A stretch of DNA of 64,000 bases from Pseudomonas sp. R76 (GTDB taxonomy: Bacteria > Pseudomonadota > Gammaproteobacteria > Pseudomonadales > Pseudomonadaceae): NCBI RefSeq assembly GCF_009834565.1, contig NZ_CP019428.1:3534001-3598000 (forward strand). Direction: 5' to 3'. The position numbers and the translations under genes were made by a program. Positions within the stretch are counted from its first letter, which is position 1, and every line of letters starts with the position of its first letter. Positions 1-64,000 of the stretch are shown here, one piece after another. Under the pieces are notes generated by a model. That model was not told the DNA's origin and made no database searches. It saw nothing but the letters and a program-made list of their open reading frames with translations.

Positions 1-29
1 TTGCGCCTGAGCATTTGAAGGAAATAGCC

Positions 30-500
30 ATGAAAGTCCTGTTTATGTGTACCGCCAATAGCTGCCGCAGCTTCTTGTCCGAGGCGGTGTTCAACCATTT
101 GGCGCCGCAGGGCTTCGAAGCGATCAGCTCCGGCAGCTTCCCCAAGGGCCAGGTGCTGCCGCGCAGCCTGAGCACGCTGCAGGCGGCGGGTATCAGCACC
201 GAAGGGCTGTACAGCAAGGGCAATGATGCCTTTGAAGGCAGCCCGCCGGACGTGGTCATCACCGTGTGTGACAAGGCGGCCGGGGAAGCCTGCCCGGTAT
301 ATTTCGGCCCGGCGGTTAAAGCGCACTGGGGGTTGGAAGACCCGTCGGAACTGCACGCTGACGACGCCCGCGTCGACGCCGCGTTTAACGCCACACTCGA
401 CATCATCGCCACACGTTGCCAGGCGTTTTTCGCCCTGCCCTTTGCTCAACTCAGCCCGCCTGAATTGAAAGCTGAACTCGACCGCATCGCGCAGTTGTAG
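30..500 (+). CDS. arsC: Arsenate reductase, low-molecular-weight phosphatase type
   Basis: Reduces arsenate to arsenite in the cytoplasm so that an efflux pump can export it. The 156-residue protein opens with MKVLFMCTANSCRS, the C-x5-R phosphate loop of thioredoxin-coupled ArsC (C7, R13). A second cysteine pair sits in VCDKAAGEACP and the acid loop is the DPS in WGLEDPSE. I chose ATG 30 because AAGGA at 18-22 precedes it; an upstream TTG at 15 is in frame but lacks a ribosome site. arsH follows 12 bases after the stop, so the two form an arsenic operon whose start lies before the window. Reading frame 1 closes at 16-18 and may be the end of an upstream pump gene, but too little is visible to say. 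Confidence 0.9.
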   Translation: MKVLFMCTANSCRSFLSEAVFNHLAPQGFEAISSGSFPKGQVLPRSLSTLQAAGISTEGLYSKGNDAFEGSPPDVVITVCDKAAGEACPVYFGPAVKAHWGLEDPSELHADDARVDAAFNATLDIIATRCQAFFALPFAQLSPPELKAELDRIAQL

Positions 501-512
501 CCGGAGACGCTC

Positions 513-1199
513 ATGACCACCCTGCCCAATCTCGACACAACGCTCGTCAACCCGATGCCTGCCGAACCGCCGCACCCGCCGCGCATTCTGTTGCTTTACG
601 GCTCCACGCGCGCGCGCTCATTCAGCCGCTTGCTGGTCGAGGAAGCCGCGCGCCTGTTGCGTCACTTCGGTGCCGATACGCGAGTTTTCAACCCGTCCGG
701 TCTGCCGCTGCCGGACGATGCGCCCAACGATCACCCCAAGGTTCAGGAGCTGCTGGACCTGATGCAATGGTCTGAAGGCCAGGTGTGGTGCTCGCCGGAA
801 CGTCACGGCTCGATGTCGGCGGTATTCAAGGCACAACTCGACTGGGTACCACTGGCCCTCGGCGCCGTGCGGCCCACGCAGGGCAAAACCTTGGCGGTAA
901 TGCAAGTGTCCGGCGGTTCGCAATCGTTCAACACCGTTAACCAACTGCGCGTACTGGGGCGTTGGATGCGCATGTTCACCATCCCCAATCAATCCTCGGT
1001 GCCCAAGGCGTTCATGGAGTTCGATGACCAGGACCGCATGAAGCCTTCCGCGCTCTATGATCGTGTCGTCGATGTGATGGAGGAATTGGTGAAGTTCACC
1101 CTGTTGCTGCGCGATCGCCCTGATCTGGTCGACCGCTACTCGGAACGCAAGGAAAGCGCCGCTGAACTGTCACAGCGCGTCAATCAGCGGTCGATCTGA
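513..1199 (+). CDS. arsH: ArsH, NADPH-dependent FMN reductase of arsenic operons
   Basis: Flavodoxin-fold oxidoreductase found in ars operons; family members oxidise trivalent organoarsenicals and reduce FMN or quinones with NADPH. The 228-residue length is usual. The FMN phosphate loop is visible as [13 protein letters not shown] near residue 31, and the conserved [18 protein letters not shown] segment near residue 95 is typical of ArsH. GGAG at 502-505 serves the ATG. It is probably co-transcribed with arsC. Confidence 0.92.
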
Positions 1200-1249
1200 G
1201 CCACACTGGCGGCGTATGCTCATGCCCACCCTCTAACCGAGTGATAGCG

Positions 1250-2041
1250 ATGAGCGCCGTGCAACACGCCTGGCTGGGCAATTACGAAGTCAGCAGCACC
1301 ACCTGCACCGGCCTGACCTTTGCCCGCCACAGCCATGATGAATGCGTGATCGGCGTAAACCTCGTGGGCGAGGAAAAAGTCTGGCTCGACCGCCGCGAAT
1401 TCGACGCCGGCCCCGGCAGTATTACCTTGTACAACCCAGGGCAGATTCAGGGTGGCGGCGCGGCGGACTGCGCGCCTTGGCAGTTCGTCAGCCTGTACAT
1501 CACGGCTGCTCAGTTAGCGGCGGATCTAGGCCTGGCGCATGTGGAATTTGAACGCTCGCTGTGCTTTCAACCCGAGCTGGCGCAGCGCCTGGCGGCGGCG
1601 GTAAAAGGCGCCTTGAGCGGCGATGTATTGGTGCGCGAACTGAATGAAGACGCTTTGGTTTTGCTGCTGGGTGAAGTGGTCGGCGTGAGCGGTGTGCGCC
1701 TGCCCGGCGCGGCGAAAACCGGCACCAGCCTGATCAGCCGCGCGCAGGAATTGCTCGCCGCACAGTTGCACCAGTCGACGCCTCTGGAGCAATTGGGCGA
1801 TGAACTGGGCCTGTCCAAATTCCACCTGTTGCGTACCTTTCAGAAAGAAACAGGGTTAAGCCCCAGGCAATGGGCCATGCAACTGCGCACCTGCCGTGCC
1901 AAAGGCCTGTTGCGCAACGGCGCCTCGGCCAGCGCCGTCGCCCATGACCTGGGCTTTGCCGACCAGAGCCACCTCAATCGACATTTCCGTGCCGCGTATG
2001 GCATCACGCCAGGCCGCTATCAAAGCGTGTTGAAGCGCTAA
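1250..2041 (+). CDS. AraC-family transcriptional regulator
   Basis: A 263-residue regulator with an N-terminal cupin-like sensing domain (residues about 1-150, including the FARHSHDECVIGV metal- or ligand-pocket segment) and a C-terminal double helix-turn-helix (about 170-263, with LGLSKFHLLRTFQKETGLSP and LGFADQSHLNRHFRAAYGITP). ATG 1250 is preferred over the in-frame GTG at 1241 because this family usually starts a few residues before the cupin strand. A LysE-type exporter follows 72 bases downstream on the same strand and is its likely target. The ligand cannot be told from sequence. Confidence 0.85.
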   Translation: MSAVQHAWLGNYEVSSTTCTGLTFARHSHDECVIGVNLVGEEKVWLDRREFDAGPGSITLYNPGQIQGGGAADCAPWQFVSLYITAAQLAADLGLAHVEFERSLCFQPELAQRLAAAVKGALSGDVLVRELNEDALVLLLGEVVGVSGVRLPGAAKTGTSLISRAQELLAAQLHQSTPLEQLGDELGLSKFHLLRTFQKETGLSPRQWAMQLRTCRAKGLLRNGASASAVAHDLGFADQSHLNRHFRAAYGITPGRYQSVLKR

Positions 2042-2113
2042 AAGCGCAATCTGGTTCAAGACGCCTGCACGCCGCACCAGCACACTGTTCGCCTGATTTG
2101 AAGGAAAGCGAGC

Positions 2114-2725
2114 ATGTTGACGATCTTCGTTTACGCATTGGTATTCGGTTTTGTGTTTTGCCTCTCCCCGGGCGCGGTGCTGGCCGAGACGTTGCGCCGA
2201 GGCCTGCTCCACGGCTTTACCCCGGCCTTGCTGGTACAGGTCGGCTCGCTGGTGGGCGACGCCGTGTGGGCAGTCATTGGCCTCACCGGTATCGCCCTGC
2301 TGATTCAGCATGACGCGGTGCGTGTGCCGCTGACTGTCGTATGCGCGCTGTACCTGGCCTGGCTGGGCGTGCGCAGTTTGCTCGATGCCTGGCACTTGCC
2401 CGCAACGGACACCGCACCGGCCAGCTCCGGGCAGAACGCGCTGGCGGTGGGTGCGGCGATTTCCCTGGCTAACCCGAAGAACATCGTCTACTGGGGCGCG
2501 CTGGGCAGCGCCTTGTCCGGCATCGTCGGCGCCACGCCGAGCCATGGGCAAACCCTGATGTTTTTTGCCGGGTTCATGTTGGCGTCGGTGCTCTCATGTT
2601 TTCTGATCGCAGCGTTGGTCAATCTGTTACGCAATAACGCATCGCCGCTGTGGCAGCGCATCAGTTACGGTGCGTGTGGCGTAGTGTTGATCTATCTGGC
2701 TGTTCTGGCGGCACAGGGTATATGA
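2114..2725 (+). CDS. LysE/RhtB-family amino-acid exporter
   Basis: Inner-membrane translocator of 203 residues with about six hydrophobic segments. The family signature SPGAVLAETLRRGLLHG lies in the first loop and the second half carries SLANPKNIVYWGALG, the conserved NPK motif of LysE/RhtB proteins. A good ribosome site (GAAGGAAA at 2100-2107) precedes the ATG. It sits behind an AraC regulator, a common pairing for inducible export of an amino acid or toxic analogue. The substrate is not predictable. Confidence 0.85.
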   Translation: MLTIFVYALVFGFVFCLSPGAVLAETLRRGLLHGFTPALLVQVGSLVGDAVWAVIGLTGIALLIQHDAVRVPLTVVCALYLAWLGVRSLLDAWHLPATDTAPASSGQNALAVGAAISLANPKNIVYWGALGSALSGIVGATPSHGQTLMFFAGFMLASVLSCFLIAALVNLLRNNASPLWQRISYGACGVVLIYLAVLAAQGI

Positions 2726-2758
2726 AGTTATATACCTCGCAAGTTGCTGCGCGCTTAT

Positions 2759-2775
2759 CTGAATGAACTCTGAAC
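2759..2775 (+). promoter_or_regulatory. Candidate PhoP box upstream of the mgtA leader
   Basis: Two near-identical hexamers, CTGAAT (2759-2764) and CTGAAC (2770-2775), are separated by five bases, giving the 11-base period of PhoP sites. Read on the other strand this is GTTCAG-N5-ATTCAG, close to the Pseudomonas PhoP direct repeat as I recall it. It lies 25 bases before a strong sigma70 promoter, further upstream than is usual for PhoP activation, so the call is tentative. Confidence 0.4.
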
Positions 2776-2800
2776 ACGGGTTAATTTAATTAATCATGCG

Positions 2801-2829
2801 TTGACATTTTGTAACCGTCTGAGTAGATT
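2801..2829 (+). promoter_or_regulatory. Sigma70 promoter of the mgtA leader transcript
   Basis: A perfect -35 box TTGACA (2801-2806) and a -10 box TAGATT (2824-2829) are spaced by exactly 17 bases. Transcription should start near 2836, which gives an untranslated leader of about 735 bases before mgtA. The stretch 2836-3041 contains no convincing gene but does contain short hairpins, for example GGACA/TGTCC around 2880-2905 and ACCGG/CCGGT around 3010-3030. Confidence 0.65.
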
Positions 2830-3041
2830 GCCCGTGCCCGCAACTGGGGCCTTTTTTAAACCTCACAAAAGAAGCCAATGGACACAGTATCTAGTCGCTG
2901 TCCGAGCACCGCATTAGCGGGCATCGGGCGCCAAACCCAGAATATGACAGGACTCGCCTTCCAGGTCCGGTAAGCTGCGCTAGAGCTTGATGCTCCACCG
3001 TAACTGCCTCACCGGTCGCCCGTCCGGTCCCGAGGTGTGTT

Positions 3042-3335
3042 ATGACCTTCCAACTCCTTGTTTTGCCCGATGTACGTACGCTAGCCGCAGCCCTGCGTGC
3101 CAAGCTGTGCCGCGAGCCTGTGGGCTTTTCGCCTACTCGCACTGCCTTTGCTGCACCCTCTTCCCAACTGCGTCCGGCGCCCCCGCTGGCGCGCTGGCGT
3201 GTCTGCCCTGACAGCGGTCAACTGCTGCAGCACTGGGACCACGCCGACCCCCAAGACCCGCAGAGACCTCAGGTTTCCACCCTGGCTCAAGCCAGCGTGC
3301 TGCTCGGTGTTTACCTGAGCCTGCGCGCCGCTTAA
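3042..3335 (+). CDS. Small hypothetical protein in the mgtA leader
   Basis: A 97-residue ORF inside the long mgtA leader with a GAGGTG ribosome site at 3033-3038. The protein begins MTFQLLVLPDVRTLAAALRA and has a central WRVCPDSGQLLQHWDH segment and a proline-rich middle, with no membrane segment or known domain that I can name. Its position between the mgtA promoter and the mgtA hairpin suggests either a co-expressed small protein or a regulatory upstream ORF. I could not check conservation, so it may be a chance reading frame. Confidence 0.5.
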   Translation: MTFQLLVLPDVRTLAAALRAKLCREPVGFSPTRTAFAAPSSQLRPAPPLARWRVCPDSGQLLQHWDHADPQDPQRPQVSTLAQASVLLGVYLSLRAA

Positions 3336-3381
3336 ACCGGCTGGAAACAGCAACTTTCTGATTAACAGTCTGGAGTTCTTT

Positions 3382-3420
3382 ATGAACACGTCCAGTAGTA
3401 GCCCGCTGCGCGTTAGTTAA
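3382..3420 (+). CDS. Leader peptide before mgtA
   Basis: A 12-codon ORF reading MNTSSSSPLRVS and stop, with a GGAG ribosome site at 3372-3375. Its last codons and stop lie inside a perfect 22-base palindrome (3408-3429), so ribosome position on this ORF would decide whether the hairpin forms. This is the layout of an attenuation leader, comparable in concept to mgtL of enterobacterial mgtA although the peptide sequence is unrelated and serine-rich rather than proline-rich. Confidence 0.55.
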   Translation: MNTSSSSPLRVS

Positions 3421-3440
3421 CTAACGCGCGTCTGGCGGGC
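3401..3440 (+). promoter_or_regulatory. Hairpin at the end of the mgtA leader peptide
   Basis: An inner perfect palindrome at 3408-3429 (GCGCGTTAGTT and its complement) is enclosed by an outer stem GCCCGC (3401-3406) with GCGGGC (3435-3440). The structure overlaps the stop codon of the leader peptide at 3418-3420. No T-run follows, so it is not a classical intrinsic terminator; Rho-dependent or translational control is more plausible. Confidence 0.6.
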
Positions 3441-3570
3441 GCTGTAGAAGTTATGTGAACACCTTATTTAAACCGATCGCGAAGTCCGCGGCTCGGCATG
3501 CTTTCGCTCGCCTGTATTCAGGTAAGTACCGGGTATGTTTCGTCGAGAATTGGCGACAGGAGTACAGACA

Positions 3571-6285
3571 ATGAGCGCCGTAAAAAACACGCCTCTGCAC
3601 AAGAAAAATGGCACCACCACCGACACCAAACTGTCGATGCGTGCCGCCCGTGAAGCCCAGAACGGCCTGCAAGCCACCCTTGCCAATGTGCGAGCGACCC
3701 AGGACGGCCTGACCGAACTGGACGCCTCGGCGCGCCTGCAACGTGAAGGCTACAACGAAGTGGCTCATGACAAGCCGCCTCACGCCATCGTCCAGTTCCT
3801 GCAGGCGCTGAACAACCCCTTCATCTACGTATTGCTGACCCTGGGCGGCATCAGCTTTGTCACCGACTATTGGCTGCCGTTGCAGGCCGGTGAAGAAGTT
3901 GACCTGACCAAAGTCATCATCATCATGACCATGGTCCTGCTCAGCAGCTTGCTGCGCTTCTGGCAGGAACACCGTTCGGCCAAATCCGCCGAAGCCCTCA
4001 AGGCCATGGTGCGCACCACCGCCACTGTGCTGCGCCGCGAACAGGTCGGCGCCCGGCCGACGCTGCGCGAAGTGCCGATGCGCGACCTGGTGGCCGGCGA
4101 TATCGTGCAGTTGTCGGCCGGCGATATGATCCCGGCCGATATCCGCCTGATCGAATCCCGCGACCTGTTTATCAGCCAGGCCGTGCTGACCGGCGAAGCC
4201 TTGCCGGTGGAAAAGTACGACACGCTGGGTGACGTCACGCAGAAATCCGCGTCCTCGCTGGCCGCCGACCAAGGCAACCTGCTGGACCTGCCAAACATCT
4301 GCTTCATGGGCACCAACGTGGTCAGCGGCCGCGCCAAAGCGGTGGTGGTCGCCACCGGGCCACGCACCTACTTTGGCTCGCTGGCCAAGGCGATTGTCGG
4401 TTCGCGGGTGCAGACCGCGTTCGACCGTGGGGTGAACAGCGTCAGCTGGCTGTTGATTCGCTTCATGTTGGTGATGGTGCCCATCGTGTTCCTGCTCAAT
4501 GGCTTCTCCAAAGGCGATTGGGGCGATGCGTTCCTGTTTGCCCTGGCGGTGGCCGTGGGCCTGACCCCGGAAATGCTGCCAATGATCGTCAGCGCCAACC
4601 TGGCCAAGGGCGCAACTGCCATGGCCAAGCGCAAGGTAGTGGTCAAGCGCCTGAACGCGATCCAGAACTTTGGTTCAATGGACGTGCTGTGCACCGACAA
4701 GACCGGCACCCTGACCCAGGACAAGATCATCCTCGAGCACCACGTCAACGCCTTCGGCCAACGTGATGATGCGGTGCTGTCCCTGGCCTGGCTCAACAGC
4801 TACCACCAGAGCGGCATGAAAAACCTGATGGACCAGGCCGTGGTGCAGTTCTCGGAACACAACCCCAAGTTCCAGCTGCCATTTGCCTACAGCAAGGTCG
4901 ATGAGTTGCCGTTCGACTTCGTGCGCCGTCGCCTGTCGATCGTGGTCAAGGACGCCGCCGGCGACCAATTGCTGGTGTGCAAGGGCGCGGTGGAAGAGAT
5001 GCTGAGCATTTCCACCCATGTGATGGAAGATGGCGCAGCGGTGCCACTGGATGATCGTCGCCGTGATGAGTTGCTGGCGCTGGCCAACGACTACAACGAG
5101 GACGGTTTCCGTGTGCTGGTGGTCGCCACCCGCAACATTCCTAAAGCACTGGCACGCCAGCAATACACCACCGCCGATGAGCGCAACCTGGTGATCCAGG
5201 GCTTCCTGACCTTCCTGGATCCGCCGAAGGAAACCGCAGGCCCGGCGATTGCTGCGCTGCAACAAATCGGCGTGGCCGTGAAAGTGCTGACCGGCGACAA
5301 CGCCGTGGTCACCAGCAAAATCTGCCGCCAGGTTGGCCTCGAACCCGGCCAGCCGCTGCTCGGCGTAGAAATCGAAGCCATGGACGACGCGACCCTGCTG
5401 CGCCGCGTGGAAGAGCGCACAGTGTTTGCCAAGCTGACGCCGCTGCAGAAATCCCGCGTGCTCAAGGCACTGCAAGCCAACGGTCACACAGTCGGCTTCC
5501 TCGGCGACGGCATCAACGATGCGCCGGCGCTGCGCGATGCCGACGTGGGTATCTCGGTGGACAGCGGCACCGATATCGCCAAGGAGTCGGCCGACATCAT
5601 CCTGCTGGAAAAGAGCCTGATGGTGCTGGAAGAAGGCGTGCTCAAGGGCCGCGAAACCTTCGGCAATATCATGAAGTACCTGAACATGACCGCCAGTTCC
5701 AACTTCGGCAACGTGTTCTCGGTGCTGGTGGCCAGTGCGTTCATCCCGTTCATGCCGATGCTGGCGATCCACCTGCTGCTGCAAAACCTGATGTACGACA
5801 TCTCCCAGCTGGCCTTGCCGTGGGACAAGATGGACAAGGAATACCTGGCCAAGCCGCGTAAGTGGGATGCGAAAAACATCGGCCGCTTCATGATCTGGAT
5901 CGGGCCGACCTCGTCGATCTTCGACATCACCACCTTTGCGCTGATGTGGTACGTGTTCTCCGCCAACAGTGTGGAAATGCAGACCCTGTTCCAGTCCGGC
6001 TGGTTTATCGAAGGGCTGCTCTCGCAAACCCTGGTGGTGCACATGTTGCGCACCCGCAAGATCCCGTTCTTCCAGAGCACGGCCGCCTGGCCGGTGTTGA
6101 TGATGACCGCCATCGTCATCGGGCTGGGGATCTACGTACCGTTCTCGCCGCTGGGCACCCTGGTGGGCCTGGAGCCGCTGCCGCTGGCGTACTTCCCATG
6201 GCTGGTCGGCACCCTGCTCGCCTACTGCTGCGTGGCTCAACTGATGAAAACGATCTACATCCGCCGCTTCAAGCAGTGGTACTGA
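3571..6285 (+). CDS. mgtA: Magnesium-transporting P-type ATPase
   Basis: Imports Mg2+ across the inner membrane at low external Mg2+ using ATP. The 904-residue protein has the full P3B layout: N-terminal cytosolic segment, two membrane hairpins, actuator loop (VLTGEALPVEK), phosphorylation site DKTGTLTQ with Asp376 (codon at 4696), nucleotide domain, hinge motifs TGDN and GDGINDAPALRDADVG, and a C-terminal membrane bundle. ATG 3571 follows AGGAG at 3558-3562; an in-frame ATG at 3535 has no ribosome site and would place the Shine-Dalgarno inside the gene. Expression is probably set by the promoter at 2801-2829 and the leader elements before it. The gene is intact. Confidence 0.95.
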   Translation: MSAVKNTPLHKKNGTTTDTKLSMRAAREAQNGLQATLANVRATQDGLTELDASARLQREGYNEVAHDKPPHAIVQFLQALNNPFIYVLLTLGGISFVTDYWLPLQAGEEVDLTKVIIIMTMVLLSSLLRFWQEHRSAKSAEALKAMVRTTATVLRREQVGARPTLREVPMRDLVAGDIVQLSAGDMIPADIRLIESRDLFISQAVLTGEALPVEKYDTLGDVTQKSASSLAADQGNLLDLPNICFMGTNVVSGRAKAVVVATGPRTYFGSLAKAIVGSRVQTAFDRGVNSVSWLLIRFMLVMVPIVFLLNGFSKGDWGDAFLFALAVAVGLTPEMLPMIVSANLAKGATAMAKRKVVVKRLNAIQNFGSMDVLCTDKTGTLTQDKIILEHHVNAFGQRDDAVLSLAWLNSYHQSGMKNLMDQAVVQFSEHNPKFQLPFAYSKVDELPFDFVRRRLSIVVKDAAGDQLLVCKGAVEEMLSISTHVMEDGAAVPLDDRRRDELLALANDYNEDGFRVLVVATRNIPKALARQQYTTADERNLVIQGFLTFLDPPKETAGPAIAALQQIGVAVKVLTGDNAVVTSKICRQVGLEPGQPLLGVEIEAMDDATLLRRVEERTVFAKLTPLQKSRVLKALQANGHTVGFLGDGINDAPALRDADVGISVDSGTDIAKESADIILLEKSLMVLEEGVLKGRETFGNIMKYLNMTASSNFGNVFSVLVASAFIPFMPMLAIHLLLQNLMYDISQLALPWDKMDKEYLAKPRKWDAKNIGRFMIWIGPTSSIFDITTFALMWYVFSANSVEMQTLFQSGWFIEGLLSQTLVVHMLRTRKIPFFQSTAAWPVLMMTAIVIGLGIYVPFSPLGTLVGLEPLPLAYFPWLVGTLLAYCCVAQLMKTIYIRRFKQWY

Positions 6286-6349
6286 TCACCCGCCTCTGAA
6301 AACGGTGGTCGTCGCCCGGCGGCCACCGCGCAACACAAGGACTCTGACT

Positions 6350-6697
6350 ATGCGCGTGTTGATCTGTGCAGGTCGTCATTACGCCGACACCAAAAAGTCC
6401 CGCCAAGTGCTGGACGCTTACCACCGCCTGCGCCCGATGCAGGTATTGATTCACGGCGGCAACCAGTTCCTCGGCAGTGACATTGAGGAATGGGCGCGGG
6501 AAATCGGCATCGACGTGGTGCGCTACCCGCCCAATTGGCAACGCCACGGCAAGCAGGCGGAACGCCAGCGCAACCATTTCATGCTGTCTGACAGCCGCCC
6601 CGACGTGGTCATCGCCCTGCCGGGCGGTGACGACACCTCGGAGTTGGTCTGCCAGGCCAAAGCCAGCGGCATTTCGGTGCTGACCGTAGAAAGCTGA
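6350..6697 (+). CDS. DUF2493 (SLOG-like Rossmann) protein
   Basis: A 115-residue protein starting MRVLICAGRHYADTKK, with the Rossmann-like HGGNQFLGSDIEEWA and ALPGGDDTSELVCQA motifs of the DUF2493/YpsA-related SLOG family, which is proposed to bind nucleotides or nucleotide-derived ligands. ATG 6350 has AAGGAC at 6337-6342. A nine-pair GC-rich hairpin at 6303-6328 lies between mgtA and this gene. The specific function is unknown. Confidence 0.8.
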   Translation: MRVLICAGRHYADTKKSRQVLDAYHRLRPMQVLIHGGNQFLGSDIEEWAREIGIDVVRYPPNWQRHGKQAERQRNHFMLSDSRPDVVIALPGGDDTSELVCQAKASGISVLTVES

Positions 6698-6715
6698 ATT
6701 CAAGCGAGGTGCATC

Positions 6716-7537
6716 ATGCACAAAAAACACACTCCTCTGCGTCAGGACGGGTTTGCCAAATACCGTGCCCGTCACTATCGCGGCGCTCGCCATACCCTGT
6801 TGCTCCTGCCACCGGCCAAGCGCCGCGCACTGCAACGTAACCTGACGTTTATCGGCGTGACCCTGGGCCTTATCTTGTTCATCGCGCTGTTATCCAAGGC
6901 CCACGCGGCCGGTGGCGCTTATGTAGTCGACGACGGCGCCGTCAACGCCCCCGGCGAATGCAATGTGGACGCCTGGTACACAGCCGAGCGGCATCAGGGC
7001 AACGTCCATAACGAGACATTGAACCCGGCCTGCACCTTCAGCGCATTGCCGTCGGTGCAGTGGAGCGCCGCGCTGTCGCGTGCCAGCCAGGCAGGCGACG
7101 CTGAAACCCAGGTCAGCCCGCAGGTCAAGGCCCAGGTATGGTCGCGGGATGACCTGGGGCTGCAAATGGCGGTGTCGGCCACGTCGCATTTTGCGTTGGA
7201 CCGCCAACATGCGTTCGACGGCGCGGATCTGAATGTGCCGTTAACCTGGCAACCCGTCGAAGCGTTGCGCCTGAACGTGAATGGTGGCTGGACACATGCC
7301 TATAACGGCGGTGAGCAGAATCATCGGCTGACGTGGGGGACCGGGTTCGAGTATCAACTGGCGGACGCGTTGACGCTGATCGCTGAGCGCTACGGCCAGG
7401 AAGGCGGCGACCAGGCCTGGCAGGCCGGGCCGCGCTTTCATGTGGGCAAACTGGTCGATGTGGATGTGGTGGTTGGGCAAAGCCTGAGCGGCGACCGGAA
7501 CCAGTGGCTGACCACCGGTGCTACGCTGCGTTTTTAG
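6716..7537 (+). CDS. Putative outer-membrane beta-barrel protein
   Basis: Hypothetical protein of 273 residues. A long basic N-terminal stretch (about 42 residues rich in Arg, His and Lys) precedes a hydrophobic segment TLGLILFIALLSKAHA, followed by AGG, which looks like a signal-peptide cleavage region near residue 61. The rest has alternating hydrophobic patterns (LRLNVNGGWTHAY, LTWGTGFEYQL, VDVDVVVGQSL) and ends in LRF, a C-terminal aromatic signal typical of Bam-assembled barrels. It starts 18 bases after the DUF2493 gene and may share its transcript. I do not recognise a family with a known role. Confidence 0.6.
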   Translation: MHKKHTPLRQDGFAKYRARHYRGARHTLLLLPPAKRRALQRNLTFIGVTLGLILFIALLSKAHAAGGAYVVDDGAVNAPGECNVDAWYTAERHQGNVHNETLNPACTFSALPSVQWSAALSRASQAGDAETQVSPQVKAQVWSRDDLGLQMAVSATSHFALDRQHAFDGADLNVPLTWQPVEALRLNVNGGWTHAYNGGEQNHRLTWGTGFEYQLADALTLIAERYGQEGGDQAWQAGPRFHVGKLVDVDVVVGQSLSGDRNQWLTTGATLRF

Positions 7538-7576
7538 TTTGAATGTCGTAGATCAAAAGCAACGCCTCGGACAACC

Positions 7577-7665
7577 TGTGGGAGCGGGCTTGCTCGCGAA
7601 TGCGTTGGGTCAGTCAGCTCATTTGTCACTGTCCCACTGCATTCGCGAGCAAGCCCGCTCCCACA
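7577..7665. repeat. REP doublet (REPIN) with inverted Pseudomonas REP copies
   Basis: Two inverted copies of the Pseudomonas REP core (TGTGGGAGCGGGCTTGCTCG, 7577 onward, and its reverse complement ending at 7665) flank about 35 unrelated bases. Each copy is itself a GC-rich hairpin. Such doublets are non-autonomous elements mobilised by RAYT transposases; no RAYT gene is in this window. It lies between two convergent genes, where it may also stop transcription. Confidence 0.9.
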
Positions 7666-7710
7666 TTTGGATCTCATTACATCAGGTCGCTGTTGTGGTG
7701 CTTCGCCACT

Positions 7711-8403
7711 CTAGGCTTTAGCCTGCTGCTCCAGGTTCAGTTGCAACTGCGGGTCAAGTTGCAACTGTTCTGCCAGTTCATCCAGGTATTTGCGCTCCGC
7801 ATCCTGTTGGTCGTTCACCAGTAGCACGCTGGCCAGGTAGATCTCCGACGCCAGCGCCGGGTCACTTGCATACTCGGCAAAATCCGCCGCATTCAGAGGC
7901 TTGACGGCCTCGGCAGCGATCCACTGCAGCAACTGCGGGTCATCGGTGTGGCGAGCCATCTCGGCGGAAATCATCTGTTGCTCCTGCGCATCGATGTTGC
8001 CATCCGCCTTGGCCGCTGCGATCAGCGCGCGTAGCAACGCATGGCTATGGGCTTGCGCTTCGGCGCCGTCCAACTGATCCACCGTCTGGATGGCTTGCTG
8101 CGGCGCAGTTGCCTGCTGGCGTTGCCAGGCCTGATACGCCTGAAACGCCGCCATCCCCAACGAGGCCAGCGCCGCGTAGTTCATCCCACCGGAGCGCGCC
8201 TGCGTCGTACCACCGCTGGGTGCGCCGCCCAACAAACCGCCGAGGCCGCCCAGTAACCCACCCAAACCGCCGCCCGCCGAGGCGTTGCCGCTGCTGGCGC
8301 CTTTCAATAAGCCGCCGAGCAGCCCGCCCAGGCCACCGCCTGAGGCCGCGCCGCCTTGCTGCCCGGCGCGCAACAGCTGTTCGAGTAGATCGCTGGTATT
8401 CAT
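7711..8403 (-). CDS. DUF533 / TerB-like protein with Gly-rich N terminus
   Basis: A 230-residue protein related to E. coli YebE. Residues about 15-75 are low-complexity glycine/leucine repeats (GGLGGLLGG units), which may insert into or lie on the membrane. Residues about 110-230 form a TerB-like helical domain (LIAAAKADGNIDAQEQQMI) whose acidic helix hairpins bind metal in relatives. ATG 8403 is preceded by GGGAGGG, and the longer upstream reading frame is not supported. The function is unknown; YebE belongs to envelope stress regulons. Confidence 0.8.
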   Translation of the reverse strand: MNTSDLLEQLLRAGQQGGAASGGGLGGLLGGLLKGASSGNASAGGGLGGLLGGLGGLLGGAPSGGTTQARSGGMNYAALASLGMAAFQAYQAWQRQQATAPQQAIQTVDQLDGAEAQAHSHALLRALIAAAKADGNIDAQEQQMISAEMARHTDDPQLLQWIAAEAVKPLNAADFAEYASDPALASEIYLASVLLVNDQQDAERKYLDELAEQLQLDPQLQLNLEQQAKA

Positions 8404-8528
8404 GGTTTCACCCTCCCAGGGCGCAATAATGGCGTTCAACAACCATAGCCCGCTGCCGTGGGAACACCATGACCGCCGGGCGGGCACGCTTTATCATGGC
8501 GACATCGCGCCATTGAGAGAGAAACCAC

Positions 8529-9056
8529 GTGAACCGCATCGAACACATCGCGTTGATGGCCAACTACAACCAGTGGATGAACCGCAAGGTCTATGCCGCC
8601 GCCGGCAAACTGACAGACGCCGAACTGGCGGCGGACCGCCAGGCGTTCTTCGGCTCGATTCTCGGCACACTCAATCACCTGGCGCTCGGTGATACCGTCT
8701 GGCTCAAGCGCTTTGCCCAGCACCCGGCAGGCTTTTCGGCGCTGGCACCCTTAAGCGCTATCGTCACACCCGTAGACCTCAAGCAACTGGCGTTTGCCGA
8801 CATCCGCGAGCTGTCGGCCCATCGCGCTTGCCTGGATCAACTCATCATCGACTGGGCCCAGAGCCTGCGCGAGCCCGACCTGGATCATCACCTCAGCTAC
8901 CAGAACATGCGCGGTGTCGCGAACAACAAGCCGTTCTTCGGCCTGCTGGTGCATTTCTTCAACCACCAGACCCACCACCGGGGCCAGGCAACCACGTTGC
9001 TGACCCAGGCGGGCGTGGATGTGGGCGATACCGACCTGCTGGCGCTGATCGACTGA
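8529..9056 (+). CDS. DinB-family (DUF664-like) protein
   Basis: A 175-residue four-helix protein starting at GTG 8529 with NRIEHIALMANYNQWMNRKVY. The metal-binding histidines typical of DinB/YfiT folds are visible: H52 in GTLNHLALGD, and HFFNHQTHHRGQ near residues 143-154. Family members use mycothiol, bacillithiol or glutathione, or act on DNA-damage metabolites; the substrate here is unknown. It is divergent from the DUF533 gene and convergent with the next gene, with only two bases between the stops. Confidence 0.85.
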   Translation: MNRIEHIALMANYNQWMNRKVYAAAGKLTDAELAADRQAFFGSILGTLNHLALGDTVWLKRFAQHPAGFSALAPLSAIVTPVDLKQLAFADIRELSAHRACLDQLIIDWAQSLREPDLDHHLSYQNMRGVANNKPFFGLLVHFFNHQTHHRGQATTLLTQAGVDVGDTDLLALID

Positions 9057-9058
9057 GT

Positions 9059-9520
9059 TCAGCGCGCGTTGAACGCGGCGTAGGCCTGCATCAAGCGCGG
9101 GAAGTCTTGCGGCTCGGGTAATTGCGCGAAACGTTCGACGGCGGGCGTGGAGGCCCACGGCAGCTTTTCGCTGGTCCAGGTTTCCATGAACGGCACGTAG
9201 TCGTGGGCGTTATCCAGCAAGGTTGCGCGCACATTGACGAACTCGTCGATGCCATGGGGGCGCGTAAACAGCCAGCTCATGCAGTGCGGGCAGCAATAAT
9301 GACGGTCCACGCCATGCAAACCGCCAATCACCGGGCAGCCCTGGGTGACGGTGAAGCCACTGGCGGGAATCAGGACGCTGAGGGAGAACGCGCTGGAGGT
9401 CATTTTCTGGCAGCCGTTGCAATGGCACGCCATGGTGATCACCGGCGGCAGGCTGACACTGAAGCGCACCCGGTTACAGCGGCAACTGCCTTCCAGCGGC
9501 AGGGTTTCGAGGCTCATCAT
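9059..9520 (-). CDS. GFA-family (glutathione-dependent formaldehyde-activating-like) zinc protein
   Basis: A 153-residue zinc-binding protein. The GFA cysteine pattern is clear: GSCRCNRV, then [10 protein letters not shown], then the YCCPHCMSW pair. Known GFA proteins bind zinc through these cysteines and may form S-hydroxymethylglutathione, though most members are unassigned. Two adjacent ATG codons (9520 and 9517) follow AAGGA; either could be used. The gene is intact and single. Confidence 0.85.
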
Positions 9521-9699
9521 TGATTCCTTTTTTATGCTTGTAGTCGCACAGGGTAGCGTGAACCCGCGTGGGGGCAAAACCGAACGCTGCGCCGCGCCTG
9601 GGGTCTTAACCATAAGGCGCCGGGGTTAATTGCCCCGCCCTGCTCGCGCGCCACCGCTGCTGTTGGAGGCGCGTACCCCCATAAGAAGGAGACGCTTAC

Positions 9700-9981
9700 A
9701 TGGTCACTCACTTCAAGGTCGCCGGCCATTTGGCCTGCGGCCACCACGGCACCAACCTCACCTCCAGCACCGAGCTGAACCGAGTCAAATGCCGTACCTG
9801 CCGCAATACCGAAGCCTATAAAGAAGCGCGCCGCACCCAGCGCAATGCCGCTCGCCGCTCTGCGCGCAAAACCAAGACCCACACCGCCATCGACTGGCGC
9901 AGTGCGTGGACACAACGCCTCACCGACCTGCCTGGGTTGCAGCGTTTGCCACGCGGGTTCAGCGGGCAGGCGTTTGTCTGA
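9700..9981 (+). CDS. Small basic hypothetical protein with CxxC-like motif
   Basis: A 93-residue, strongly basic protein preceded by AAGGAG at 9685-9690. Residues about 10-35 contain CGHHGT and VKCRTCRN, resembling a small zinc ribbon, followed by an Arg/Lys-rich helix (EARRTQRNAARRSARKTK). Such proteins may bind nucleic acid, but no function can be assigned. Confidence 0.65.
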   Translation: MVTHFKVAGHLACGHHGTNLTSSTELNRVKCRTCRNTEAYKEARRTQRNAARRSARKTKTHTAIDWRSAWTQRLTDLPGLQRLPRGFSGQAFV

Positions 9982-9982
9982 G

Positions 9983-10160
9983 CTATTCGGCTTTTGAAAA
10001 GATATTCACCAGGTTCTCATCGGGATCCTGGAGCAGCGCGGACGTATTACCCCACGGCATCTTCGTCGCGGGCATCACCACGTTCGTGCTGCTGACCCGG
10101 CTCGCAACAGCCGCCACCTCCAACACTTGAAACGCCAGGACGGACAGAGGCAAATTTCAT
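9983..10160 (-). pseudogene. Internally deleted VOC/glyoxalase-family gene
   Basis: On the minus strand ATG 10160 begins MKFASVR, a common start for small VOC proteins. A few codons later a different frame reads NVVMPATKMPWGNTSALLQDPDENLVNIFSKAE and stops at 9983, which is the C-terminal strand and metal-ligand end of the same family. About half to two thirds of a normal 120-residue VOC protein is missing between them, with a frame change. This is a decayed remnant. The stretch 10161-10335 upstream contains nothing I can support. Confidence 0.7.
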
Positions 10161-10335
10161 AACGGCGCCTGGCTTGAAAGTGAAACCGCACTCTATTTCA
10201 AACCGGGTCAGTTCCTGGCAGGAGCGTTTCACCCCGTATCAAAAACCTCGCCACGGCGGCAGGTTCCCCATGTAGATCACTGATCCTGCAAGATTTTTCG
10301 GATTTTAATGAATGCGACAAACTCATGCTTTCACC

Positions 10336-10364
10336 TTGCATCCAAGCGCCTGGGTCTATATATT
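10336..10364 (+). promoter_or_regulatory. Sigma70 promoter of tRNA-Leu
   Basis: TTGCAT (10336-10341) and TATATT (10359-10364) are separated by 17 bases. Transcription would begin near 10371, about 20 bases before the mature tRNA end, as expected for a single-gene tRNA transcript. Confidence 0.6.
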
Positions 10365-10389
10365 CCCAACCCTGCTGCACCGCGCTGCC

Positions 10390-10476
10390 GCCCGAATGGC
10401 GAAACTGGTAGACGCATGGGACTTAAAATCCCCCGCTCGTAAGGGCGTGCCGGTTCGATTCCGGCTTCGGGCACCA
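10390..10476 (+). tRNA. tRNA-Leu (anticodon UAA)
   Basis: An 87-base class II tRNA with encoded CCA. The acceptor stem is GCCCGAA / TTCGGGC, the anticodon stem-loop is GGGA-CTTAAAA-TCCC with anticodon TAA, the long variable arm is CGCTCGTAAGGGCG, and the T-loop is GGTTCGATTCC. A terminator follows immediately. Confidence 0.97.
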
Positions 10477-10484
10477 TAGATATC

Positions 10485-10526
10485 AAGGGCTTGCATGATT
10501 AACGTCATGCAGGCCCTTATCTTTTT
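10485..10526 (+). terminator. Intrinsic terminator after tRNA-Leu
   Basis: The stem AAGGGC-T-TGCATGA pairs with TCATGC-AGGCCCTT around a short loop and is followed by ATCTTTTT. It lies eight bases past the tRNA CCA end and is bounded by the tail of the convergent LysR gene. Confidence 0.85.
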
Positions 10527-10591
10527 GCGCGCCGCAATTCTCCATTTGCCCGGTTGTTCCGGCGCTCGCCAAGCGATAGCACATCCCCGGA

Positions 10592-11503
10592 TCATTCAAA
10601 CGCGCCGAGTCGCGCCACCAACGCCTCAAGCACCACGCGTAGCTTGGGCAACGCCTGGCGACTTTTAACCCAGGCCAAGGTGATCTCAAACCCTTCAGTC
10701 GCCAGGTGCGGCAGCACTTCCACCAATGTCCCTTGTTGCAGTTGCTGCTCGATCAGCCACGAGGGCAATTGGACGATTCCGCAGTCTGCCAGCGCGGCCA
10801 TCACCAACCCTTCACCATTGCCCACCACCAGCTGCGGCGCGACTGGCCTGCGCAGCGCCTCGCCCTGCTCACCGGTGTAGCGCCAGGGGCTGATGCGCCC
10901 ATCAACCCAGCCATAGGCAATGCACTGATGCTGTTCAAGGTCGCCCTCCGACAACGGCGTGCCATGGCGAGCCAGGTATGCTGGCGATGTGCAAAACACA
11001 TGCCGCTCGCGCCTGAGCAGCCTGTGCCCAACCGTCTCCGGCCAGGCATCCGCACGGCCGATACGCACCACGATGTCAACGCCAGCCTGGAACGGCTCGA
11101 TGAGGCCGTCAGAGAACGTGATGTGCGGTATCACCAATGGATAGTCCTTCATCCATGCCAGCAGGATCGGCAATACCTGCGCGCGTCCGAATGCGCCCGG
11201 CAAATCAATGCGCACTCGCCCACGGGGCTCAGTGCTTTCGCTGTGCAGTGACAACTCGGCTTCTTCAAGGTCGGCCAACACCCCGCTGCAGGTGCGCAGG
11301 AACGCCGTGCCCGCGTCGGTCAGCGCCAATCTGCGCGTCGTACGTTGAAACAGTCGCGCGCCCAGGCGTTTTTCCAGCCTGGCGATGCTTTTACTGATGG
11401 CAGAGGCCGTCAGGTGCATCTTCTCGGCCGCCGCCGCGAAGCTGCCGCTCTCCGCGACGCAAACAAACACATCGATACCCTTCAAGCGTTCGGAGGCAAA
11501 CAT
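10592..11503 (-). CDS. LysR-family transcriptional regulator
   Basis: A 303-residue regulator with an N-terminal winged helix (residues 5-65, AAAEKMHLTASAISKSIARLEKRLGARLFQRTTRRLALT) and a periplasmic-binding-like sensor domain. It resembles the large CrgA/DhcR-like group of LysR proteins. It is transcribed away from an MFS transporter across about 118 bases, so regulation of that transporter is likely. The ligand is unknown. Confidence 0.88.
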   Translation of the reverse strand: MFASERLKGIDVFVCVAESGSFAAAAEKMHLTASAISKSIARLEKRLGARLFQRTTRRLALTDAGTAFLRTCSGVLADLEEAELSLHSESTEPRGRVRIDLPGAFGRAQVLPILLAWMKDYPLVIPHITFSDGLIEPFQAGVDIVVRIGRADAWPETVGHRLLRRERHVFCTSPAYLARHGTPLSEGDLEQHQCIAYGWVDGRISPWRYTGEQGEALRRPVAPQLVVGNGEGLVMAALADCGIVQLPSWLIEQQLQQGTLVEVLPHLATEGFEITLAWVKSRQALPKLRVVLEALVARLGAFE

Positions 11504-11621
11504 TGACGCTCCTTATTCATGAACTCAGTTCCTTTCATTCGATAGAAAGCATCCTAAATCAGAATTCACCTCACCAGTAAGCTGTGTGACTTGCACCTTA
11601 TGAATGGACGATGAGGCCCGA

Positions 11622-12827
11622 ATGCTCGCCACGCTGAAAACCTATCCCGCCACCCTTAACCTGCTGCTGTCTGCGTCACTGGTATTAACCCTCGCGCGCG
11701 CAATCACCCTGCCCTATTTGGTGATTTACTTGTCCGGCAACTTTGGCTTGAGCATTGCCGATATCGGCCTAGTGATCGGAAGCACGCTGATCATCGGCTC
11801 GCTGTTGAGCCTGTATGGCGGCTTTCTGGTCGACCGAATCTCCAGTTACCGGCTGATCCTCACCTGCTGCGGTGTGTTCTCGCTGGGGTTTCTCGGCGCG
11901 TATGGCGCCGCCACGCTGTGGCTGTTCTACCTGTGCCTGGTGTCGATCAACCTGGCGTATGCGGTCATCGATATCACCGTGAAGGCCGGGTTTGGCAGCC
12001 TGCTGCCTGTGGACCAGCGCAGCGAAGTGTTTTCGATCAAATACACGCTGACCAATATCGGCTATGCCGTCGGCCCGTTTCTCGGCGCAGGCGTGGCCGC
12101 CCTCGACATCAGCCTGCCGTTTTTGCTCTCGGCGGGGCTGGGTGCCGGGTTCTTTTTTGTCTACTTCGTGTGGGGCAACAGGGGCCTGGCGGCTGGCGAC
12201 ACACAGGATAAACCCGCGCCATTCCTCGCCGTCGGCACACTGCTGCTGCGCGATTACCGCCTGGTGTGCTTTACCCTCGGCGGGGTCTTGAGTGCGGTGG
12301 TATTCGGCCAATTCACGGCTTACCTCTCGCAGTACCTGATTGTGACCACCACGCCCCACGCGGCCTATCGAATTATCAGCAGCGTGGTGGCGACCAATGC
12401 CCTGATGGTGATCAGCCTGCAATACAGCATTGGCAAACGCATTTCCCGTCGACACCTGAACCTGTGGCTGGCCGGCGGGCTCAGCCTGTTTATCGTCGGG
12501 CTCGGCGGCTTCGCCCTGTCGACCACGTTGATGGTCTGGATGGTGTCCATGGCGATTTTTACCCTGGGCGAAATCATCGTCTTCCCGGCCGAATACATGT
12601 TCATCGACAACATTGCACCGAGTCATCTGAGAGGGATGTATTACGCGGCGCAGAACTTGAGCAATGTCGGCGCTGCGTTAGGTCCGGTGCTGTGTGGAAT
12701 CGTGCTGGCGACGCAGCCGGCTCACTACATTTTCTACATGTTGGGGCTGTTTATCATCGCCGGTGGGTTGTTTTACGGGTTGGGGGTTGCCCTTTCAGGT
12801 CAACGCCATCCTGAAGAACTGAAATAA
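11622..12827 (+). CDS. Major facilitator superfamily transporter (YdeE/MdtH-like)
   Basis: An inner-membrane permease of 401 residues with about 12 hydrophobic helices. The motif-A-like loop GGFLVDRISSYRLIL follows helix 2, and LLPVDQRSEVFSIKYTLTNIGYAVGP is typical of drug/sugar-efflux MFS members of the YdeE/MdtH type. ATG 11622 is placed after GATGAGG; an in-frame ATG at 11604 is possible. It is divergent from a LysR regulator. The substrate is unknown. Confidence 0.8.
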   Translation: MLATLKTYPATLNLLLSASLVLTLARAITLPYLVIYLSGNFGLSIADIGLVIGSTLIIGSLLSLYGGFLVDRISSYRLILTCCGVFSLGFLGAYGAATLWLFYLCLVSINLAYAVIDITVKAGFGSLLPVDQRSEVFSIKYTLTNIGYAVGPFLGAGVAALDISLPFLLSAGLGAGFFFVYFVWGNRGLAAGDTQDKPAPFLAVGTLLLRDYRLVCFTLGGVLSAVVFGQFTAYLSQYLIVTTTPHAAYRIISSVVATNALMVISLQYSIGKRISRRHLNLWLAGGLSLFIVGLGGFALSTTLMVWMVSMAIFTLGEIIVFPAEYMFIDNIAPSHLRGMYYAAQNLSNVGAALGPVLCGIVLATQPAHYIFYMLGLFIIAGGLFYGLGVALSGQRHPEELK

Positions 12828-12839
12828 GCCCATAAGTGA

Positions 12840-13110
12840 GCGCCTGGACTGCTCGCCAAAGCGCCCGAGAAACCCTGTACCGCCGCACTCGCTGGCCATG
12901 AATTGGCAGTCAGTGAGGCGACGTTGCGCCGTCGACTGGCGGATGAAGGGGTCAATTTCAGCACGTTGCTGACTGAGATCCGCATGCACCACGCGATGAT
13001 GCTGTTGCAGACCACGCACCTGGGGGGCGCAGATTGCGGATGTGTGCGGGTATCGGGCGTTGTTGCGGTTTTCCAAACGGGAGCAGAATAGCGCGAATCC
13101 TCACGCATAA
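12840..13110 (+). pseudogene. C-terminal remnant of an AraC-family regulator
   Basis: From 12840 the reading frame gives GHELAVSEATLRRRLADEG and then FSTLLTEIRMHHAMMLLQTT, which is the first half of an AraC-type DNA-binding domain. Near 13025, at a run of G, the second half continues in another frame (QIADVCGYRALLRFSKRE), ending at 13108-13110. The sensing domain and the start are missing. It is thus truncated and frameshifted. The following 178 bases (13111-13288) hold nothing I can support. Confidence 0.7.
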
Positions 13111-13288
13111 TCCGCAACACCTCAGACCCGTTCAAGAGGATCTCCGCCATGTGGTTCTGCGGCACTGACTTACCACGTTCGCTGCGTAAATGCCTCCATT
13201 GACTGACGACTGCAAGAGTAAAAAATAAAAACACGTTTTACTCTCATCATCTGAAACTATAAAGCTCTGAATTTGATTATCCAGTGCC

Positions 13289-13669
13289 TCATATATCTTG
13301 CTCCGGCAAAAAGCGCTTGCGTAAGAATCTTTTACAACCTTCTGGCGCCACACTTATCAGCACTTCCGCACTACAGCCCTGTAGCAACCCATGATCAACT
13401 ATTGACTCTATAAAATAATACATACATTCAACATTCCGACCCAAAGCCACCTCGCTGCCTTTCACAACTTCAAGTAAATCATCAGGCGTCACTTCCTGCA
13501 CAACAACAGCGCCTAATGACTCGTATGCCGAAATGTAGTACCCATTGCGTATAACTCCTGACACGCCACCCAGGTCACCTAATGCATCTTCTAGTTTCGT
13601 CCTTGAGATTGAAAATTGCGATGCGAGCCACAGAAGACTTTTTTTAAAGTACTCATCGTCCGAGAGCAT
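13289..13669 (-). CDS. Candidate immunity protein of the displaced toxin tip
   Basis: A 126-residue acidic protein (MLSDDEYFKKSLLWLASQFS start) of low GC compared with the flanks and without a family I recognise. Its ATG overlaps the end of the preceding toxin-tip fragment by a few codons, the usual spacing for a toxin/immunity pair in CDI loci. If the toxin fragment is dead, this gene could still protect against neighbours that deliver the same toxin. The assignment rests on position and size, not on homology. Confidence 0.6.
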   Translation of the reverse strand: MLSDDEYFKKSLLWLASQFSISRTKLEDALGDLGGVSGVIRNGYYISAYESLGAVVVQEVTPDDLLEVVKGSEVALGRNVECMYYFIESIVDHGLLQGCSAEVLISVAPEGCKRFLRKRFLPEQDI

Positions 13670-14128
13670 TTTCGAGATCCTTTACAAGCTCCTTAGCAAA
13701 ATTTATATCCCTTTGAGGGTAAGGATAACTCCCCGCGGGCTGGTTCTCGGCATTCCGAATCAGATCACCAAGCCGTTTGCTTACTTCGATGGCTTTTGCT
13801 CGCGTCCTGCCGGGGATAACAATTCACCCGTAGATTTCTCATAACGAACAGCGTCAGCTAAACCGTCACTTCCGACTCTGTTACCCGTCTTAACCGCACC
13901 ATAATAAGAGTCCAATATCTTTTCAAGCCTTTCGCTATCGGCCGGCCGATAAGATGGCCCTAGTCCATTTTTGGGAGCCTCTACAGTAGTTTTCGTTCCG
14001 CCCGTTTCAATTGCTTCGCCAACTGAACCTGACGCTCTTCCTGCCCCAACACTTGCATCGGTTGCTCCTGTAGCTCCCGCACGTTCGCCCCTCCTGCTAT
14101 GCCCTCGCCAATTTGATTTAGCGTTCAA
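13653..14128 (-). pseudogene. Displaced, frameshifted CdiA C-terminal (toxin tip) fragment
   Basis: The visible frame from 14128 reads through a Gly/Ala-rich linker (GSVGEAIETGGTKTTVEAP) into GLGPSYRPADSERLEKILDS and VRYEKSTGELLSP. Near 13808 the frame changes: the natural continuation (TRAKAIEVSKRLGDLIRNAE, then FAKELVKDLENALGR and stop at 13653) lies one frame away. The linker and the helical tip resemble the ends of Pseudomonas CdiA/FHA proteins, where spare tip-immunity modules accumulate behind the main gene. No start codon with a ribosome site and no secretion signal is present, so it would need recombination onto the main gene to be used. Confidence 0.6.
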
Positions 14129-14284
14129 TACGGGCCAGCCTACGATTTAAATTACGGTGATCTGGCACCATTTACGTAAGCCTTCTTTTTCAAAGCTGCC
14201 TTCTATCAATCTATTGAGGACCCGTCTACCGATATATATCTCAGGGGCACCCTTCCTCTCTGCCTAAGATATACGTCGCTATCA

Positions 14285-14605
14285 TTACAACGGAAAATCC
14301 TTTAGGTACATATCGAGATCCCCACTGGAAACTCCAGGTGCACCGATTTGAAGCCACCGATCAAACTCCTGGGGAAACGCAGTTAAATACTTTCCGTCTT
14401 TCATTATTCCTGACGAGTGAGCGCCATACTTCGAAACGAACCGCAAATGGTGAACAACTAGAATCCACAAGCGTCGATACTCCAACTCCTGGGGTGCGCC
14501 AACGCTCTCACTGGTTACATATGAAGAGTCGCCCTCGACAAAAGCCAAGACATCTCTAGCCCGCCCGACGTTTACGAGTTGCCGGATCGCCTCGACTTTT
14601 TCCAA
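14285..14605 (-). CDS. Candidate immunity protein of the CdiA-like toxin
   Basis: A 106-residue protein beginning at TTG 14605 with GGAGAG a few bases upstream; there is no in-frame ATG near. It lies 14 bases after the stop of the giant exoprotein gene, the normal place for a CdiI immunity gene, and shares its low GC. The sequence (EAIRQLVNVGRARDVLAFVE, then EYRRLWILVVHHLRFVSKYG) is helical and matches no family I know. By analogy it should bind and block the tip encoded at about 14620-15160. The 156 bases between it and the displaced tip fragment (14129-14284) show no gene. Confidence 0.65.
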   Translation of the reverse strand: MEKVEAIRQLVNVGRARDVLAFVEGDSSYVTSESVGAPQELEYRRLWILVVHHLRFVSKYGAHSSGIMKDGKYLTAFPQEFDRWLQIGAPGVSSGDLDMYLKDFPL

Positions 14606-14619
14606 AATAGCTCTCCACG

Positions 14620-17600
14620 TTAAGGTAGAAATCTCACACCGCTACCAGCTCCAGACATTTCAGCTTTAGTAAACCCTAAAGCATTCATTGTTTTTCCAAG
14701 CGGTGTTAACCATATAGCTTGTTCTTTAGTCAATCCCGAAGCCGTTGCCGCTCTAAAAGCTTCTAGATTTGTATGACCTAACTGCGCTGCAACAGATTTA
14801 ACATTGCCTGGACCAACAGTTTCTATGGCCCTTGATACCATTTCACTACCGACCCCGCGACCCGTCACTGTAGTACCATACCAATCGATATATAACTCTC
14901 CATCAGGAGAATATCTAGCAACCAGGTCAGATTGAGCATAGTTACTGCTGACGGCTTTCCCTGAACTGTCAAATTTTTGCCTTGTTGAAAGCTCAACGCT
15001 TATATGTCCCTCCGCACCAGAAACAGACTTTATCTCAAACTCCAAGCCCGTCCGTTCCGCCGGTACAAAACCTTTAGCTATAGTTGGGATGTTTTTTGCT
15101 TCCCGCACTCCAGCCCAATAAGCATACGCCTTTTCAATCCCACTCGCTTCCGCTGCCGTGCTACTACCTCGAACCGAGCCGCCCACCGCCCCAATCGGCC
15201 CGAGCAGTATCCCACCTATGATTCCAGGACCTTCAGCGTATACTTTTTGCAGCTCGGCTCTTGCCGTTAAAGCTCTGTCGATCAATGTAAACTTGTACGT
15301 ATCACAGACAGGTGATGTGCATTGCAACTCACCTAAGGCAGCAAGACCACCATGAATTTCGCCTAGCAGGGCATTAGCCCTGGCAGGCCCAACAGTGCCC
15401 AAGGCATCTTTGAGGTTATCCTGACTCAGCTGGCTATAGTTTGTATTACCGTACTGCGCTGTCCAAGTGTTCCGATAGCAAATGTCGCTCCCTGCGCAGG
15501 CATTCATGTCCCCAACGAAGTCCACCATTTCATAGTGGTTCAGAAAGTTATATTGGGTGGCATTTTTAGCAATCCATGCACCTGTCTCCAGCGCTTTGGC
15601 GTCGCCACCCGCCAGGGCAGCCGACAACAAACCCACCAGTTGAGAGGCGGAGGTCAACAGCAGATCTCGTTGTTGCGGATCCAACTGCGTCACCGTGCGT
15701 CGCAATTGAGTGGCGAGGGCTTCGTTCGCACCTGCGGCCACTGCCCCCGCCAGAAAACTGCTCCCCGACGCCTGCGCCAGTAAACCACCGATCAGTGCAT
15801 GGACCGCTATCTTGTCGGCGCTGCCGTCGACCATCCGCTGCCCTCCGACCGCATCGAAACTTGCGGCTGCCACTGTATTGAGCAACGACGTGGTCAGCGC
15901 TCCGCCAAAACTTGCATCCATCCCCAGCATCTTACTCAGCGCTGTTGACGTACCGTTTTGCAATATCTGAGTGGCAGCGAATCGACCGATGCCATTTATG
16001 GTCGTTAGGTCAATCTTGATTTTCCCGGTCAACGGGTCTACTTGCGTACCCGTCAGATCGCCGAAAACACCTACTGCGAGTCCTGATGTTAGCCCATTGA
16101 CCACGTAGCCTTTTAGAGCATCGCTAGAGGTCGTATCCTTTATTACAGCACCGAGATCGCCGCGATTATTGACAAAGCTAACCGTCGCGTTGGTTGCCGC
16201 GCTGGTAGCAACCGCAGCACCACCTGCAGCAACTGCCGTGCTGGCACCCGCGGCAGTCAGTGCATCCATTGCCATGGGCCCTACGAAATAGGCCATGACG
16301 ATGGCTATGACCAGTTGGGCTCCGACTCCGAGCCCTGAGTTGCTGTATTTGAAACTGTCGTGAATCTCCTTAACCTGCCGCCAATCCACATCCCCACGTT
16401 TCTCAGCGTCCTTGAGCCATGCCAGTTGCGGGTCTGCCTGCACCATTGCATCGATAGTCTGGCTAACGGTCTTCTGATCAATGTGTTTGATGTCGATTTT
16501 CAAGCCATCAACAGCTTTGATGGTCATATCGCCTTTGGCAATCAACACACTCTGGCGCAGGGTCTCATCGGTATTGCCCTGGCCCTTGGCGCTGGTCCAG
16601 GCAAAACTGCTTTTGCTCTTCTCATGACTCTCCTGATGAAGGTCCTTCATCCCCTCGAAAGTCACCGCCCCCCCACTGACAATCGTCAGGTCTTCGCCAC
16701 TTTCCAACTTGGCAACCTGGTACTTCTGGTCCCCCAGGCTCTGAATGGTGAGATCACCACCAGTCTTGATTTCGCTGCCGATGTTTTTGACTTTAGTCAC
16801 TTCATCGCGCTGGGTTTTGCCTGAACCGAAGCCGCCTCCGCGTTTCATGTCGTACAGCGAATAGTCGCTGTCTTCGGCAGAAAGCAGCCCGAGGTTATTG
16901 CCTGCGACCAGATAGGCTTCATCCCCAGCACTGATGCGGCTGGCGATCAACGCCAGGTCTTTGCCCGCACTCAAGGTCACATCACGCCCGGCTGCCACGG
17001 TGGTGGCGACCTGGCTGACGTGATCCTCCTGGCGCTTGGTGCTCGAGGTCTTGGAGTAGGAGTGCTGCTCGTCAGCGCCTGAGGCAAAGTACATATCGCC
17101 GCCTGCGCTCATCGCGATGTCGCGCTTGGCGTCGATTTCGCTGGCGATTGCGGTGAAGTCTCGCCCTGCGCTGACTTTCAGGTCGCGCCCGGCCTCGACA
17201 CTGGATCCGTTCTGGGTCACGTCCTCGGCACGATTACGCTTGCCGCCGTTCAGGGTGTCGTGCTGCTGCGCGGAAACCAGGTTTACATCGCGCCCTGCAA
17301 CGATGGTGGTGTCATTGCCGCTCTGAAGCACACCGCCGGCGCTGGTGACGTCGCGACCGGCGCGGATGCTGAGGTCGTTGGCCGCCTCGATACGGGCGGC
17401 GCTGTCGATGTAATCGGTGTTCTTCGAGAAGCTGGTTTTTTTCGAGTAGTCAACGTTGTAACCCGCGCTGGTAATGCTGCGTTCGTTGATCACGTCGCCA
17501 TTGACCGCCGTCATCGACACATCGCGCCCAGCAATAATGCCGCCGGCTTTGTTGACGATGTTATTGCCCGCCAGCAGGTCCACGCGTTTGCCTGCTTCGA

Positions 17601-20600
17601 TCAAACCACTGTTGACCAAGTCGTTGCCCGCCACCGCCGACAGGTTGTTGCTGGCGCGCAATGTGCCGGCGTTTTCCAGGTTTTTACCGGCGATCAAGCT
17701 CACATCCTGGCCCGCGATCAGCGCGCCATTCGGTGCCAGGCGGTTGTCGGCCTGGGCCAGGTACACCACCGGCACCAGGACTTTTTCACCATTGACCTCA
17801 TGCTCTTCCAGCCAGACGATGTCGTGGGTCAGCGCCGCGACTTGCTGCCCCGTCAGCGCCACACCCACCGACAAGTCGAGGGTCTGCTTGCTGCGGATGG
17901 CGTTATCCATCAAGTAACGGAACACCGCCTCGTCCGAGGTCTGGCCGTCGATAAAGCGTTGCCCGGTGCGCTCGACAATCGCTTGCTGGATCAGCTGTTG
18001 TTCGTAGAGGCCATCGCCCAAGCGCTTGGCGCTTTCATCCGGGTTGTAGCCCAGGCCTGCGAGCAGGTAGTCCGAGCTCATGAATTGCTTGAGGTCAGTG
18101 AGTACCGGGTTGGTTTCGATCAAGTATTTGTGCGGCTGCGACACCGCCTTGCTGCCCGGCAAGCCTTGCACCCGGTTGAGGGTTTGGCCGCTTGCCCCTG
18201 AAGAAACCGGCGCGGTGGAGGCCAGCGGAGTCAGGCCAGGCAGGTTCAGACCACCGCCCTGATTGGCGCCCACGCGGGTATCGCGGTCAGCGCTGGACAC
18301 GCCTGGCACGTTCAGGCCTGGCACACTCCCTGGCGCTGTTAACAGGTTTCGCGGGTCCCTGTCCGCGGGGTTCAGGCCGCTACCGATGACGGTTGGCGTC
18401 CCCGTTGAGTTTCCAGCATTAATGCCATCAACGCGTGTGCTATCGGTGCGGCCCGGCAATACGATGCCGGTGTCTGCATTACCGACACCGGATGCATCGA
18501 CGGTGCGGGCCTGGACGTTGATGCCGTTGGCTTCACGGGCGGCGACCACGACTTGGTGGGTATCTGCCGCAACCTGAGCCGCGCCGCCCAACTGAAGGGT
18601 TCGGCCCTGGCTTTCCGGCAGTGGTTTTTCACGTTGGGCCAACTCGATATCCGCCACGCCCATCGTCCAACTTTGCGAGCCGGAATGCCCTTGGCCCGCA
18701 GGCTGGGCACTGGCGCCATCCTGACTCAGACGAAACAGTCCGTTTTGGCCGCTAGGCAAGCTGAAGCCGCGTAACGTCACGGGATTGACCTGCTGCTGAG
18801 CCAGGTCCGGAGGCAGTTGACGGTTGAGGTTGATGACAGTGGTGTTACCCGTTCCTGCAACCTGGGTATTGGTATTGCGCGACGCGCCGGCAGCGGTTGT
18901 GGTGAAGGAGCGCTCGACGCCGTTGGTGATTTTGTTCGCGGCATTGATCGCAACGTTACCGCCAGCTTGAATAGTCGAAGCTATAAAAGTACTTCCAGGC
19001 GAGGCGATAATTTTTTCCGCAAACGGAGTGGCATTCAGGATTTCTGCCGGTGCCTGCACGGTCACACCGGGTATGAAGTAAGCTTTAGGAACAGTAGCCC
19101 CAAAACCGCCCTTTGGCCCAAAATTCAATTTATAGGTCGCGATCGTTTGGTTGCGATCAGTGGGTTGTTTAAGCCCGACAATGGTTTCTTGTTCAGCCGC
19201 ATTCCAGAAATGGATATTTCTGTCATAGGTCGGATCGTTGGTGGCGTTGTAATTGAATATCCGGCTCCACAGGCCGACGCTGGGACGCATCGTTATATAT
19301 TTGAGACTTTGATAACCGCCCAGTGCACTGGCGGTATTCTTAAAATCATTAACGGCAATGTTGATATCGCTGACGGCAGAAACACTGGAGTTAAAGTTCT
19401 CAAACTGATCACCCTGCACATTCAGCTTTTTGCCCGATACGAGCGAGGCCGCCACCTGCTCGCCCGTGGCTTCGACATTAAAGTTTTGCTGCCAGACCAG
19501 ATGGGACGTGAAAACGCCATTCTGTCCCGCATAGCTGCAGTCAAGGCACCTCACCCCAATCGAGGCAGACACCACATTGGTCGCCTTAACACTAAAACTC
19601 TCCATCTTGTTGTTCACAACCGCCGCCTTCAGCGACATATCCCCCGTCGACTCAATCCGCCCCGACAGGTTATCCACCCGCGCCGCACGCTCAGCGCCGT
19701 TGTACCCACCCACCTCGACCCCGCCGAGGCTGTAAATATCGCTGTAGCTATTGGTCAGCGTACCCACCTGCAGCTTCATGTCGCCGCCGCTGATCAGCGC
19801 TGAACCTGCACCCACGCTCACGCGATCATTGGTCAGGGTTTGCGCATTGATCAGCAGGTTCTGCCCACTGGCCAAGGTGCCGAAGTTGCTCACAGCGCCT
19901 GCGTTGATGTTCAACGCGCTGTTGGAGGTTAACCGTCCACGGTTGGTCAACTGCCCACCAACGGTGACGTTGGTGACACCACCGGCAGCGATGCTGGCCG
20001 CTTCAGTGAGGCTCAATTGCGCCGCCGACATGTCCAAGGCGCCGACGCTGCTGACCTTGCCGTTGCCCTGATACGCGCCGGTCAATTGCAGGGCCATGCT
20101 GCCGTCGCTGGCGATCAGCCCGTTGTTGGTCCAATTGCCGCCCTTGCCTTCCAGGCGCGTCGACGCCAGCAGTTGCCCGGTCTCTGACTGGGTAAAGTTA
20201 TTGACGTTAACGTTCAGCCGGCCGGCCTGGATCACGCTGCTGTTGTTCCAGGTGTCGGCGTTGAGGGTCAAGCCGCCACGGGTGACGATGCTGCCACCGG
20301 CGCCGGTGACGTTCGGCAGGGAAATATCGAAGTTGCCGTCGCCCAAGTGCAGCAAGCGGCCGTCGCTGTTCTGGAAGCTGTTGGCGGCCAGGGTCAGGTC
20401 GGTATTGGCGGTTTCCACCACGCCGCTGCGGTTATCGAACACACTGCCGATCTGGAACTGCGTCTTGCCGTCACGGCCCAGTGCACGCAGTTTGCCGCCG
20501 CCGTTATCGAGGCTGCTGGCCGTGATGCTCAGCGTGCTGTCGCTCTCGATCACGCCATTGCGATTGGTCAGCGCAGCGTTGCTACTCAAGTCAATTGCGC

Positions 20601-23600
20601 CACCGGCCATCTGCCCGGCCGTGTTATCCAGGCTCTGCGCGCCTACTTTCAACACGCCCTTGGCGTACACGGCAACGTTGGTGTTGCTGAAATTATTGGC
20701 GTTGACCCATAGGTCGCCCGTCTGCGCAGCCACGCGGCCGCTTTGGTTATTGAGGCTGCCGGCGAGCAGGTTCAGGCGCTGGCCTTGGGTGGTGCCACCC
20801 AGGTTATTCAAAGCACCTGCCAGTTGCGCATCCAACAACCCCTTGAGGCTGGCGAGCGTGCCGCCACGGTTGTCCAGGTTGCCGGCCTTGACGTTGAGGT
20901 CACCGGTTTGCGCGACGAGTTTGCCGCCGCTGTTGTCGATGTCGCCGTTAACGCTCAAGCCCAGGCCGGTCTGGCCCTGCACCGAGCCATTGGCGTTATT
21001 GAGGCTGGCCGCGCTCAGTTGCACGTCAGCGTCCTGGCTGTAGATCAAGCCGTCGGTTTGGTTTTGCACCGCGCCGGTGCTGGTGATTGCTACGCGTTCC
21101 TTGCCGGCGATGGTGCCGCGCCCGCTGTTATTCAGGCCGCCAGTGAACAGGGTCAATAAGCCTTGGCTGACGATCTGGCCATCCGCGTCGTTGTAGACCT
21201 GGTTGGCCCGTTGCAGCAGCAACGGTCCGGCGCTGGCGAGTTTGCCGCCGCTGTTGTTGAGGTTGCCGAGCAGGTCCAGGGTCAAGCGACCGTTGCTTGC
21301 CAGGGTGCCGCCGTTGTTGCTCAGGTCGGTACCGGTGAAGGTCAGTGCCTGCTGCGCGGTGATGCTGGACTGGTTGGCCAGGGTCGCCGCTTGCAGGTCC
21401 AGCGTGGTACCGCTGTCGATCAAACCGCCGTCGCCGTTCACCAGCGCCCCGCTGACTGTCAGGTTCTGCGCGCCACCGCTGGAAATCACGCCCTTGCCAC
21501 GGTTATCCAGGCTGGCCGCACGGATATCCAGCCGCCCCTGGCTGACGAGCGCGCCGTCGGTGTTGTTTTGCAGCGCGCCGGTCAGGCGTACATCAATCGC
21601 GCCATTGCGGCTGGACAGCGTACCGTGGTCGCGGTTGTCGAGGTTGCCACCGTTGATGTTCAAGCCTTGCCAGCCGGAGATCAGGCCGTTTGCGCTGTTA
21701 ACCAGGCTGGCGGCGTTGAGGGTCAACGCCTGGCTGCTGATCAGCTTGCCGGCGCTGTTGTCCAGAGTGCGCGCCGCCAGCGAAAAGCCTTGCTGGCTGG
21801 AGATTTCGCCACCCTGATTGTTGAGGTCGCGCAGGTTGTTCAGGGTCAGTGGGCCGTTGGCGAGAATCAGGCCATTACGGTTATCCAGGTCGCTGTTGTT
21901 GAGGTCGAGGGCCACGCCCTGCTCACCGACAATCCGCCCGCCCGCGACTGCCAGGCCGTTCACGCCGATGCTCAACGCACCTTTGGCCGAGACTTCGCCC
22001 GCGCTGCCGGTATTAAGGCTGGCGGCGGTCAGGTTCAAGCTGCTCTGGCTATTGATCAGGCCGCCGGCGCTGTTGTCCAGGGCCATGGCGTTGACCGTGA
22101 CGGCCCCGCCAAGCACGCTGCCTTTCTGGTTATTCAGGTCAGCGCTGTGCACCGTCAACGCTTGGGTTGCACTGATCAAGCCTTGGTCAGCGTTGTTCAG
22201 CACGCCGTCGCTGGTCAGTTGCAGGCCGCTGCGGCTGGTCAAGGTGCCGCCACGGTTGTCCACGCTCGCCGCGCGTGCCTCCAGGCTGGCAGCGCCGATC
22301 AGGCCTTTGAGATTGGTCAGGGCCTGGTTGATGCGCAGCGTCAGGCCTTGGTTGCTGAGCAGTTTGCCGTTGCTGTTATCCAGGGTTTGCGCGGCCAGGG
22401 TAAACGCCTCGCCGCTGGAAATTTCGCCGTTCTGGTTGTTGACGGTTGTGAGGTTATTGAGCAGCAACGGGCCTTTGGCGTTGATCAAACCACCCGCGTT
22501 GTTCAAGCCGCCGTTGTTCAGGTCCAGGCTCAAGCCGGCGTTGCTGAACAGCTTGCCACCTTGTTGATCCAGCCCAGTGACGCTGGCGATCACGCCCTTC
22601 TCGCCGCCGATGCTGCCGCCGTTGTTCAACTGCCCGGTGGTCAACGCCAGGGTGTCGCCGCTGTTAAGGCGCCCGCCCAGGTTATTCAGTGCGCCCGTGG
22701 TCACCGAGACCGCACCTTTACCGCTGAGCGTGCCCTGCTGGTTACCGAGGCTCGCGCTGCGTACGACCAGGTTGCCGTCGGTGAGCAACGTGCCGTCCTG
22801 GTTGTTCACGCTGTCGGTGACGACGACGCTCAAGCCTTGGGCACTGGAAACGCTGCCCTTGCTGTTGTTGAGGCTGCGCGCTTTGACGCTCAGCGTGTCT
22901 TCGCTGCTGAGCACGCCCTGGCTGTTGTCCAGATCGCCCGCCAGTTCCAGCACCAGCGGTTGTTGGCTGAGCAGCTTGCCGCCGCTGTTATCCAGCGAGG
23001 TGCCGGTGAGGGTCAGGCGCTGGCCGTTCAATTCGCCGAGGGTGCGGTTGATGAGTTGATCAACCGCCAGGTTCAAGGCGCCGCCGGCAAACAAGCTGCC
23101 TTTGTCGCTGTTGTTCAACTGCTGGCCGGTGATGCTCACGTCGGCGTTGCCGGTCAGCTCGCCGGCGCGGTTGTCGACCGAACCCACGTCGAGTGTCAGC
23201 GCTTTTGTCGCACCCACCAGACCGTTGCGGTTGTCCAGCGTGGCAGCACTCAGCTGCAGGCCGTCGGTGCTGATCAGCTTGCCGTTCTGGTTATCCACGC
23301 TGGCTGCGTTAACCGTGACGTGGGCCTTGCCGGCAATCTCACCGCCACGGTTATTCAGTGCCGCACTGGTTAACAGCAAGGCGCCGTCGGCAATCAAACT
23401 GCCGCGCTGGTTATCCATCGATTCAGTCGCGCTGATGTCCACACCACCGCGACCGCTGAGCAAGCCATCGGCGTTGTTCAGTTGAGCGCTGCGCGCATTG
23501 AGACTGGCGGCGCTGACCTGGCCTTTGACGTTGGCCAGCACCTGTTCAACGCGCAAGGTCAGCGCCTGGTGGCTGATCAGCTTGCCATTGCTGTTGTCGA

Positions 23601-26600
23601 GGTTTTTAGCCGCCAGGGTGAAGGCGTTCTGGCTGGAGATTTCGCCGTGCTGATTGTCGATGCTGGCGAGGTTGTTCAAGGCCAGGATTGGCGCGTTGAT
23701 CACACCGGCGTTGACCAGCTCGCCGTTGTGCAAGTCGAGGGTCAGTTGCGTGGTGCTCAACAGCTCGGCGCCGCCCAGTTGGGTGAGCCCGGTGAGGTTG
23801 GCATTCAGTACACCGACGCTGCCGATATGCCCGCTGTTGGTGACTTGGGTGGCCGTAAGATCAAGGCTGTCGCCACTGGTGACACGCCCGTCGACAGCGT
23901 TTTTAAGCACACCGGTAGTGAGGGTTGCGGCGCCCTGGCTTTTGATCAGGCCGTTGGCGTTATCGAGGCTGGCGCTGACCAGCTTGAGGCTTTGTGCACT
24001 CTCGACGGTGCCGCCTGTATTGAGCACATCCGTAGCGCTGGTGATGGCCAGCGGACCGGCACTGGAGAGGCTGCCACCGGTGTTATCGATACGCTGGGCA
24101 GCCAGGTCCAGCAGGCCTTCGCTGGTGAGCTTGCCGCGCGTGTTGTCCAGCCCCGCCGACAGTTGCAGCACCAGCGAGCGCTGGGCACCGACGGTACCAT
24201 CCGTATTGTCCAGGCTGGCGCCGATAAGGTGCGTGCTCTGGGCAAAGACCAAGCCTTTGGCCTGGTTGATCACCTGCGCCATCGCCAGTTCCAGCGCGGT
24301 CCCGGCCAACAGCTTGCCGCCCGTGTTATCGAGACGCTGGCCACTGAGGTCGAGGTTCTGCTGGCTGGAGATTTCACCTGCGCGGTTGTCGAGGGTGCCG
24401 ACCTTGAGTTTCAGCGCTTTTGTCGCGGCGATCAGGCCTTTGTCGCGGTTATCGACAGCATCGGCGTTGAGGGTCAGGTTGCCCTGGGCAACCAGCTCAC
24501 CGCCCTGCTGGTTCAGCACGCCGACACTGGCGTCAAGATCGTCCTGGCTGGCAATCCGGCCCTTGGTGTTATCGATACTGTCCAGACTCAAACGTACCGG
24601 CCCGATAGCGCTGGCCAGGCCACCCTGGTTGGTCAGGGTTTGGCCGGTGATTGCCAGCGCCTGCTTGCTGTTGAGCACGCCGTTGCGGTTGTCCAGCTGG
24701 CCGATTTGCAGGTCCAGGTTCTGATTGGCACGCACGGCGCCGCCACGGTTATCCAGGCTGGCACTGCGCAGGGTCAGCAGGTTTTGCCCGGACAGGCGGC
24801 CTGCGCGGTTGTCCACGCTGCCGGCCTGGATATCCATAACGCCTTTGGACAACAGGCTGCCGTTGGCTTGGTTATCCAGTAAGCCGTCGACCTTGACCGC
24901 GAGACTGCCATCGCTCACCAGGCTGCCGGATTGGCTGTTGTCGAGGCTGGCCGCCGTCACCGTCACACGCTGGCCACTGCCCAAGGTTCCGCCGTTGTTG
25001 AACACTGCGCCTGAAGTGCTCAGATCAAGGCTGTTGTCGCCCATGACCTGGCCGTTGAGGTTATTCAACCGAGCCGCTTCAACGTTGAGCGCGGCGGCCG
25101 TAATCAGGCCTTTGACGTTGGTCAGTGCCTGGTCGATCTTGAGGGTCAATGCCTGATCGCTGAGCACCTGGCCATTGCTGTTATCCAGGCTGGTTGCAGC
25201 CAGCGTGAAGGCGTTTTCGCTGGAGATTTCACCCTTCTGGTTGGCAACGTCGGCGAGGTTCTTGAGCAGCAACTGACCGGGCGCATGAATCAGGCCGCCA
25301 GCGTTATTGAGCTGGCCATGGTGCATGTCCAACGTCAGGTCGCTGAGGCTGTAAAGCTCGCCGCCATTGCGCTGATCAAGCCCGGTGACATTGGCAGTCA
25401 GCGCCTGGTTGCTGGCGATATGGCCGTCAAAACCGTTATCCACCTGCCCCGCTGTCAGCTCGAGGCGCTCAGCACTGGTGAGGCGCCCGCTGTATTGGTT
25501 GTTCAAGGTGCCGGTGGTGACGCGCACGGCGCCGTCGCCCATCAGTTTGCCGCCACGGTTGTCGAGGCTGGCGCTATTGAGGGTCAGCGCCATCGCGCTG
25601 AGCAATTCGCCGTTGCGGTTGCTGACGGCCCCCGTGAGGGCCAACAGCTGCGCCGCGCCACTGCTGATGCGGCCACCATCGTTATTCACCGTGGCGCCTT
25701 GCACGCTCAAAGTGCCATCGGCGCGTACGATGCCGTTTTGGTTGTTCAGGCTATCGAGGGTCAGTTGCACCGCGCCATTGGCCAGCAAACGACCGCCGTT
25801 GCTGTTATCGAGCTGGCTGGCGATGAAGGTCAAGTCGCTGACGCTGGACACTTCGCCAGCCTGGTTATCAAACTGGCCGATGTTCAGATTCAGGCGCTGG
25901 CCGCTGATGAAGCGCCCGCCCCGGTTGATCGCAATTCCCGCATTGGTGATGGTCAGCAGACTGTCGCCCTGGAGCAGGCCTTTGCTGTTGTCCAGGGTCA
26001 AACTGTTCACGCGGGTGGTCGCGCCGACAATTTTGCCTTGGCGATTATCCAGCGCGGTGTCGACCAACACCTTCACGTCATCGCGGACTTTAAGTTCGCC
26101 CTCGGCGTTGACAAGCCTGTTGGCCTGCAGGTCGAGGCCGGTGGCCGCGATCAAGCCCTTGGTGTTATCCAGCGCCTGATCGATTCGCACCAACAGCCCT
26201 TGCTCGCTGAGCAATTTGCCGCCGCTGTTATCGAGGCTTGCAGCGCTGAAATCCAGCGCCTGGGCACTGGAGATTTCCCCACCGCTGTTATCAACGCTGT
26301 TGAGGTTGCTCAGCAGCAACGCACCCGGCGCGTGGATCAAGCCGCCCTGGTTATTCAGGTGGCCGTGGTTCAGGTCGAGGCTCACGCCCGCCTGGCTGTA
26401 GAGGTTGCCCTTGGCGCTGTTATCGAGGCTGGCGGCGCTGATTTGCAGCTGGCCCACCGCACTTAACAGGCCGGTTTGGTTGAGCAATTGCGCACTGATC
26501 AGCGCGGTCAGGCGGCCGTCGCTGGTCAGCTTGCCGCCGCTGTTGTCCAGGCTGCCGGCGGTCAGATCAAACGTTTGGCCGGCGAACAGCGTGCCCTGGC

Positions 26601-29190
26601 GGTTGTCGATCAGGCCCAGGCTATTGAGGGTGAGCGTGGTGTCGCCTTGCAGCAGGCCTTGGCGATTGTCCAAGGACGCGCTGTTGACCGATGCGGTGCG
26701 GGCCAACACTTTGCCGTTGCGGTTATCCAGCGCGGCGTCGATTTGCGCGAGCAGGCCGTCACCGGCGCTGAGTGTGCCGCCATTGTTGTTCAGGCTGCCG
26801 GCATGCATATCCAGGGCTTTGGACGAGACCAGGCCTTGGGTATTGTCGAGCGCCTGGGCGATGCGCACGGTCAGTGTCTGTTCGCTCAACAGCTTGGCGT
26901 TACCGTTATTCAGAGTGTCGGCGGCCAGGGTAAAGGCTTGGCTGCTGGAGATTTCGCCGCCCTGGTTATCGACGCTGTTGAGGTTGCTCAACAGCAATTG
27001 GCCCGGCGCATTGATCACGCCACCGCGGTTGTTGAGGTGCCCGCCATTGAGGTCGAGGCTGACATCGCCTTGGCCAAAGAGCCGGCCATCCTCGTGCTGA
27101 TCAAGGCTTGCGACGTTGGCATTCAGCGTTGTGCCGGCGCTGATGCGCCCGCCCGTGCTGTTATCGACCTGGCCGGCCGTCAAATCCAGCCGGGCTTCAC
27201 CGCGCAGGGTGCCGTGGCTGTTGTTGAGCGGCCCATTCACTTGCAGGTTGAGGGTGTTGGCGGCGAGATTGCCCTGGCGGTTATCAAGGCTGCCGAGGGT
27301 GAGGCGTGCATCGCCCTTGGCGGCAAACAGGCCGGTCTGGTTGAGCAACTGCCCGGCGACAATCGCGGTCAACGTGCCGTCGCTGGTCAACTTGCCGTCG
27401 GTGTTATCCAAACTGGCTGTGGTGGCGTCCAACCGGATGCCGGCAGCCAACGTACCGCCCCTGTTGCTCAGTGCGCCGCTGGAGATCGCCAGCGTACGAT
27501 CGCCTTGCAGCCTGCCGCCGCCATTGTCCAGCGTGCCGGTTACCAAGCCGATATCGGTAGCCACAAGTTCGCCACTGCGATTATCCAGGCTGTCGGAAAC
27601 CACCTGCAGCGCCTGACGCGCGGCAATCCGGCCGCTCTGGTTATTCACTAGCCCCGTGGCATTCAGGCTCAACGACTGCCCCGCCGACACCAGCCCCGCC
27701 ACGTTATCCAGCGCCGCCAGTTGCAACGTGACCTGCGCCTGGCTCGACAGCTCGCCATTGCGGTTGATCAGTTGCCCGATGCCTGCCGTGAGGTTGCCGG
27801 TGCTGGTGACCAGGCCGCCTTGGCTGTTGAGCAGTTGGTCGGCGTTGATGCCGAGGCTACCGGCGCTGAGGATGCGGCCTTGGTTTTGGTTGTCGATCTG
27901 AGTGGCGGTCAGTTGTGCAGCGCGTTGAGCGCTCAACGTACCGCCTTGGTTGGCGAGTTCGCCGGTGGTGACGCTGAGGTCGCGGCTGGCGATGACGGTC
28001 TTGCCGGTGTTGTCGAGAGCCTGGGCAGTCAGGCGCACGTCGCCTTGGGTGTTGCGGCTGTTATCGGCGTTGACGCCGGCTTCGATGATGCCGTTGTTGG
28101 TCAAACGGCCACCGGCGTCCAGCGTGATGCTGTCCTTGGCGGCGAGGGTTTGTTGGTTAGTCAGTGCGCCTTGGGTTTTGATCGCCAAATCAGTGCCCGC
28201 GTAGACTGCGCCTTTAGCCTCGACACTCTGCGCCTTGACGTTAACGGCCGTACCGGCCGAGGTCTGGCCCATCACCACATTGCCAGCGGCATCAATCTGA
28301 ATATCGCCGCCAGCCACCATGTCACCCGACAGCCGCACACCCACTCCCGCTTCGGTGCCCACCAGCTTCACCGCGCCCACATACATGCCGCCGAGCGCCG
28401 ACGAGTCAATCGCCAGATCCGGCGCCTGGCTGCCATCCGCCGCGCGCGCCGTGGCGTTCAGGGTGCGTGCGTCGACGTCGTTTCGACCGGCGACGATGGT
28501 GAGTTTTTTTGCCTGGATCTGCGCGTTGATGGTGGTCGCGCGGGTGATGATTTCGAACTGGTCGACGTTGCTCGCATTCAGGCCGGCGCCTTCAATGGCG
28601 ACGTTGCCTCGGTCGACTTGGTAGCGATTGATCTGGCCGTTTTCGATCACCGCTTTACCGGTGGTGAGCGTGGCCTGCGGAGTGTTGATAAAGCCACAAC
28701 CGTTACAGCTGATGCCATACGGGTTGGCCACAATTACATGCGCCGACTGCCCCGCCACTTCCGTATAACCGCGCAATTGGCTCGGGCTGCCGCCATTGAC
28801 TTCATTGAGGATGATGTTCGCGGCGGTGCCTTGGAAATTCGGGTTGCCGACGATGATCCCGCCCAACTGAGTCGACTGAGTACGCCCGGTGGCGTTGTTG
28901 AGAATGACGCCGTTGGCACCGACGTTGTAGTCATGGAATTGGTTGTGCGACAGCCCGCTGGCGTTCGGCGCGGCGATGTTGACGATGGGCACGCCATTGC
29001 CCGCTTGCGCCAGGCCCGTGCCCGGTGCGCTCACCACGATGCCGTCGGCCTGGGCCAGCAATGGCTGCCAGAACATGGCGTTGGCCAGAATCAACGCTAA
29101 CCCACGTTTAGGCAGCCCCAGGAAGTGGGAGCGGCTTTTTACGGCAGCAGAAGGCTGGCGCGCGAGGAAGGCGAACTGACGAACATCCAT
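14620..29190 (-). CDS. Giant CdiA/filamentous-haemagglutinin-family exoprotein
   Basis: A 4856-residue two-partner-secretion protein, probably a contact-dependent inhibition effector. In order: an extended signal peptide (residues 1-48), a TPS secretion domain (about 50-300, with NPNFQGTAANIILNEVNG, NPYG and a C-x2-C at GISCNGCGF), an FHA-1 stalk of some 20-residue beta-helix repeats (SLDNxxG, about 390-3130), a non-repetitive receptor-binding-like region (about 3150-3660, with SIGVRCLDCSYAG), a YP-type segment (HKYLIETNPVLTDLKQFM), FHA-2 repeats (GRDV units), a DUF637 pretoxin region (about 4230-4560, hydrophobic FVGPMAMDALTAAGASTA), and a variable tip (about 4677-4856). The tip has TGRGVGSEM and NALGF, resembling GNAT motifs. 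The tip and the immunity gene are lower in GC than the stalk, suggesting exchange. No CdiB/TpsB gene is in the window. Confidence 0.9.
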   Translation of the reverse strand: MDVRQFAFLARQPSAAVKSRSHFLGLPKRGLALILANAMFWQPLLAQADGIVVSAPGTGLAQAGNGVPIVNIAAPNASGLSHNQFHDYNVGANGVILNNATGRTQSTQLGGIIVGNPNFQGTAANIILNEVNGGSPSQLRGYTEVAGQSAHVIVANPYGISCNGCGFINTPQATLTTGKAVIENGQINRYQVDRGNVAIEGAGLNASNVDQFEIITRATTINAQIQAKKLTIVAGRNDVDARTLNATARAADGSQAPDLAIDSSALGGMYVGAVKLVGTEAGVGVRLSGDMVAGGDIQIDAAGNVVMGQTSAGTAVNVKAQSVEAKGAVYAGTDLAIKTQGALTNQQTLAAKDSITLDAGGRLTNNGIIEAGVNADNSRNTQGDVRLTAQALDNTGKTVIASRDLSVTTGELANQGGTLSAQRAAQLTATQIDNQNQGRILSAGSLGINADQLLNSQGGLVTSTGNLTAGIGQLINRNGELSSQAQVTLQLAALDNVAGLVSAGQSLSLNATGLVNNQSGRIAARQALQVVSDSLDNRSGELVATDIGLVTGTLDNGGGRLQGDRTLAISSGALSNRGGTLAAGIRLDATTASLDNTDGKLTSDGTLTAIVAGQLLNQTGLFAAKGDARLTLGSLDNRQGNLAANTLNLQVNGPLNNSHGTLRGEARLDLTAGQVDNSTGGRISAGTTLNANVASLDQHEDGRLFGQGDVSLDLNGGHLNNRGGVINAPGQLLLSNLNSVDNQGGEISSSQAFTLAADTLNNGNAKLLSEQTLTVRIAQALDNTQGLVSSKALDMHAGSLNNNGGTLSAGDGLLAQIDAALDNRNGKVLARTASVNSASLDNRQGLLQGDTTLTLNSLGLIDNRQGTLFAGQTFDLTAGSLDNSGGKLTSDGRLTALISAQLLNQTGLLSAVGQLQISAASLDNSAKGNLYSQAGVSLDLNHGHLNNQGGLIHAPGALLLSNLNSVDNSGGEISSAQALDFSAASLDNSGGKLLSEQGLLVRIDQALDNTKGLIAATGLDLQANRLVNAEGELKVRDDVKVLVDTALDNRQGKIVGATTRVNSLTLDNSKGLLQGDSLLTITNAGIAINRGGRFISGQRLNLNIGQFDNQAGEVSSVSDLTFIASQLDNSNGGRLLANGAVQLTLDSLNNQNGIVRADGTLSVQGATVNNDGGRISSGAAQLLALTGAVSNRNGELLSAMALTLNSASLDNRGGKLMGDGAVRVTTGTLNNQYSGRLTSAERLELTAGQVDNGFDGHIASNQALTANVTGLDQRNGGELYSLSDLTLDMHHGQLNNAGGLIHAPGQLLLKNLADVANQKGEISSENAFTLAATSLDNSNGQVLSDQALTLKIDQALTNVKGLITAAALNVEAARLNNLNGQVMGDNSLDLSTSGAVFNNGGTLGSGQRVTVTAASLDNSQSGSLVSDGSLAVKVDGLLDNQANGSLLSKGVMDIQAGSVDNRAGRLSGQNLLTLRSASLDNRGGAVRANQNLDLQIGQLDNRNGVLNSKQALAITGQTLTNQGGLASAIGPVRLSLDSIDNTKGRIASQDDLDASVGVLNQQGGELVAQGNLTLNADAVDNRDKGLIAATKALKLKVGTLDNRAGEISSQQNLDLSGQRLDNTGGKLLAGTALELAMAQVINQAKGLVFAQSTHLIGASLDNTDGTVGAQRSLVLQLSAGLDNTRGKLTSEGLLDLAAQRIDNTGGSLSSAGPLAITSATDVLNTGGTVESAQSLKLVSASLDNANGLIKSQGAATLTTGVLKNAVDGRVTSGDSLDLTATQVTNSGHIGSVGVLNANLTGLTQLGGAELLSTTQLTLDLHNGELVNAGVINAPILALNNLASIDNQHGEISSQNAFTLAAKNLDNSNGKLISHQALTLRVEQVLANVKGQVSAASLNARSAQLNNADGLLSGRGGVDISATESMDNQRGSLIADGALLLTSAALNNRGGEIAGKAHVTVNAASVDNQNGKLISTDGLQLSAATLDNRNGLVGATKALTLDVGSVDNRAGELTGNADVSITGQQLNNSDKGSLFAGGALNLAVDQLINRTLGELNGQRLTLTGTSLDNSGGKLLSQQPLVLELAGDLDNSQGVLSSEDTLSVKARSLNNSKGSVSSAQGLSVVVTDSVNNQDGTLLTDGNLVVRSASLGNQQGTLSGKGAVSVTTGALNNLGGRLNSGDTLALTTGQLNNGGSIGGEKGVIASVTGLDQQGGKLFSNAGLSLDLNNGGLNNAGGLINAKGPLLLNNLTTVNNQNGEISSGEAFTLAAQTLDNSNGKLLSNQGLTLRINQALTNLKGLIGAASLEARAASVDNRGGTLTSRSGLQLTSDGVLNNADQGLISATQALTVHSADLNNQKGSVLGGAVTVNAMALDNSAGGLINSQSSLNLTAASLNTGSAGEVSAKGALSIGVNGLAVAGGRIVGEQGVALDLNNSDLDNRNGLILANGPLTLNNLRDLNNQGGEISSQQGFSLAARTLDNSAGKLISSQALTLNAASLVNSANGLISGWQGLNINGGNLDNRDHGTLSSRNGAIDVRLTGALQNNTDGALVSQGRLDIRAASLDNRGKGVISSGGAQNLTVSGALVNGDGGLIDSGTTLDLQAATLANQSSITAQQALTFTGTDLSNNGGTLASNGRLTLDLLGNLNNSGGKLASAGPLLLQRANQVYNDADGQIVSQGLLTLFTGGLNNSGRGTIAGKERVAITSTGAVQNQTDGLIYSQDADVQLSAASLNNANGSVQGQTGLGLSVNGDIDNSGGKLVAQTGDLNVKAGNLDNRGGTLASLKGLLDAQLAGALNNLGGTTQGQRLNLLAGSLNNQSGRVAAQTGDLWVNANNFSNTNVAVYAKGVLKVGAQSLDNTAGQMAGGAIDLSSNAALTNRNGVIESDSTLSITASSLDNGGGKLRALGRDGKTQFQIGSVFDNRSGVVETANTDLTLAANSFQNSDGRLLHLGDGNFDISLPNVTGAGGSIVTRGGLTLNADTWNNSSVIQAGRLNVNVNNFTQSETGQLLASTRLEGKGGNWTNNGLIASDGSMALQLTGAYQGNGKVSSVGALDMSAAQLSLTEAASIAAGGVTNVTVGGQLTNRGRLTSNSALNINAGAVSNFGTLASGQNLLINAQTLTNDRVSVGAGSALISGGDMKLQVGTLTNSYSDIYSLGGVEVGGYNGAERAARVDNLSGRIESTGDMSLKAAVVNNKMESFSVKATNVVSASIGVRCLDCSYAGQNGVFTSHLVWQQNFNVEATGEQVAASLVSGKKLNVQGDQFENFNSSVSAVSDINIAVNDFKNTASALGGYQSLKYITMRPSVGLWSRIFNYNATNDPTYDRNIHFWNAAEQETIVGLKQPTDRNQTIATYKLNFGPKGGFGATVPKAYFIPGVTVQAPAEILNATPFAEKIIASPGSTFIASTIQAGGNVAINAANKITNGVERSFTTTAAGASRNTNTQVAGTGNTTVINLNRQLPPDLAQQQVNPVTLRGFSLPSGQNGLFRLSQDGASAQPAGQGHSGSQSWTMGVADIELAQREKPLPESQGRTLQLGGAAQVAADTHQVVVAAREANGINVQARTVDASGVGNADTGIVLPGRTDSTRVDGINAGNSTGTPTVIGSGLNPADRDPRNLLTAPGSVPGLNVPGVSSADRDTRVGANQGGGLNLPGLTPLASTAPVSSGASGQTLNRVQGLPGSKAVSQPHKYLIETNPVLTDLKQFMSSDYLLAGLGYNPDESAKRLGDGLYEQQLIQQAIVERTGQRFIDGQTSDEAVFRYLMDNAIRSKQTLDLSVGVALTGQQVAALTHDIVWLEEHEVNGEKVLVPVVYLAQADNRLAPNGALIAGQDVSLIAGKNLENAGTLRASNNLSAVAGNDLVNSGLIEAGKRVDLLAGNNIVNKAGGIIAGRDVSMTAVNGDVINERSITSAGYNVDYSKKTSFSKNTDYIDSAARIEAANDLSIRAGRDVTSAGGVLQSGNDTTIVAGRDVNLVSAQQHDTLNGGKRNRAEDVTQNGSSVEAGRDLKVSAGRDFTAIASEIDAKRDIAMSAGGDMYFASGADEQHSYSKTSSTKRQEDHVSQVATTVAAGRDVTLSAGKDLALIASRISAGDEAYLVAGNNLGLLSAEDSDYSLYDMKRGGGFGSGKTQRDEVTKVKNIGSEIKTGGDLTIQSLGDQKYQVAKLESGEDLTIVSGGAVTFEGMKDLHQESHEKSKSSFAWTSAKGQGNTDETLRQSVLIAKGDMTIKAVDGLKIDIKHIDQKTVSQTIDAMVQADPQLAWLKDAEKRGDVDWRQVKEIHDSFKYSNSGLGVGAQLVIAIVMAYFVGPMAMDALTAAGASTAVAAGGAAVATSAATNATVSFVNNRGDLGAVIKDTTSSDALKGYVVNGLTSGLAVGVFGDLTGTQVDPLTGKIKIDLTTINGIGRFAATQILQNGTSTALSKMLGMDASFGGALTTSLLNTVAAASFDAVGGQRMVDGSADKIAVHALIGGLLAQASGSSFLAGAVAAGANEALATQLRRTVTQLDPQQRDLLLTSASQLVGLLSAALAGGDAKALETGAWIAKNATQYNFLNHYEMVDFVGDMNACAGSDICYRNTWTAQYGNTNYSQLSQDNLKDALGTVGPARANALLGEIHGGLAALGELQCTSPVCDTYKFTLIDRALTARAELQKVYAEGPGIIGGILLGPIGAVGGSVRGSSTAAEASGIEKAYAYWAGVREAKNIPTIAKGFVPAERTGLEFEIKSVSGAEGHISVELSTRQKFDSSGKAVSSNYAQSDLVARYSPDGELYIDWYGTTVTGRGVGSEMVSRAIETVGPGNVKSVAAQLGHTNLEAFRAATASGLTKEQAIWLTPLGKTMNALGFTKAEMSGAGSGVRFLP

Positions 29191-29223
29191 GTCGTGTCTC
29201 GATGCCCAAGGGCGGTCAAAAAT

Positions 29224-29403
29224 TTAAAGAAAGAAAGCCAGGCGGAATTTGAGCGGCGCTTCACATTCCGTAAGGGCGCCCAGTCGTTCCAAAGGAGGTG
29301 CAAGGCGCATCGCCGGGGATGCCGCGTGCGCAAGCCCGGCAGGGCTCAGGCAAAGAAAAGCGGAGAGCAGGCCCAGACTGGCCCGACAAAAAAAACGCCA
29401 CAT
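29224..29403 (-). CDS. Possible small secreted peptide before the exoprotein gene
   Basis: A 59-codon ORF whose first 27 residues (MWRFFCRASLGLLSAFLCLS, then PAGLAHA) form a convincing Sec signal peptide with cleavage after AHA. AGAGGG lies upstream of the ATG, and the stop is 33 bases before the giant exoprotein start. The mature part is only about 32 residues with no recognised domain. It could be a remnant of a transporter or other secreted protein, or chance. The rest of the 373-base gap (29191-29563) shows only AT-rich promoter-like sequence near 29480-29560. Confidence 0.35.
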   Translation of the reverse strand: MWRFFCRASLGLLSAFLCLSPAGLAHAASPAMRLAPPLERLGALTECEAPLKFRLAFFL

Positions 29404-29563
29404 TTCAGATCCCTCTACATGGCTTTGTGCCATTAGTTTTTGGGCGATCTTAGGGTGGCGTTTTGATGGCGTCAATTAAATGTACGGCTTTGTATCGAAC
29501 CCAATACACACGGTTTTCAGGCAGGGTGCACTATCTCCATATATATCAATTAGTTAATAAAAT

Positions 29564-30790
29564 TCAGCTCGCCAGGCTTTCTGCCGTCCTCTGCCGCGAC
29601 AGGTTAAACGCCACCCACAACGCCAACGTCGCCATGACGATCCCGGCCAAAAACCCACCGCTATACCCCGCCTGTGCCGTCAACCCAACCAGCAAAGTCG
29701 AAGACAGCATCTCGCCCAGATCACGCGTGCTCTGCACCGCAGTCATGTCCGTACCGGCCTGATCACTTCTGGCGGCGAACGCCATGGACGCCGTCATGAT
29801 CACCACCGAGGTGGCGCCGGTGGCAAACGAGCCCAGGCCCACCGCCAGCCAGATCAGCGCGGTGTGCGTGGCCAGCAGGCCGCTGGCTTGCATCAACCAG
29901 GTCATTGCGGCCACGCCGGCCATGCCGACCGCCAGCATGAAGGTCGGCCACAGGCCCTGCACACGGATCAACCACGCGCCGCCGCCGCAGCCGAGCACGA
30001 TAGTGACCACGCCGCCGCTCATACCCAACTGCCCAATCGCTTGCAGGGACCAGCCGGCGTCATTGAGGAAGAGTTTGGACAAGCCGAACCCCGAGACTGA
30101 GGTCATCGCCGACAGCAACGCCAGCAGCACCAGCGACAGCGCCTTCGGCCGTTTGATAAACCGCCACAACGAGGCATGCGCCACATCCGGCTGTTTAGGT
30201 TTGGTCGGTGCCACGTGCAACCAACCCACGCACACCAGGCTCAGCAACGGCACCAGTGCCAGCAGCGTGAATGCTGTGGTTTGCCCCAGGTAGCCGCTAA
30301 GCAGCAAGGTGCCGGCGCCGCCGACAAAAAAGCCGACCATGGTGCCACCCACCTGAATCGCATTGATCCGCGCGAGCATGCTGTCGGCGAAGTACTCGGC
30401 GGCCATGCCGTCGGTGGCGATGTCCTGCGTGGCACTCGCCAGCGACGCCACAATCAGGAGGCCGACAGCCACGCCGGCGGTGTCCACGCTCAGGCCGATG
30501 GTTGCCAGGGTGGCGATGCACAGCAGCACCAGCATCTGCATCGGAATGATCCAACTGCGCCGCCGTCCCAGCCGTGGGCTCCAATGGTTATCGACCTGCG
30601 GCGCCCAAATGAATTTGATCACCCACGGCAGCCCCACCAAGGGCAGGAACGCCAGTGCGTGAAGCGCGGCGCCGTCATGGCGCAGCAGGGTCGGCAAGGC
30701 GTCCATGGCGATGCCGAAGCAAATGCCCTGGGACAGGTACAACAGCGCGAAGGTCAGCACCATGCGCCAATGTTTCAGCAGCTCCAACAT
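29564..30790 (-). CDS. fptX: Ferripyochelin inner-membrane permease FptX (RhtX/AmpG-like MFS)
   Basis: A 408-residue MFS-type permease with about 12 hydrophobic helices, the size of FptX. It brings ferripyochelin from the periplasm into the cytoplasm. The motifs LSQGICFGIAMDALPTLLRHD and LVGLPWVIKFIWAPQVDNHW are characteristic of the RhtX/FptX siderophore group. It is the last gene of the fptA-fptB-fptC-fptX run, 12 bases after fptC, with GAGGGG before its ATG. Control should come from the Fur/PchR-regulated fptA promoter. Confidence 0.88.
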   Translation of the reverse strand: MLELLKHWRMVLTFALLYLSQGICFGIAMDALPTLLRHDGAALHALAFLPLVGLPWVIKFIWAPQVDNHWSPRLGRRRSWIIPMQMLVLLCIATLATIGLSVDTAGVAVGLLIVASLASATQDIATDGMAAEYFADSMLARINAIQVGGTMVGFFVGGAGTLLLSGYLGQTTAFTLLALVPLLSLVCVGWLHVAPTKPKQPDVAHASLWRFIKRPKALSLVLLALLSAMTSVSGFGLSKLFLNDAGWSLQAIGQLGMSGGVVTIVLGCGGGAWLIRVQGLWPTFMLAVGMAGVAAMTWLMQASGLLATHTALIWLAVGLGSFATGATSVVIMTASMAFAARSDQAGTDMTAVQSTRDLGEMLSSTLLVGLTAQAGYSGGFLAGIVMATLALWVAFNLSRQRTAESLAS

Positions 30791-30802
30791 ACGAATATCC
30801 CC

Positions 30803-32284
30803 TCAGGCAACATTGGCGGCGGCAGCCCGTGCCGCACGCGTAAAAGAAATCAATTGGCGCAGCGCCCACAAGGCACTGGCGCCGCACAGCAGCAACACAA
30901 GATCGACAGGCCATAGCGCTAAGCTGCCGTGCCTGAAGCTCCCCGCCAGGTGCAGCACAGCCGCCGCGACGAAGGCCAGGCCGGCCACGGCCAACAACAG
31001 GTGCAACGGTTGACGGCGCGGCGGCATGGCACACACAAGCAGCAGGCTGGCGAGCCAACTGCCCCAGAACCACCACGCCAGGTTGCCGCCCGCCAGCGCC
31101 CCGGCGCACAGCAACACAGCAGTGGCCGCCAGCAAGCCGCCGCCTCCACCCACCACCAGGCGCAACAACACCTGCCAACCGGCGCCAGCCTTGAGGCGGC
31201 GGCGCTCCAGCCACAGGTACAAACCGCTGAGCACCAACACCGCCGCCGCCAAGGCCATGGCAAAATGCACCGCGCGCAACAGCGGCCCGGCATAAGGCAC
31301 CCAGCGGTAGTCGGCAAAGTGCAGCGGCTGCACCGCAATAAATGCCTGCAACCACACGCCGCGCCCACTGGCGCTGCGGGTGCCCACGGCTTCGCCGTCA
31401 CTAGCGCGATAAGCGTGGCGTTCGAATACGGCGGTGCTGGGCAAGCCTTGCTGGATACCGCTGACTTCAACCCAGGCGCCCGGCTCGCCCCAGTGGTGCA
31501 AGGCGACGTTTTGCGCAGAGAAACCCGGGTGAGCAATGGCGTCCCGGTGTAGCAACTGATCGAGATCAACCTGCGTCGTACCTGCCTGTGGGCTGATGGG
31601 CGGCGGCGCACCCAGCAACTGCATAAAGGCCTGTTGCGGCGCACCGGGAAACGCTTGCCCAGCCAGGCCCAGCGTGCCCAACGCACCGAGGCCAGACAAC
31701 GCGCCGGTCACGCCGAACAACAGCAGCCACGGCCCGCACCAGCGGCCGATCAAGGTGTGCAAGTCGTGGGCAAACACTCGCGCGCCACGGTCTCGACGCA
31801 GGCGCTTGAGGTCTTGCAGGCGCCCGCTGTGCAGCGCGCTACCGGCCCAAATCATCAGCAACAGCACCACGCCGAGCAGGCTGATCAGCACCCGTCCGGG
31901 GAAGCCGATAAACAGGCTTTTGTGCAGGTTGAAGAGGATGTCGGCCGCATCGCCCGACGCCAGTTCACGACCATTGGCAGGGTCCAGTGCGCCGCTGCAG
32001 TCGGTGGGCGACCCGCACAGCTCAACCACCGAGTGGCCGCTATCCGCCAGGCGGATACGCAATTCACCCAGGGCCAAGCCCCGTTCACGGGCGATTCCCA
32101 GCCACTGCGACAGCGGCAATGCCGGCCCTTGCGCCAGCGCCGACGGGCCGCGAAACCAGGCGCGCAAATCTTCATGGGCCATGCTCCACGCGCCGCTCAG
32201 CAGGATCACAAACAGCACCACGCCAAACACGCCGCCGACCCCGGCATGCACGCGCTGCACCAGCGCCCTCGGTGCGCCCATCAT
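30803..32284 (-). CDS. fptC: PepSY-type inner-membrane protein FptC
   Basis: A 493-residue integral membrane protein with PepSY-associated architecture: an N-terminal helix (LVQRVHAGVGGVFGVVLFVIL), a periplasmic portion, then several C-terminal helices. Relatives in siderophore loci are thought to help periplasmic iron reduction or release. I start it at ATG 32284, which overlaps the fptB stop in an ATGA, rather than at the longer upstream frame. The position matches fptC of the P. aeruginosa fptABCX operon. Confidence 0.8.
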   Translation of the reverse strand: MMGAPRALVQRVHAGVGGVFGVVLFVILLSGAWSMAHEDLRAWFRGPSALAQGPALPLSQWLGIARERGLALGELRIRLADSGHSVVELCGSPTDCSGALDPANGRELASGDAADILFNLHKSLFIGFPGRVLISLLGVVLLLMIWAGSALHSGRLQDLKRLRRDRGARVFAHDLHTLIGRWCGPWLLLFGVTGALSGLGALGTLGLAGQAFPGAPQQAFMQLLGAPPPISPQAGTTQVDLDQLLHRDAIAHPGFSAQNVALHHWGEPGAWVEVSGIQQGLPSTAVFERHAYRASDGEAVGTRSASGRGVWLQAFIAVQPLHFADYRWVPYAGPLLRAVHFAMALAAAVLVLSGLYLWLERRRLKAGAGWQVLLRLVVGGGGGLLAATAVLLCAGALAGGNLAWWFWGSWLASLLLVCAMPPRRQPLHLLLAVAGLAFVAAAVLHLAGSFRHGSLALWPVDLVLLLCGASALWALRQLISFTRAARAAAANVA

Positions 32285-32562
32285 GACCACTGCCCATCCC
32301 ATAACAACCACGGTGTAAACAGCAGCAGCCAGGCGCTGGAGCGGTACACCACGCGCTTGCGGTCCGGCGCCAGCAACGACCACAGCAGCACCGTCACCAG
32401 AAACCCAAGGCCAAGGAACACCCCGGCATACAGCCGCTCCAGCCCGCCGCCCCACGGATAATGCCGCGCGAGCAGCACCGCCAGTTGCAGGCTGCTGAGC
32501 AGGCTGCCCGCCAGCGCCAGGCCGATGCGCAGCGGCCAGGGGCCGAGGGCCGGCGTGGCCAT
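32281..32562 (-). CDS. fptB: Small membrane protein FptB
   Basis: A 93-residue protein with three hydrophobic stretches (IGLALAGSLLSSLQLAVLLA, LYAGVFLGLGFLVTVLLWSL and a C-terminal WLLLFTPWLL), resembling the DUF3649 kind found beside TonB receptors and PepSY proteins. It starts at ATG 32562, sharing one base with the fptA stop (TGATG), and ends in an ATGA overlap with fptC. The role is not established; the name follows position. Confidence 0.75.
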   Translation of the reverse strand: MATPALGPWPLRIGLALAGSLLSSLQLAVLLARHYPWGGGLERLYAGVFLGLGFLVTVLLWSLLAPDRKRVVYRSSAWLLLFTPWLLWDGQWS

Positions 32563-34700
32563 CAGAACGTGCCTCGCAAGGTCATGTTGAGGCTGCGCGG
32601 CTCGCCGTAGCGGTTGTTCCAATTGACGTTGGACAGGCTCTGGTAGTACTTGCGGTCCGCCAGGTTGTTGCCGTTGACCGAGGCCGTCCAATGGTCGTCG
32701 ATGCGGTAGGCGACACGCGCATTGAGCAAGGCATAGCCGCCCTGCTCCAGGGTCACCGCGCCGGATTGCGTAGAGTAATCACTTTGCGCCTGAACACCGG
32801 CGCCGACGCTCCAGCGATGCTCCTGCCACGGCAGTTCGTACTGGGTCCAGACCCGCGCCATGTGGCGTGGAGTGAATTCGGCATAACGCTCGCCGGAGGC
32901 GTTGTTGGTGTCCTTGAGGTATTCGGTGGTGGTGTAGGTGTAGCCCGCAGAGACGTTCCACTGCGGCGTGATGTAGCCGGTGCTTTCCAGCTCGAAACCC
33001 TGGCTGCGCACCTTGCCGCCGCTGATGTAATAAGTATTTGGCCCCGCGCTCGGGTGTTCGGGGTCGACCTGCGGGTTGTTTTCCAGGTCAATGCGGAACA
33101 CCGCCAACGACACACTCAAGCGGCCATCAACCAACTCGCCCTTGATCCCGGTTTCGTAGGTTTTGCCCTCAACCGGCTTGAGCGGGTCACCACTCCAGGT
33201 TTGCCCGGTTTGCGGCTGATACACCTCGGCGTAGCTGGCGTACCACGACCAGTTCTGCGCGAAGTCCCAGATCAGGCCGCCATACGGCGTAATTTCCCGG
33301 CCGGGCGTGAAGTGGCTAGTCGGTGCGTCCTGGTCCCACCAACTGGCGCGGCCGCCGATCACCAGGGTCAACGGGTCGAGCAGTTTGTAGCGGGTCAGCG
33401 CGTAGACGCCCTTGGACGTGGTGGTGGTCGAGCCCGGCGAGGTGTAGGCGCCGATGCCGGGCTTGGGCACGCTGCTCGGGTCCCAGCGGTACACATTCAC
33501 CGGCACATTCAGCGGCGTTGTGAATTGCGCCGTGCGTTGCTCGGTTTCGCCCTGGCTGTAGTTGGTGCCCAGGAGTAATTCATGGCTGCGCCCGAACAGC
33601 GAATACGGCCCATGGACCGACGCATCCACGCTCTTCTGGGTGCTGTTGAATTTATACGCTGCGCCCATCAAATGCCCACCGTCACCGGTCAGCGGGTCGA
33701 TGGCGCCGTAGGCCCCGGCATAGCGCAGGCTGGAGTCGGCGTCTTGATACTCGGCGGCAACCTTGGCTTTCCAGTCGTGATCGAGTTGCTGCTCCAGGGA
33801 GCCGAACACCCGGCGTGTGGTCCACTTGAAGCGGTCCCAATCCACATCCAGGTAGGTGGAGCGCGGCAGGTTCAGGCTCGAACCGTCCTTGGCCATCGGC
33901 ACGCCGGCCATGTTGGTGATTTGGTCGATGGTCTGGTACTGCGCGCCCAAGGTCAGCAGCGTGTCGGGGCTGAGGTCGAACTCGGTGACGCCATAAAGCA
34001 ACTGCGTGTCTTGCTTGCCGACGTCAAAGAAATAGTCGCGGTCTTCATACGCCGCCACCATTCGCCCGCGCACATTGCCGGTGGGCGTCAGCGGCCCGCC
34101 CACATCGACTTCGCCCCGGTAGCGGTCCCAGCTGCCGCCGCTGAGGGTGGTGCTGGCGGTAAATTCCTTTTGCGGGCGCTTGCGCACCAGGTTGACCGTG
34201 GCCGCCGGGTTGCCACTGCCGTGCAACAAACCGTTGGAACCGCGCAGGATCTCGACGCGCTCGTACACCGCCATGTCCTGCGGCGAGCCGGCCGTCTCAC
34301 CGAGCATCGCCGGCACGCCGTCGAGTTCAAAAGAGTTGATCTTGAAGCCGCGCACGTAATACGCGGTGGTCAGCAGTTGGAAAGGTTGCACCGTCACGCC
34401 GGTGGCCTGCTGCATGACTTCATCGAGGCTGAACAGGTTTTGCTGCTCGATACGCTCGTGATCGATCACGCTCACCGACTGCGGGGTTTCCCGCAGCTTG
34501 AGCGGCAGCTTGCCGAGGGTGGTCACGCCCGGCGACGTCACATCGCCGGAAGTGTCCTCGCCGGCAATCTCGACATTGCCCAACTGCACGGCGGCCAGCG
34601 CCTGTGCCAATGGGCTCAAGCCCAATACCAGCACAATCCCCCACTGTGCGCCGTTACGTTTGAACCCCCGCCCCGCCTGTGTTGCTCCCCGGTGTGACAT
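32562..34700 (-). CDS. fptA: Ferripyochelin TonB-dependent outer-membrane receptor
   Basis: A 712-residue receptor: signal peptide ending near LAQALAA (residue 36), plug domain ([57 protein letters not shown]) and a 22-strand barrel ending in RGTF. It has no N-terminal signalling extension, in line with AraC-type control by PchR instead of a sigma factor. I use ATG 34700, since the in-frame ATG at 34733 lies inside the Fur site and would put the operator in the coding region. It has its own promoter region (34701-34802) separating it from pchI. Confidence 0.93.
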
Positions 34701-34717
34701 TGCCCCGCCCCATTTAT

Positions 34718-34741
34718 CGATAATAATTCGCATTAGTATCG
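34718..34741 (-). promoter_or_regulatory. Fur box of fptA
   Basis: The sequence GATAATAATTCGCATTAGTA (34719-34738), read on the plus strand, is a good match to the Fur palindrome GATAATGATAATCATTATC. It lies 18 bases before the chosen fptA start and should repress receptor expression when iron is sufficient. The adjoining TCGTTTAAACGA (34739-34750) is a perfect palindrome of unknown meaning. Confidence 0.7.
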
Positions 34742-34757
34742 TTTAAACGAAGCAGCC

Positions 34758-34785
34758 GACTTTTCGATTTAGGGACTTTTTCAAT
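34758..34785 (-). promoter_or_regulatory. Candidate PchR site of fptA
   Basis: On the minus strand this reads TGAAAAAGTC, seven bases, then CGAAAAGTC. The same two-part element occurs before pchD and pchE. It lies about 17 bases upstream of the Fur box and 58 bases before the start codon. The assignment to PchR comes from this shared occurrence, not from a known consensus match. Confidence 0.55.
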
Positions 34786-34802
34786 TGATGCCCGGCACTC
34801 CA

Positions 34803-36488
34803 TCACCCGTGTTGTTGCTCAGCAAACCGCGCATACCACGGATGTGTCGCCAGCAAATGCTCATGACTGCCGCAGCCGCTCACGCTGCCGTCTTCCAGCA
34901 CCAGAATCTGGTCGGCGTCGCGCACCAGCGTCGGGTTGTGCGACACCAATACCAACGTGCGCTTGCCGTGCAGTGCCTGCAGGCTGCGATTGACCCGTGC
35001 TTCACTGTGCGCATCAAGGCTGGCGGTGGGTTCGTCGAGCAGCAGGATCGGTGCCGGCGACAACAGCGCACGCGCCAGGCCGACGCGCTGGCGCTGGCCG
35101 CCGGAGAGCAAGGTGCCGCCCGGCCCCACTTCACTGTGCCAGCCGTCCGGCAGGCTGGTGAGCACATCATCCAGTGCCGCTTCCCGCGCCGCGTGCTGCA
35201 ATTGCGCGGGCGTGGCGTGTGGCCGCGCCATGCTCACGTTCCACAACAGGCTGCCGGCAAACAAGCCGCTGTCCTGGAACACCTGGGTAATGTGCTGGGC
35301 CAGGGTGTGTTCGCTTAACTGGCGAATGTCGACATGGCCGAGGCGTACTTCGCCGGTCTGCGGGTCCATGCCCCGGCCGAGCAGCGCCAGCAAGGTGCTT
35401 TTGCCCGCGCCCGAGGGGCCGACGATCGCGGTAAACGTGCCGGGCGCGCATTGCACGTCCAGGTCCTTGAGCAGGTGTTCGCCACCCTCGCCGAAGCTGT
35501 TCAAGCCGTGCCCATGCAGGCTCGCATCCTGCGGCTGTTCTCCGGGCTGCGGGCTGTGCAAGGTCGGCGCCGCCAACACCGCCAGCACTTGCGACAGCGC
35601 CTGCCACGCCATGCGCAAGGCCTGATCCAGGTAAGCCAGTTGCGACAGCGGCTCGATAAAGCGCACCAGCAACACCAGCACCGCCACCAGCAGCGCACCG
35701 GGCAAATGCCCCGCCGCCACTGCGAACACGCCACCGGCCAGCACCAGCGAAAACACCATCTGCACCGCCGTGGCAAACCCCAGGCCTGCGGGCAAGGCAC
35801 GGCGATTGAGGCGGCGCGTGGCCTGGTGTTGCTCATGCAAGGCATCCCGCAGTGCCAACTGGCCCTGGCTGGCGTCGCCGGCGCTGCGAATCAAGGCCTG
35901 CTGTTGCGCGAAGGTTTGCAACAACTGCGCGGCGTGGCGATCCACGGCCTGGCGCTGTTGCTCCAGGCCCAGGCTGCGCCGCCCGGCCCAACGCAACAGG
36001 CCGAACAGCGGCAGATACGCCAACGCCAACACCAGCGCCAGGCGCGGTTCAATGAAGATCAGCCCGAGCACCACCACCGTCGGCGTCACCAACGCCGTCA
36101 TCAGCGGCGCCAGCAAATGCGCGGGAATGCCCATGCTGTTAAACACCGGCCCGCGCACCAGCCCTTCAAGCTGGCCACGGCGGGTCAACGGCAAGCGCGG
36201 CAGGTGCTGCACCAACTGCGCGACCAGGCCCGCCGCCAACCCCGCACCGGCCAGGTAACCGCGCCGCTGCGCAACGTAACTGACCACCACTTGCAACAGC
36301 GTCAGCCCCAGCAACAGCAGCACGCTCGGCTGCAATGGCGAGCCTTCGAACCAGGCCAGAATCAACGGCACCAGGGCCAGGCCCGCCAAACCATCGAGTA
36401 CGGCGGCCAGCAGCATCCACACCAACGCCCCGCGCAGTGCGCGCCGGGCCAACTCGGGCAAATGCCGTAACGGCGAAAAAAAACTCAT
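34803..36488 (-). CDS. pchI: ABC half-transporter PchI
   Basis: A 561-residue fused permease-ATPase of the inner membrane: six helices in residues about 15-310, then an ATPase with Walker A GPSGAGKSTLLALLG, signature LSGGQRQRVGLARALL, Walker B ILLLDEPTASLD and the H-loop histidine in VLVSHN. It is expected to pair with PchH as a heterodimer. Related siderophore ABC exporter-fold pairs import or process ferri-siderophores at the inner membrane; the exact role in pyochelin traffic is less certain. It overlaps pchH by four bases (ATGA). Confidence 0.9.
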   Translation of the reverse strand: MSFFSPLRHLPELARRALRGALVWMLLAAVLDGLAGLALVPLILAWFEGSPLQPSVLLLLGLTLLQVVVSYVAQRRGYLAGAGLAAGLVAQLVQHLPRLPLTRRGQLEGLVRGPVFNSMGIPAHLLAPLMTALVTPTVVVLGLIFIEPRLALVLALAYLPLFGLLRWAGRRSLGLEQQRQAVDRHAAQLLQTFAQQQALIRSAGDASQGQLALRDALHEQHQATRRLNRRALPAGLGFATAVQMVFSLVLAGGVFAVAAGHLPGALLVAVLVLLVRFIEPLSQLAYLDQALRMAWQALSQVLAVLAAPTLHSPQPGEQPQDASLHGHGLNSFGEGGEHLLKDLDVQCAPGTFTAIVGPSGAGKSTLLALLGRGMDPQTGEVRLGHVDIRQLSEHTLAQHITQVFQDSGLFAGSLLWNVSMARPHATPAQLQHAAREAALDDVLTSLPDGWHSEVGPGGTLLSGGQRQRVGLARALLSPAPILLLDEPTASLDAHSEARVNRSLQALHGKRTLVLVSHNPTLVRDADQILVLEDGSVSGCGSHEHLLATHPWYARFAEQQHG

Positions 36489-38206
36489 GACACAGGCTCC
36501 AGTTGTTCAGCGTTCGAGGTTTGCTCGTTCCACAGTTGCCGGTACACGCCGTCCACGGCCAACAACTCGGCATGCCGCCCGCGCTGCACGATGCGCCCTT
36601 CGCAGAGCACCAGGATTTGCTCGGCATGGCGGATGCTGTGCAGACGATGGGCGACGATTAGCCGCGTGCGTCCGGCCGCGTCGTCCTGCAAGGCGGCACG
36701 CAGTGCGCGTTCGGTTTGCGGGTCGGTGGCGGACGTCGGTTCGTCGAGCAGCATGATCGGCGCACGCGACAGCAGCGCGCGGGCAATCGCCAGGCGCTGC
36801 ACTTCACCGCCGGACAGCCGCACATCCTCGTCGACCACGCTGGCGTAGCCCTTGGGCAAGCCCATGATCCAGCTGTCCAGGCAGGCCGCTTTGGCAGCGG
36901 CGCGGATCTGCGCTTCACTGGCCTCGGGTTGATACAGCGCGATGTTCTGCGCCAACGACAGACGCAACGCACCGGCCTGCTGGAACACCAGTGCCAACTG
37001 CTGCTGCAACTCACGGCTGGCGATCTGGCGCACATCCACCCCGCCCACGCGGACTTGCCCGCTGTCCACGTCCATAAAGCGCGCAATCAACCCGGCCAGG
37101 GTGCTTTTGCCCGCACCCGACGGCCCTACCAGCGCAGTCGTGGTGCCGGGCTCCAGGCGCAGGTTGATTGACCTGAGTATCGGCACGTCAGCGTGGGAGA
37201 AATTCACCTTGAGCATTTCCACGCTGGCGTCTCGAGGTACGTGCGGCGCGTCGGGTTCGGCCAGCGGCGGCGTGTTCAGTACCGCCTGCAAACGCCGGGC
37301 ACTTTCACGCGCGTTGTTCAACGCATCGAAGCCGTGCCCCATGGCCAGAACAGGCGCCGCCATGGCGCGCACCAGCAGCAAAAACGCGCAGATCTGCGCA
37401 GCACCGACGTCACCGACCCACAACGCGCCGACAACCACCCAGGCCAACAGCCACGGGGCACTCAGCAGCACCTGGATCAAAGCCGCGAGGTGCCCGGCGC
37501 GGCTCACCCAATGGCTGAAGCGCTGATCAAACTGCTGCACCGCCTCCTGCACGTTGCGATGAATACCCGCGTCCGGGAATTGCCGCACCAGGCCAAGGTT
37601 GCCGGCGAATTCGCTGTAGTCGCTGAACAGGCGCTGGATCGCACCGTTGCGCTGCTCGACAGCGTCGCGATAATGCGCCGAGCCCAAACGCCAATAGCCG
37701 AGCACTCCCAAGGCCAATGGCAACAGGCACCACAGCGCCAGGCCGCTGTGGCTCCACAGCAGGTACGCGAAGGTGGCCAGGGGAATCAGCAGCAGGTTGA
37801 CCAGATCCGTCGGCGCATGCCCGACCAACTGGTGCAGCGCCCGTACATCCTGCTCGGCATAACGGGTCACGCCGTCGGGCCCCAACCGTGTAAACCAACC
37901 CAACGGCAGGCGTTGCAGATGCTCGGCCAGGCGCACGCGCAAGCGGTCGCACAGGTCGGCATCCACCTGATGGGTGAGGTGCAGCGCCAAGGTTTGGCCA
38001 CACAACCACAGCGCCGACGCGCCCACCGCCAGCGCCACCCAGGCCATGGCCGAAGGCGCCAGCGGCGGTGCCTGGCGCAGGCTGTCGGCCAATTGCGCGA
38101 GGGCAATCAGCGGCAGCAACGAACAGATCCCGGCAACCGCCTGCAACCCAATCGCCAACCCCAGGCGCCGACGAAACGGGCGCAGCATTTCACTCAGCTG
38201 GCTCAT
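36485..38206 (-). CDS. pchH: ABC half-transporter PchH
   Basis: A 573-residue permease-ATPase, partner of PchI. The membrane domain covers about residues 15-310 and the ATPase carries GPSGAGKSTLAGLIA, LSGGEVQRLAIARALL and IMLLDEPTSATD, all intact. ATG 38206 overlaps the pchG stop in an ATGA; the longer open frame upstream is pchG in another frame. The size agrees with P. aeruginosa PchH (about 570 residues). Confidence 0.9.
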   Translation of the reverse strand: MSQLSEMLRPFRRRLGLAIGLQAVAGICSLLPLIALAQLADSLRQAPPLAPSAMAWVALAVGASALWLCGQTLALHLTHQVDADLCDRLRVRLAEHLQRLPLGWFTRLGPDGVTRYAEQDVRALHQLVGHAPTDLVNLLLIPLATFAYLLWSHSGLALWCLLPLALGVLGYWRLGSAHYRDAVEQRNGAIQRLFSDYSEFAGNLGLVRQFPDAGIHRNVQEAVQQFDQRFSHWVSRAGHLAALIQVLLSAPWLLAWVVVGALWVGDVGAAQICAFLLLVRAMAAPVLAMGHGFDALNNARESARRLQAVLNTPPLAEPDAPHVPRDASVEMLKVNFSHADVPILRSINLRLEPGTTTALVGPSGAGKSTLAGLIARFMDVDSGQVRVGGVDVRQIASRELQQQLALVFQQAGALRLSLAQNIALYQPEASEAQIRAAAKAACLDSWIMGLPKGYASVVDEDVRLSGGEVQRLAIARALLSRAPIMLLDEPTSATDPQTERALRAALQDDAAGRTRLIVAHRLHSIRHAEQILVLCEGRIVQRGRHAELLAVDGVYRQLWNEQTSNAEQLEPVS

Positions 38207-39252
38207 CGAGCGGCCTCCAAAGCCTGGGCCAGGCTGGCCGCAGGCAACGTCACGGGTGGCTGCTGCGGAAACCCGAGCGCGGCCGTGACCTGTTGCCACA
38301 GCCCGACGACCTCCACGCTGCGCTGCTTCAAGCGCGCCAGCCCCACACCGGTAATCAACGGTTGCAAGGCATTCGCCGCTGCAGTCGGCCAGACCTTGCG
38401 GTACACCTGGGCCCAATCCGACGCGGCAGCTTCCAGCACTTCGGCGCACGGCAAGGGCTCACTCGCCAGCGGCCCGAACAGGTCAAACACGCCGTCGGCA
38501 TCCTCCACCGGCGCGCGCACAGCGGGCAGCCACAACAGCGGGCCGTGGGGCGATGCCAACAGCAGTGTGCCGCTGTCGGTGGCGATGCTGATGCGCAGCA
38601 GCATCTGCATGCGCCCGTCATCATTGGCCGCCAGCTCGTTGAGCACACGCAGCGACACCGGCACCTGCGCCATCACCAGGCTGATATCGCGCCAGGCCGA
38701 CAGCGCCGGCGCCACACAGTCCAGCGACCACGGCCCCACCGCTTCCAACAGCGCCGCCAGCACGTCCAGCGTTGCGTAGCTGACTTGCACCGCGCACTGG
38801 GCGTCGATATGGCGAATGCCCTGTTGGCGATGCAGTTGCCGCGCCAGCGCGATAAACCGCGCCACGCAGGGCAGTTGCGGGTAGAAGCTGTTGAGCAGGC
38901 AACGCCGTTGCAGGCGGTTCGCGGTGCGCAGCAGTTCATGCAGCTCCTGGGGCAGCAGCGGGTGTTCGATCAGCACGTCCATGCCGCGTTCCATCAACGC
39001 CTGCGCCAAGGCCGGGCCTTGCTCGCCGCGTGCCGCACCGCCCACCGCGACGCACGCCAGGCGCGTATCGGCAGGCACCTGTTCCAGCGCTTGCAAACTC
39101 GGCACTTCCAGGTAGCGCGCCAAGGCCTGGGAACGACGACTGCCCTGCCCCAGCACGCCGACCAATTCCAGCTGCTCGGCGGCGGCAACACCGGCCGCAT
39201 AGAACTGGCCAAAGCGCGAGCCGACCACCAAGGTTTTCAATGGCAATGTCAT
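38203..39252 (-). CDS. pchG: Thiazolinyl imide reductase PchG
   Basis: Reduces the second thiazoline ring to a thiazolidine with NADPH while the intermediate is bound to PchF. The 349-residue protein opens with a Rossmann motif (TLVVGSRFGQFYAAG) and has the Gfo/Idh-like VLIEHPLLPQELHEL segment where the catalytic region lies. Its length equals the known PchG. It overlaps both neighbours by four bases. It supports pyochelin rather than a salicylate-only product. Confidence 0.92.
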   Translation of the reverse strand: MTLPLKTLVVGSRFGQFYAAGVAAAEQLELVGVLGQGSRRSQALARYLEVPSLQALEQVPADTRLACVAVGGAARGEQGPALAQALMERGMDVLIEHPLLPQELHELLRTANRLQRRCLLNSFYPQLPCVARFIALARQLHRQQGIRHIDAQCAVQVSYATLDVLAALLEAVGPWSLDCVAPALSAWRDISLVMAQVPVSLRVLNELAANDDGRMQMLLRISIATDSGTLLLASPHGPLLWLPAVRAPVEDADGVFDLFGPLASEPLPCAEVLEAAASDWAQVYRKVWPTAAANALQPLITGVGLARLKQRSVEVVGLWQQVTAALGFPQQPPVTLPAASLAQALEAAR

Positions 39253-42200
39253 GGGCGTTTCTCCAGCAAATAATCACTCAGCCCGGCGTTCAAGCAGTCG
39301 AAGTGATTGCCACGCAGGGTGTGCACAGTCAGTGGCGCCAGCGAAGCGGCCTGCCACCACGCCTGCAAACTGGCCTGGTGGTCGGGGATCAGCGGGTTGG
39401 CGACACTCGGTACAAACAGGCGGATAGCCCCCACATACGGCGCGCCATCGCTGTAGTGACTGGCGTGCACGGAATGGGCGAACACCCGATACAGCTGTTC
39501 ATCGGCAATGCCCTGGGCCGCCGCCAGTACACGGGATTTGAGTAACGCCACATCCAGGTTGAGGGCCGCTGACGCTTGCAGCTGCTCAGCCGTCGGCAGA
39601 CCGAGCGCTTCACCGTCGAGCCCCAAGGTGGCGGCAAAGCTGTAGAGCATCAGCACTTCATCGTCGACGACATACGGAATGCGGTAGCTGGAGACGATGT
39701 CCAGCTGACGCACCTCGGCGCCCAATTGCAGCAGGGCCTTGGCCAATTCCAGGGCCACCAGCCCGCCGGAGCAGTAACCCAGCAAGTCGAAGCTGCGTCG
39801 GCCGCTGTCCCACAGGGCTTGCGCGTAGCGTTTGCCGAGGGTTGCGTTGACATGCTCCGCGGGCACGCTCAGGTAGTCGTCGCTGTTGTGCACCGCCAGC
39901 CCCAGCAACGGAGCCCGCTCCAGCAACGGACCATTGCCGGCCAATTCAGCGATCAGCCCGCGATACGGCAACAGCGTGCCGAGCCCTTCGTGCACCAGCA
40001 CGCGCGCGGTGCCCTCGCCGCCGATCAGTTGCGTCAACGCATCCACGCGCCCGCGCCCGCCCAGTGGCGCGCGGCGCGTATCCAGCGCGGGCGCCGCCAC
40101 CGGTGTTGCATGGCTGGGCTCGCTGCTCGACTCGCTGCGCAAGCGCTGGGCCAGGCCATGGGGCGTCGGTTGGCTGAGGGCCCAGCGCAGCAAGCGGTCG
40201 AAAGGTTGCGCCTGGGCCAAGGGTTCGTGCTCGCGCAGGCCGGCGATTAACTGCGCGATCAACAGCGAGTCGCCACCGGCGGCAAAGAAGTCCTGATCCG
40301 CCGACAACCCGCTGCAGTCCAGTACGCGCTCCCACTGCGCGATCAAGCGCTGCACCAGTTCATCCGCCACCTCGGTGTTTGTGCGGTTTACCGGTTGCAG
40401 TGGGCGTTGCTCCGCCTGCGTGGTGAGCGTGCGACGGTCGATCTTGCCATTCGCCGTGACCGGCAAACGGTCAAGTACCCGCACCTGCGCCGGCACCATA
40501 TAACGCGGCACCCGCTCGGCAATAAAGCCCAGCAAGGCCTCTGCACTCAGCAATGGCCGATCGGTTTTCAGGCGTGCGACCAACACGTCATAACCCAGCA
40601 AGTTCAACACGCTGTCGGCACCCGCCAACGATTCAGCCTGATCGCCCGCCTCACTGTTGAGCCACGCCAGCCATTGATCGGTGTGCACAAACAGCTGGTG
40701 GTTGCTGGCGCGCACATCCTCGGGCGTTTCCATCATCAGGCTTTGGCTGATACTGATTTCGCGGTGTTCACGCGTCAGTTCCTGCACCACCAGCCAGGCA
40801 TCCGCCTGCAGCAATTGGCGCAGACCGGCGAGCAGGCGCGGCGTATCCAACGCATTGTTCAAGGCACCGGAGCTCAGCAGCAGGTCCAGTGAAGCGGCCG
40901 GCAAGCCTTGTTCGCAGGCCGGTTTGTTCATGTCGAACGGCATGAAGCGTACCCACGGGTACGCCGCAAAACGCTCGCGCGCCGCGTTGAGGAAGTAACT
41001 CGACACGTCGGAAAACACATAGTCGATCTGCACCCCGGCGGCCACCAATGGCGCCAGCGCCGGGATGATCAACGCACTCGCCGCGCCAGTGCCGGCGCCC
41101 ACTTCGAGGATGCGCCAGCGGCGTTGGCCCTGGCGCGACACAATCGCGCTCACAGCCTCAGCCATCGCCCGGTGCAGCACCTGGGCGTGCAGGCCACGGC
41201 TGTACATGGCTTCGGCGATATGCGCCGAACCTTGCGGGAACATCAGGCTCGCCGGGCTCAGGCGCCCGTCGAGTTGCTCGGGCAAGCGGGTCGCACTGTC
41301 GCGCAGGTAATCCACCAGTTCCACCGGCCACAGGCCTGGCGGCGCCAGCCGGGCAAACTGTGACCATGCATGATCTTGATCGAAGTCTGTTGCCAGGCAG
41401 CGCCAGCCGTCACCGTCGACTTGCAGGTGGCCACTGTCGACCAGCAACGCCAGCCAGTGTCGCAGCAGGCGATGCTGGCCGGGTGCGAGGTTCAACGCGG
41501 CGCACAGCGGCGCGAATGCGATGGCTTGCCCTGGGTTCAGCAAACCGCTACCCGCCAGCCAGTGCAGCAGCGACGCATCTGCCGCATGGTCCAATGCGGC
41601 CAGTGCCGCTTCGATGTCGGCACGCGCGCCAAAATCCGCCTGCTCAAGGCTGTGGCGCGCCTGGGCCGTCACCTCACGTAGTTCGTCGCGCACACGCTGC
41701 GGGTCCGGCGCGTGGGTTTGCAACGTCACGAAGCTGCACAGCGAGCGCTCGTGACGCTCGCCGAGCAATACCGTGGTGCTCGCGGCCAGCTGCGGATGGG
41801 CCAGCCACGCGGCGTCGATTTCCGCCAGTTCGATACGGTGGCCGCGAATCTTCACCTGATCATCCTGGCGCCCCAGAAACTCGATCAAACCGTCTTCGCT
41901 CAGGTAGCGTCCCTGGTCGCCGGTGCGGTACAGGCGGCGCCCGCTGGCGTGGGTGATAAACCGCTCGGCGCTGCGTTGCGGGTCTTCGGCGTAGCCCAGG
42001 GCCAGGCCGAGGCCGCCGATATGAATCTCGCCGCGCACGCCCACCGGGCATTGGCGGCCTAGGCTGTCGAGCACTTCCAGGGTCTGGTGCTTGAGGGCGC
42101 GGCCATAGGGAATGCTCGGCAACGCGGTATCCGGCGGGCGAATCGGATGCTCCACCGACCAGATCGCCGCTTCAGTGGCGCCGCCCAGGCTGAACAACTG

Positions 42201-44603
42201 GCTGTCGGGCCAGCGTTGCCACCAGCGCGTGGGCAACGTGGTGGGAATCCAGTCTCCCGACCACATCACGCAACGCGGCCCCGGAATCGCCGCCGGTTCG
42301 GTCTCCAGGTAATCCACCAGCATCTGCCCTTGGGCCGGCACCGAGTTCCACAGCGTGATGCTGTGTTCCAGCATCAATTGCGCCCAGTGCGAAGGGTCGG
42401 CGCCGCGCTCCGGATCAGGCAGCACCACCTGCGCGCCGACGGCGGTGGCGCCGAAGAAGTCGTACACCGACAGGTCGAAACTCAATTCCGCCAGGCCCAG
42501 CACACAGTCAGCGGCGTTGACTGCGTAACGCTGGTTGATGTCGTCGAGGGTGTTGACCACCGCGCCGTGGCTGAGCATTACGCCCTTGGGCGTGCCGGTG
42601 GAACCGGAGGTGTAGATGATGTAGGCCAGTTCCTCGGCGGCCACCGCCAGCGGCTCGCGGGTTGGCCAATGCGGGTCGGCGTAGAGGCTGTCGATGGCAA
42701 CGCGCGGCAGCTCAAGCGTATCCGGCAATGCCTGCGCTTGCAGGGTGATTACCGCTGCAATCCCGGCGTCACGCAGGATCGCTTCCCGGCGCAGGGCCGG
42801 CTGGCGAATGTCCACCGGCACATAGGCCGCGCCCATTTGGGTAATACCCAGCACCGCCATCAGTTGCCAGGCGCTCTTGGGCAGCATCACCGCCACCCGT
42901 GCACCGCGTTCAACCCCAAGAGTTTCAAGGGCTGCGCGCAGGGCGGCGGCGTGTTGGGCGACCTGGCGATAACTGTAGCGGCCATCGCGGTCGCTGATCA
43001 CCACGGCGTCGGGCGTGCGCAGTGCCTGTTGAGCGAAACCGGCGGCGATATTGCGCGACGGGGCAACCGCCTCGACCTGTGGATTGGCCCGTTGCGCCGG
43101 CAACACGATATCGCCACGCGCCTGCCACACCTGCGGGTCGGCGGCCAGGCGTTGCAGCAGGTCGACGTAGGCATCGAACATCTGCGCGGCCATGCCGTCG
43201 GGCAGCACGCCGACGCGCACGTCCCAGCCAATCTGCAAACCGCCGTACTGGTCGCTGACCTGGCAGTCGATCCATACCTGCGGCGTCTGGCTGATCATGT
43301 AGCTGGGCGGTTGCAACAAGCGCCCGGCATCGCCGAGCAAGCGTTCGACGCTGCCGATGCCACTGGTGAACACCACCGGCATCAGGTCGGCGCCACGCCC
43401 TTGCAGGCGGGCCAGTTCACGCAACACCTCAACGCCGGTAAAGCGGCTGTGGTCGAGGTCATCGAACAGCTGCGCACCGATACGCCGCGCGCGCTGGACG
43501 AAACTCGCACCGTCGGCGCCGTGCACGGCAAGCAGGCTCAAGGCGGTGAAGTCACCGATCACCTGGCCCAGCTGCGGGTGCAGGTTCGGCCGGTTGAGCA
43601 CGGTGAGATTCAGGCAAAAGTCCGGGCTTTGGCTCCAACGCCCGATGACTTCGGCAAAGGCGGCCAGGGTCACGCCCGCTGCGCTCAGGCCCTGGGCGCT
43701 GGCGAGGGAACACAGCGCGTTCCATTGCGCACTGCTCAACACGCCATGGTGGTGCTGGAAACGCGTGGAGCCCAAACCGGCGTGCTCACTCAGCGGCAGG
43801 TCCGGGCGCCCCGGCAGGCTGTCCAGGCGGGCCAGCCACCAGGCTTTGTCGCTGTGCCAGGCGGCGCTGTTGCGCGCGCTGCGTTCGTGCTCAAGGTAGT
43901 CGCGGAAGGTCGCTTCAAGCGCGGGCCAATGGCGCGTCGGTTCGAGGTAACGCTGGGTCAGTTCGACCAGCAACAGTTGCAGGCTGGCGTAGTCGAGCAA
44001 GGTGAAATCCACCGAGCAATGCAAAATCGCCTGCTCGCGGCCCAGGCTCACTTCGGGCAGCAGGATCGGCCATTGATCAAGGGCATGGCAGGCATGGTCC
44101 AGGCGTGTGCGCAACGCCTGCAGGTGAGCGTCGAATGCCTCGGGCGTGGCCTCGCGCAGGTCATGCACCGGCAGCGATTCCCAGGGCACCTGGGCTTGCA
44201 CGCATTGGCGGCTGTTGTCCTGCACCACCGCGCGCAGCATCGGGTGGCGTTGCACCAAGGCGTTCCAGGCCTGGGTCAGTTGCGCGGTGTCGACATTCGC
44301 CGGCCACGGGTACTCGACATACAAGTGACAGGCGTTGCCGCCGTAGTCGAACGCCGGGTTACGCCCCAGCACGTAGGCGCCCTGCACCGCGCTGAGGGCG
44401 AAGGGCTGCAGCGCCTGTTCCGGCTGCGCGCGCCAATCCTGGGGCGAGAGGTGCACCATCAGTGCCTCGCGCTGGGCACGAATGCGTTCGGCCAGGGCTG
44501 AGTCCAACGCGCCTTCGGGGGCACGAAAATGCAGCTTGCCCTCGGTGGCCCAGAGTTCAATCTGGCGTTCACGGCAGATGTGCAGCAAATCATCCAGGCT
44601 CAT
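39249..44603 (-). CDS. pchF: Pyochelin synthetase PchF (NRPS, Cy-A-MT-PCP-TE)
   Basis: A 1784-residue synthetase that condenses and cyclises the second cysteine, N-methylates it and releases pyochelin. In order: a TubC-like docking region (residues 1-55, LLHICRERQIELWATEGKLH), a cyclisation domain (about 65-490), an adenylation domain (YTSGSTGTPKG, YRTGDQGR) interrupted by a methyltransferase (ILEVGAGTG near residue 1167), a carrier domain (GGDSLLIAQL, Ser near 1445) and a thioesterase (LGYCSGG near 1611, with Cys where Ser is usual). ATG 44603 overlaps a TGA in the old pchE frame (44600-44602), although pchE itself now stops at 44711. All domains look complete. Confidence 0.95.
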   Translation of the reverse strand: MSLDDLLHICRERQIELWATEGKLHFRAPEGALDSALAERIRAQREALMVHLSPQDWRAQPEQALQPFALSAVQGAYVLGRNPAFDYGGNACHLYVEYPWPANVDTAQLTQAWNALVQRHPMLRAVVQDNSRQCVQAQVPWESLPVHDLREATPEAFDAHLQALRTRLDHACHALDQWPILLPEVSLGREQAILHCSVDFTLLDYASLQLLLVELTQRYLEPTRHWPALEATFRDYLEHERSARNSAAWHSDKAWWLARLDSLPGRPDLPLSEHAGLGSTRFQHHHGVLSSAQWNALCSLASAQGLSAAGVTLAAFAEVIGRWSQSPDFCLNLTVLNRPNLHPQLGQVIGDFTALSLLAVHGADGASFVQRARRIGAQLFDDLDHSRFTGVEVLRELARLQGRGADLMPVVFTSGIGSVERLLGDAGRLLQPPSYMISQTPQVWIDCQVSDQYGGLQIGWDVRVGVLPDGMAAQMFDAYVDLLQRLAADPQVWQARGDIVLPAQRANPQVEAVAPSRNIAAGFAQQALRTPDAVVISDRDGRYSYRQVAQHAAALRAALETLGVERGARVAVMLPKSAWQLMAVLGITQMGAAYVPVDIRQPALRREAILRDAGIAAVITLQAQALPDTLELPRVAIDSLYADPHWPTREPLAVAAEELAYIIYTSGSTGTPKGVMLSHGAVVNTLDDINQRYAVNAADCVLGLAELSFDLSVYDFFGATAVGAQVVLPDPERGADPSHWAQLMLEHSITLWNSVPAQGQMLVDYLETEPAAIPGPRCVMWSGDWIPTTLPTRWWQRWPDSQLFSLGGATEAAIWSVEHPIRPPDTALPSIPYGRALKHQTLEVLDSLGRQCPVGVRGEIHIGGLGLALGYAEDPQRSAERFITHASGRRLYRTGDQGRYLSEDGLIEFLGRQDDQVKIRGHRIELAEIDAAWLAHPQLAASTTVLLGERHERSLCSFVTLQTHAPDPQRVRDELREVTAQARHSLEQADFGARADIEAALAALDHAADASLLHWLAGSGLLNPGQAIAFAPLCAALNLAPGQHRLLRHWLALLVDSGHLQVDGDGWRCLATDFDQDHAWSQFARLAPPGLWPVELVDYLRDSATRLPEQLDGRLSPASLMFPQGSAHIAEAMYSRGLHAQVLHRAMAEAVSAIVSRQGQRRWRILEVGAGTGAASALIIPALAPLVAAGVQIDYVFSDVSSYFLNAARERFAAYPWVRFMPFDMNKPACEQGLPAASLDLLLSSGALNNALDTPRLLAGLRQLLQADAWLVVQELTREHREISISQSLMMETPEDVRASNHQLFVHTDQWLAWLNSEAGDQAESLAGADSVLNLLGYDVLVARLKTDRPLLSAEALLGFIAERVPRYMVPAQVRVLDRLPVTANGKIDRRTLTTQAEQRPLQPVNRTNTEVADELVQRLIAQWERVLDCSGLSADQDFFAAGGDSLLIAQLIAGLREHEPLAQAQPFDRLLRWALSQPTPHGLAQRLRSESSSEPSHATPVAAPALDTRRAPLGGRGRVDALTQLIGGEGTARVLVHEGLGTLLPYRGLIAELAGNGPLLERAPLLGLAVHNSDDYLSVPAEHVNATLGKRYAQALWDSGRRSFDLLGYCSGGLVALELAKALLQLGAEVRQLDIVSSYRIPYVVDDEVLMLYSFAATLGLDGEALGLPTAEQLQASAALNLDVALLKSRVLAAAQGIADEQLYRVFAHSVHASHYSDGAPYVGAIRLFVPSVANPLIPDHQASLQAWWQAASLAPLTVHTLRGNHFDCLNAGLSDYLLEKRP

Positions 44604-44713
44604 AACACGCCCTCCTCGATCGCCACATCGGTGTTACGCACCAGCAGCGCGGCCATGCCGGCGAGGGTCGGTTGCAGGTAGAAGTCGCCCATGCGCAGGC
44701 TCACGCCCAGCTA
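44600..44713 (-). other. Severed 3' end of pchE behind an in-frame TAG
   Basis: The TAG at 44713-44711 ends pchE, but the same frame continues without any other stop for 36 codons (LGVSLRMGDFYLQPTLAGMA, then ALLVRNTDVAIEEGVL) to TGA 44602-44600, which overlaps the pchF ATG as ATGA. That segment is a typical carrier-domain end (helices 3 and 4). A C-to-T change of a CAG codon would produce this TAG. The segment is therefore coding sequence recently cut off, not spacer. Confidence 0.85.
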
Positions 44714-47700
44714 TTCACGTACAGTGGCCAGCAAGCGCGTGGCCAATAGGCTGTCGCCGCCGAGGCTGAAGAAACTCGCTTGGGCGCTGTTCACCGAGCG
44801 GCCCAGCACGGTTTCCCAACAGGTCGCCAGCGCCTGCAGTTCGGGGCTCAGTTCCGCGTCTTCGTCGCAGCAGGGTTGGCTGCGTTGCAACGCGTCGCCG
44901 AGGTTGGCTTGCAGGCGCGTGCGGTCGATCTTGCCGTTGGCGTTCAAGGCAAAGCGCGGCACGCACCACGGATGTTCGGGGCGCATCGCCTGCGGCAGGC
45001 GTTGTTGCAGCCAGTGGTTGAGGCGTTCACTGCTCAAGGCTTCGTCGGCAGCCTGGGCACTCACCAACAGCATCGCAGGGTTTTGCCACAGGCATTCCAG
45101 GTGGCTGAAGCCGCTTTCACCGAGCAAGCGCACGACTGCGTCGGCACTTGGCAGCAGCGGTGTGCGTCCGTCCAGCAGCGCCGCACTGACCAGCCGCAAC
45201 GGCGAGTCACGCAGCACGTCAGCCAGTATCAAACGGCCTTGGGGTTTGAGCAGCGCCTGGGCCAGGCTCAGGCCGTCGGACGGCTGCGCATAGCTGTGCA
45301 GGGCCGCGAAGCTGATCACCACGTCGTACCGGGACCAATGCTCAGCGGGCAGCACGCCGTCCACCAGCAGTTGGCCCGCCACGCGCTGGCGCTTGCCCAC
45401 GCTGGCGGCGAGCAGGCCGGGGCTGGTCTCGAACAGGGTCAGCTGCAGGTCGCGTGAACTCACGTGGTTCAGCCGCTGGTCGAGCAACTGCCCGCCGCGC
45501 ACATCCAGCACGGCGACGTTCAGCGCTGTCCCGCTGTGTTGCAGCGCGCGGTTCATGGCGTCCAGCACTTGGCGGCCTGCGGGCAGGTTGAGCGCCATGG
45601 CCTGTGGCGCCAGCAACGGGTCAAACAACACTTGCGAGGTGCCGCCCTCCGTGCGCAGCAGCACCTGCAAGGCACCGACCATGCTGTGCAGATCGGCTTC
45701 GCGCCAGCCCAATTGCGCCAATGCAGCATGAAGGCTGATGGACTCGACATAACTGCCCAACCACTCGCGCCAGGTGCTAAGCAACGGCGTGGGCGGCGGG
45801 TCTTGCAGCAGGCGTTGCAGCAGCTCGGCGGTGACGCGGCTTTCGGCAGCCAGGCTGTCATCGAGCATCGACGCGGCTGGCACAACCGGCACCGGAGCCT
45901 CCAACGACTTGAACACCACGGCCGCGCCCAGGCTGCCATTCAGTACGGCTGCACAGGCGTTGTCGATCAGCGGATGCGCCGTCAGCGCTGCCTCGATTTC
46001 GCCGAGTTCGATACGCTGCCCGCGCACCTTGACCTGCTGGTCCATGCGCCCGAGGAACTCCAGCGTGCCGTCCTGCCAGAAGCGCCCGCGATCGCCGGTG
46101 TGATACCAGCGCCCGCGCTCATCACTGCGAAAACGCTGGGCGGTGAGCACGGGATCGTTGCGATAACCGCGGGCCAGGCTCGCGCCGCCGATCAGCAATT
46201 GGCCGATTACCTGGTCCGGTACATCCCGCCCGCAGGCGTCGACTACTCGATAGGCCTGGCCGGCCAACGGCTTGCCATAGGGAATCGACGGCCAATGCTC
46301 GGGCACCGCATCGATAGGTTGCAGGTTCGACCAGATACCCGCCTCGGTCGCGCCGCCCAGGCCATACACCCGGCAGGCTGACGTGGCGTGGCGACGCAGG
46401 CGCGCGGCGAGGTCCAGGGCGATCCAGTCGCCCGACAGCAACACCGCCCGCAGGCTCTGGTACTGACACTGTTCAGCGCCGATGCCCAAGGCCATTTCCA
46501 GCAATGCCGGGGCCGAATTCCACAGGCTCACGCGGTGCTGGCGGATCAGTTGCGCCCAGCGCATGGCGTCGCGGGTTTCTTCAGGCTGCAACAACACCAG
46601 GCGCCCGCCCTGCCCCAGCACGCCGAACAGGTCATAGACCGACAGGTCGAAATCCAGCGCCGAGACCGCCAGCAGGCAATCATCCGGCGTGACGTGCAGC
46701 TCGGCTTGCAGCGCGTCGATGGTATTGATCGCCGCCGCGTGGCTGACCTCAACGCCTTTGGGAATGCCCGTGGAGCCGGAGGTGTAGATCACGTACGCAC
46801 TGGCGTGTGGCGAGCTTTTTTTCGCTGCCGCCAATGGCGCGCAGTGTTCCAGTTGAGTCGGATCAAGCCATTGCAATGCAGGATCCGCCGGCGGCTGCTC
46901 GGCGATCACGCGGCTGATGCCCGCCGCCGACTCGATCAGGCTGCGCCGTGCGGGCGGTTGAGCGGTGTCCACCGGCACGTAGCAGCCACCGGCCGCGAGC
47001 ACGCCGAACACCGCGGCAACCTGCCCAGGCCCGCGCGGCAGGCAGACTTCCACGGCTTCGCCGGGGCGCATTCCGGCCTCCAGCAAGCCAGCAGCCACGC
47101 GCAGGGCTCGGTTTGCGAGTGCCGCATACGTCCACTGTTGGGTGCCACAGATCAACGCCACCGCGTCGGGCTGTTGGGTGCTTTGGCGGAAAAAGTCGTC
47201 GAGCAAACCACGCCCCGCAGCCAGCGACGGCACGCTGTTCTGGCGGTCGCGCTGCGCTTGCTGGGCCAGCGGCAGCAACACCGGCTGTGGCTGGTTCCAG
47301 TCACTGTCGGCGAGGCGTTGCACCAGTTCGATATAGGCGCTGAACATGGCCTCCAGCACGCCCTGCGGGAACAGCTCGGCGATGCTGTCCCAGGCCAGCA
47401 GCACGCCGTCTTCGACCCGGTACAGCTGGTGATCGAGCCACACTTGCGGGGTTTGCGAGAGCATGTCGTGCAGGTCGCCGAACACCTCGCGAAAACTCGC
47501 GGGTACAAAACTTGCGTCACTCAGGTTGCAGGAAAACACCACCGGCGCCGAGCGCGGATGGCCCTGGCGACGGGCCTCGCGCAGCACCTCCAACGCGGGA
47601 AATGCGGCGTGGTCGATGGTCGCGTGCAGGTCGCGCTGGAAGCGCCGGGCGCCTTCGGCAAAGGGCAAATGCGGCGCGTCTTCGCAGGCCACCAGCAGCA

Positions 47701-48868
47701 AGGTGGTGAAGTCGGCGATCACCTGGTCAATGGCCTGCTGGTCATCGTGGCGGTCGAACAACGGTACGTTGAGGAGGAAATTCGGCTGCTCGCTCCAACG
47801 CGCCAAGACTGCGTTGAAAGCCGTGGCGAACACGCTGGGCAAGGTCAGCCCATGGGCGGTCGCCTGGCGTTGCAGGCGTTCGGCTTCCGCCGTGCTGAGC
47901 ACGAAGGCCTGGCGGCTGAAGCGTGGCGTGCGAATCGACTCAGGCGCGCGAGCTAGAGGCAGCGCCGGGCCGTCCGGTAACTGCGCCAGGCGCTGGCACC
48001 AGTGCTGACGGTCACGCTCATACGCATCGGCGCGGCGCTGGCGACGGCGACTCAGGTAGTCGGCAAAATGCACAGCAGGTGGCGGCGCAAGCGTGGCCGG
48101 TGCCTGATACGCCTGGCCGAGTTGCGCCATCAACAGGCGCAGGCTTTCCACATCAACCGCCAGCAGGTCGACACTCAGCCACACGCGGTCACGGCCACCG
48201 GGCAATTGCACCAGGCCGACCAGCATGACTTGCCCGGCTTCGACCGCCAGGCATTCATGCGAGCGCCAGTCCCGCAATGCGCGCCAGGCCTCTTGCGCGG
48301 CGGCTTGCGAGTGCTGGCGCCAATCCTGATGATCGAACACCGGCAGGTCGGTGGCCGCAAGAATCCGCTGGCGGCCTTCATTGAAACTGGCGCGCAACAT
48401 CGGGTGGCGCGCCTGCACACACTTCACCGCCGCTTCCAGGCGTTGCGGGTCGATGCCCTGGCAGTCAAATTCCAGCCACGCATGGCAACTGATATTGCCC
48501 AGCACTTCGTCCGGCCCGCGCCCCAGCCAGTACGCCTGCTGCACGGCGCTGAGTTCGAAGCTGTCATCCGGCGCAACCATCGGCGCTGCGTCGGTCACCA
48601 CGCTCTGCGGGACCTGGCCGTGCAGTAAGCCAAGCCAGGCTGCCAGGCACGGCTGCGCACTGAGTTGAGCAAAGTCGAGGTGCAAGCCGTGGCTGCGCAA
48701 ACGCTCCTGCAGGTACATCAGGCGGATGGAATCCAACCCGCAACCGAGGAGGTTTTCCTCATCGCCCAGGCTGTCGATTTCCGCCACGGTGGCGCCCAGC
48801 AACTGGGCGAGGTGTTCGATCAGCCATGTGCGCAATAAGGAGGTGTCTGCTGTTGTCAGCTCGCTCAT
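44711..48868 (-). CDS. pchE: Dihydroaeruginoic acid synthetase PchE, truncated by a nonsense codon
   Basis: Loads salicylate and adds and cyclises the first cysteine. Visible domains: an aryl carrier (GLDSIRL, Ser47), a cyclisation domain (about 90-520), an adenylation domain (YTSGSTGIPKG; RGQRIELGE near 944) with an inserted methyltransferase-like epimerase domain (about 965-1300), the A10 motif NANGKIDR near 1309, and a carrier with SLGGDSLLATRL (Ser1373). The protein stops 12 residues after that serine at 1385; the uninterrupted frame would give 1422. Helices 3 and 4 of the last carrier are lost, so transfer to PchF is probably impaired. Unless the stop is a sequencing error or is read through, pyochelin synthesis should fail. 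The start ATG has AGGAAG upstream. Confidence 0.9.
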   Translation of the reverse strand: MSELTTADTSLLRTWLIEHLAQLLGATVAEIDSLGDEENLLGCGLDSIRLMYLQERLRSHGLHLDFAQLSAQPCLAAWLGLLHGQVPQSVVTDAAPMVAPDDSFELSAVQQAYWLGRGPDEVLGNISCHAWLEFDCQGIDPQRLEAAVKCVQARHPMLRASFNEGRQRILAATDLPVFDHQDWRQHSQAAAQEAWRALRDWRSHECLAVEAGQVMLVGLVQLPGGRDRVWLSVDLLAVDVESLRLLMAQLGQAYQAPATLAPPPAVHFADYLSRRRQRRADAYERDRQHWCQRLAQLPDGPALPLARAPESIRTPRFSRQAFVLSTAEAERLQRQATAHGLTLPSVFATAFNAVLARWSEQPNFLLNVPLFDRHDDQQAIDQVIADFTTLLLVACEDAPHLPFAEGARRFQRDLHATIDHAAFPALEVLREARRQGHPRSAPVVFSCNLSDASFVPASFREVFGDLHDMLSQTPQVWLDHQLYRVEDGVLLAWDSIAELFPQGVLEAMFSAYIELVQRLADSDWNQPQPVLLPLAQQAQRDRQNSVPSLAAGRGLLDDFFRQSTQQPDAVALICGTQQWTYAALANRALRVAAGLLEAGMRPGEAVEVCLPRGPGQVAAVFGVLAAGGCYVPVDTAQPPARRSLIESAAGISRVIAEQPPADPALQWLDPTQLEHCAPLAAAKKSSPHASAYVIYTSGSTGIPKGVEVSHAAAINTIDALQAELHVTPDDCLLAVSALDFDLSVYDLFGVLGQGGRLVLLQPEETRDAMRWAQLIRQHRVSLWNSAPALLEMALGIGAEQCQYQSLRAVLLSGDWIALDLAARLRRHATSACRVYGLGGATEAGIWSNLQPIDAVPEHWPSIPYGKPLAGQAYRVVDACGRDVPDQVIGQLLIGGASLARGYRNDPVLTAQRFRSDERGRWYHTGDRGRFWQDGTLEFLGRMDQQVKVRGQRIELGEIEAALTAHPLIDNACAAVLNGSLGAAVVFKSLEAPVPVVPAASMLDDSLAAESRVTAELLQRLLQDPPPTPLLSTWREWLGSYVESISLHAALAQLGWREADLHSMVGALQVLLRTEGGTSQVLFDPLLAPQAMALNLPAGRQVLDAMNRALQHSGTALNVAVLDVRGGQLLDQRLNHVSSRDLQLTLFETSPGLLAASVGKRQRVAGQLLVDGVLPAEHWSRYDVVISFAALHSYAQPSDGLSLAQALLKPQGRLILADVLRDSPLRLVSAALLDGRTPLLPSADAVVRLLGESGFSHLECLWQNPAMLLVSAQAADEALSSERLNHWLQQRLPQAMRPEHPWCVPRFALNANGKIDRTRLQANLGDALQRSQPCCDEDAELSPELQALATCWETVLGRSVNSAQASFFSLGGDSLLATRLLATVRE

Positions 48869-48972
48869 GAAAAGCTTCCTGTGACCCGTCTAGATAAAGT
48901 CCCTGGCTCACCAAGATGGAAGCCATTCTCAATTGGAACTCTATCGCAAGCAGGTTTTCAGAAAGCGCTCAG

Positions 48973-48999
48973 GGCTTTAGATGCACGGGCCTTTTCATT
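48973..48999 (-). promoter_or_regulatory. Candidate PchR site of pchE
   Basis: Read on the minus strand: AATGAAAAGGCC, seven bases, then CTAAAGCC. It has the same 27-base frame as the pchD element (AATGAAAAAGTC, N7, CGAAAGCC) and lies 105 bases before the pchE start. A weak Fur-like stretch (GATAGAGTTCCAATTGAGAA, minus strand, about 48926-48945) sits between it and the gene. Confidence 0.5.
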
Positions 49000-49023
49000 C
49001 GATTCAGAGACACACCCCTGCCC

Positions 49024-49917
49024 TCAGCGGATTTCGCTGGGCGATACGCCGTAGCGTTTACGGAAGGCGATGGAGAAATGCGCCGGGCTGAAGCCCACGC
49101 CATAAGCGACAGTGGAGACGTTGCTTTCCTCGTCGCTGAGCATGCGGTGGGCTTCGTTAAGGCGATGCTCGTGCAAATAGCCGAACACGCTGGTGCCGAA
49201 CACCTTGCGAAACCCCGCCGTGAGTTTGCGCGGGCTCATGCCGACGTGGCTGGCCAGCGCATTCAGGCTTGGCGGCTCCAGCAGCGAACGCACCAGGCGG
49301 TCGCGCGCGGCGTGTACACGCTCCACATCCGAAGAGGTGATGCGCAGCTTCTGCTCCGGCTGCCCGCGCTCACCGAGCAGGAACTGCGCGCTCAACGCGG
49401 TCAATTCCAACGCCTTGCCGCCCAAATACAACGAGCGGCTCGGGCCCTGCATCGGGCAGGTCGCAATCTGTGTGGCCAGCGCCTGCATCGCGCGCGGCGC
49501 CGGGCGCACCATCATGTACGGGTCGCCGCCGCTGCTGGCCAACAGTTTGCGCGGGGCCATGCCCAGGTGGCGGTCGAGGGATTCGAGGTCCAATTGCACG
49601 ATGGTGTAACGCAGCGGCGTGGAGGTGCCGTAGATCTGCGACGAGGTGAACTCGCCGTCATTGACGATGGTGCACAGGCTGGGGCCCTTGATCGATTGCT
49701 CGCTGTGCCCGGGGATGCGGCACGAAAGCTCGCCACTCTGCACCAGGATCAGCTTGAGGCCGCGCTCCAGCGGGTCTTCGACCCAATTCTCACTCTCTGA
49801 CCACAGCGTGCCGGTGACCAGCGTCATGTGCGGTTCCAGGTAAACCGTGCCGGGTTGATTGCCCTTGGGTTCGGCCTGCGTCTCTTGGTGGCTGGGGGCG
49901 ATGATCGTAATAGTCAT
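49024..49917 (-). CDS. pchR: AraC-type regulator PchR
   Basis: A 297-residue regulator that, in the presence of ferripyochelin, activates pch and fpt genes. The N-terminal half senses the ligand; the C-terminal half has two helix-turn-helix units (LASHVGMSPRKLTAGFRKVF and VAYGVGFSPAHFSIAFRKRY). It lies between the two biosynthetic arms exactly as in P. aeruginosa: divergent from pchDCBA, upstream of pchE on the same strand. AAGGGAAA precedes the ATG. An intact PchR would still allow response to exogenous pyochelin. Confidence 0.93.
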   Translation of the reverse strand: MTITIIAPSHQETQAEPKGNQPGTVYLEPHMTLVTGTLWSESENWVEDPLERGLKLILVQSGELSCRIPGHSEQSIKGPSLCTIVNDGEFTSSQIYGTSTPLRYTIVQLDLESLDRHLGMAPRKLLASSGGDPYMMVRPAPRAMQALATQIATCPMQGPSRSLYLGGKALELTALSAQFLLGERGQPEQKLRITSSDVERVHAARDRLVRSLLEPPSLNALASHVGMSPRKLTAGFRKVFGTSVFGYLHEHRLNEAHRMLSDEESNVSTVAYGVGFSPAHFSIAFRKRYGVSPSEIR

Positions 49918-50024
49918 TGGGTTTTCCCTTGATCCTTAAGGCCATTACGCGGGGCCTGACCTGAATGAGGAGGAGGCTTTTAAACCGTAAACCTCCCTGT
50001 TTAAAGCCGCTGTGTATTTCATCT

Positions 50025-50051
50025 AATGAAAAAGTCACAGGTCCGAAAGCC
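50025..50051 (+). promoter_or_regulatory. Candidate PchR site of pchD
   Basis: AATGAAAAAGTC, seven bases, then CGAAAGCC, facing pchD. It is the best-conserved member of the three related elements in this locus and lies 30 bases before the Fur box and 90 bases before the pchD start. It may also affect the divergent pchR. Confidence 0.55.
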
Positions 50052-50080
50052 TTGGCGTTGAGAAGCGCTCGGCGAAGGAC

Positions 50081-50100
50081 AATGATAATAGATCTCATTT
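50081..50100 (+). promoter_or_regulatory. Fur box of the pchDCBA operon
   Basis: AATGATAATAGATCTCATTT resembles the Fur consensus GATAATGATAATCATTATC and overlaps the probable promoter of pchD. Iron-replete repression of salicylate synthesis is expected. Confidence 0.7.
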
Positions 50101-50104
50101 GGGC

Positions 50105-50130
50105 ATTTGTAGCCAATTATTTCTACAAAT
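50105..50130 (+). promoter_or_regulatory. Perfect inverted repeat in the pchD leader
   Basis: ATTTGTAG (50105-50112) and CTACAAAT (50123-50130) form an eight-pair stem with a ten-base loop, ending just before the AGGGG ribosome site of pchD. It might act as an operator or as a leader hairpin that limits ribosome access. Confidence 0.45.
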
Positions 50131-50140
50131 AGGGGATTCC

Positions 50141-51796
50141 ATGTCATTGCACACCTGCGCACGCGATTCAGACACCTGTGGCGACGAGCCCGACTGGCCC
50201 GCCGCGTTCGCCGAACGCTACCGCCAGGCCGGTTACTGGCAAGACCAGACGTTCGCCCAGGCGCTGGATGCGGTTGCCGCACGCAGCCCATCGGCGATCG
50301 CCATCACCGACGGCCCGTTGCACCTCAACTACCGCAACCTGGTGCAGCGTTGCCGGCGCCTCGCCGGTGGCTTGCGTGCCCTGGGTGTTGCGGCGGGCGA
50401 TAACGTGGTGGTGCATTTGCCCAACGGCAGCGCGTTTATCGAAGTGTGCTTTGCGTTGTTCCGGCTCGGTGCGCGGCCGATCCTCGCCCTGCCCGCTCAC
50501 CGTCAACACGAGATCGGCGGCTTTTGCAGCTTTGCCCAGGCCTCGACCTACATCGGCTGCGACCAGCTCGACGGTTTCGATTGCCGCCAGATGGCGCGCC
50601 AGTTGGCCGAAGCCAATTCACACCTGCGCCAGGTGGTGATCGACGGCGATGCCGAGGAATTCACCGCGCTGAAGGCGTTGTACAACAGTGAGCCATTGGA
50701 GCAGGACGCCGGTCACGCTGACGCAGTGGCGTGTTTCCAACTGTCGGGCGGCACCACTGGCACGCCCAAGCTGATCCCGCGTCGCCATGCCGAATACCTC
50801 TATAACGTGCGCGCCAGCAGCGCGGTGTGCGGCCTGGATGCACACACGGTGTACCTCACCGCGCTGCCGATGGCGCATAACTTCACGCTGTGCTGCCCAG
50901 GTGTTATCGGCACCTTGTTGGCCGGTGGGCGCGTGGTGTGTACGCGCCGCTCTGACCCTGAAACCTGCTTTGCACTGATCAGCGAACAACGCGTCACCGT
51001 TACCGCGCTGGTGCCGCCGCTGGCGATGCTGTGGCTGGACGCCCAGGCCCAGCGCCAGGCCGACCTGTCGAGCCTGCGCCTGCTGCAGGTGGGCGGCGCA
51101 AAACTGCTCAGCACCGCAGCCGCGCGTGTCACACCGACACTGGGCTGCACCTTGCAACAAGTGCTGGGCATGGCCGAGGGCTTGCTGTGTTTTACCCGCC
51201 TGGATGACCACGCGGATGTGCTGCTGCATACCCAGGGCCGACCGCTGAGTGCCGACGATGAGGTTCGCATTGTCGATGAACACGGCCAGCCGGTGCCTGA
51301 CGGCGAAGTCGGCGAGCTGCAAGTGCGTGGGCCGTACACCATTCGCGGCTACTACCGCCTGCCCGAACACAATGCCAAGGCGTTCACTGCCGACGGCTTT
51401 TATTGCAGCGGTGACCGGGTGCGACGTAGCAGCGACGGTTACCTGGTGGTTGAAGGCCGCGACAAGGACCAGATCAACCGGGGTGGTGAAAAGGTCGCCG
51501 CTGAAGAAGTGGAAAATCTGCTGATCAGCCATCCCCAAGTGCACGACGCGGCGCTGGTGGCGATGCCGGACGCGGTGCTTGGCGAATCCACCTGCGCGTT
51601 TATCGTCGCCCGTGACCCGGCGCCGTCGGCGTTTGCGCTCAAGCAGCATTTGCGCGGCCAGGGTTTGGCGGCGTTCAAGGTGCCGGACCGCATCGAGTTT
51701 GTTGCGCACTTCCCGCACACCGGGGTGGGCAAAGTCAGCCGCAAGGACTTGCGCGAACGCTTGCGCCAGGCCTGGCTGCAGCGGGCCGCCTCGTGA
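50141..51796 (+). CDS. pchD: Salicyl-AMP ligase PchD
   Basis: Activates salicylate as the adenylate and loads it on the PchE aryl carrier. The 551-residue ANL enzyme has the P-loop-like LSGGTTGTPKLIPR, the A5-type QVLGMAEGLLCFTR and GEVGELQVRGPYTIRGYY, the A7 YCSGDRVR, the A8 region GRDKDQINRGGEKVAAEEVE and the C-terminal Lys in GVGKVSRKDLR. I use ATG 50141 after AGGGG; the open frame extends upstream to 50099 through regulatory sequence. It overlaps pchC by four bases. Confidence 0.94.
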   Translation: MSLHTCARDSDTCGDEPDWPAAFAERYRQAGYWQDQTFAQALDAVAARSPSAIAITDGPLHLNYRNLVQRCRRLAGGLRALGVAAGDNVVVHLPNGSAFIEVCFALFRLGARPILALPAHRQHEIGGFCSFAQASTYIGCDQLDGFDCRQMARQLAEANSHLRQVVIDGDAEEFTALKALYNSEPLEQDAGHADAVACFQLSGGTTGTPKLIPRRHAEYLYNVRASSAVCGLDAHTVYLTALPMAHNFTLCCPGVIGTLLAGGRVVCTRRSDPETCFALISEQRVTVTALVPPLAMLWLDAQAQRQADLSSLRLLQVGGAKLLSTAAARVTPTLGCTLQQVLGMAEGLLCFTRLDDHADVLLHTQGRPLSADDEVRIVDEHGQPVPDGEVGELQVRGPYTIRGYYRLPEHNAKAFTADGFYCSGDRVRRSSDGYLVVEGRDKDQINRGGEKVAAEEVENLLISHPQVHDAALVAMPDAVLGESTCAFIVARDPAPSAFALKQHLRGQGLAAFKVPDRIEFVAHFPHTGVGKVSRKDLRERLRQAWLQRAAS

Positions 51797-52548
51797 ACCG
51801 TTGGGTACGCGCTTACCGGCTGACGCCCATGCCGCGCTGGCGCCTGGTGTGTTTCGCGCATGCCGGCGGCAGTGCGAGTTTCTTTCGCGACTGGGTCAAT
51901 GCCCTGCCCGCCGATATCGATCTTTTGGCCATCCAGTACCCGGGCCGCGAAGACCGCTTCAGCGAGCCGTGCCTGACCGACATGCAGCGCCTCGCCGACG
52001 GCGCCGCCCACGCGCTGGCGGATTACGCCGACCGGCCGCTGGCATTGTTCGGCCATAGCCTCGGCGCGGTGGTGGCCTATGAAGTGGCCGCGCGCCTGGA
52101 GCAGCGCGCAATCGCCGTCGACCATCTGTTCGTGTCCGCCCACCCGGCGCCGCATCGCCAGCGCGGCGGGCAGTTGCATCTGGGGCCGGACACGGCCTTG
52201 CTCGACGACGTGCGACGCTTGTCCGACCGGCCCAACCCGCTGCTGGACGACCCGGCGCTGTGCGAACTGTTTCTGCCTGGCCTGCGCAATGACTACCGCA
52301 TCGTTGAAACCTACGCCTGCCCACAACCGCGGCCCCTGAACAGCCGCATCGAGGTGTTCTACCCCGAACACGACCCGGAAATCGAACTGGATGAAGCCCT
52401 GGCCTGGCAAGCCGCCAGCCACCAGCCACTGCACCTGCAGCGCTGGCCCGGCGAACACTTTTACCTGATCGAGCAGCGCCAGGCGCTGCTCGACGCCATC
52501 GCCACCACGCTGCTGACCCTTACGCCTGCCCCCAAGGAAACCTGTTGA
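51793..52548 (+). CDS. pchC: Type II thioesterase PchC
   Basis: An editing thioesterase that frees the carrier domains of wrong acyl groups. The 251-residue alpha/beta hydrolase has CFAHAGGSASFFRDW near the N terminus, the nucleophile elbow GHSLGAVVAYE (Ser near residue 95) and a late histidine in WPGEHFYLIE. It starts at GTG 51793, overlapping the pchD stop (GTGA), and its own stop shares one base with the pchB start (TGATG). Confidence 0.93.
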   Translation: MNRWVRAYRLTPMPRWRLVCFAHAGGSASFFRDWVNALPADIDLLAIQYPGREDRFSEPCLTDMQRLADGAAHALADYADRPLALFGHSLGAVVAYEVAARLEQRAIAVDHLFVSAHPAPHRQRGGQLHLGPDTALLDDVRRLSDRPNPLLDDPALCELFLPGLRNDYRIVETYACPQPRPLNSRIEVFYPEHDPEIELDEALAWQAASHQPLHLQRWPGEHFYLIEQRQALLDAIATTLLTLTPAPKETC

Positions 52549-52853
52549 TGAAAACACCCGACGCCTGTGATGGCCTGCCGGACATCCGTCACGCCATCGA
52601 TTCACTGGACCACCAGATCATCGAACTCATGCGTCAACGCATGGCTTACGTCAAAGCCGCTGCGCGCTTCAAACCGACCGAAAGCAGCATCGCCGCGCCC
52701 GAGCGCGTGGCGCAGATGCTGCCGCAACGCCGCGAATGGGCCGAACACGCCGGCCTGGACCCGCACTTTATGGAAACCCTGTTCGCCCAGATCATCCATT
52801 GGTACATCGGCCAGCAAGTGCTGCATTGGCGCGCAACGAGAACGCCAGCATGA
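52548..52853 (+). CDS. pchB: Isochorismate pyruvate lyase PchB
   Basis: Converts isochorismate to salicylate and pyruvate. The 101-residue chorismate-mutase-fold protein keeps the known active-site residues at their usual numbers: Arg14, Arg31, Lys42 and Gln90. The start is ATG 52548, coupled to pchC by TGATG. The gene looks fully functional, so salicylate should still be made in this strain. Confidence 0.95.
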   Translation: MKTPDACDGLPDIRHAIDSLDHQIIELMRQRMAYVKAAARFKPTESSIAAPERVAQMLPQRREWAEHAGLDPHFMETLFAQIIHWYIGQQVLHWRATRTPA

Positions 52854-54247
52854 GGGCCTTTCCTTCGTTGGAGGCCCATGCCCAAGGCCTGGCGGCGGTG
52901 TTTGAACAAGCGCGCGAGCGGGCCGTCGAACACGGCGAAGCGGTGCTGGCCAGCTATTCGATCGAACTCGCCCCGCTGGACCTGCTGGAGCTGTTTTGCA
53001 GCGTCGACCAACCGGGCGCCGAGTGCCTGTTCTGGCGCGCGCCGGAAGACCACAAAAGCCTGTTCGGCTGGGGCGTGGCCGCCGAACTCAGCGGCGTTGG
53101 CGCGCAGCGTTTTGCCGCGGTGGACGCGCAATGGCAGCGTTGGCTGGAACACGCGGTCAGCCACGGCCCATTGGCGCCGACGGTCTGCGGCGGCTTCCGG
53201 TTTGATCCTGAGGTCAAGGCCAGCGGCGCCTGGCAAGGTTTTGGCGATGCGTCACTGCTGTTGATGACGCTGCTGCTGGTGCGCGATGCCGAGAGTTGCT
53301 GGCTGCTGTGCCAGCAACGGATCGCGCCCGGCGATAAGGCGCAACAATGCTGCGAGCACGTGTTGAATCAATGGAACGCGCTGATGGACCGCTACGTGTC
53401 CGGCCCGCGCCCGAGCGTGGCGCTGCAACACACCCGTGACCAAGGCCTGCCGCGTGCCTGCTGGGAAAGCAAAATCGCCCACGCCCTGGACGTGCTGCGC
53501 GACACCCCGTTGAAAAAAGTGGTGCTGGCGCGCGAAGTGCTCAGCGAATACACCCAGCCCGTAAGTGCCGGGCGCACGTTGAGCGCGCTGGCGAGCAACG
53601 ACCCCAGCGCCTACCTGTTTGCTTTCCGGCGTGATCAGGCGTGCTTTATCGGTGCCTCGCCGGAACGCCTGGCCAAGCTGCACAACGGCCGCCTGCAAAC
53701 CCTGGCGCTGGCCGGCACTGCGCGTCGCGACCCCAACCCTGAACAGGATGCGCAACTGGCGCAGGCGCTGCTCGACTGCGAAAAGAATCGGCACGAACAC
53801 GCGGTGGTGGTGCAGATCATTCAACGCGACCTCGCGCCCTGGGTGCAGGCGTTGCACATGCCGCCCACGCCGCATATCAAGCGCCTGAGCCGCGTGCAGC
53901 ACCTGGCGACGCTGATCGAAGGCCCGCTGCAGCCAGGCTGCAGTTTGCTCAAAATGGTCTCGATTCTGCACCCCACGCCCGCCGTGGGCGGCCACGAACG
54001 CCAGCAGGCGTTGGCGCATATTCGCCAGTTTGAAGGCTTTGATCGTGGCTGGTACGCGGCGCCGCTGGGTTGGCTGGACGCCCACGGCAATGGCGAATTT
54101 ATCGTCGGCCTGCGCAGTGCGCTGTTAAACGCTAACCAGGCCCGGCTGTTCGCCGGCTGCGGCATCGTCGAACACTCCGACCCTGCCAGCGAATACGACG
54201 AAACCTGCATCAAGCTGGCGGGGATGCGCGCGGCGCTACAGCGGTAA
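52850..54247 (+). CDS. pchA: Isochorismate synthase PchA
   Basis: Makes isochorismate from chorismate with Mg2+. The 465-residue chorismate-binding protein has KVVLAREVLSEY, FIGASPERLAKLHNGRLQTLALAGTARR, the acidic CEKNRHEHAVVVQ segment, the HPTPAVGG motif and a C-terminal FAGCGIVEHSDPASEYDET. ATG 52850 overlaps the pchB stop (ATGA); a longer frame from 52736 is inside pchB. It is the last gene of pchDCBA. Confidence 0.94.
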   Translation: MRAFPSLEAHAQGLAAVFEQARERAVEHGEAVLASYSIELAPLDLLELFCSVDQPGAECLFWRAPEDHKSLFGWGVAAELSGVGAQRFAAVDAQWQRWLEHAVSHGPLAPTVCGGFRFDPEVKASGAWQGFGDASLLLMTLLLVRDAESCWLLCQQRIAPGDKAQQCCEHVLNQWNALMDRYVSGPRPSVALQHTRDQGLPRACWESKIAHALDVLRDTPLKKVVLAREVLSEYTQPVSAGRTLSALASNDPSAYLFAFRRDQACFIGASPERLAKLHNGRLQTLALAGTARRDPNPEQDAQLAQALLDCEKNRHEHAVVVQIIQRDLAPWVQALHMPPTPHIKRLSRVQHLATLIEGPLQPGCSLLKMVSILHPTPAVGGHERQQALAHIRQFEGFDRGWYAAPLGWLDAHGNGEFIVGLRSALLNANQARLFAGCGIVEHSDPASEYDETCIKLAGMRAALQR

Positions 54248-54275
54248 CGGCACGCCCGGTGCTTGAATCCAGACC

Positions 54276-54296
54276 TGTGCAGGCCTACCCTGCACA
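54276..54296. promoter_or_regulatory. Inverted repeat between pchA and the next regulator
   Basis: TGTGCAGG (54276-54283) and CCTGCACA (54289-54296) form a perfect eight-base inverted repeat around five bases. It has no T-run, so it is a weak terminator candidate; it could equally be an operator for the AraC regulator that starts 36 bases later. Confidence 0.4.
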
Positions 54297-54331
54297 CGCA
54301 ACACTCACCCTCTGAGTCAGGAAGACCTTAC

Positions 54332-55069
54332 ATGTGGGACGGCAGCGTTACCTTTGGTGATTCATGGGCGGGCTACATTGGCCGCGCGGATCAAAATACT
54401 GCCCACTCCCATGTCGCCATTCAGCTGTGCATCGGCGTGCACCAACCCGTGAAGCTGGAATTGCCCGGCCAGCTGATCCGCGCGGCCGGGGTGATCATCG
54501 GTCCCAACGTCGAGCACCGCGCGGTGGCCGACATTCACCCGGTGGCCTTTGTCTACATCAACCCCGACACGCCACTGGGCCGCGACCTCAAAGCCTTGCT
54601 TCATCACAATGGCATCGCCCTGGCCAGTGAGGAAATGCTTGAGTGTTTCCGCCGCACCACCTCCCTGGCGCAGTTTGTCGAGGCGCTCGCGCGGTTGCTG
54701 GCAATTACGCCGCCTATCGATCAGCGCCTGTACAAGGCCTTGAACCTCCTGCGCCAGGACCGCGACGGTCCTGGTTCCGTCAGCCGCGCCGCCAACGCGG
54801 TCGGCCTGTCGAGCCCGCGCTTGCGCTGCGTGGCCACGCACCAGATGGGCGTTTCGCTGTCGCAATGGATCATCTGGAACAAACTCGAGCGCGCCTCCAA
54901 GTCCCTGGCGGCTGGCGCCAGCTTGTCGGACGCCGCTGCCGATGGCGGCTTCTCCGACCAGGCCCACCTGGCGCGCATGATGCGCATGATGCGCCGCATG
55001 TTTGGCATGACGCCCCGCACCGCTGCCAAGGTTTTGCGCAAGACAAGCGTTTCGTTCAAGACGCAGTGA
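54332..55069 (+). CDS. AraC-family regulator heading the downstream cluster
   Basis: A 245-residue regulator. The N-terminal part is a cupin-like sensor (WAGYIGRADQNTAHSHVAIQ) and the C-terminal part a diverged AraC helix-turn-helix domain (VSRAANAVGLSSPRLRCVAT, then GGFSDQAHLARMMRMMRRMFGMTP). ATG 54332 follows CAGGAAG. It is on the same strand as, and 180 bases before, the ten-gene set that follows, so it is the likely specific regulator. Its ligand is unknown and it is not a PchR paralogue by eye. Confidence 0.8.
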   Translation: MWDGSVTFGDSWAGYIGRADQNTAHSHVAIQLCIGVHQPVKLELPGQLIRAAGVIIGPNVEHRAVADIHPVAFVYINPDTPLGRDLKALLHHNGIALASEEMLECFRRTTSLAQFVEALARLLAITPPIDQRLYKALNLLRQDRDGPGSVSRAANAVGLSSPRLRCVATHQMGVSLSQWIIWNKLERASKSLAAGASLSDAAADGGFSDQAHLARMMRMMRRMFGMTPRTAAKVLRKTSVSFKTQ

Positions 55070-55249
55070 TGTCAAAACGCCAATATCGATCGAATCTTAT
55101 TCGCTGAAACGTTAAGCGCTGATTGCCTCCCCCACAGCACTTCAACGCCACCGCACGTGAATACAGAGTGTTCGCCAGGGGCATCCGTGCCTGGGATTTG
55201 GCGAAACGCAACGTTAATTCTTTCGATGAGTCCGCAGGAAGCGTCCTAC

Positions 55250-56314
55250 ATGTCAGAACCGCAAAAATTAACCGTCCTTCTCACGGGAGGATCAGGTGTG
55301 CTCGGTGAGTCCCTGATCGAGTGCCTGGCGCAGGACTTTCACCTGGTCTGCCTGGCGCGTAAAAGTCGCATTCGCCACCCGCAGGTCGAAGTCCTCAAAG
55401 GCGATATCTGCCGCCCTCGGCTAGGCTTGGACGCCGCCGATTATGAAGCGCTGCTCAAGCGCGTCGACTGGGTGATTCACGCTGCGGCCGTCACCCGTAT
55501 GGATGGCGATGTCGATCAGATTTTCTCGGTGAATTACCTCGGCACCGAGAACGTCGTGAGCTTTGTCCAGCAGGCCAAAGTGCCGCTTTACCACGTCAGC
55601 ACCGCCTTCACTCACCCCTGCGACTACTACGAAGGCGTGCAGGCACAAATCCCGTACGAAGTGGCCAAGCGCCAGGCCGAAACCCTGGTGCGCTCGGCCG
55701 GGATCGACGTGTCGATCTTTCGCCCCTCGATCATCATTGGCGATTCGGGCAGCGGGCATATGCCCAACTTCCAGGGTTTTCACATGACCATGGGCCTGAT
55801 GATGTCCGGCGTGCTGCCGATCGTGCCCTGCCCGCCTGCCGGCTATATCGACCTGATCGCTCGCGACGTCGCCGCACGGGCGATTGCCAATGCCTTGCGC
55901 CAGCGTTTGATCGGCAAGGACTACTTCCTCACCAGCGGCCCGCAGGCCCTGGACCTGACCGGCTTGCTGGACCTGATGTGCCACTCCATGGAAGCCCAGG
56001 GCAAAGCGTTCACGCGGCCACGCTGCATGGCGCCGGATATTTATGAACGCCTGATCCGCCCGGTGTTTCTGCCGGCGCTGACCGGCAATATCCAGGCCGC
56101 CCTGGGCCGCGCCAATCAACTGTGCCGCTATGCGTGCCTACGCACACCGCTGCCTACCTCGTTGCCCGAGTTGCTCGGCGAAGCGGCGTTCAACGCACGG
56201 GATGTCAGCCGCGAATTGCTGCTGTCACTCAATCACCTGGCGCCCAAGCTGGGGGCCCTGACGCGGATGCTCAAACAGCCGGCGCCGCCCTTCGCTGAGG
56301 CCTCCGTGGCATGA
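55250..56314 (+). CDS. NAD(P)-dependent acyl-thioester reductase-like protein (NAD_binding_4)
   Basis: A 354-residue Rossmann protein. The nucleotide loop is LLTGGSGVLGESL near residue 10, followed by GDICRPRLGLDAADYEALL, VSTAF and the catalytic-type Y-x3-K in YEVAKRQAETL with FRPSIIIGDSGSG. These are marks of the male-sterility/thioester-reductase branch, which reduces carrier- or CoA-bound acyl groups to aldehydes. It lacks any adenylation or carrier domain, so it must act on a substrate supplied in trans. ATG 55250 follows GCAGGAAG; longer in-frame starts lack a ribosome site. It overlaps the aminotransferase gene by four bases. Confidence 0.75.
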   Translation: MSEPQKLTVLLTGGSGVLGESLIECLAQDFHLVCLARKSRIRHPQVEVLKGDICRPRLGLDAADYEALLKRVDWVIHAAAVTRMDGDVDQIFSVNYLGTENVVSFVQQAKVPLYHVSTAFTHPCDYYEGVQAQIPYEVAKRQAETLVRSAGIDVSIFRPSIIIGDSGSGHMPNFQGFHMTMGLMMSGVLPIVPCPPAGYIDLIARDVAARAIANALRQRLIGKDYFLTSGPQALDLTGLLDLMCHSMEAQGKAFTRPRCMAPDIYERLIRPVFLPALTGNIQAALGRANQLCRYACLRTPLPTSLPELLGEAAFNARDVSRELLLSLNHLAPKLGALTRMLKQPAPPFAEASVA

Positions 56315-57570
56315 ACCCGCTACTTATCGAACCCGCAAGCGACGCCGAACAGATTGACCAGTATTTCCGCCAGCATGTGAATTCGGGCTACGCCCGCCTG
56401 GCCTCGCTGATGAACCTGCCCATCGAGCAGTCCAGCCAGGGCGTCTACATCTATGACAACAGAGGGCGCCAGTACCTGGATGCCGGCGGCTATGGGGTGT
56501 TCTTCCTCGGCCACGGCCACCCGGTCGTGGTGGAAGCCGTGACCCGGCAGCTGCAGCAGAACGCACTGGCCAGCAAATTGTTGCTCAACCCGCAACAGGC
56601 CTTGGCCGCTCAGGCCCTGGCCGCCCGCTGCCCCGGCAACCTGGACTATGTGTTCTTTTGCAACTCGGGCGCCGAAGCCACTGAAGCCGGGTTGAAACTG
56701 GCGCGCCTTAACGGCTGCCGTCGCACGCTGTCGACGCTTGGCGGTTTCCACGGCAAGACCCTCGGCGCCTTGGCCGTGACCGGCCGCGAAAGCTACCGCG
56801 AGCCGTTCAGTGGCCTGCTCAGTGAAAGCGCGTTCGTGCCCTTCGGCGACAGTGATGCGTTGGAACAGCAACTGCTGGCGTCGCCGGAAAAAGCCTGCGT
56901 GATTCTCGAGCCGATCCAGGCCGAAGCCGGCGTGATCCTGCCACCGCACGGTTATCTGACGCGTGTCCGCGAGCTGTGCGACCAATACGGCGCGCTGCTG
57001 ATCATCGATGAAATTCAGTCCGGCCTGGGCCGCACCGGCCATTGGTGGGCCTGCGACCAAGAGCAGGTGGTGCCCGACATCATGCTGGTGGGCAAAAGCC
57101 TGTCCGGTGGCTGCGTACCGGTGAGTGCCATGGTTGCCAGCGCCACGGTCTATGCGCCGTTCAACCGCAACCCCACGGTGCACACCTCGACCTTTGGCGC
57201 CAACCCGCTGGCCATGGCGGCGGTGCAGGCCACGTTGCAAGTGATGGTGCAGGAAGACCTGGTGCAGCGCGCCCGGCTGATGGGCCAGGACCTGCATGCG
57301 CGTTTCAGCGCGTTGCTGCAACAGATGGGCCTGGCCGAGTGCGTGAAGCTGCGCAGCGCGGGCTTGCTGCTGGGCTTCGAGTTCAGCGACGCCTCGATTG
57401 CCGCAAACATGGTCATGGCGCTGATCGAGCAGCAAATCATCGTTTGCCACTCGCTCAATGATCACCGGGTCGTGCGGCTGACGCCGTCGCCGCTGCTGAA
57501 CGCCCAGGACTGCAACTGGTTGATCGAGGGGTTCGCCCAGGCGCTCACCACTTCAGTTTCCACCCTTTGA
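56311..57570 (+). CDS. Class III PLP-dependent aminotransferase
   Basis: A 419-residue fold-type I transaminase. Marks: SGAEATEAGLKLAR (cofactor phosphate site), GGFHGKTLGALAVTG, DEIQSGLGRTG and the Schiff-base lysine in LVGKSLSGG, then HTSTFGANPLAMAA. Enzymes of this type aminate aldehydes or keto groups, so this one could convert the aldehyde made by the preceding reductase to a primary amine. The ATGA overlap with the reductase supports a coupled step. Confidence 0.88.
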   Translation: MNPLLIEPASDAEQIDQYFRQHVNSGYARLASLMNLPIEQSSQGVYIYDNRGRQYLDAGGYGVFFLGHGHPVVVEAVTRQLQQNALASKLLLNPQQALAAQALAARCPGNLDYVFFCNSGAEATEAGLKLARLNGCRRTLSTLGGFHGKTLGALAVTGRESYREPFSGLLSESAFVPFGDSDALEQQLLASPEKACVILEPIQAEAGVILPPHGYLTRVRELCDQYGALLIIDEIQSGLGRTGHWWACDQEQVVPDIMLVGKSLSGGCVPVSAMVASATVYAPFNRNPTVHTSTFGANPLAMAAVQATLQVMVQEDLVQRARLMGQDLHARFSALLQQMGLAECVKLRSAGLLLGFEFSDASIAANMVMALIEQQIIVCHSLNDHRVVRLTPSPLLNAQDCNWLIEGFAQALTTSVSTL

Positions 57571-57586
57571 TTTTTGGAGTTACCCC

Positions 57587-58036
57587 ATGCAGGAAGTCAA
57601 TATCCAGGCGCACATTCCACACGCCTGCGCTGATGAAGTCTTTGCCGTGATCAGCGACTTCAGCCACTACGTCGAGCTGTGCGAGTCGGTGCGCAATATC
57701 ACCATCAATAAGGTCAGCGACCAGGTGTCGTTCACCTCCTGGGAAGTCAACTTCCACAGCGGCATTCTCAAGTGGCAAGAGCGCGATACGTTCAACGCCG
57801 AGACCCGAGAGATCCACTTCGAACAACTGGCCGGCGATGTCGACCATTTCTCGGGCACCTGGCAAGTGCTGCCGGACGGCAAGGACGCGATCATCACCTT
57901 CAAGTCACGCTTTGACCTGGGCCTGCCGATGCTCGCCGACATGCTCGACCCCGTGGCCAAGACCGCCATTCGCGACAACATTAACTCGATCATCACCGGA
58001 TTGTTTCCCACAAGCTATGTGAGGCCCCAGCCATGA
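57587..58036 (+). CDS. SRPBCC (polyketide cyclase/COQ10-like) protein
   Basis: A 149-residue START-like helix-grip protein (VNIQAHIPHACADEVFAVIS, then FEQLAGDVDHFSGTWQV and a C-terminal long helix). Such proteins bind hydrophobic ligands; cluster members act as cyclases or chaperone an intermediate. Small SRPBCC proteins also occur with haem-oxygenase-like enzymes in Pseudomonas signalling-molecule operons of the mgo/pvf type, but no NRPS is present here. It is 16 bases after the aminotransferase and overlaps the next gene by four. Confidence 0.75.
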   Translation: MQEVNIQAHIPHACADEVFAVISDFSHYVELCESVRNITINKVSDQVSFTSWEVNFHSGILKWQERDTFNAETREIHFEQLAGDVDHFSGTWQVLPDGKDAIITFKSRFDLGLPMLADMLDPVAKTAIRDNINSIITGLFPTSYVRPQP

Positions 58037-59175
58037 CCCTGTCTCTGTTGAACCGCTCACGCGCGGTGCTGCACAACTACGCCCCAGGTTTTGACGCGCG
58101 CCTGGCGGACATTGCCTTTGCCGAACGTGAAGCATCGCACAGCGACGTCGTCGCCCTGTTCAAGCAACACGGCCCGGTCGGGCTGTTGGTCAACCGCGCC
58201 GGCGGCGGCCTGGGCGCGGGCATCCTCGATGCGGTGCATGTGCAGATCGCCCTGGGCGCGCGCTCGCCGTCGCTGGCCGTGGCCAGCACCATGCACCAAT
58301 TCTCCGTCGCCAGCCTGTTGGCGCTGACCCAAAACGGCGGCGGCGCCGAAGGCCTGTTGCTGGCCGCCGTGGCGCAGAACCGCTTGTTGCTGTCCTCGGG
58401 CTTTGCCGAGGGCAACACGGGCGCCGGCATCCTCGACTCGAACATGCAGGCAGTACAGACCCCGGAAGGCGTGCTGCTCAGCGGCAGCAAAAAGCCTTGC
58501 TGCCTCGGCCAGTCGATGGACTTGCTCACCGCCAGCTACACCCGCGAGGGCGTGGACGGCGAAGAGTTGATGGTGGCGCTGATTCCCGCGAACGCGCCGG
58601 GCATCAGCCGGGCACCGTTCTGGCAAAACAGCGCGCTGGCCGCCGCCGAAAGCATCGAAGTGCGCCTCAACGAAGTGTTCGTGCCGGAGCGCATGGTGTT
58701 TTCCGCCGGTTACAAGCACCTGCTGGGCGATGTGCAAACCGTGGGTTTCATCTGGTTCGAGCTGTTGATTTGCGCATCTTACGTGGGTACCTGTGCCGGT
58801 CTGATCGAAACCGTGACCGACGCCGCGCGCTGGACTGCCCATCACCGCGTCGACCTGGCCGCCCACCTGCAATTGGCGATCACCGCCCTGGAAGGCGCGG
58901 CGCTGGATGTGGAACGCAACCCGCACGACCTGCACACCGTGCTCGCCCGCCTGTTGCTGGTGCGTTATGGCATCGAACAACTGCTCAACCAGCTGTCGGA
59001 CGAAGCCCACGCGATGCTCGGGGGCATGGCGTTTATTACCAGCAACCAGAGTTCGAATTGGTTGATGGCCTGCCGTGGCCTGCAATTTCACCCGCCGGCG
59101 AAGATCTCGATGGCGACCAACCTCGACTGCTACTTGTCCCAATCCACCTTCAGCATCGCCGGAGTGAAACCATGA
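58033..59175 (+). CDS. Acyl-CoA-dehydrogenase-like flavoprotein
   Basis: A 380-residue protein with ACAD-superfamily layout: a helical N-terminal part (LAVASTMHQFSVASLLAL), a flavin beta domain (LLLSSGFAEGNTGAG, GVLLSGSKKPCCLGQSMDLL) and a C-terminal helical bundle (HAMLGGMAFITSNQSSNWLM). Members oxidise acyl thioesters to enoyl forms or act as flavin monooxygenases. In tambjamine biosynthesis an ACAD introduces the double bond of the alkenyl-amine; a similar role here is inference. The usual catalytic glutamate could not be located with certainty. Confidence 0.7.
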   Translation: MTLSLLNRSRAVLHNYAPGFDARLADIAFAEREASHSDVVALFKQHGPVGLLVNRAGGGLGAGILDAVHVQIALGARSPSLAVASTMHQFSVASLLALTQNGGGAEGLLLAAVAQNRLLLSSGFAEGNTGAGILDSNMQAVQTPEGVLLSGSKKPCCLGQSMDLLTASYTREGVDGEELMVALIPANAPGISRAPFWQNSALAAAESIEVRLNEVFVPERMVFSAGYKHLLGDVQTVGFIWFELLICASYVGTCAGLIETVTDAARWTAHHRVDLAAHLQLAITALEGAALDVERNPHDLHTVLARLLLVRYGIEQLLNQLSDEAHAMLGGMAFITSNQSSNWLMACRGLQFHPPAKISMATNLDCYLSQSTFSIAGVKP

Positions 59176-59999
59176 ACCTGCTCGGAAAAACCATTGTCAT
59201 CAGCGGCTGTGCACGTGGCCTGGGCCATGCCGCCGCGCACAAGCTCAAGGGGCAAGGCGCCACGGTGATCGGCCTGGACATCCTGGAACCGCAGGAACTG
59301 GGGCTGCTCGACGGGTTTTATCAAGTCGACCTGTGTGACCGCAGGGCGTTGGCCCAGGTGATCACTGCCATCAGCACTGACTTCGGTGACATCGACATTC
59401 TGGTCAATAACGCCGGCACCCTGACCCTGGAGCGTGGCGAAACCGGCGTGACGGACGAAGTCACCCGCGCGGTGGACGTAAACCTGTTCGCGCCGTGGCA
59501 ACTGGTCGCCGGCTTCTTGCCGGGGCTGCTGCGCAAACGCGGCAAAGTGGTGAATGTGTCGTCGCTGTTCGCCCTGGTCAATGCGCCGTATGTGGCCGCG
59601 TATGCCGCCAGCAAACGCGCGCTGAGTGCGTATTCCGACGTGCTGCGCATGCAGTATCGCGGGCAGCTCGATGTGGTCACGGTGTATCCGGGGTTCATCG
59701 ACACCGCGATCCATTTGCCCGCCCAGCGCGTGGGCCTGTCGGTCAAGCGCCTGGTGACCTTCATGTGGGGCGACAAGACCTTGCTGTCCCTGGAAGAAAA
59801 GCTCGATGCCGCCGCCGACGGCCTGGTGCGCGCCTGCCGCAAAGACGGCCTGCGCAACCGTGGCCTGACGTTCATGGGCACCCTGGCCATGTACACCGCG
59901 CGCATTGCGCCGAGTGTGGTCGACGCCTTTATCGCCTTGCGCCTGCGCACGCTGACACGCGGTGGGCACCTGGCGCTCAAACCTGAACTGATCGAGTAA
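59172..59999 (+). CDS. Short-chain dehydrogenase/reductase
   Basis: A 275-residue classical SDR: the cofactor loop is SGCARGLGHAAA (residues 11-22), then NNAG, the serine in NVSSLFALV and the Y-x3-K in YAASKRAL, with PGFIDT after it. It starts at ATG 59172 in an ATGA overlap with the previous gene. It most likely reduces or oxidises a hydroxyl or keto group of the pathway intermediate; specificity cannot be inferred. Confidence 0.85.
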   Translation: MNLLGKTIVISGCARGLGHAAAHKLKGQGATVIGLDILEPQELGLLDGFYQVDLCDRRALAQVITAISTDFGDIDILVNNAGTLTLERGETGVTDEVTRAVDVNLFAPWQLVAGFLPGLLRKRGKVVNVSSLFALVNAPYVAAYAASKRALSAYSDVLRMQYRGQLDVVTVYPGFIDTAIHLPAQRVGLSVKRLVTFMWGDKTLLSLEEKLDAAADGLVRACRKDGLRNRGLTFMGTLAMYTARIAPSVVDAFIALRLRTLTRGGHLALKPELIE

Positions 60000-60009
60000 C
60001 GCGCAACCA

Positions 60010-60963
60010 ATGGCCAGACAACTGCACGCCAAGCCCCAGGTTCGCCTCGACCGCGCGTTGTTCAAAGCGCACACGGGCGAGTCCTTGTTGATCATCGGTT
60101 ACGCCCTGTGCCTCTACCTGCTGCCACTCGCGCTGTTTGTGTGGGTGGCGAACACGACGTCCAGCCTGTGGGTGGTGCTGCTGTGCGCGCCACTCTGGGT
60201 GATGGCCGGATACGGAATGTTTCTGCAAGCGATCCTTGGGCATGAAGGCTTTCACTTCAACCTGAGCCGTAACCCGATGCACAGCTGTTACCTGGGCATC
60301 TTCACCAGTTCGATGCTGCCGGGGTTCTGCGTGACCGGTTACTTCGTCGACCACTGGCAGCACCACCGCTTCAGCAACAGCGCAAACGACCCGGATTACC
60401 GGCATTTCTCGCGCTATCGCACCTTGCTGAGCCGCATCGCGCTGTCACGTTTGCTCGCCACCTCGAACTACCTGCAAGCCACCTTGCGCCTGGCATTCGG
60501 CCCGCTGATCAGCCCCTCGCCGCTGCCCTTGAGCGCGGCGCAGGTTCAACACTTGGCGCGCTGCAATATCGCCTGCCAGCTGGGTTGGCTCGGTGTGTAC
60601 GCGCTGGCCTTGTGGCAGGTCGACGGGTTGCTGCTGGGGTTTGGCCTGAGCCTGACGGTGGCGTTTCTGGTGTCGGCCTTTAATGCCTACCAGGAACATG
60701 CCTTCAGCGCAGACGATGAACAGCCGCCCGCGCGTTCGCGCACATCGCGCCTGTGCACCTTCATGCATGCCGGCGCTAACTTTCACCTGGAGCATCACTT
60801 TTACCCTGCCGTGCCGTGCTGGCGCCTGCCCAAGGTGCACCGGCAACTGCTCGACGCCGGCTGGTACGCCGACCGGCAGCACCTGCTGGAAAAAAACTTC
60901 GTTGCGTCCTTCAAATACGCCACCCGCCGCCACCCTTACCGTGGAGACACGGTGAACGACTGA
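60010..60963 (+). CDS. Membrane fatty-acid desaturase-like diiron enzyme
   Basis: A 317-residue integral membrane protein with the three histidine boxes of the desaturase family: HEGFH, HWQHHRFSN and FHLEHHFYP. Four or more hydrophobic helices surround them. It would introduce a double bond or hydroxyl in an alkyl chain, using a diiron centre at the inner membrane. It lies 10 bases after the SDR gene. Confidence 0.85.
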   Translation: MARQLHAKPQVRLDRALFKAHTGESLLIIGYALCLYLLPLALFVWVANTTSSLWVVLLCAPLWVMAGYGMFLQAILGHEGFHFNLSRNPMHSCYLGIFTSSMLPGFCVTGYFVDHWQHHRFSNSANDPDYRHFSRYRTLLSRIALSRLLATSNYLQATLRLAFGPLISPSPLPLSAAQVQHLARCNIACQLGWLGVYALALWQVDGLLLGFGLSLTVAFLVSAFNAYQEHAFSADDEQPPARSRTSRLCTFMHAGANFHLEHHFYPAVPCWRLPKVHRQLLDAGWYADRQHLLEKNFVASFKYATRRHPYRGDTVND

Positions 60964-61024
60964 ACACACACCCTAAATTTCCCAATGGATTGACCGCCTG
61001 AACCCTCAGGCTGCAGGAGCATGT

Positions 61025-61831
61025 ATGCCGTTTGAAATTGATAGCCACATTGAAGCCGAACGCGCGCAGTTATTCGGCCACCCGCTGTTTGCCAACATCC
61101 GCACTGTTGAAGACGTGCGCACCTTGATGGAATTCCACGTGTTCGCCGTGTGGGATTTCATGACCTTGCTCAAGCGCATCCAGCGCGACCTCACCTGCGT
61201 CGAGCTGCCGTGGGTGCCGCCGGTGCACATCACCGCTGCGCGCTTGATCAATGAAATCGTGGTGGGTGAAGAAACCGACGAACACCCGGGCGGCGGGTTT
61301 ATCAGCCACCTGGACCTGTACCTCACCGCCATGGATGAAATCGGCGCCGACAGCTCGGTATTCCGCCGCTTCCTCGCCGCGATCCAGGCCAAGGTGCCGC
61401 TGGCCAAGGCGCTCAACGACCGCGACATTCCTTTGGCGGCCAAAGTGTTCATGTGCCAGACCCTCGATGTCGCCCAACACGGCTCTACCGAAGCGGTGCT
61501 GGCGTACTTCTTTTTTGGCCGCGAAGACATCATTCCCGACATGTTCGGGCGCCTGCTCTCGCAGTGGTCGGTGAGTGAGACCGAAGTGCCGATGCTCACC
61601 TATTACCTCAAGCGCCACATTGAAATGGACGGCGACGAGCATGGCCCGGCCGCCAAACGCATCATCGGCGAAATCGTCACCACGCCCGAGCAACACCAAC
61701 ACATGATCGACAGCGCCAAGACCGCGATCAACTCCCGCATCGACCTGTGGGACGGCGTGCACCATTTCCTCCAGGAGAAAGCCCAACACACCACGGAGCG
61801 CCCTGTGCGCCGGGTTGCACACAGTTTCTGA
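61025..61831 (+). CDS. DUF3050 protein, haem-oxygenase-like fold (possible diiron oxidase)
   Basis: A 268-residue protein of the DUF3050 type (MEFHVFAVWDFMTLLKRIQR, VPPVHITAARLINEIVVGEE). Residues placed as in haem-oxygenase-like diiron oxidases are visible: E77 or E82/E83, H95, E167, and an H198-x3-D202-x3-H206 pattern in HIEMDGDEHG. Studied members of that fold perform desaturation, decarboxylation to alkenes, or N-oxygenation. The chemistry here is open. A GCAGGAGC ribosome site precedes the ATG, 61 bases after the desaturase. Confidence 0.7.
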   Translation: MPFEIDSHIEAERAQLFGHPLFANIRTVEDVRTLMEFHVFAVWDFMTLLKRIQRDLTCVELPWVPPVHITAARLINEIVVGEETDEHPGGGFISHLDLYLTAMDEIGADSSVFRRFLAAIQAKVPLAKALNDRDIPLAAKVFMCQTLDVAQHGSTEAVLAYFFFGREDIIPDMFGRLLSQWSVSETEVPMLTYYLKRHIEMDGDEHGPAAKRIIGEIVTTPEQHQHMIDSAKTAINSRIDLWDGVHHFLQEKAQHTTERPVRRVAHSF

Positions 61832-61858
61832 GCCGCGCATGAACACAGGGAGCAAGAC

Positions 61859-62926
61859 ATGACCAAAGGCAAGCTAATCAAACTCACACTGTGCACTGTC
61901 GTGGTCGGGGGTTTGCTGCTGCTCGGCTGGCAGCGCTGGCAGTATTCCAGCGCGTACGTCAGCACCGACAACGCGGAGCTGGATGGGGTGATTATTCCGG
62001 TGCGGGCCAAGCTGTCAGGCGTGGTGATGAGCGTGCCGGTGATGGACAACGTCACCGTGGAAAGCGGCGACTTGCTGTTTCAGATACGCGACAGCGAATA
62101 CCAATACCAGGTGCAGCAGCGCGAAGCACAATGGCAAGCCCTGCTCGCCGCCGCCGGGCGCAGCGGCAGCCCGGGGGCGCTGGACAGCCAGATCCTCGGC
62201 GCGGTCGCCATACGCCAGGCCGCGCAGGCGGCCCTGGCACAATCAAGCGCCAACCTTGAGCAGGCGCGCAATGACTACCAACGCGCCCGTCGCCTCGGCG
62301 CCCAAGGTGTGTTGAGCACCCAGGACCTGGAACTGGCCAAGGCACGTTTCGACGCGCTGAGCCATGCCCAGGAAGCCGCGCGCAGTAACGCCCAGGCGGC
62401 GGCGCAAAGCACCTTGGCCAACAAGGCCGAACTCAAGGTGCAGGACTACCGCATCGCGGCGGCGCAAGCCGAGTTGGAGCAGGCTCGGATCAAGCTGCAC
62501 GACGCCCGCCAGACCGCGCCGGTGCGCAGCATCGTGTCGAAAAAAGAGGTGGAGCCCGGCCAGTTCGTGGTCGCCGGCCAGAAGCTCTTGAGCCTGATCG
62601 CCACCGAGCCGCTGTGGATTACCGCCAACTTCAAGGAAACCCAAGTCGGCCGGGTTCGCGTCGGCCAGCACGCCAAGGTTACCGTGGACGCGTTCCCCGG
62701 CCAGGCCTTAGACGGCGTGGTCGAAAGCCTGGCACCGGCCACCGGGGCGAAGTTCTCGTTGCTGCCGCAGGAAAACGCCACGGGCAACTTCACCAAGGTG
62801 GTGCAACGCGTCCAGGTGCGGATCGCCCTCACCGACGTGCCGGCTGACTACAAGCCCTTGTTGAGCCCCGGCATGAGCGCCTTCGTCGAAGTCGCCACGC
62901 CACGCAACGGCAGCCAGACGTTATGA
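61859..62926 (+). CDS. EmrA/HlyD-family membrane-fusion protein
   Basis: A 355-residue periplasmic adaptor anchored by one N-terminal helix (LIKLTLCTVVVGGLLLLGW). It has the biotinyl-lipoyl-like motifs (STDNAELDGVIIPVRAKLSG and TAPVRSIVSKKEVEPGQFVV) around a coiled-coil hairpin (about residues 95-205) rich in Ala, Gln and Glu. With the following MFS gene it forms an EmrAB-type efflux pair that would send the cluster product out through an outer-membrane channel encoded elsewhere. Confidence 0.9.
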   Translation: MTKGKLIKLTLCTVVVGGLLLLGWQRWQYSSAYVSTDNAELDGVIIPVRAKLSGVVMSVPVMDNVTVESGDLLFQIRDSEYQYQVQQREAQWQALLAAAGRSGSPGALDSQILGAVAIRQAAQAALAQSSANLEQARNDYQRARRLGAQGVLSTQDLELAKARFDALSHAQEAARSNAQAAAQSTLANKAELKVQDYRIAAAQAELEQARIKLHDARQTAPVRSIVSKKEVEPGQFVVAGQKLLSLIATEPLWITANFKETQVGRVRVGQHAKVTVDAFPGQALDGVVESLAPATGAKFSLLPQENATGNFTKVVQRVQVRIALTDVPADYKPLLSPGMSAFVEVATPRNGSQTL

Positions 62927-64000
62927 GGTCGCCGTACCTGATTGCGTTCACGGTGACGCTGGTGTCGATGATGGAGTTGCTCGACGTGACCATCGTCAAC
63001 GTCGCCATTCCCAGCCTGATGGGCACCTATGGGGCGTCGGTGGATGAGATCTCGTGGGTCTCCACCGGTTACGTGGTGGCCAACGTGGTGATCCTGCCGG
63101 TCAGCGGCTGGTTGTCTGCCTGGTTTGGGCGGCGCCGCTACTACCTGGTCTCCACCGCCGTGTTTGTGCTGGCGTCGGTGGGCTGCGCGTTTTCCGCCGA
63201 GCTGTGGCAACTGGTGGCCTTCCGCGTGCTGCAAGGCCTGGCGGGCGGCGGGTTGCTGGGGATCTCCCAGGCGATCATCTACGACGTGTTCCCCAAGGAA
63301 AAGGTCAGCAGCGGCATGGCGCTGTACGGCGTCGGCGTGATGATGGGGCCGACCTTGGGGCCGACTGTCGGTGGCTACCTGATCGACACCTTGTCATGGC
63401 ATTGGATCTTTTTGATCAACGTGCCCATCGGTGCCGTGGCGCTGTTGCTGTGCTGGTTGTGCATCGGCGATTCGGTCAATGAGCAAAAACCCAGCAGCGT
63501 CGACTACAGCGGCTTCTGCCTGTTGGCCCTGGGGGTTGGCAGCCTGCAGATCCTGCTGGAGCGCGGCGAGCACTGGGACTGGATGGAATCCAACTGGACG
63601 GTGGCCTGCCTGTTGCTCAGCAGCTTCAGCCTGGTGGGGTTTTTCTGGTGGGAACGGCGTGCCGCCAACCCAATCGTCAACGTTGCGCTGTTTCACAACC
63701 GCGAGTTCCTGATGGGCTGCATCTGCGCGTTTTGTGTGGGTTTCGGGCTGTACAGCACCTTATTCATGGTGCCGCTGTTCTTGCAGACGTTGTTGGCGCA
63801 AAGCGCCTACCAGAGCGGGCTGGTGATTTTCCCCGGCGCGGTGGCCAGCGCCATCAGCACCTTGGTGATCGGCAAGCTGTCCCAGGAAAACAAGATCGAC
63901 GAGCGCGTGTTCGTGACCTTGGGCATCGTCATGTACTGCTACGCGATGTTCCTGCACACCCAGTTCACCCTCGACAGCAACCCGGACACGCTGTACTGGC
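62923..64000 (+). CDS. EmrB/QacA-type DHA2 MFS exporter (cut by window end)
   Basis: It opens at ATG 62923 in an ATGA overlap with the adaptor gene and runs open to the window edge (359 codons seen of about 500). Marks of 14-helix DHA2 exporters are present: LLDVTIVNVAIPSLMG in helix 1, the motif-A loop GWLSAWFGRRRYYL, and motif C GVGVMMGPTLGPTVGGYL. It is the inner-membrane half of the tripartite pump. No defect is visible in the part seen. Confidence 0.9.
   Translation, partial: MRSPYLIAFTVTLVSMMELLDVTIVNVAIPSLMGTYGASVDEISWVSTGYVVANVVILPVSGWLSAWFGRRRYYLVSTAVFVLASVGCAFSAELWQLVAFRVLQGLAGGGLLGISQAIIYDVFPKEKVSSGMALYGVGVMMGPTLGPTVGGYLIDTLSWHWIFLINVPIGAVALLLCWLCIGDSVNEQKPSSVDYSGFCLLALGVGSLQILLERGEHWDWMESNWTVACLLLSSFSLVGFFWWERRAANPIVNVALFHNREFLMGCICAFCVGFGLYSTLFMVPLFLQTLLAQSAYQSGLVIFPGAVASAISTLVIGKLSQENKIDERVFVTLGIVMYCYAMFLHTQFTLDSNPDTLYW

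Follow-up and report, generated by a model that had tools for sequence, protein, structure and literature searches.

A conserved Pseudomonas cluster orthologous to cluster 17 of Pseudomonas donghuensis P482 encodes a HamA-type DUF3050 protein and suggests N-oxidation of a fatty amine

The window, a stretch of 64,000 nucleotides from Pseudomonas sp. R76, ended within a gene cluster on the plus strand. An AraC-family regulator with an HTH_18 domain (54332-55069; reading frame open from 54263) was the first gene here and in 28 of 28 loci tested. It was followed by a short thioester reductase-like NAD(P) enzyme (55250-56314; reading frame open from 55157; NAD_binding_4, 1e-35), for which comparison with relatives favoured the ATG at 55250 as the start, a class III PLP aminotransferase similar to putrescine aminotransferase and PigE (56311-57570; PF00202, 2e-88), an SRPBCC (Polyketide_cyc) protein (57587-58036; PF03364, 54 bits), and a flavoprotein of the acyl-CoA dehydrogenase (ACAD) fold (58033-59175), assigned from PDB profile, structure and NCBIfam comparisons. 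Next came an SDR oxidoreductase (59172-59999; PF00106, 1e-33), a membrane protein of the fatty-acid desaturase/hydroxylase family (60010-60963; PF00487, 2e-29) and a DUF3050 protein (61025-61831; PF11251, 1.5e-80). The export genes encoded an EmrA-type periplasmic adaptor (61859-62926; TIGR00998, 211 bits, below the cut-off of 391) and an EmrB-type MFS exporter (62923-64440), which ran past the window end at 64000 and whose in-window part scored 338 bits with TIGR00711, above the cut-off. Beyond the window, the operon's own TolC channel was found at 64462-65805 (TIGR01844, 254 bits, above the cut-off), which supplied the outer-membrane channel sought past 64000, and no ligase was found between AraC and TolC. 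Ten co-directional, mostly overlapping genes had been predicted after the regulator; the strand and the order were as described, but nine of the genes lay in the window and TolC was the tenth, and overlaps occurred at four of the eight junctions among the nine genes, the remaining four being gaps of 10-61 bp. The predicted lack of NRPS, PKS and carrier protein was borne out by a domain scan of the ten proteins from AraC to EmrB, in which no carrier protein, ligase, NRPS or PKS was found, and the layout of reading frames from AraC to TolC left no free space.

All 28 of the other loci tested, 19 of them distinct, shared the window's order of the 11 genes, a degree of conservation well beyond chance. 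This synteny supported one conserved unit of predicted biosynthesis and export functions. A divergent seven-enzyme core with a different exporter was found in genome G785, from another gammaproteobacterial family. The order from the reductase through the aminotransferase, SRPBCC protein, ACAD-like protein, SDR, desaturase and DUF3050 protein to emrA, emrB and tolC was common to the window and to cluster 17 of P. donghuensis P482 (BV82_4236-4245), a ten-gene cluster published in 2021 (PMC8154892). P482 was represented here by its published gene table, which lists lengths of 1056, 1272, 444, 1146, 828, 993, 804, 1065, 1575 and 1350; the copy in P. donghuensis HYS (locus L037) matched these values in 10/10 genes, and the window proteins were 53-80% identical to those of HYS across the ten genes. 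Comparison of gene content, gene order and HYS gene lengths showed that the locus is an orthologue of cluster 17, an operon for the synthesis and export of an antibacterial compound. Both operons close with EmrAB-TolC, whereas the species and the neighbourhood differ, and the AraC regulator, part of the window order, lies outside the ten published genes. The original prediction had regarded the cluster as apparently undescribed and had known no characterised Pseudomonas cluster of the same content; this does not stand, since the same ten genes were reported with knock-out phenotypes (PMC8154892). The gene set and its order were known already, and what is new is the kinship of the DUF3050 protein to HamA.

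In P482, antibacterial activity on minimal medium was lost, in full or in part, when the SDR or emrA gene was mutated (PMC8154892). Knock-out of the SDR gene (BV82_4240, orthologous to that of the window) led to loss of activity on glycerol, and knock-out of emrA (BV82_4243, likewise orthologous) left about 40% of the activity on glucose and about 30% on glycerol (PMC8154892). The pyoverdine peak was not detectable in the emrA mutant (PMC8154892), as might be expected if EmrAB-TolC exported pyoverdine and the enzymes altered a siderophore or its fatty part. This metal-acquisition function would also agree with the genes adjoining the cluster in the window, which were of the pyochelin type, with NCBIfam matches to a salicylate/dihydroxybenzoate-AMP-ligase-like protein, an isochorismate lyase and an isochorismate synthase. 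However, when loci were grouped by their upstream flanks, the window was the sole member of its group, and the position next to a pyochelin locus, correctly predicted as such, is therefore incidental. In addition, the authors considered that the cluster 17 compound was probably neither pyoverdine nor 7-HT (PMC8154892), and G785 swapped the exporter while retaining the enzymes, so that we consider a role in metal acquisition improbable. A vague polyketide link was proposed for cluster 17 in the same study, and the region was termed non-conserved (PMC8154892). In the available parts of the literature on DUF3050, on HamA and diazeniumdiolates and on TamT and tambjamine, which was searched by these subjects rather than by the cluster name, no product of cluster 17 was given, so that later or subscription papers may give one. 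Upstream of the pyochelin-type genes, two large reading frames of 1784 and 1385 amino acids were present.

The reductase matched TIGR01746 with 90 bits, under the cut-off of 213, and its best solved relative was MxaA (1.7e-12); the glycine-rich motif TGG.GVLG and the motif PYE..KR were invariant in 17 rows. The aminotransferase matched the NCBIfam models of putrescine aminotransferase (388 bits) and PigE (326 bits), both under the cut-off, and putrescine aminotransferase 4uox in the PDB (5e-96), and its motif LVGKSLSGG was invariant in 17 rows. The likeness to putrescine aminotransferase would suit an operon for catabolism or detoxification of fatty amines or aldehydes instead of biosynthesis, but the dedicated exporter with its own TolC and the loss of antibacterial activity in the P482 mutants (PMC8154892) make this very improbable. 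The three histidine boxes of the desaturase were invariant in 17 rows. The SRPBCC protein was expected to be HamE-like, since HamE belongs to the polyketide-cyclase family; orthology to HamE/MgoD was not supported, the hhalign probability between the profile of the window type and that of the HamE type being 6%, from 6 and 18 rows. Proteins of the SRPBCC type were present in both clusters, with PF03364 as the best match in the window and PF10604 in the ham type.

The predicted logic of reductase and aminotransferase, by family and motifs, fits tambjamine biosynthesis, in which TamH and TamA convert fatty acids to amines (PMC9594044; PMC5939613). The tambjamine YP1 module (TamA-TamT-TamH) combines a reductase, an aminotransferase and an FAD enzyme, as does the window cluster. 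However, TamA is an ANL-ACP protein which activates the fatty acid and has no equivalent between AraC and TolC, the two functions joined in TamH are encoded by separate genes in the window, and the DUF3050, SRPBCC, SDR and desaturase proteins are extra to the tambjamine module. The flavoprotein of the predicted tambjamine-like trio was present, and its proposed role as a fatty-acyl desaturase is possible.

The ACAD-fold flavoprotein may be an acyl-thioester dehydrogenase or an amine N-oxygenase. In the profile search of the PDB, DszC was the sole match at ≤1e-8, which favoured a monooxygenase, and in the structure ranking DszC, TdsC, MsuC and nitrososynthase-type entries were slightly above dehydrogenases, by a small margin. 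In the single-sequence search of the PDB, by contrast, acyl-CoA dehydrogenase and prolyl-PCP dehydrogenase outranked DszC, which favoured a dehydrogenase. NCBIfam gave weak matches to PigA and RedW, and Pfam gave weak matches to the N and M domains. In the alignment, FHP was present in 23/23 rows and E243 in 7/23; E243, common to L174 and L175, lies at what we take to be the alternative catalytic glutamate site of isovaleryl-CoA dehydrogenase. Relatives of the protein adjoined ligase, ACP, KAS III, LuxI-type and GNAT genes, which are acyl-carrier and autoinducer-synthase contexts. The protein was not accepted as a proven N-oxygenase because the single-sequence search, the possible dehydrogenase base E243 and the acyl-type neighbours point the other way. 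The same three observations favour a tambjamine-like pathway, in which a TamT-type flavoprotein and a DUF3050 protein acting on carbon, for example as a UndA-like oxidative C-C lyase or desaturase, would yield an unsaturated alkylamine or an imine or amide with no N-oxidation. The TamT/TamH logic also supports this outcome (PMC5939613), whereas the flavin monooxygenases at the top of the model and profile rankings speak against it, and we regard it as possible but rather unlikely. The orthologue in P482 was annotated as a putative isobutylamine N-hydroxylase (PMC8154892).

The DUF3050 protein is, by sequence and by its predicted structure, a heme-oxygenase-like protein whose nearest solved relative is HamA, and this is the main new result. 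The sequence search of the PDB retrieved 9vwb, an entry titled HamA (7e-67). The structure model (pLDDT 91.5) had a heme-oxygenase-like fold, and the fold search against 9vwb gave an E-value of 9e-17 and TM-scores of 0.83/0.90 with 40% identity. The residues H38, E77, E83, H95, E167, H198, D202 and H206 were invariant in 36 chosen rows. H198, D202 and H206 form HxxxDxxxH, presumably a motif among the His/carboxylate ligands of the two-iron site in heme-oxygenase-like diiron oxidases, and the protein is probably a diiron enzyme. UndA and CADD were among the fold matches, together with HamA, PolF and HrmI, and would allow the action on carbon of the tambjamine-like pathway; against it, the protein clustered specifically with HamA, beyond the shared fold. 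In a tree of 40 chosen rows, in which the ham-type rows had been thinned at random, the window protein grouped with HamA and the ham-type rows, and this joint clade was separated from the nine Bacillota rows (99/99). A full tree, whose rows needed a motif and non-identity, took 55 of the 65 loci outside both the cluster and the ham type and 33 of the 36 ham-type loci; HamA joined L174 and the pair was sister to the window clade, both HamA and L174 being long branches. The window protein and HamA were not retained as sisters, since without L174 the order within the wider clade was not settled; the joint clade alone was upheld.

In the ham/pvf/mgo systems of fragin and valdiazen, a HamA-type DUF3050 protein is accompanied by a thioester reductase and an SRPBCC protein, as in the window, and fragin HamG has also been proposed to transaminate the aldehyde released by the R domain. 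In contrast, these operons include an AurF-type N-oxygenase (HamC) and an NRPS-like A-T-R protein (HamD), whereas the domain scan of the ten window proteins found neither AurF nor NRPS; the window reductase stands alone with no adenylation or thiolation domain, and the ACAD-like protein, the SDR and the desaturase are additions. AurF adjoined the Pseudomonas DUF3050 gene outside the cluster in 36/36 loci examined, which represent no more than 34 distinct genomes or records. An AurF match above the cut-off occurred somewhere in 11 of the 15 genomes bearing the cluster or core and was lacking in 4, of which G177, G285 and G785 had no match and G389 a sub-threshold one, so that AurF acting in trans was rejected as a general explanation. 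In the azodyrecin and valanimycin clusters (ady, vlm), an acyl group is proposed to be converted to an aldehyde and transaminated; in the azodyrecin proposal, reduction and transamination precede N-hydroxylation by a flavin enzyme, for which the ACAD-like protein is a candidate counterpart, and a desaturase acts late in the route. VlmH and the nitrososynthases are flavin-dependent amine N-oxygenases with an ACAD fold. VlmB was likewise termed a heme-like diiron oxygenase (PMC11705231). The VlmA-type transferase (PF09924) of these azoxy clusters had no match among the ten scanned window proteins.

The enzyme set suggests a fatty amine which is then N-oxidised, perhaps with formation of a rare N-N bond, before export. 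A fatty-acyl thioester drawn from primary metabolism would be reduced to the aldehyde by the reductase and transaminated to the alkylamine, as the families and catalytic motifs of both enzymes indicate, and the chain may be adjusted by the ACAD-like flavoprotein, the desaturase and the SDR. Judging from its relatives, the HamA-type DUF3050 protein may oxidise the amine nitrogen further, perhaps once the ACAD-like protein has N-hydroxylated the amine. EmrAB-TolC would then export this N-oxidised compound, which probably binds metal; the emrA mutant phenotype is consistent with such export. For this route from thioester to alkylamine, with oxidation of nitrogen by the DUF3050 protein, perhaps with the flavoprotein, and export, we estimate a probability of about one half from sequence comparison and analogy. 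Points against it were that no acyl ligase or carrier was encoded and that the SRPBCC protein had no specific ham-type kinship. HamA has been proposed to help form the diazeniumdiolate of fragin, and which enzymes form that of fragin and valdiazen was called elusive (PMC11659414). Hydroxylamine intermediates arise in the ham/pvf system without HamA/PvfA; therefore, the DUF3050 protein alone may not start N-oxidation, and the ACAD-like protein would have to. MgoB was also reported as a DUF3050 protein, and the mgoB mutant keeps some mangotoxin production, a point against the proposed role. A more specific form, an alkyl diazeniumdiolate route free of AurF and NRPS, is tentative and on balance doubtful; the HamA-type enzyme would build an N-nitrosohydroxylamine on the fatty alkylamine, the ACAD-like protein would replace AurF, and the product would be a nitrosoxacin-like copper-binding antibiotic.

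By keeping a HamA-type enzyme while dropping AurF and NRPS, the cluster links the question of the cluster 17 product to that of the enzymes forming the fragin and valdiazen diazeniumdiolates (PMC11659414). The product class for chemists to seek would be amines that are lipophilic, oxidised at nitrogen and able to bind metal, with loss of NO on mass spectrometry. DUF3050 proteins also occur in Bacillota and Bacteroidota, with no partners common to many loci, a further point against the proposed N-oxidation route; among the 65 DUF3050 loci outside the cluster (L041-L105), no widely shared neighbour was found and the largest neighbour family occurred in 6 loci. Only L050 of this set was informative, and it pointed to a ham-type operon.

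Pfam and NCBIfam scans of the window (G000:C1:3534001-3598000, genome size 6.83 Mb) confirmed the families of an AraC regulator, a NAD_binding_4 reductase (TR), a class III aminotransferase (AT), a Polyketide_cyc SRPBCC protein, an SDR, a FA_desaturase, a DUF3050 protein, EmrA and EmrB; the genes had been read correctly from the sequence. For the ACAD-like protein, Pfam gave nothing at 0.001; relaxing the cut-off produced weak matches to the N and M domains. Pyochelin-type genes were located upstream of the cluster. ORFs of the sequence extended beyond 64000 showed that EmrB ended at 64440 on the + strand and was followed by a TolC protein at 64462-65805 (+; TIGR01844, 254 bits, above the cut-off) and then by RND-type ORFs. 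The outer-membrane channel asked about in the original prediction was therefore present, and no ligase was found in the extended sequence.

The genes, originally predicted to form a cluster, are one unit. When genome contigs were scanned with DUF3050, the complete gene set was found in 15 Pseudomonas records (65-93% identical) among the best 80 of 152 relatives, and the remaining 65 were without it. Among 398 genomes sampled from the genus, the ACAD-like protein was matched at 1e-40 in 30, consisting of 14 with orthologues (61-100% identity, own genome counted in) and 16 with relatives at 30-37%. The 13 orthologues beyond the window itself and the 15 records of the DUF3050 scan made up 28 loci, and the order AraC-TR-AT-SRPBCC-ACAD-SDR-desaturase-DUF3050-EmrA-EmrB-TolC was kept on a single strand in all 28 (19 distinct by ACAD DNA). 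The flanks, with the window counted in, formed 10 groups upstream and 7 downstream; the upstream flank of the window was the only member of its group, and its downstream flank was common to four other loci.

The cluster is not undescribed, as had been thought, since it is in print as cluster 17 of P. donghuensis P482, listed as an NAD-dependent epimerase family protein, a patA-like aminotransferase, SRPBCC, a “putative isobutylamine N-hydroxylase”, SDR, desaturase, DUF3050, emrA, emrB and tolC (PMC8154892). All ten published gene lengths were equal to those of P. donghuensis HYS, the strain used for this comparison. Mutation of the SDR gene abolished activity against Dickeya solani on glycerol minimal medium and reduced that against P. 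syringae by about 90%, and with glucose the activity against D. solani was unchanged; the emrA mutant retained about 40% of activity on glucose and 30% on glycerol, and in LB both mutants were relatively similar to the wild type, with emrA tending lower (PMC8154892). The product was described there as unknown, and the region as non-conserved with several ORFs having fewer than 10 close relatives (PMC8154892). The counts of cluster-bearing loci show that the cluster is spread more widely than those authors thought. In Table 1 of that paper, BV82_4241 (desaturase) was given as 993 bp yet 309 aa; 993 bp would give 330 aa, as in HYS.

Outside Pseudomonas, tblastn showed that the cluster core recurred in G785, a genome of another gammaproteobacterial family, with identities of 52.5% (DUF3050), 47% (AT), 43% (SDR), 42% (SRPBCC), 42% (ACAD), 33% (TR) and 24% (AraC). 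A FA_desaturase was present in this locus (G785:C12:293001-313000), to which the window desaturase gave no tblastn match. An NAD-binding oxidoreductase was added near the core, and MMPL and LolA-like neighbours, a possible exporter, stood in place of EmrAB-TolC. Hits of the ACAD search beyond the own genome were confined to G785 and G658 among 369 genomes of the class, and to G785, G1150 and G188 among 398 genomes of the phylum, for which the cut-off was stricter. G1150 had the ACAD gene alone of the cluster, G658 also had a distant aminotransferase match at 26%, and in G188 the other core enzymes were not matched, the only other match being an EmrB-type protein at 32%. In G658 (C30:51001-71000, at about 6105-13389 of the locus), genes for an AMP-ligase-ACP protein, KAS III and the ACAD-like protein were close to those of a LuxI-type autoinducer synthase and a possible LuxR-type regulator; such a set may serve specifically to provide a quorum-sensing signal with an unusual acyl chain. 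In the G188 locus (L176:8576-10568), the ACAD-like gene immediately adjoined an Acetyltransf_5/FeeM-like GNAT gene.

The new element is the tie of the cluster to HamA chemistry. The only PDB relative of the DUF3050 protein by sequence at E up to 10 was 9vwb, itself a DUF3050 protein (E 7e-67). When the window protein was modelled (pLDDT 91.5), a structure search with the model also ranked 9vwb first (TM 0.83/0.90), titled “HamA, a Heme-Oxygenase-Like Enzyme” and, judging from the name, the fragin enzyme; CADD, UndA and others came next, with PolF and HrmI further down. Residues H38, E77, E83, H95, E167, H198, D202 and H206 were invariant in 36 chosen sequences. In a tree of 105 rows, the cluster rows grouped with HamA and the G785 locus, adjoining the Pseudomonas ham-type rows and separate from the Bacillota, Bacteroidota and Planctomycetes rows. 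Without the G785 row, the cluster, HamA and ham-type rows formed a joint clade (99/99 versus nine Bacillota rows), a value that applies to the joint clade and to no order within it.

DUF3050 (PF11251) occurred in 125 of 199 Pseudomonas genomes. AurF adjoined it in 36/36 loci, sampled as the 30 best-scoring places of the PF11251 search and six loci with more flank; at most 34 were distinct because G212 and G024 were counted twice. The own genome carried a separate ham/pvf/mgo-like operon at C1:179209-184762 (L166:3209-8762) with DUF3050, AurF, an A-T-R NRPS and SRPBCC by Pfam. A second AurF match was located at G000:C1:43644-44387. In a proposed scheme, HamA, HamC and HamE together form the diazeniumdiolate while valine is bound to HamD, and HamG acts as the transaminase of the aldehyde (Jenul 2018, PMC5878181). 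The sections available of later papers state that hydroxylamine intermediates form without need of HamA (PvfA) and HamE and that the diazeniumdiolate-forming enzymes are still elusive (PMC11659414), and name HamA and/or HamE as putative (PMC11705231); those of PMC12186260 added nothing on HamA function. MgoB matches DUF3050, and the mgoB mutant still produces mangotoxin at a reduced level (PMC3298696), which counts against an essential DUF3050 role in that system.

In tambjamine biosynthesis, TamH unites reductase and aminotransferase activities; together with TamA it forms amines from fatty acids (PMC9594044, PMC5939613). In the route proposed for azodyrecin, a fatty acid is converted to the aldehyde and transaminated, flavin N-hydroxylation and then tRNA-dependent N-N assembly follow, and a desaturase acts late (PMC9379638). 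The window encodes enzyme classes for reduction, amination and desaturation together with a candidate flavin N-oxygenase; the place of VlmA/VlmB in ady/vlm is taken here by a HamA-type protein. The Rossmann motif and Tyr/Lys of the reductase and the lysine motif of the aminotransferase were kept in 17 rows. The best solved relative of the reductase was MxaA, a carrier-protein reductase domain. If HamA acts after hydroxylamine formation as in pvf, the role of N-hydroxylase would fall to the ACAD-like protein. The alkylamine idea of the original prediction is plausible, and with these enzyme classes, the HamA-type protein and the ACAD-like protein as putative N-hydroxylase, the best reading of the product would be an N-oxidised alkylamine, for which we infer the substrates, step order, N-oxidation and metal binding of the product; the genes with their order and families, the conserved residues and the agreement with cluster 17 are shown directly. 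Nitrosoxacins are long-chain alkyl compounds. They are named among diazeniumdiolates, as inhibitors of 5-lipoxygenase (PMC5878181). Both points suggest that the boldest product class, an alkyl diazeniumdiolate, exists in nature.

At another Pseudomonas locus (L178, G001:C3:57001-75000), a FAAL-like AMP-ligase, an ACP, an 871-aa protein, an ACAD-like protein, a FA desaturase and a 2Fe-2S reductase were closely grouped. The 871-aa protein had a class III aminotransferase at its N-terminus and no Pfam match in its C-terminal half. This set is a possible second fatty-amine pathway in Pseudomonas, and parts of another locus, L181, were similar to it.
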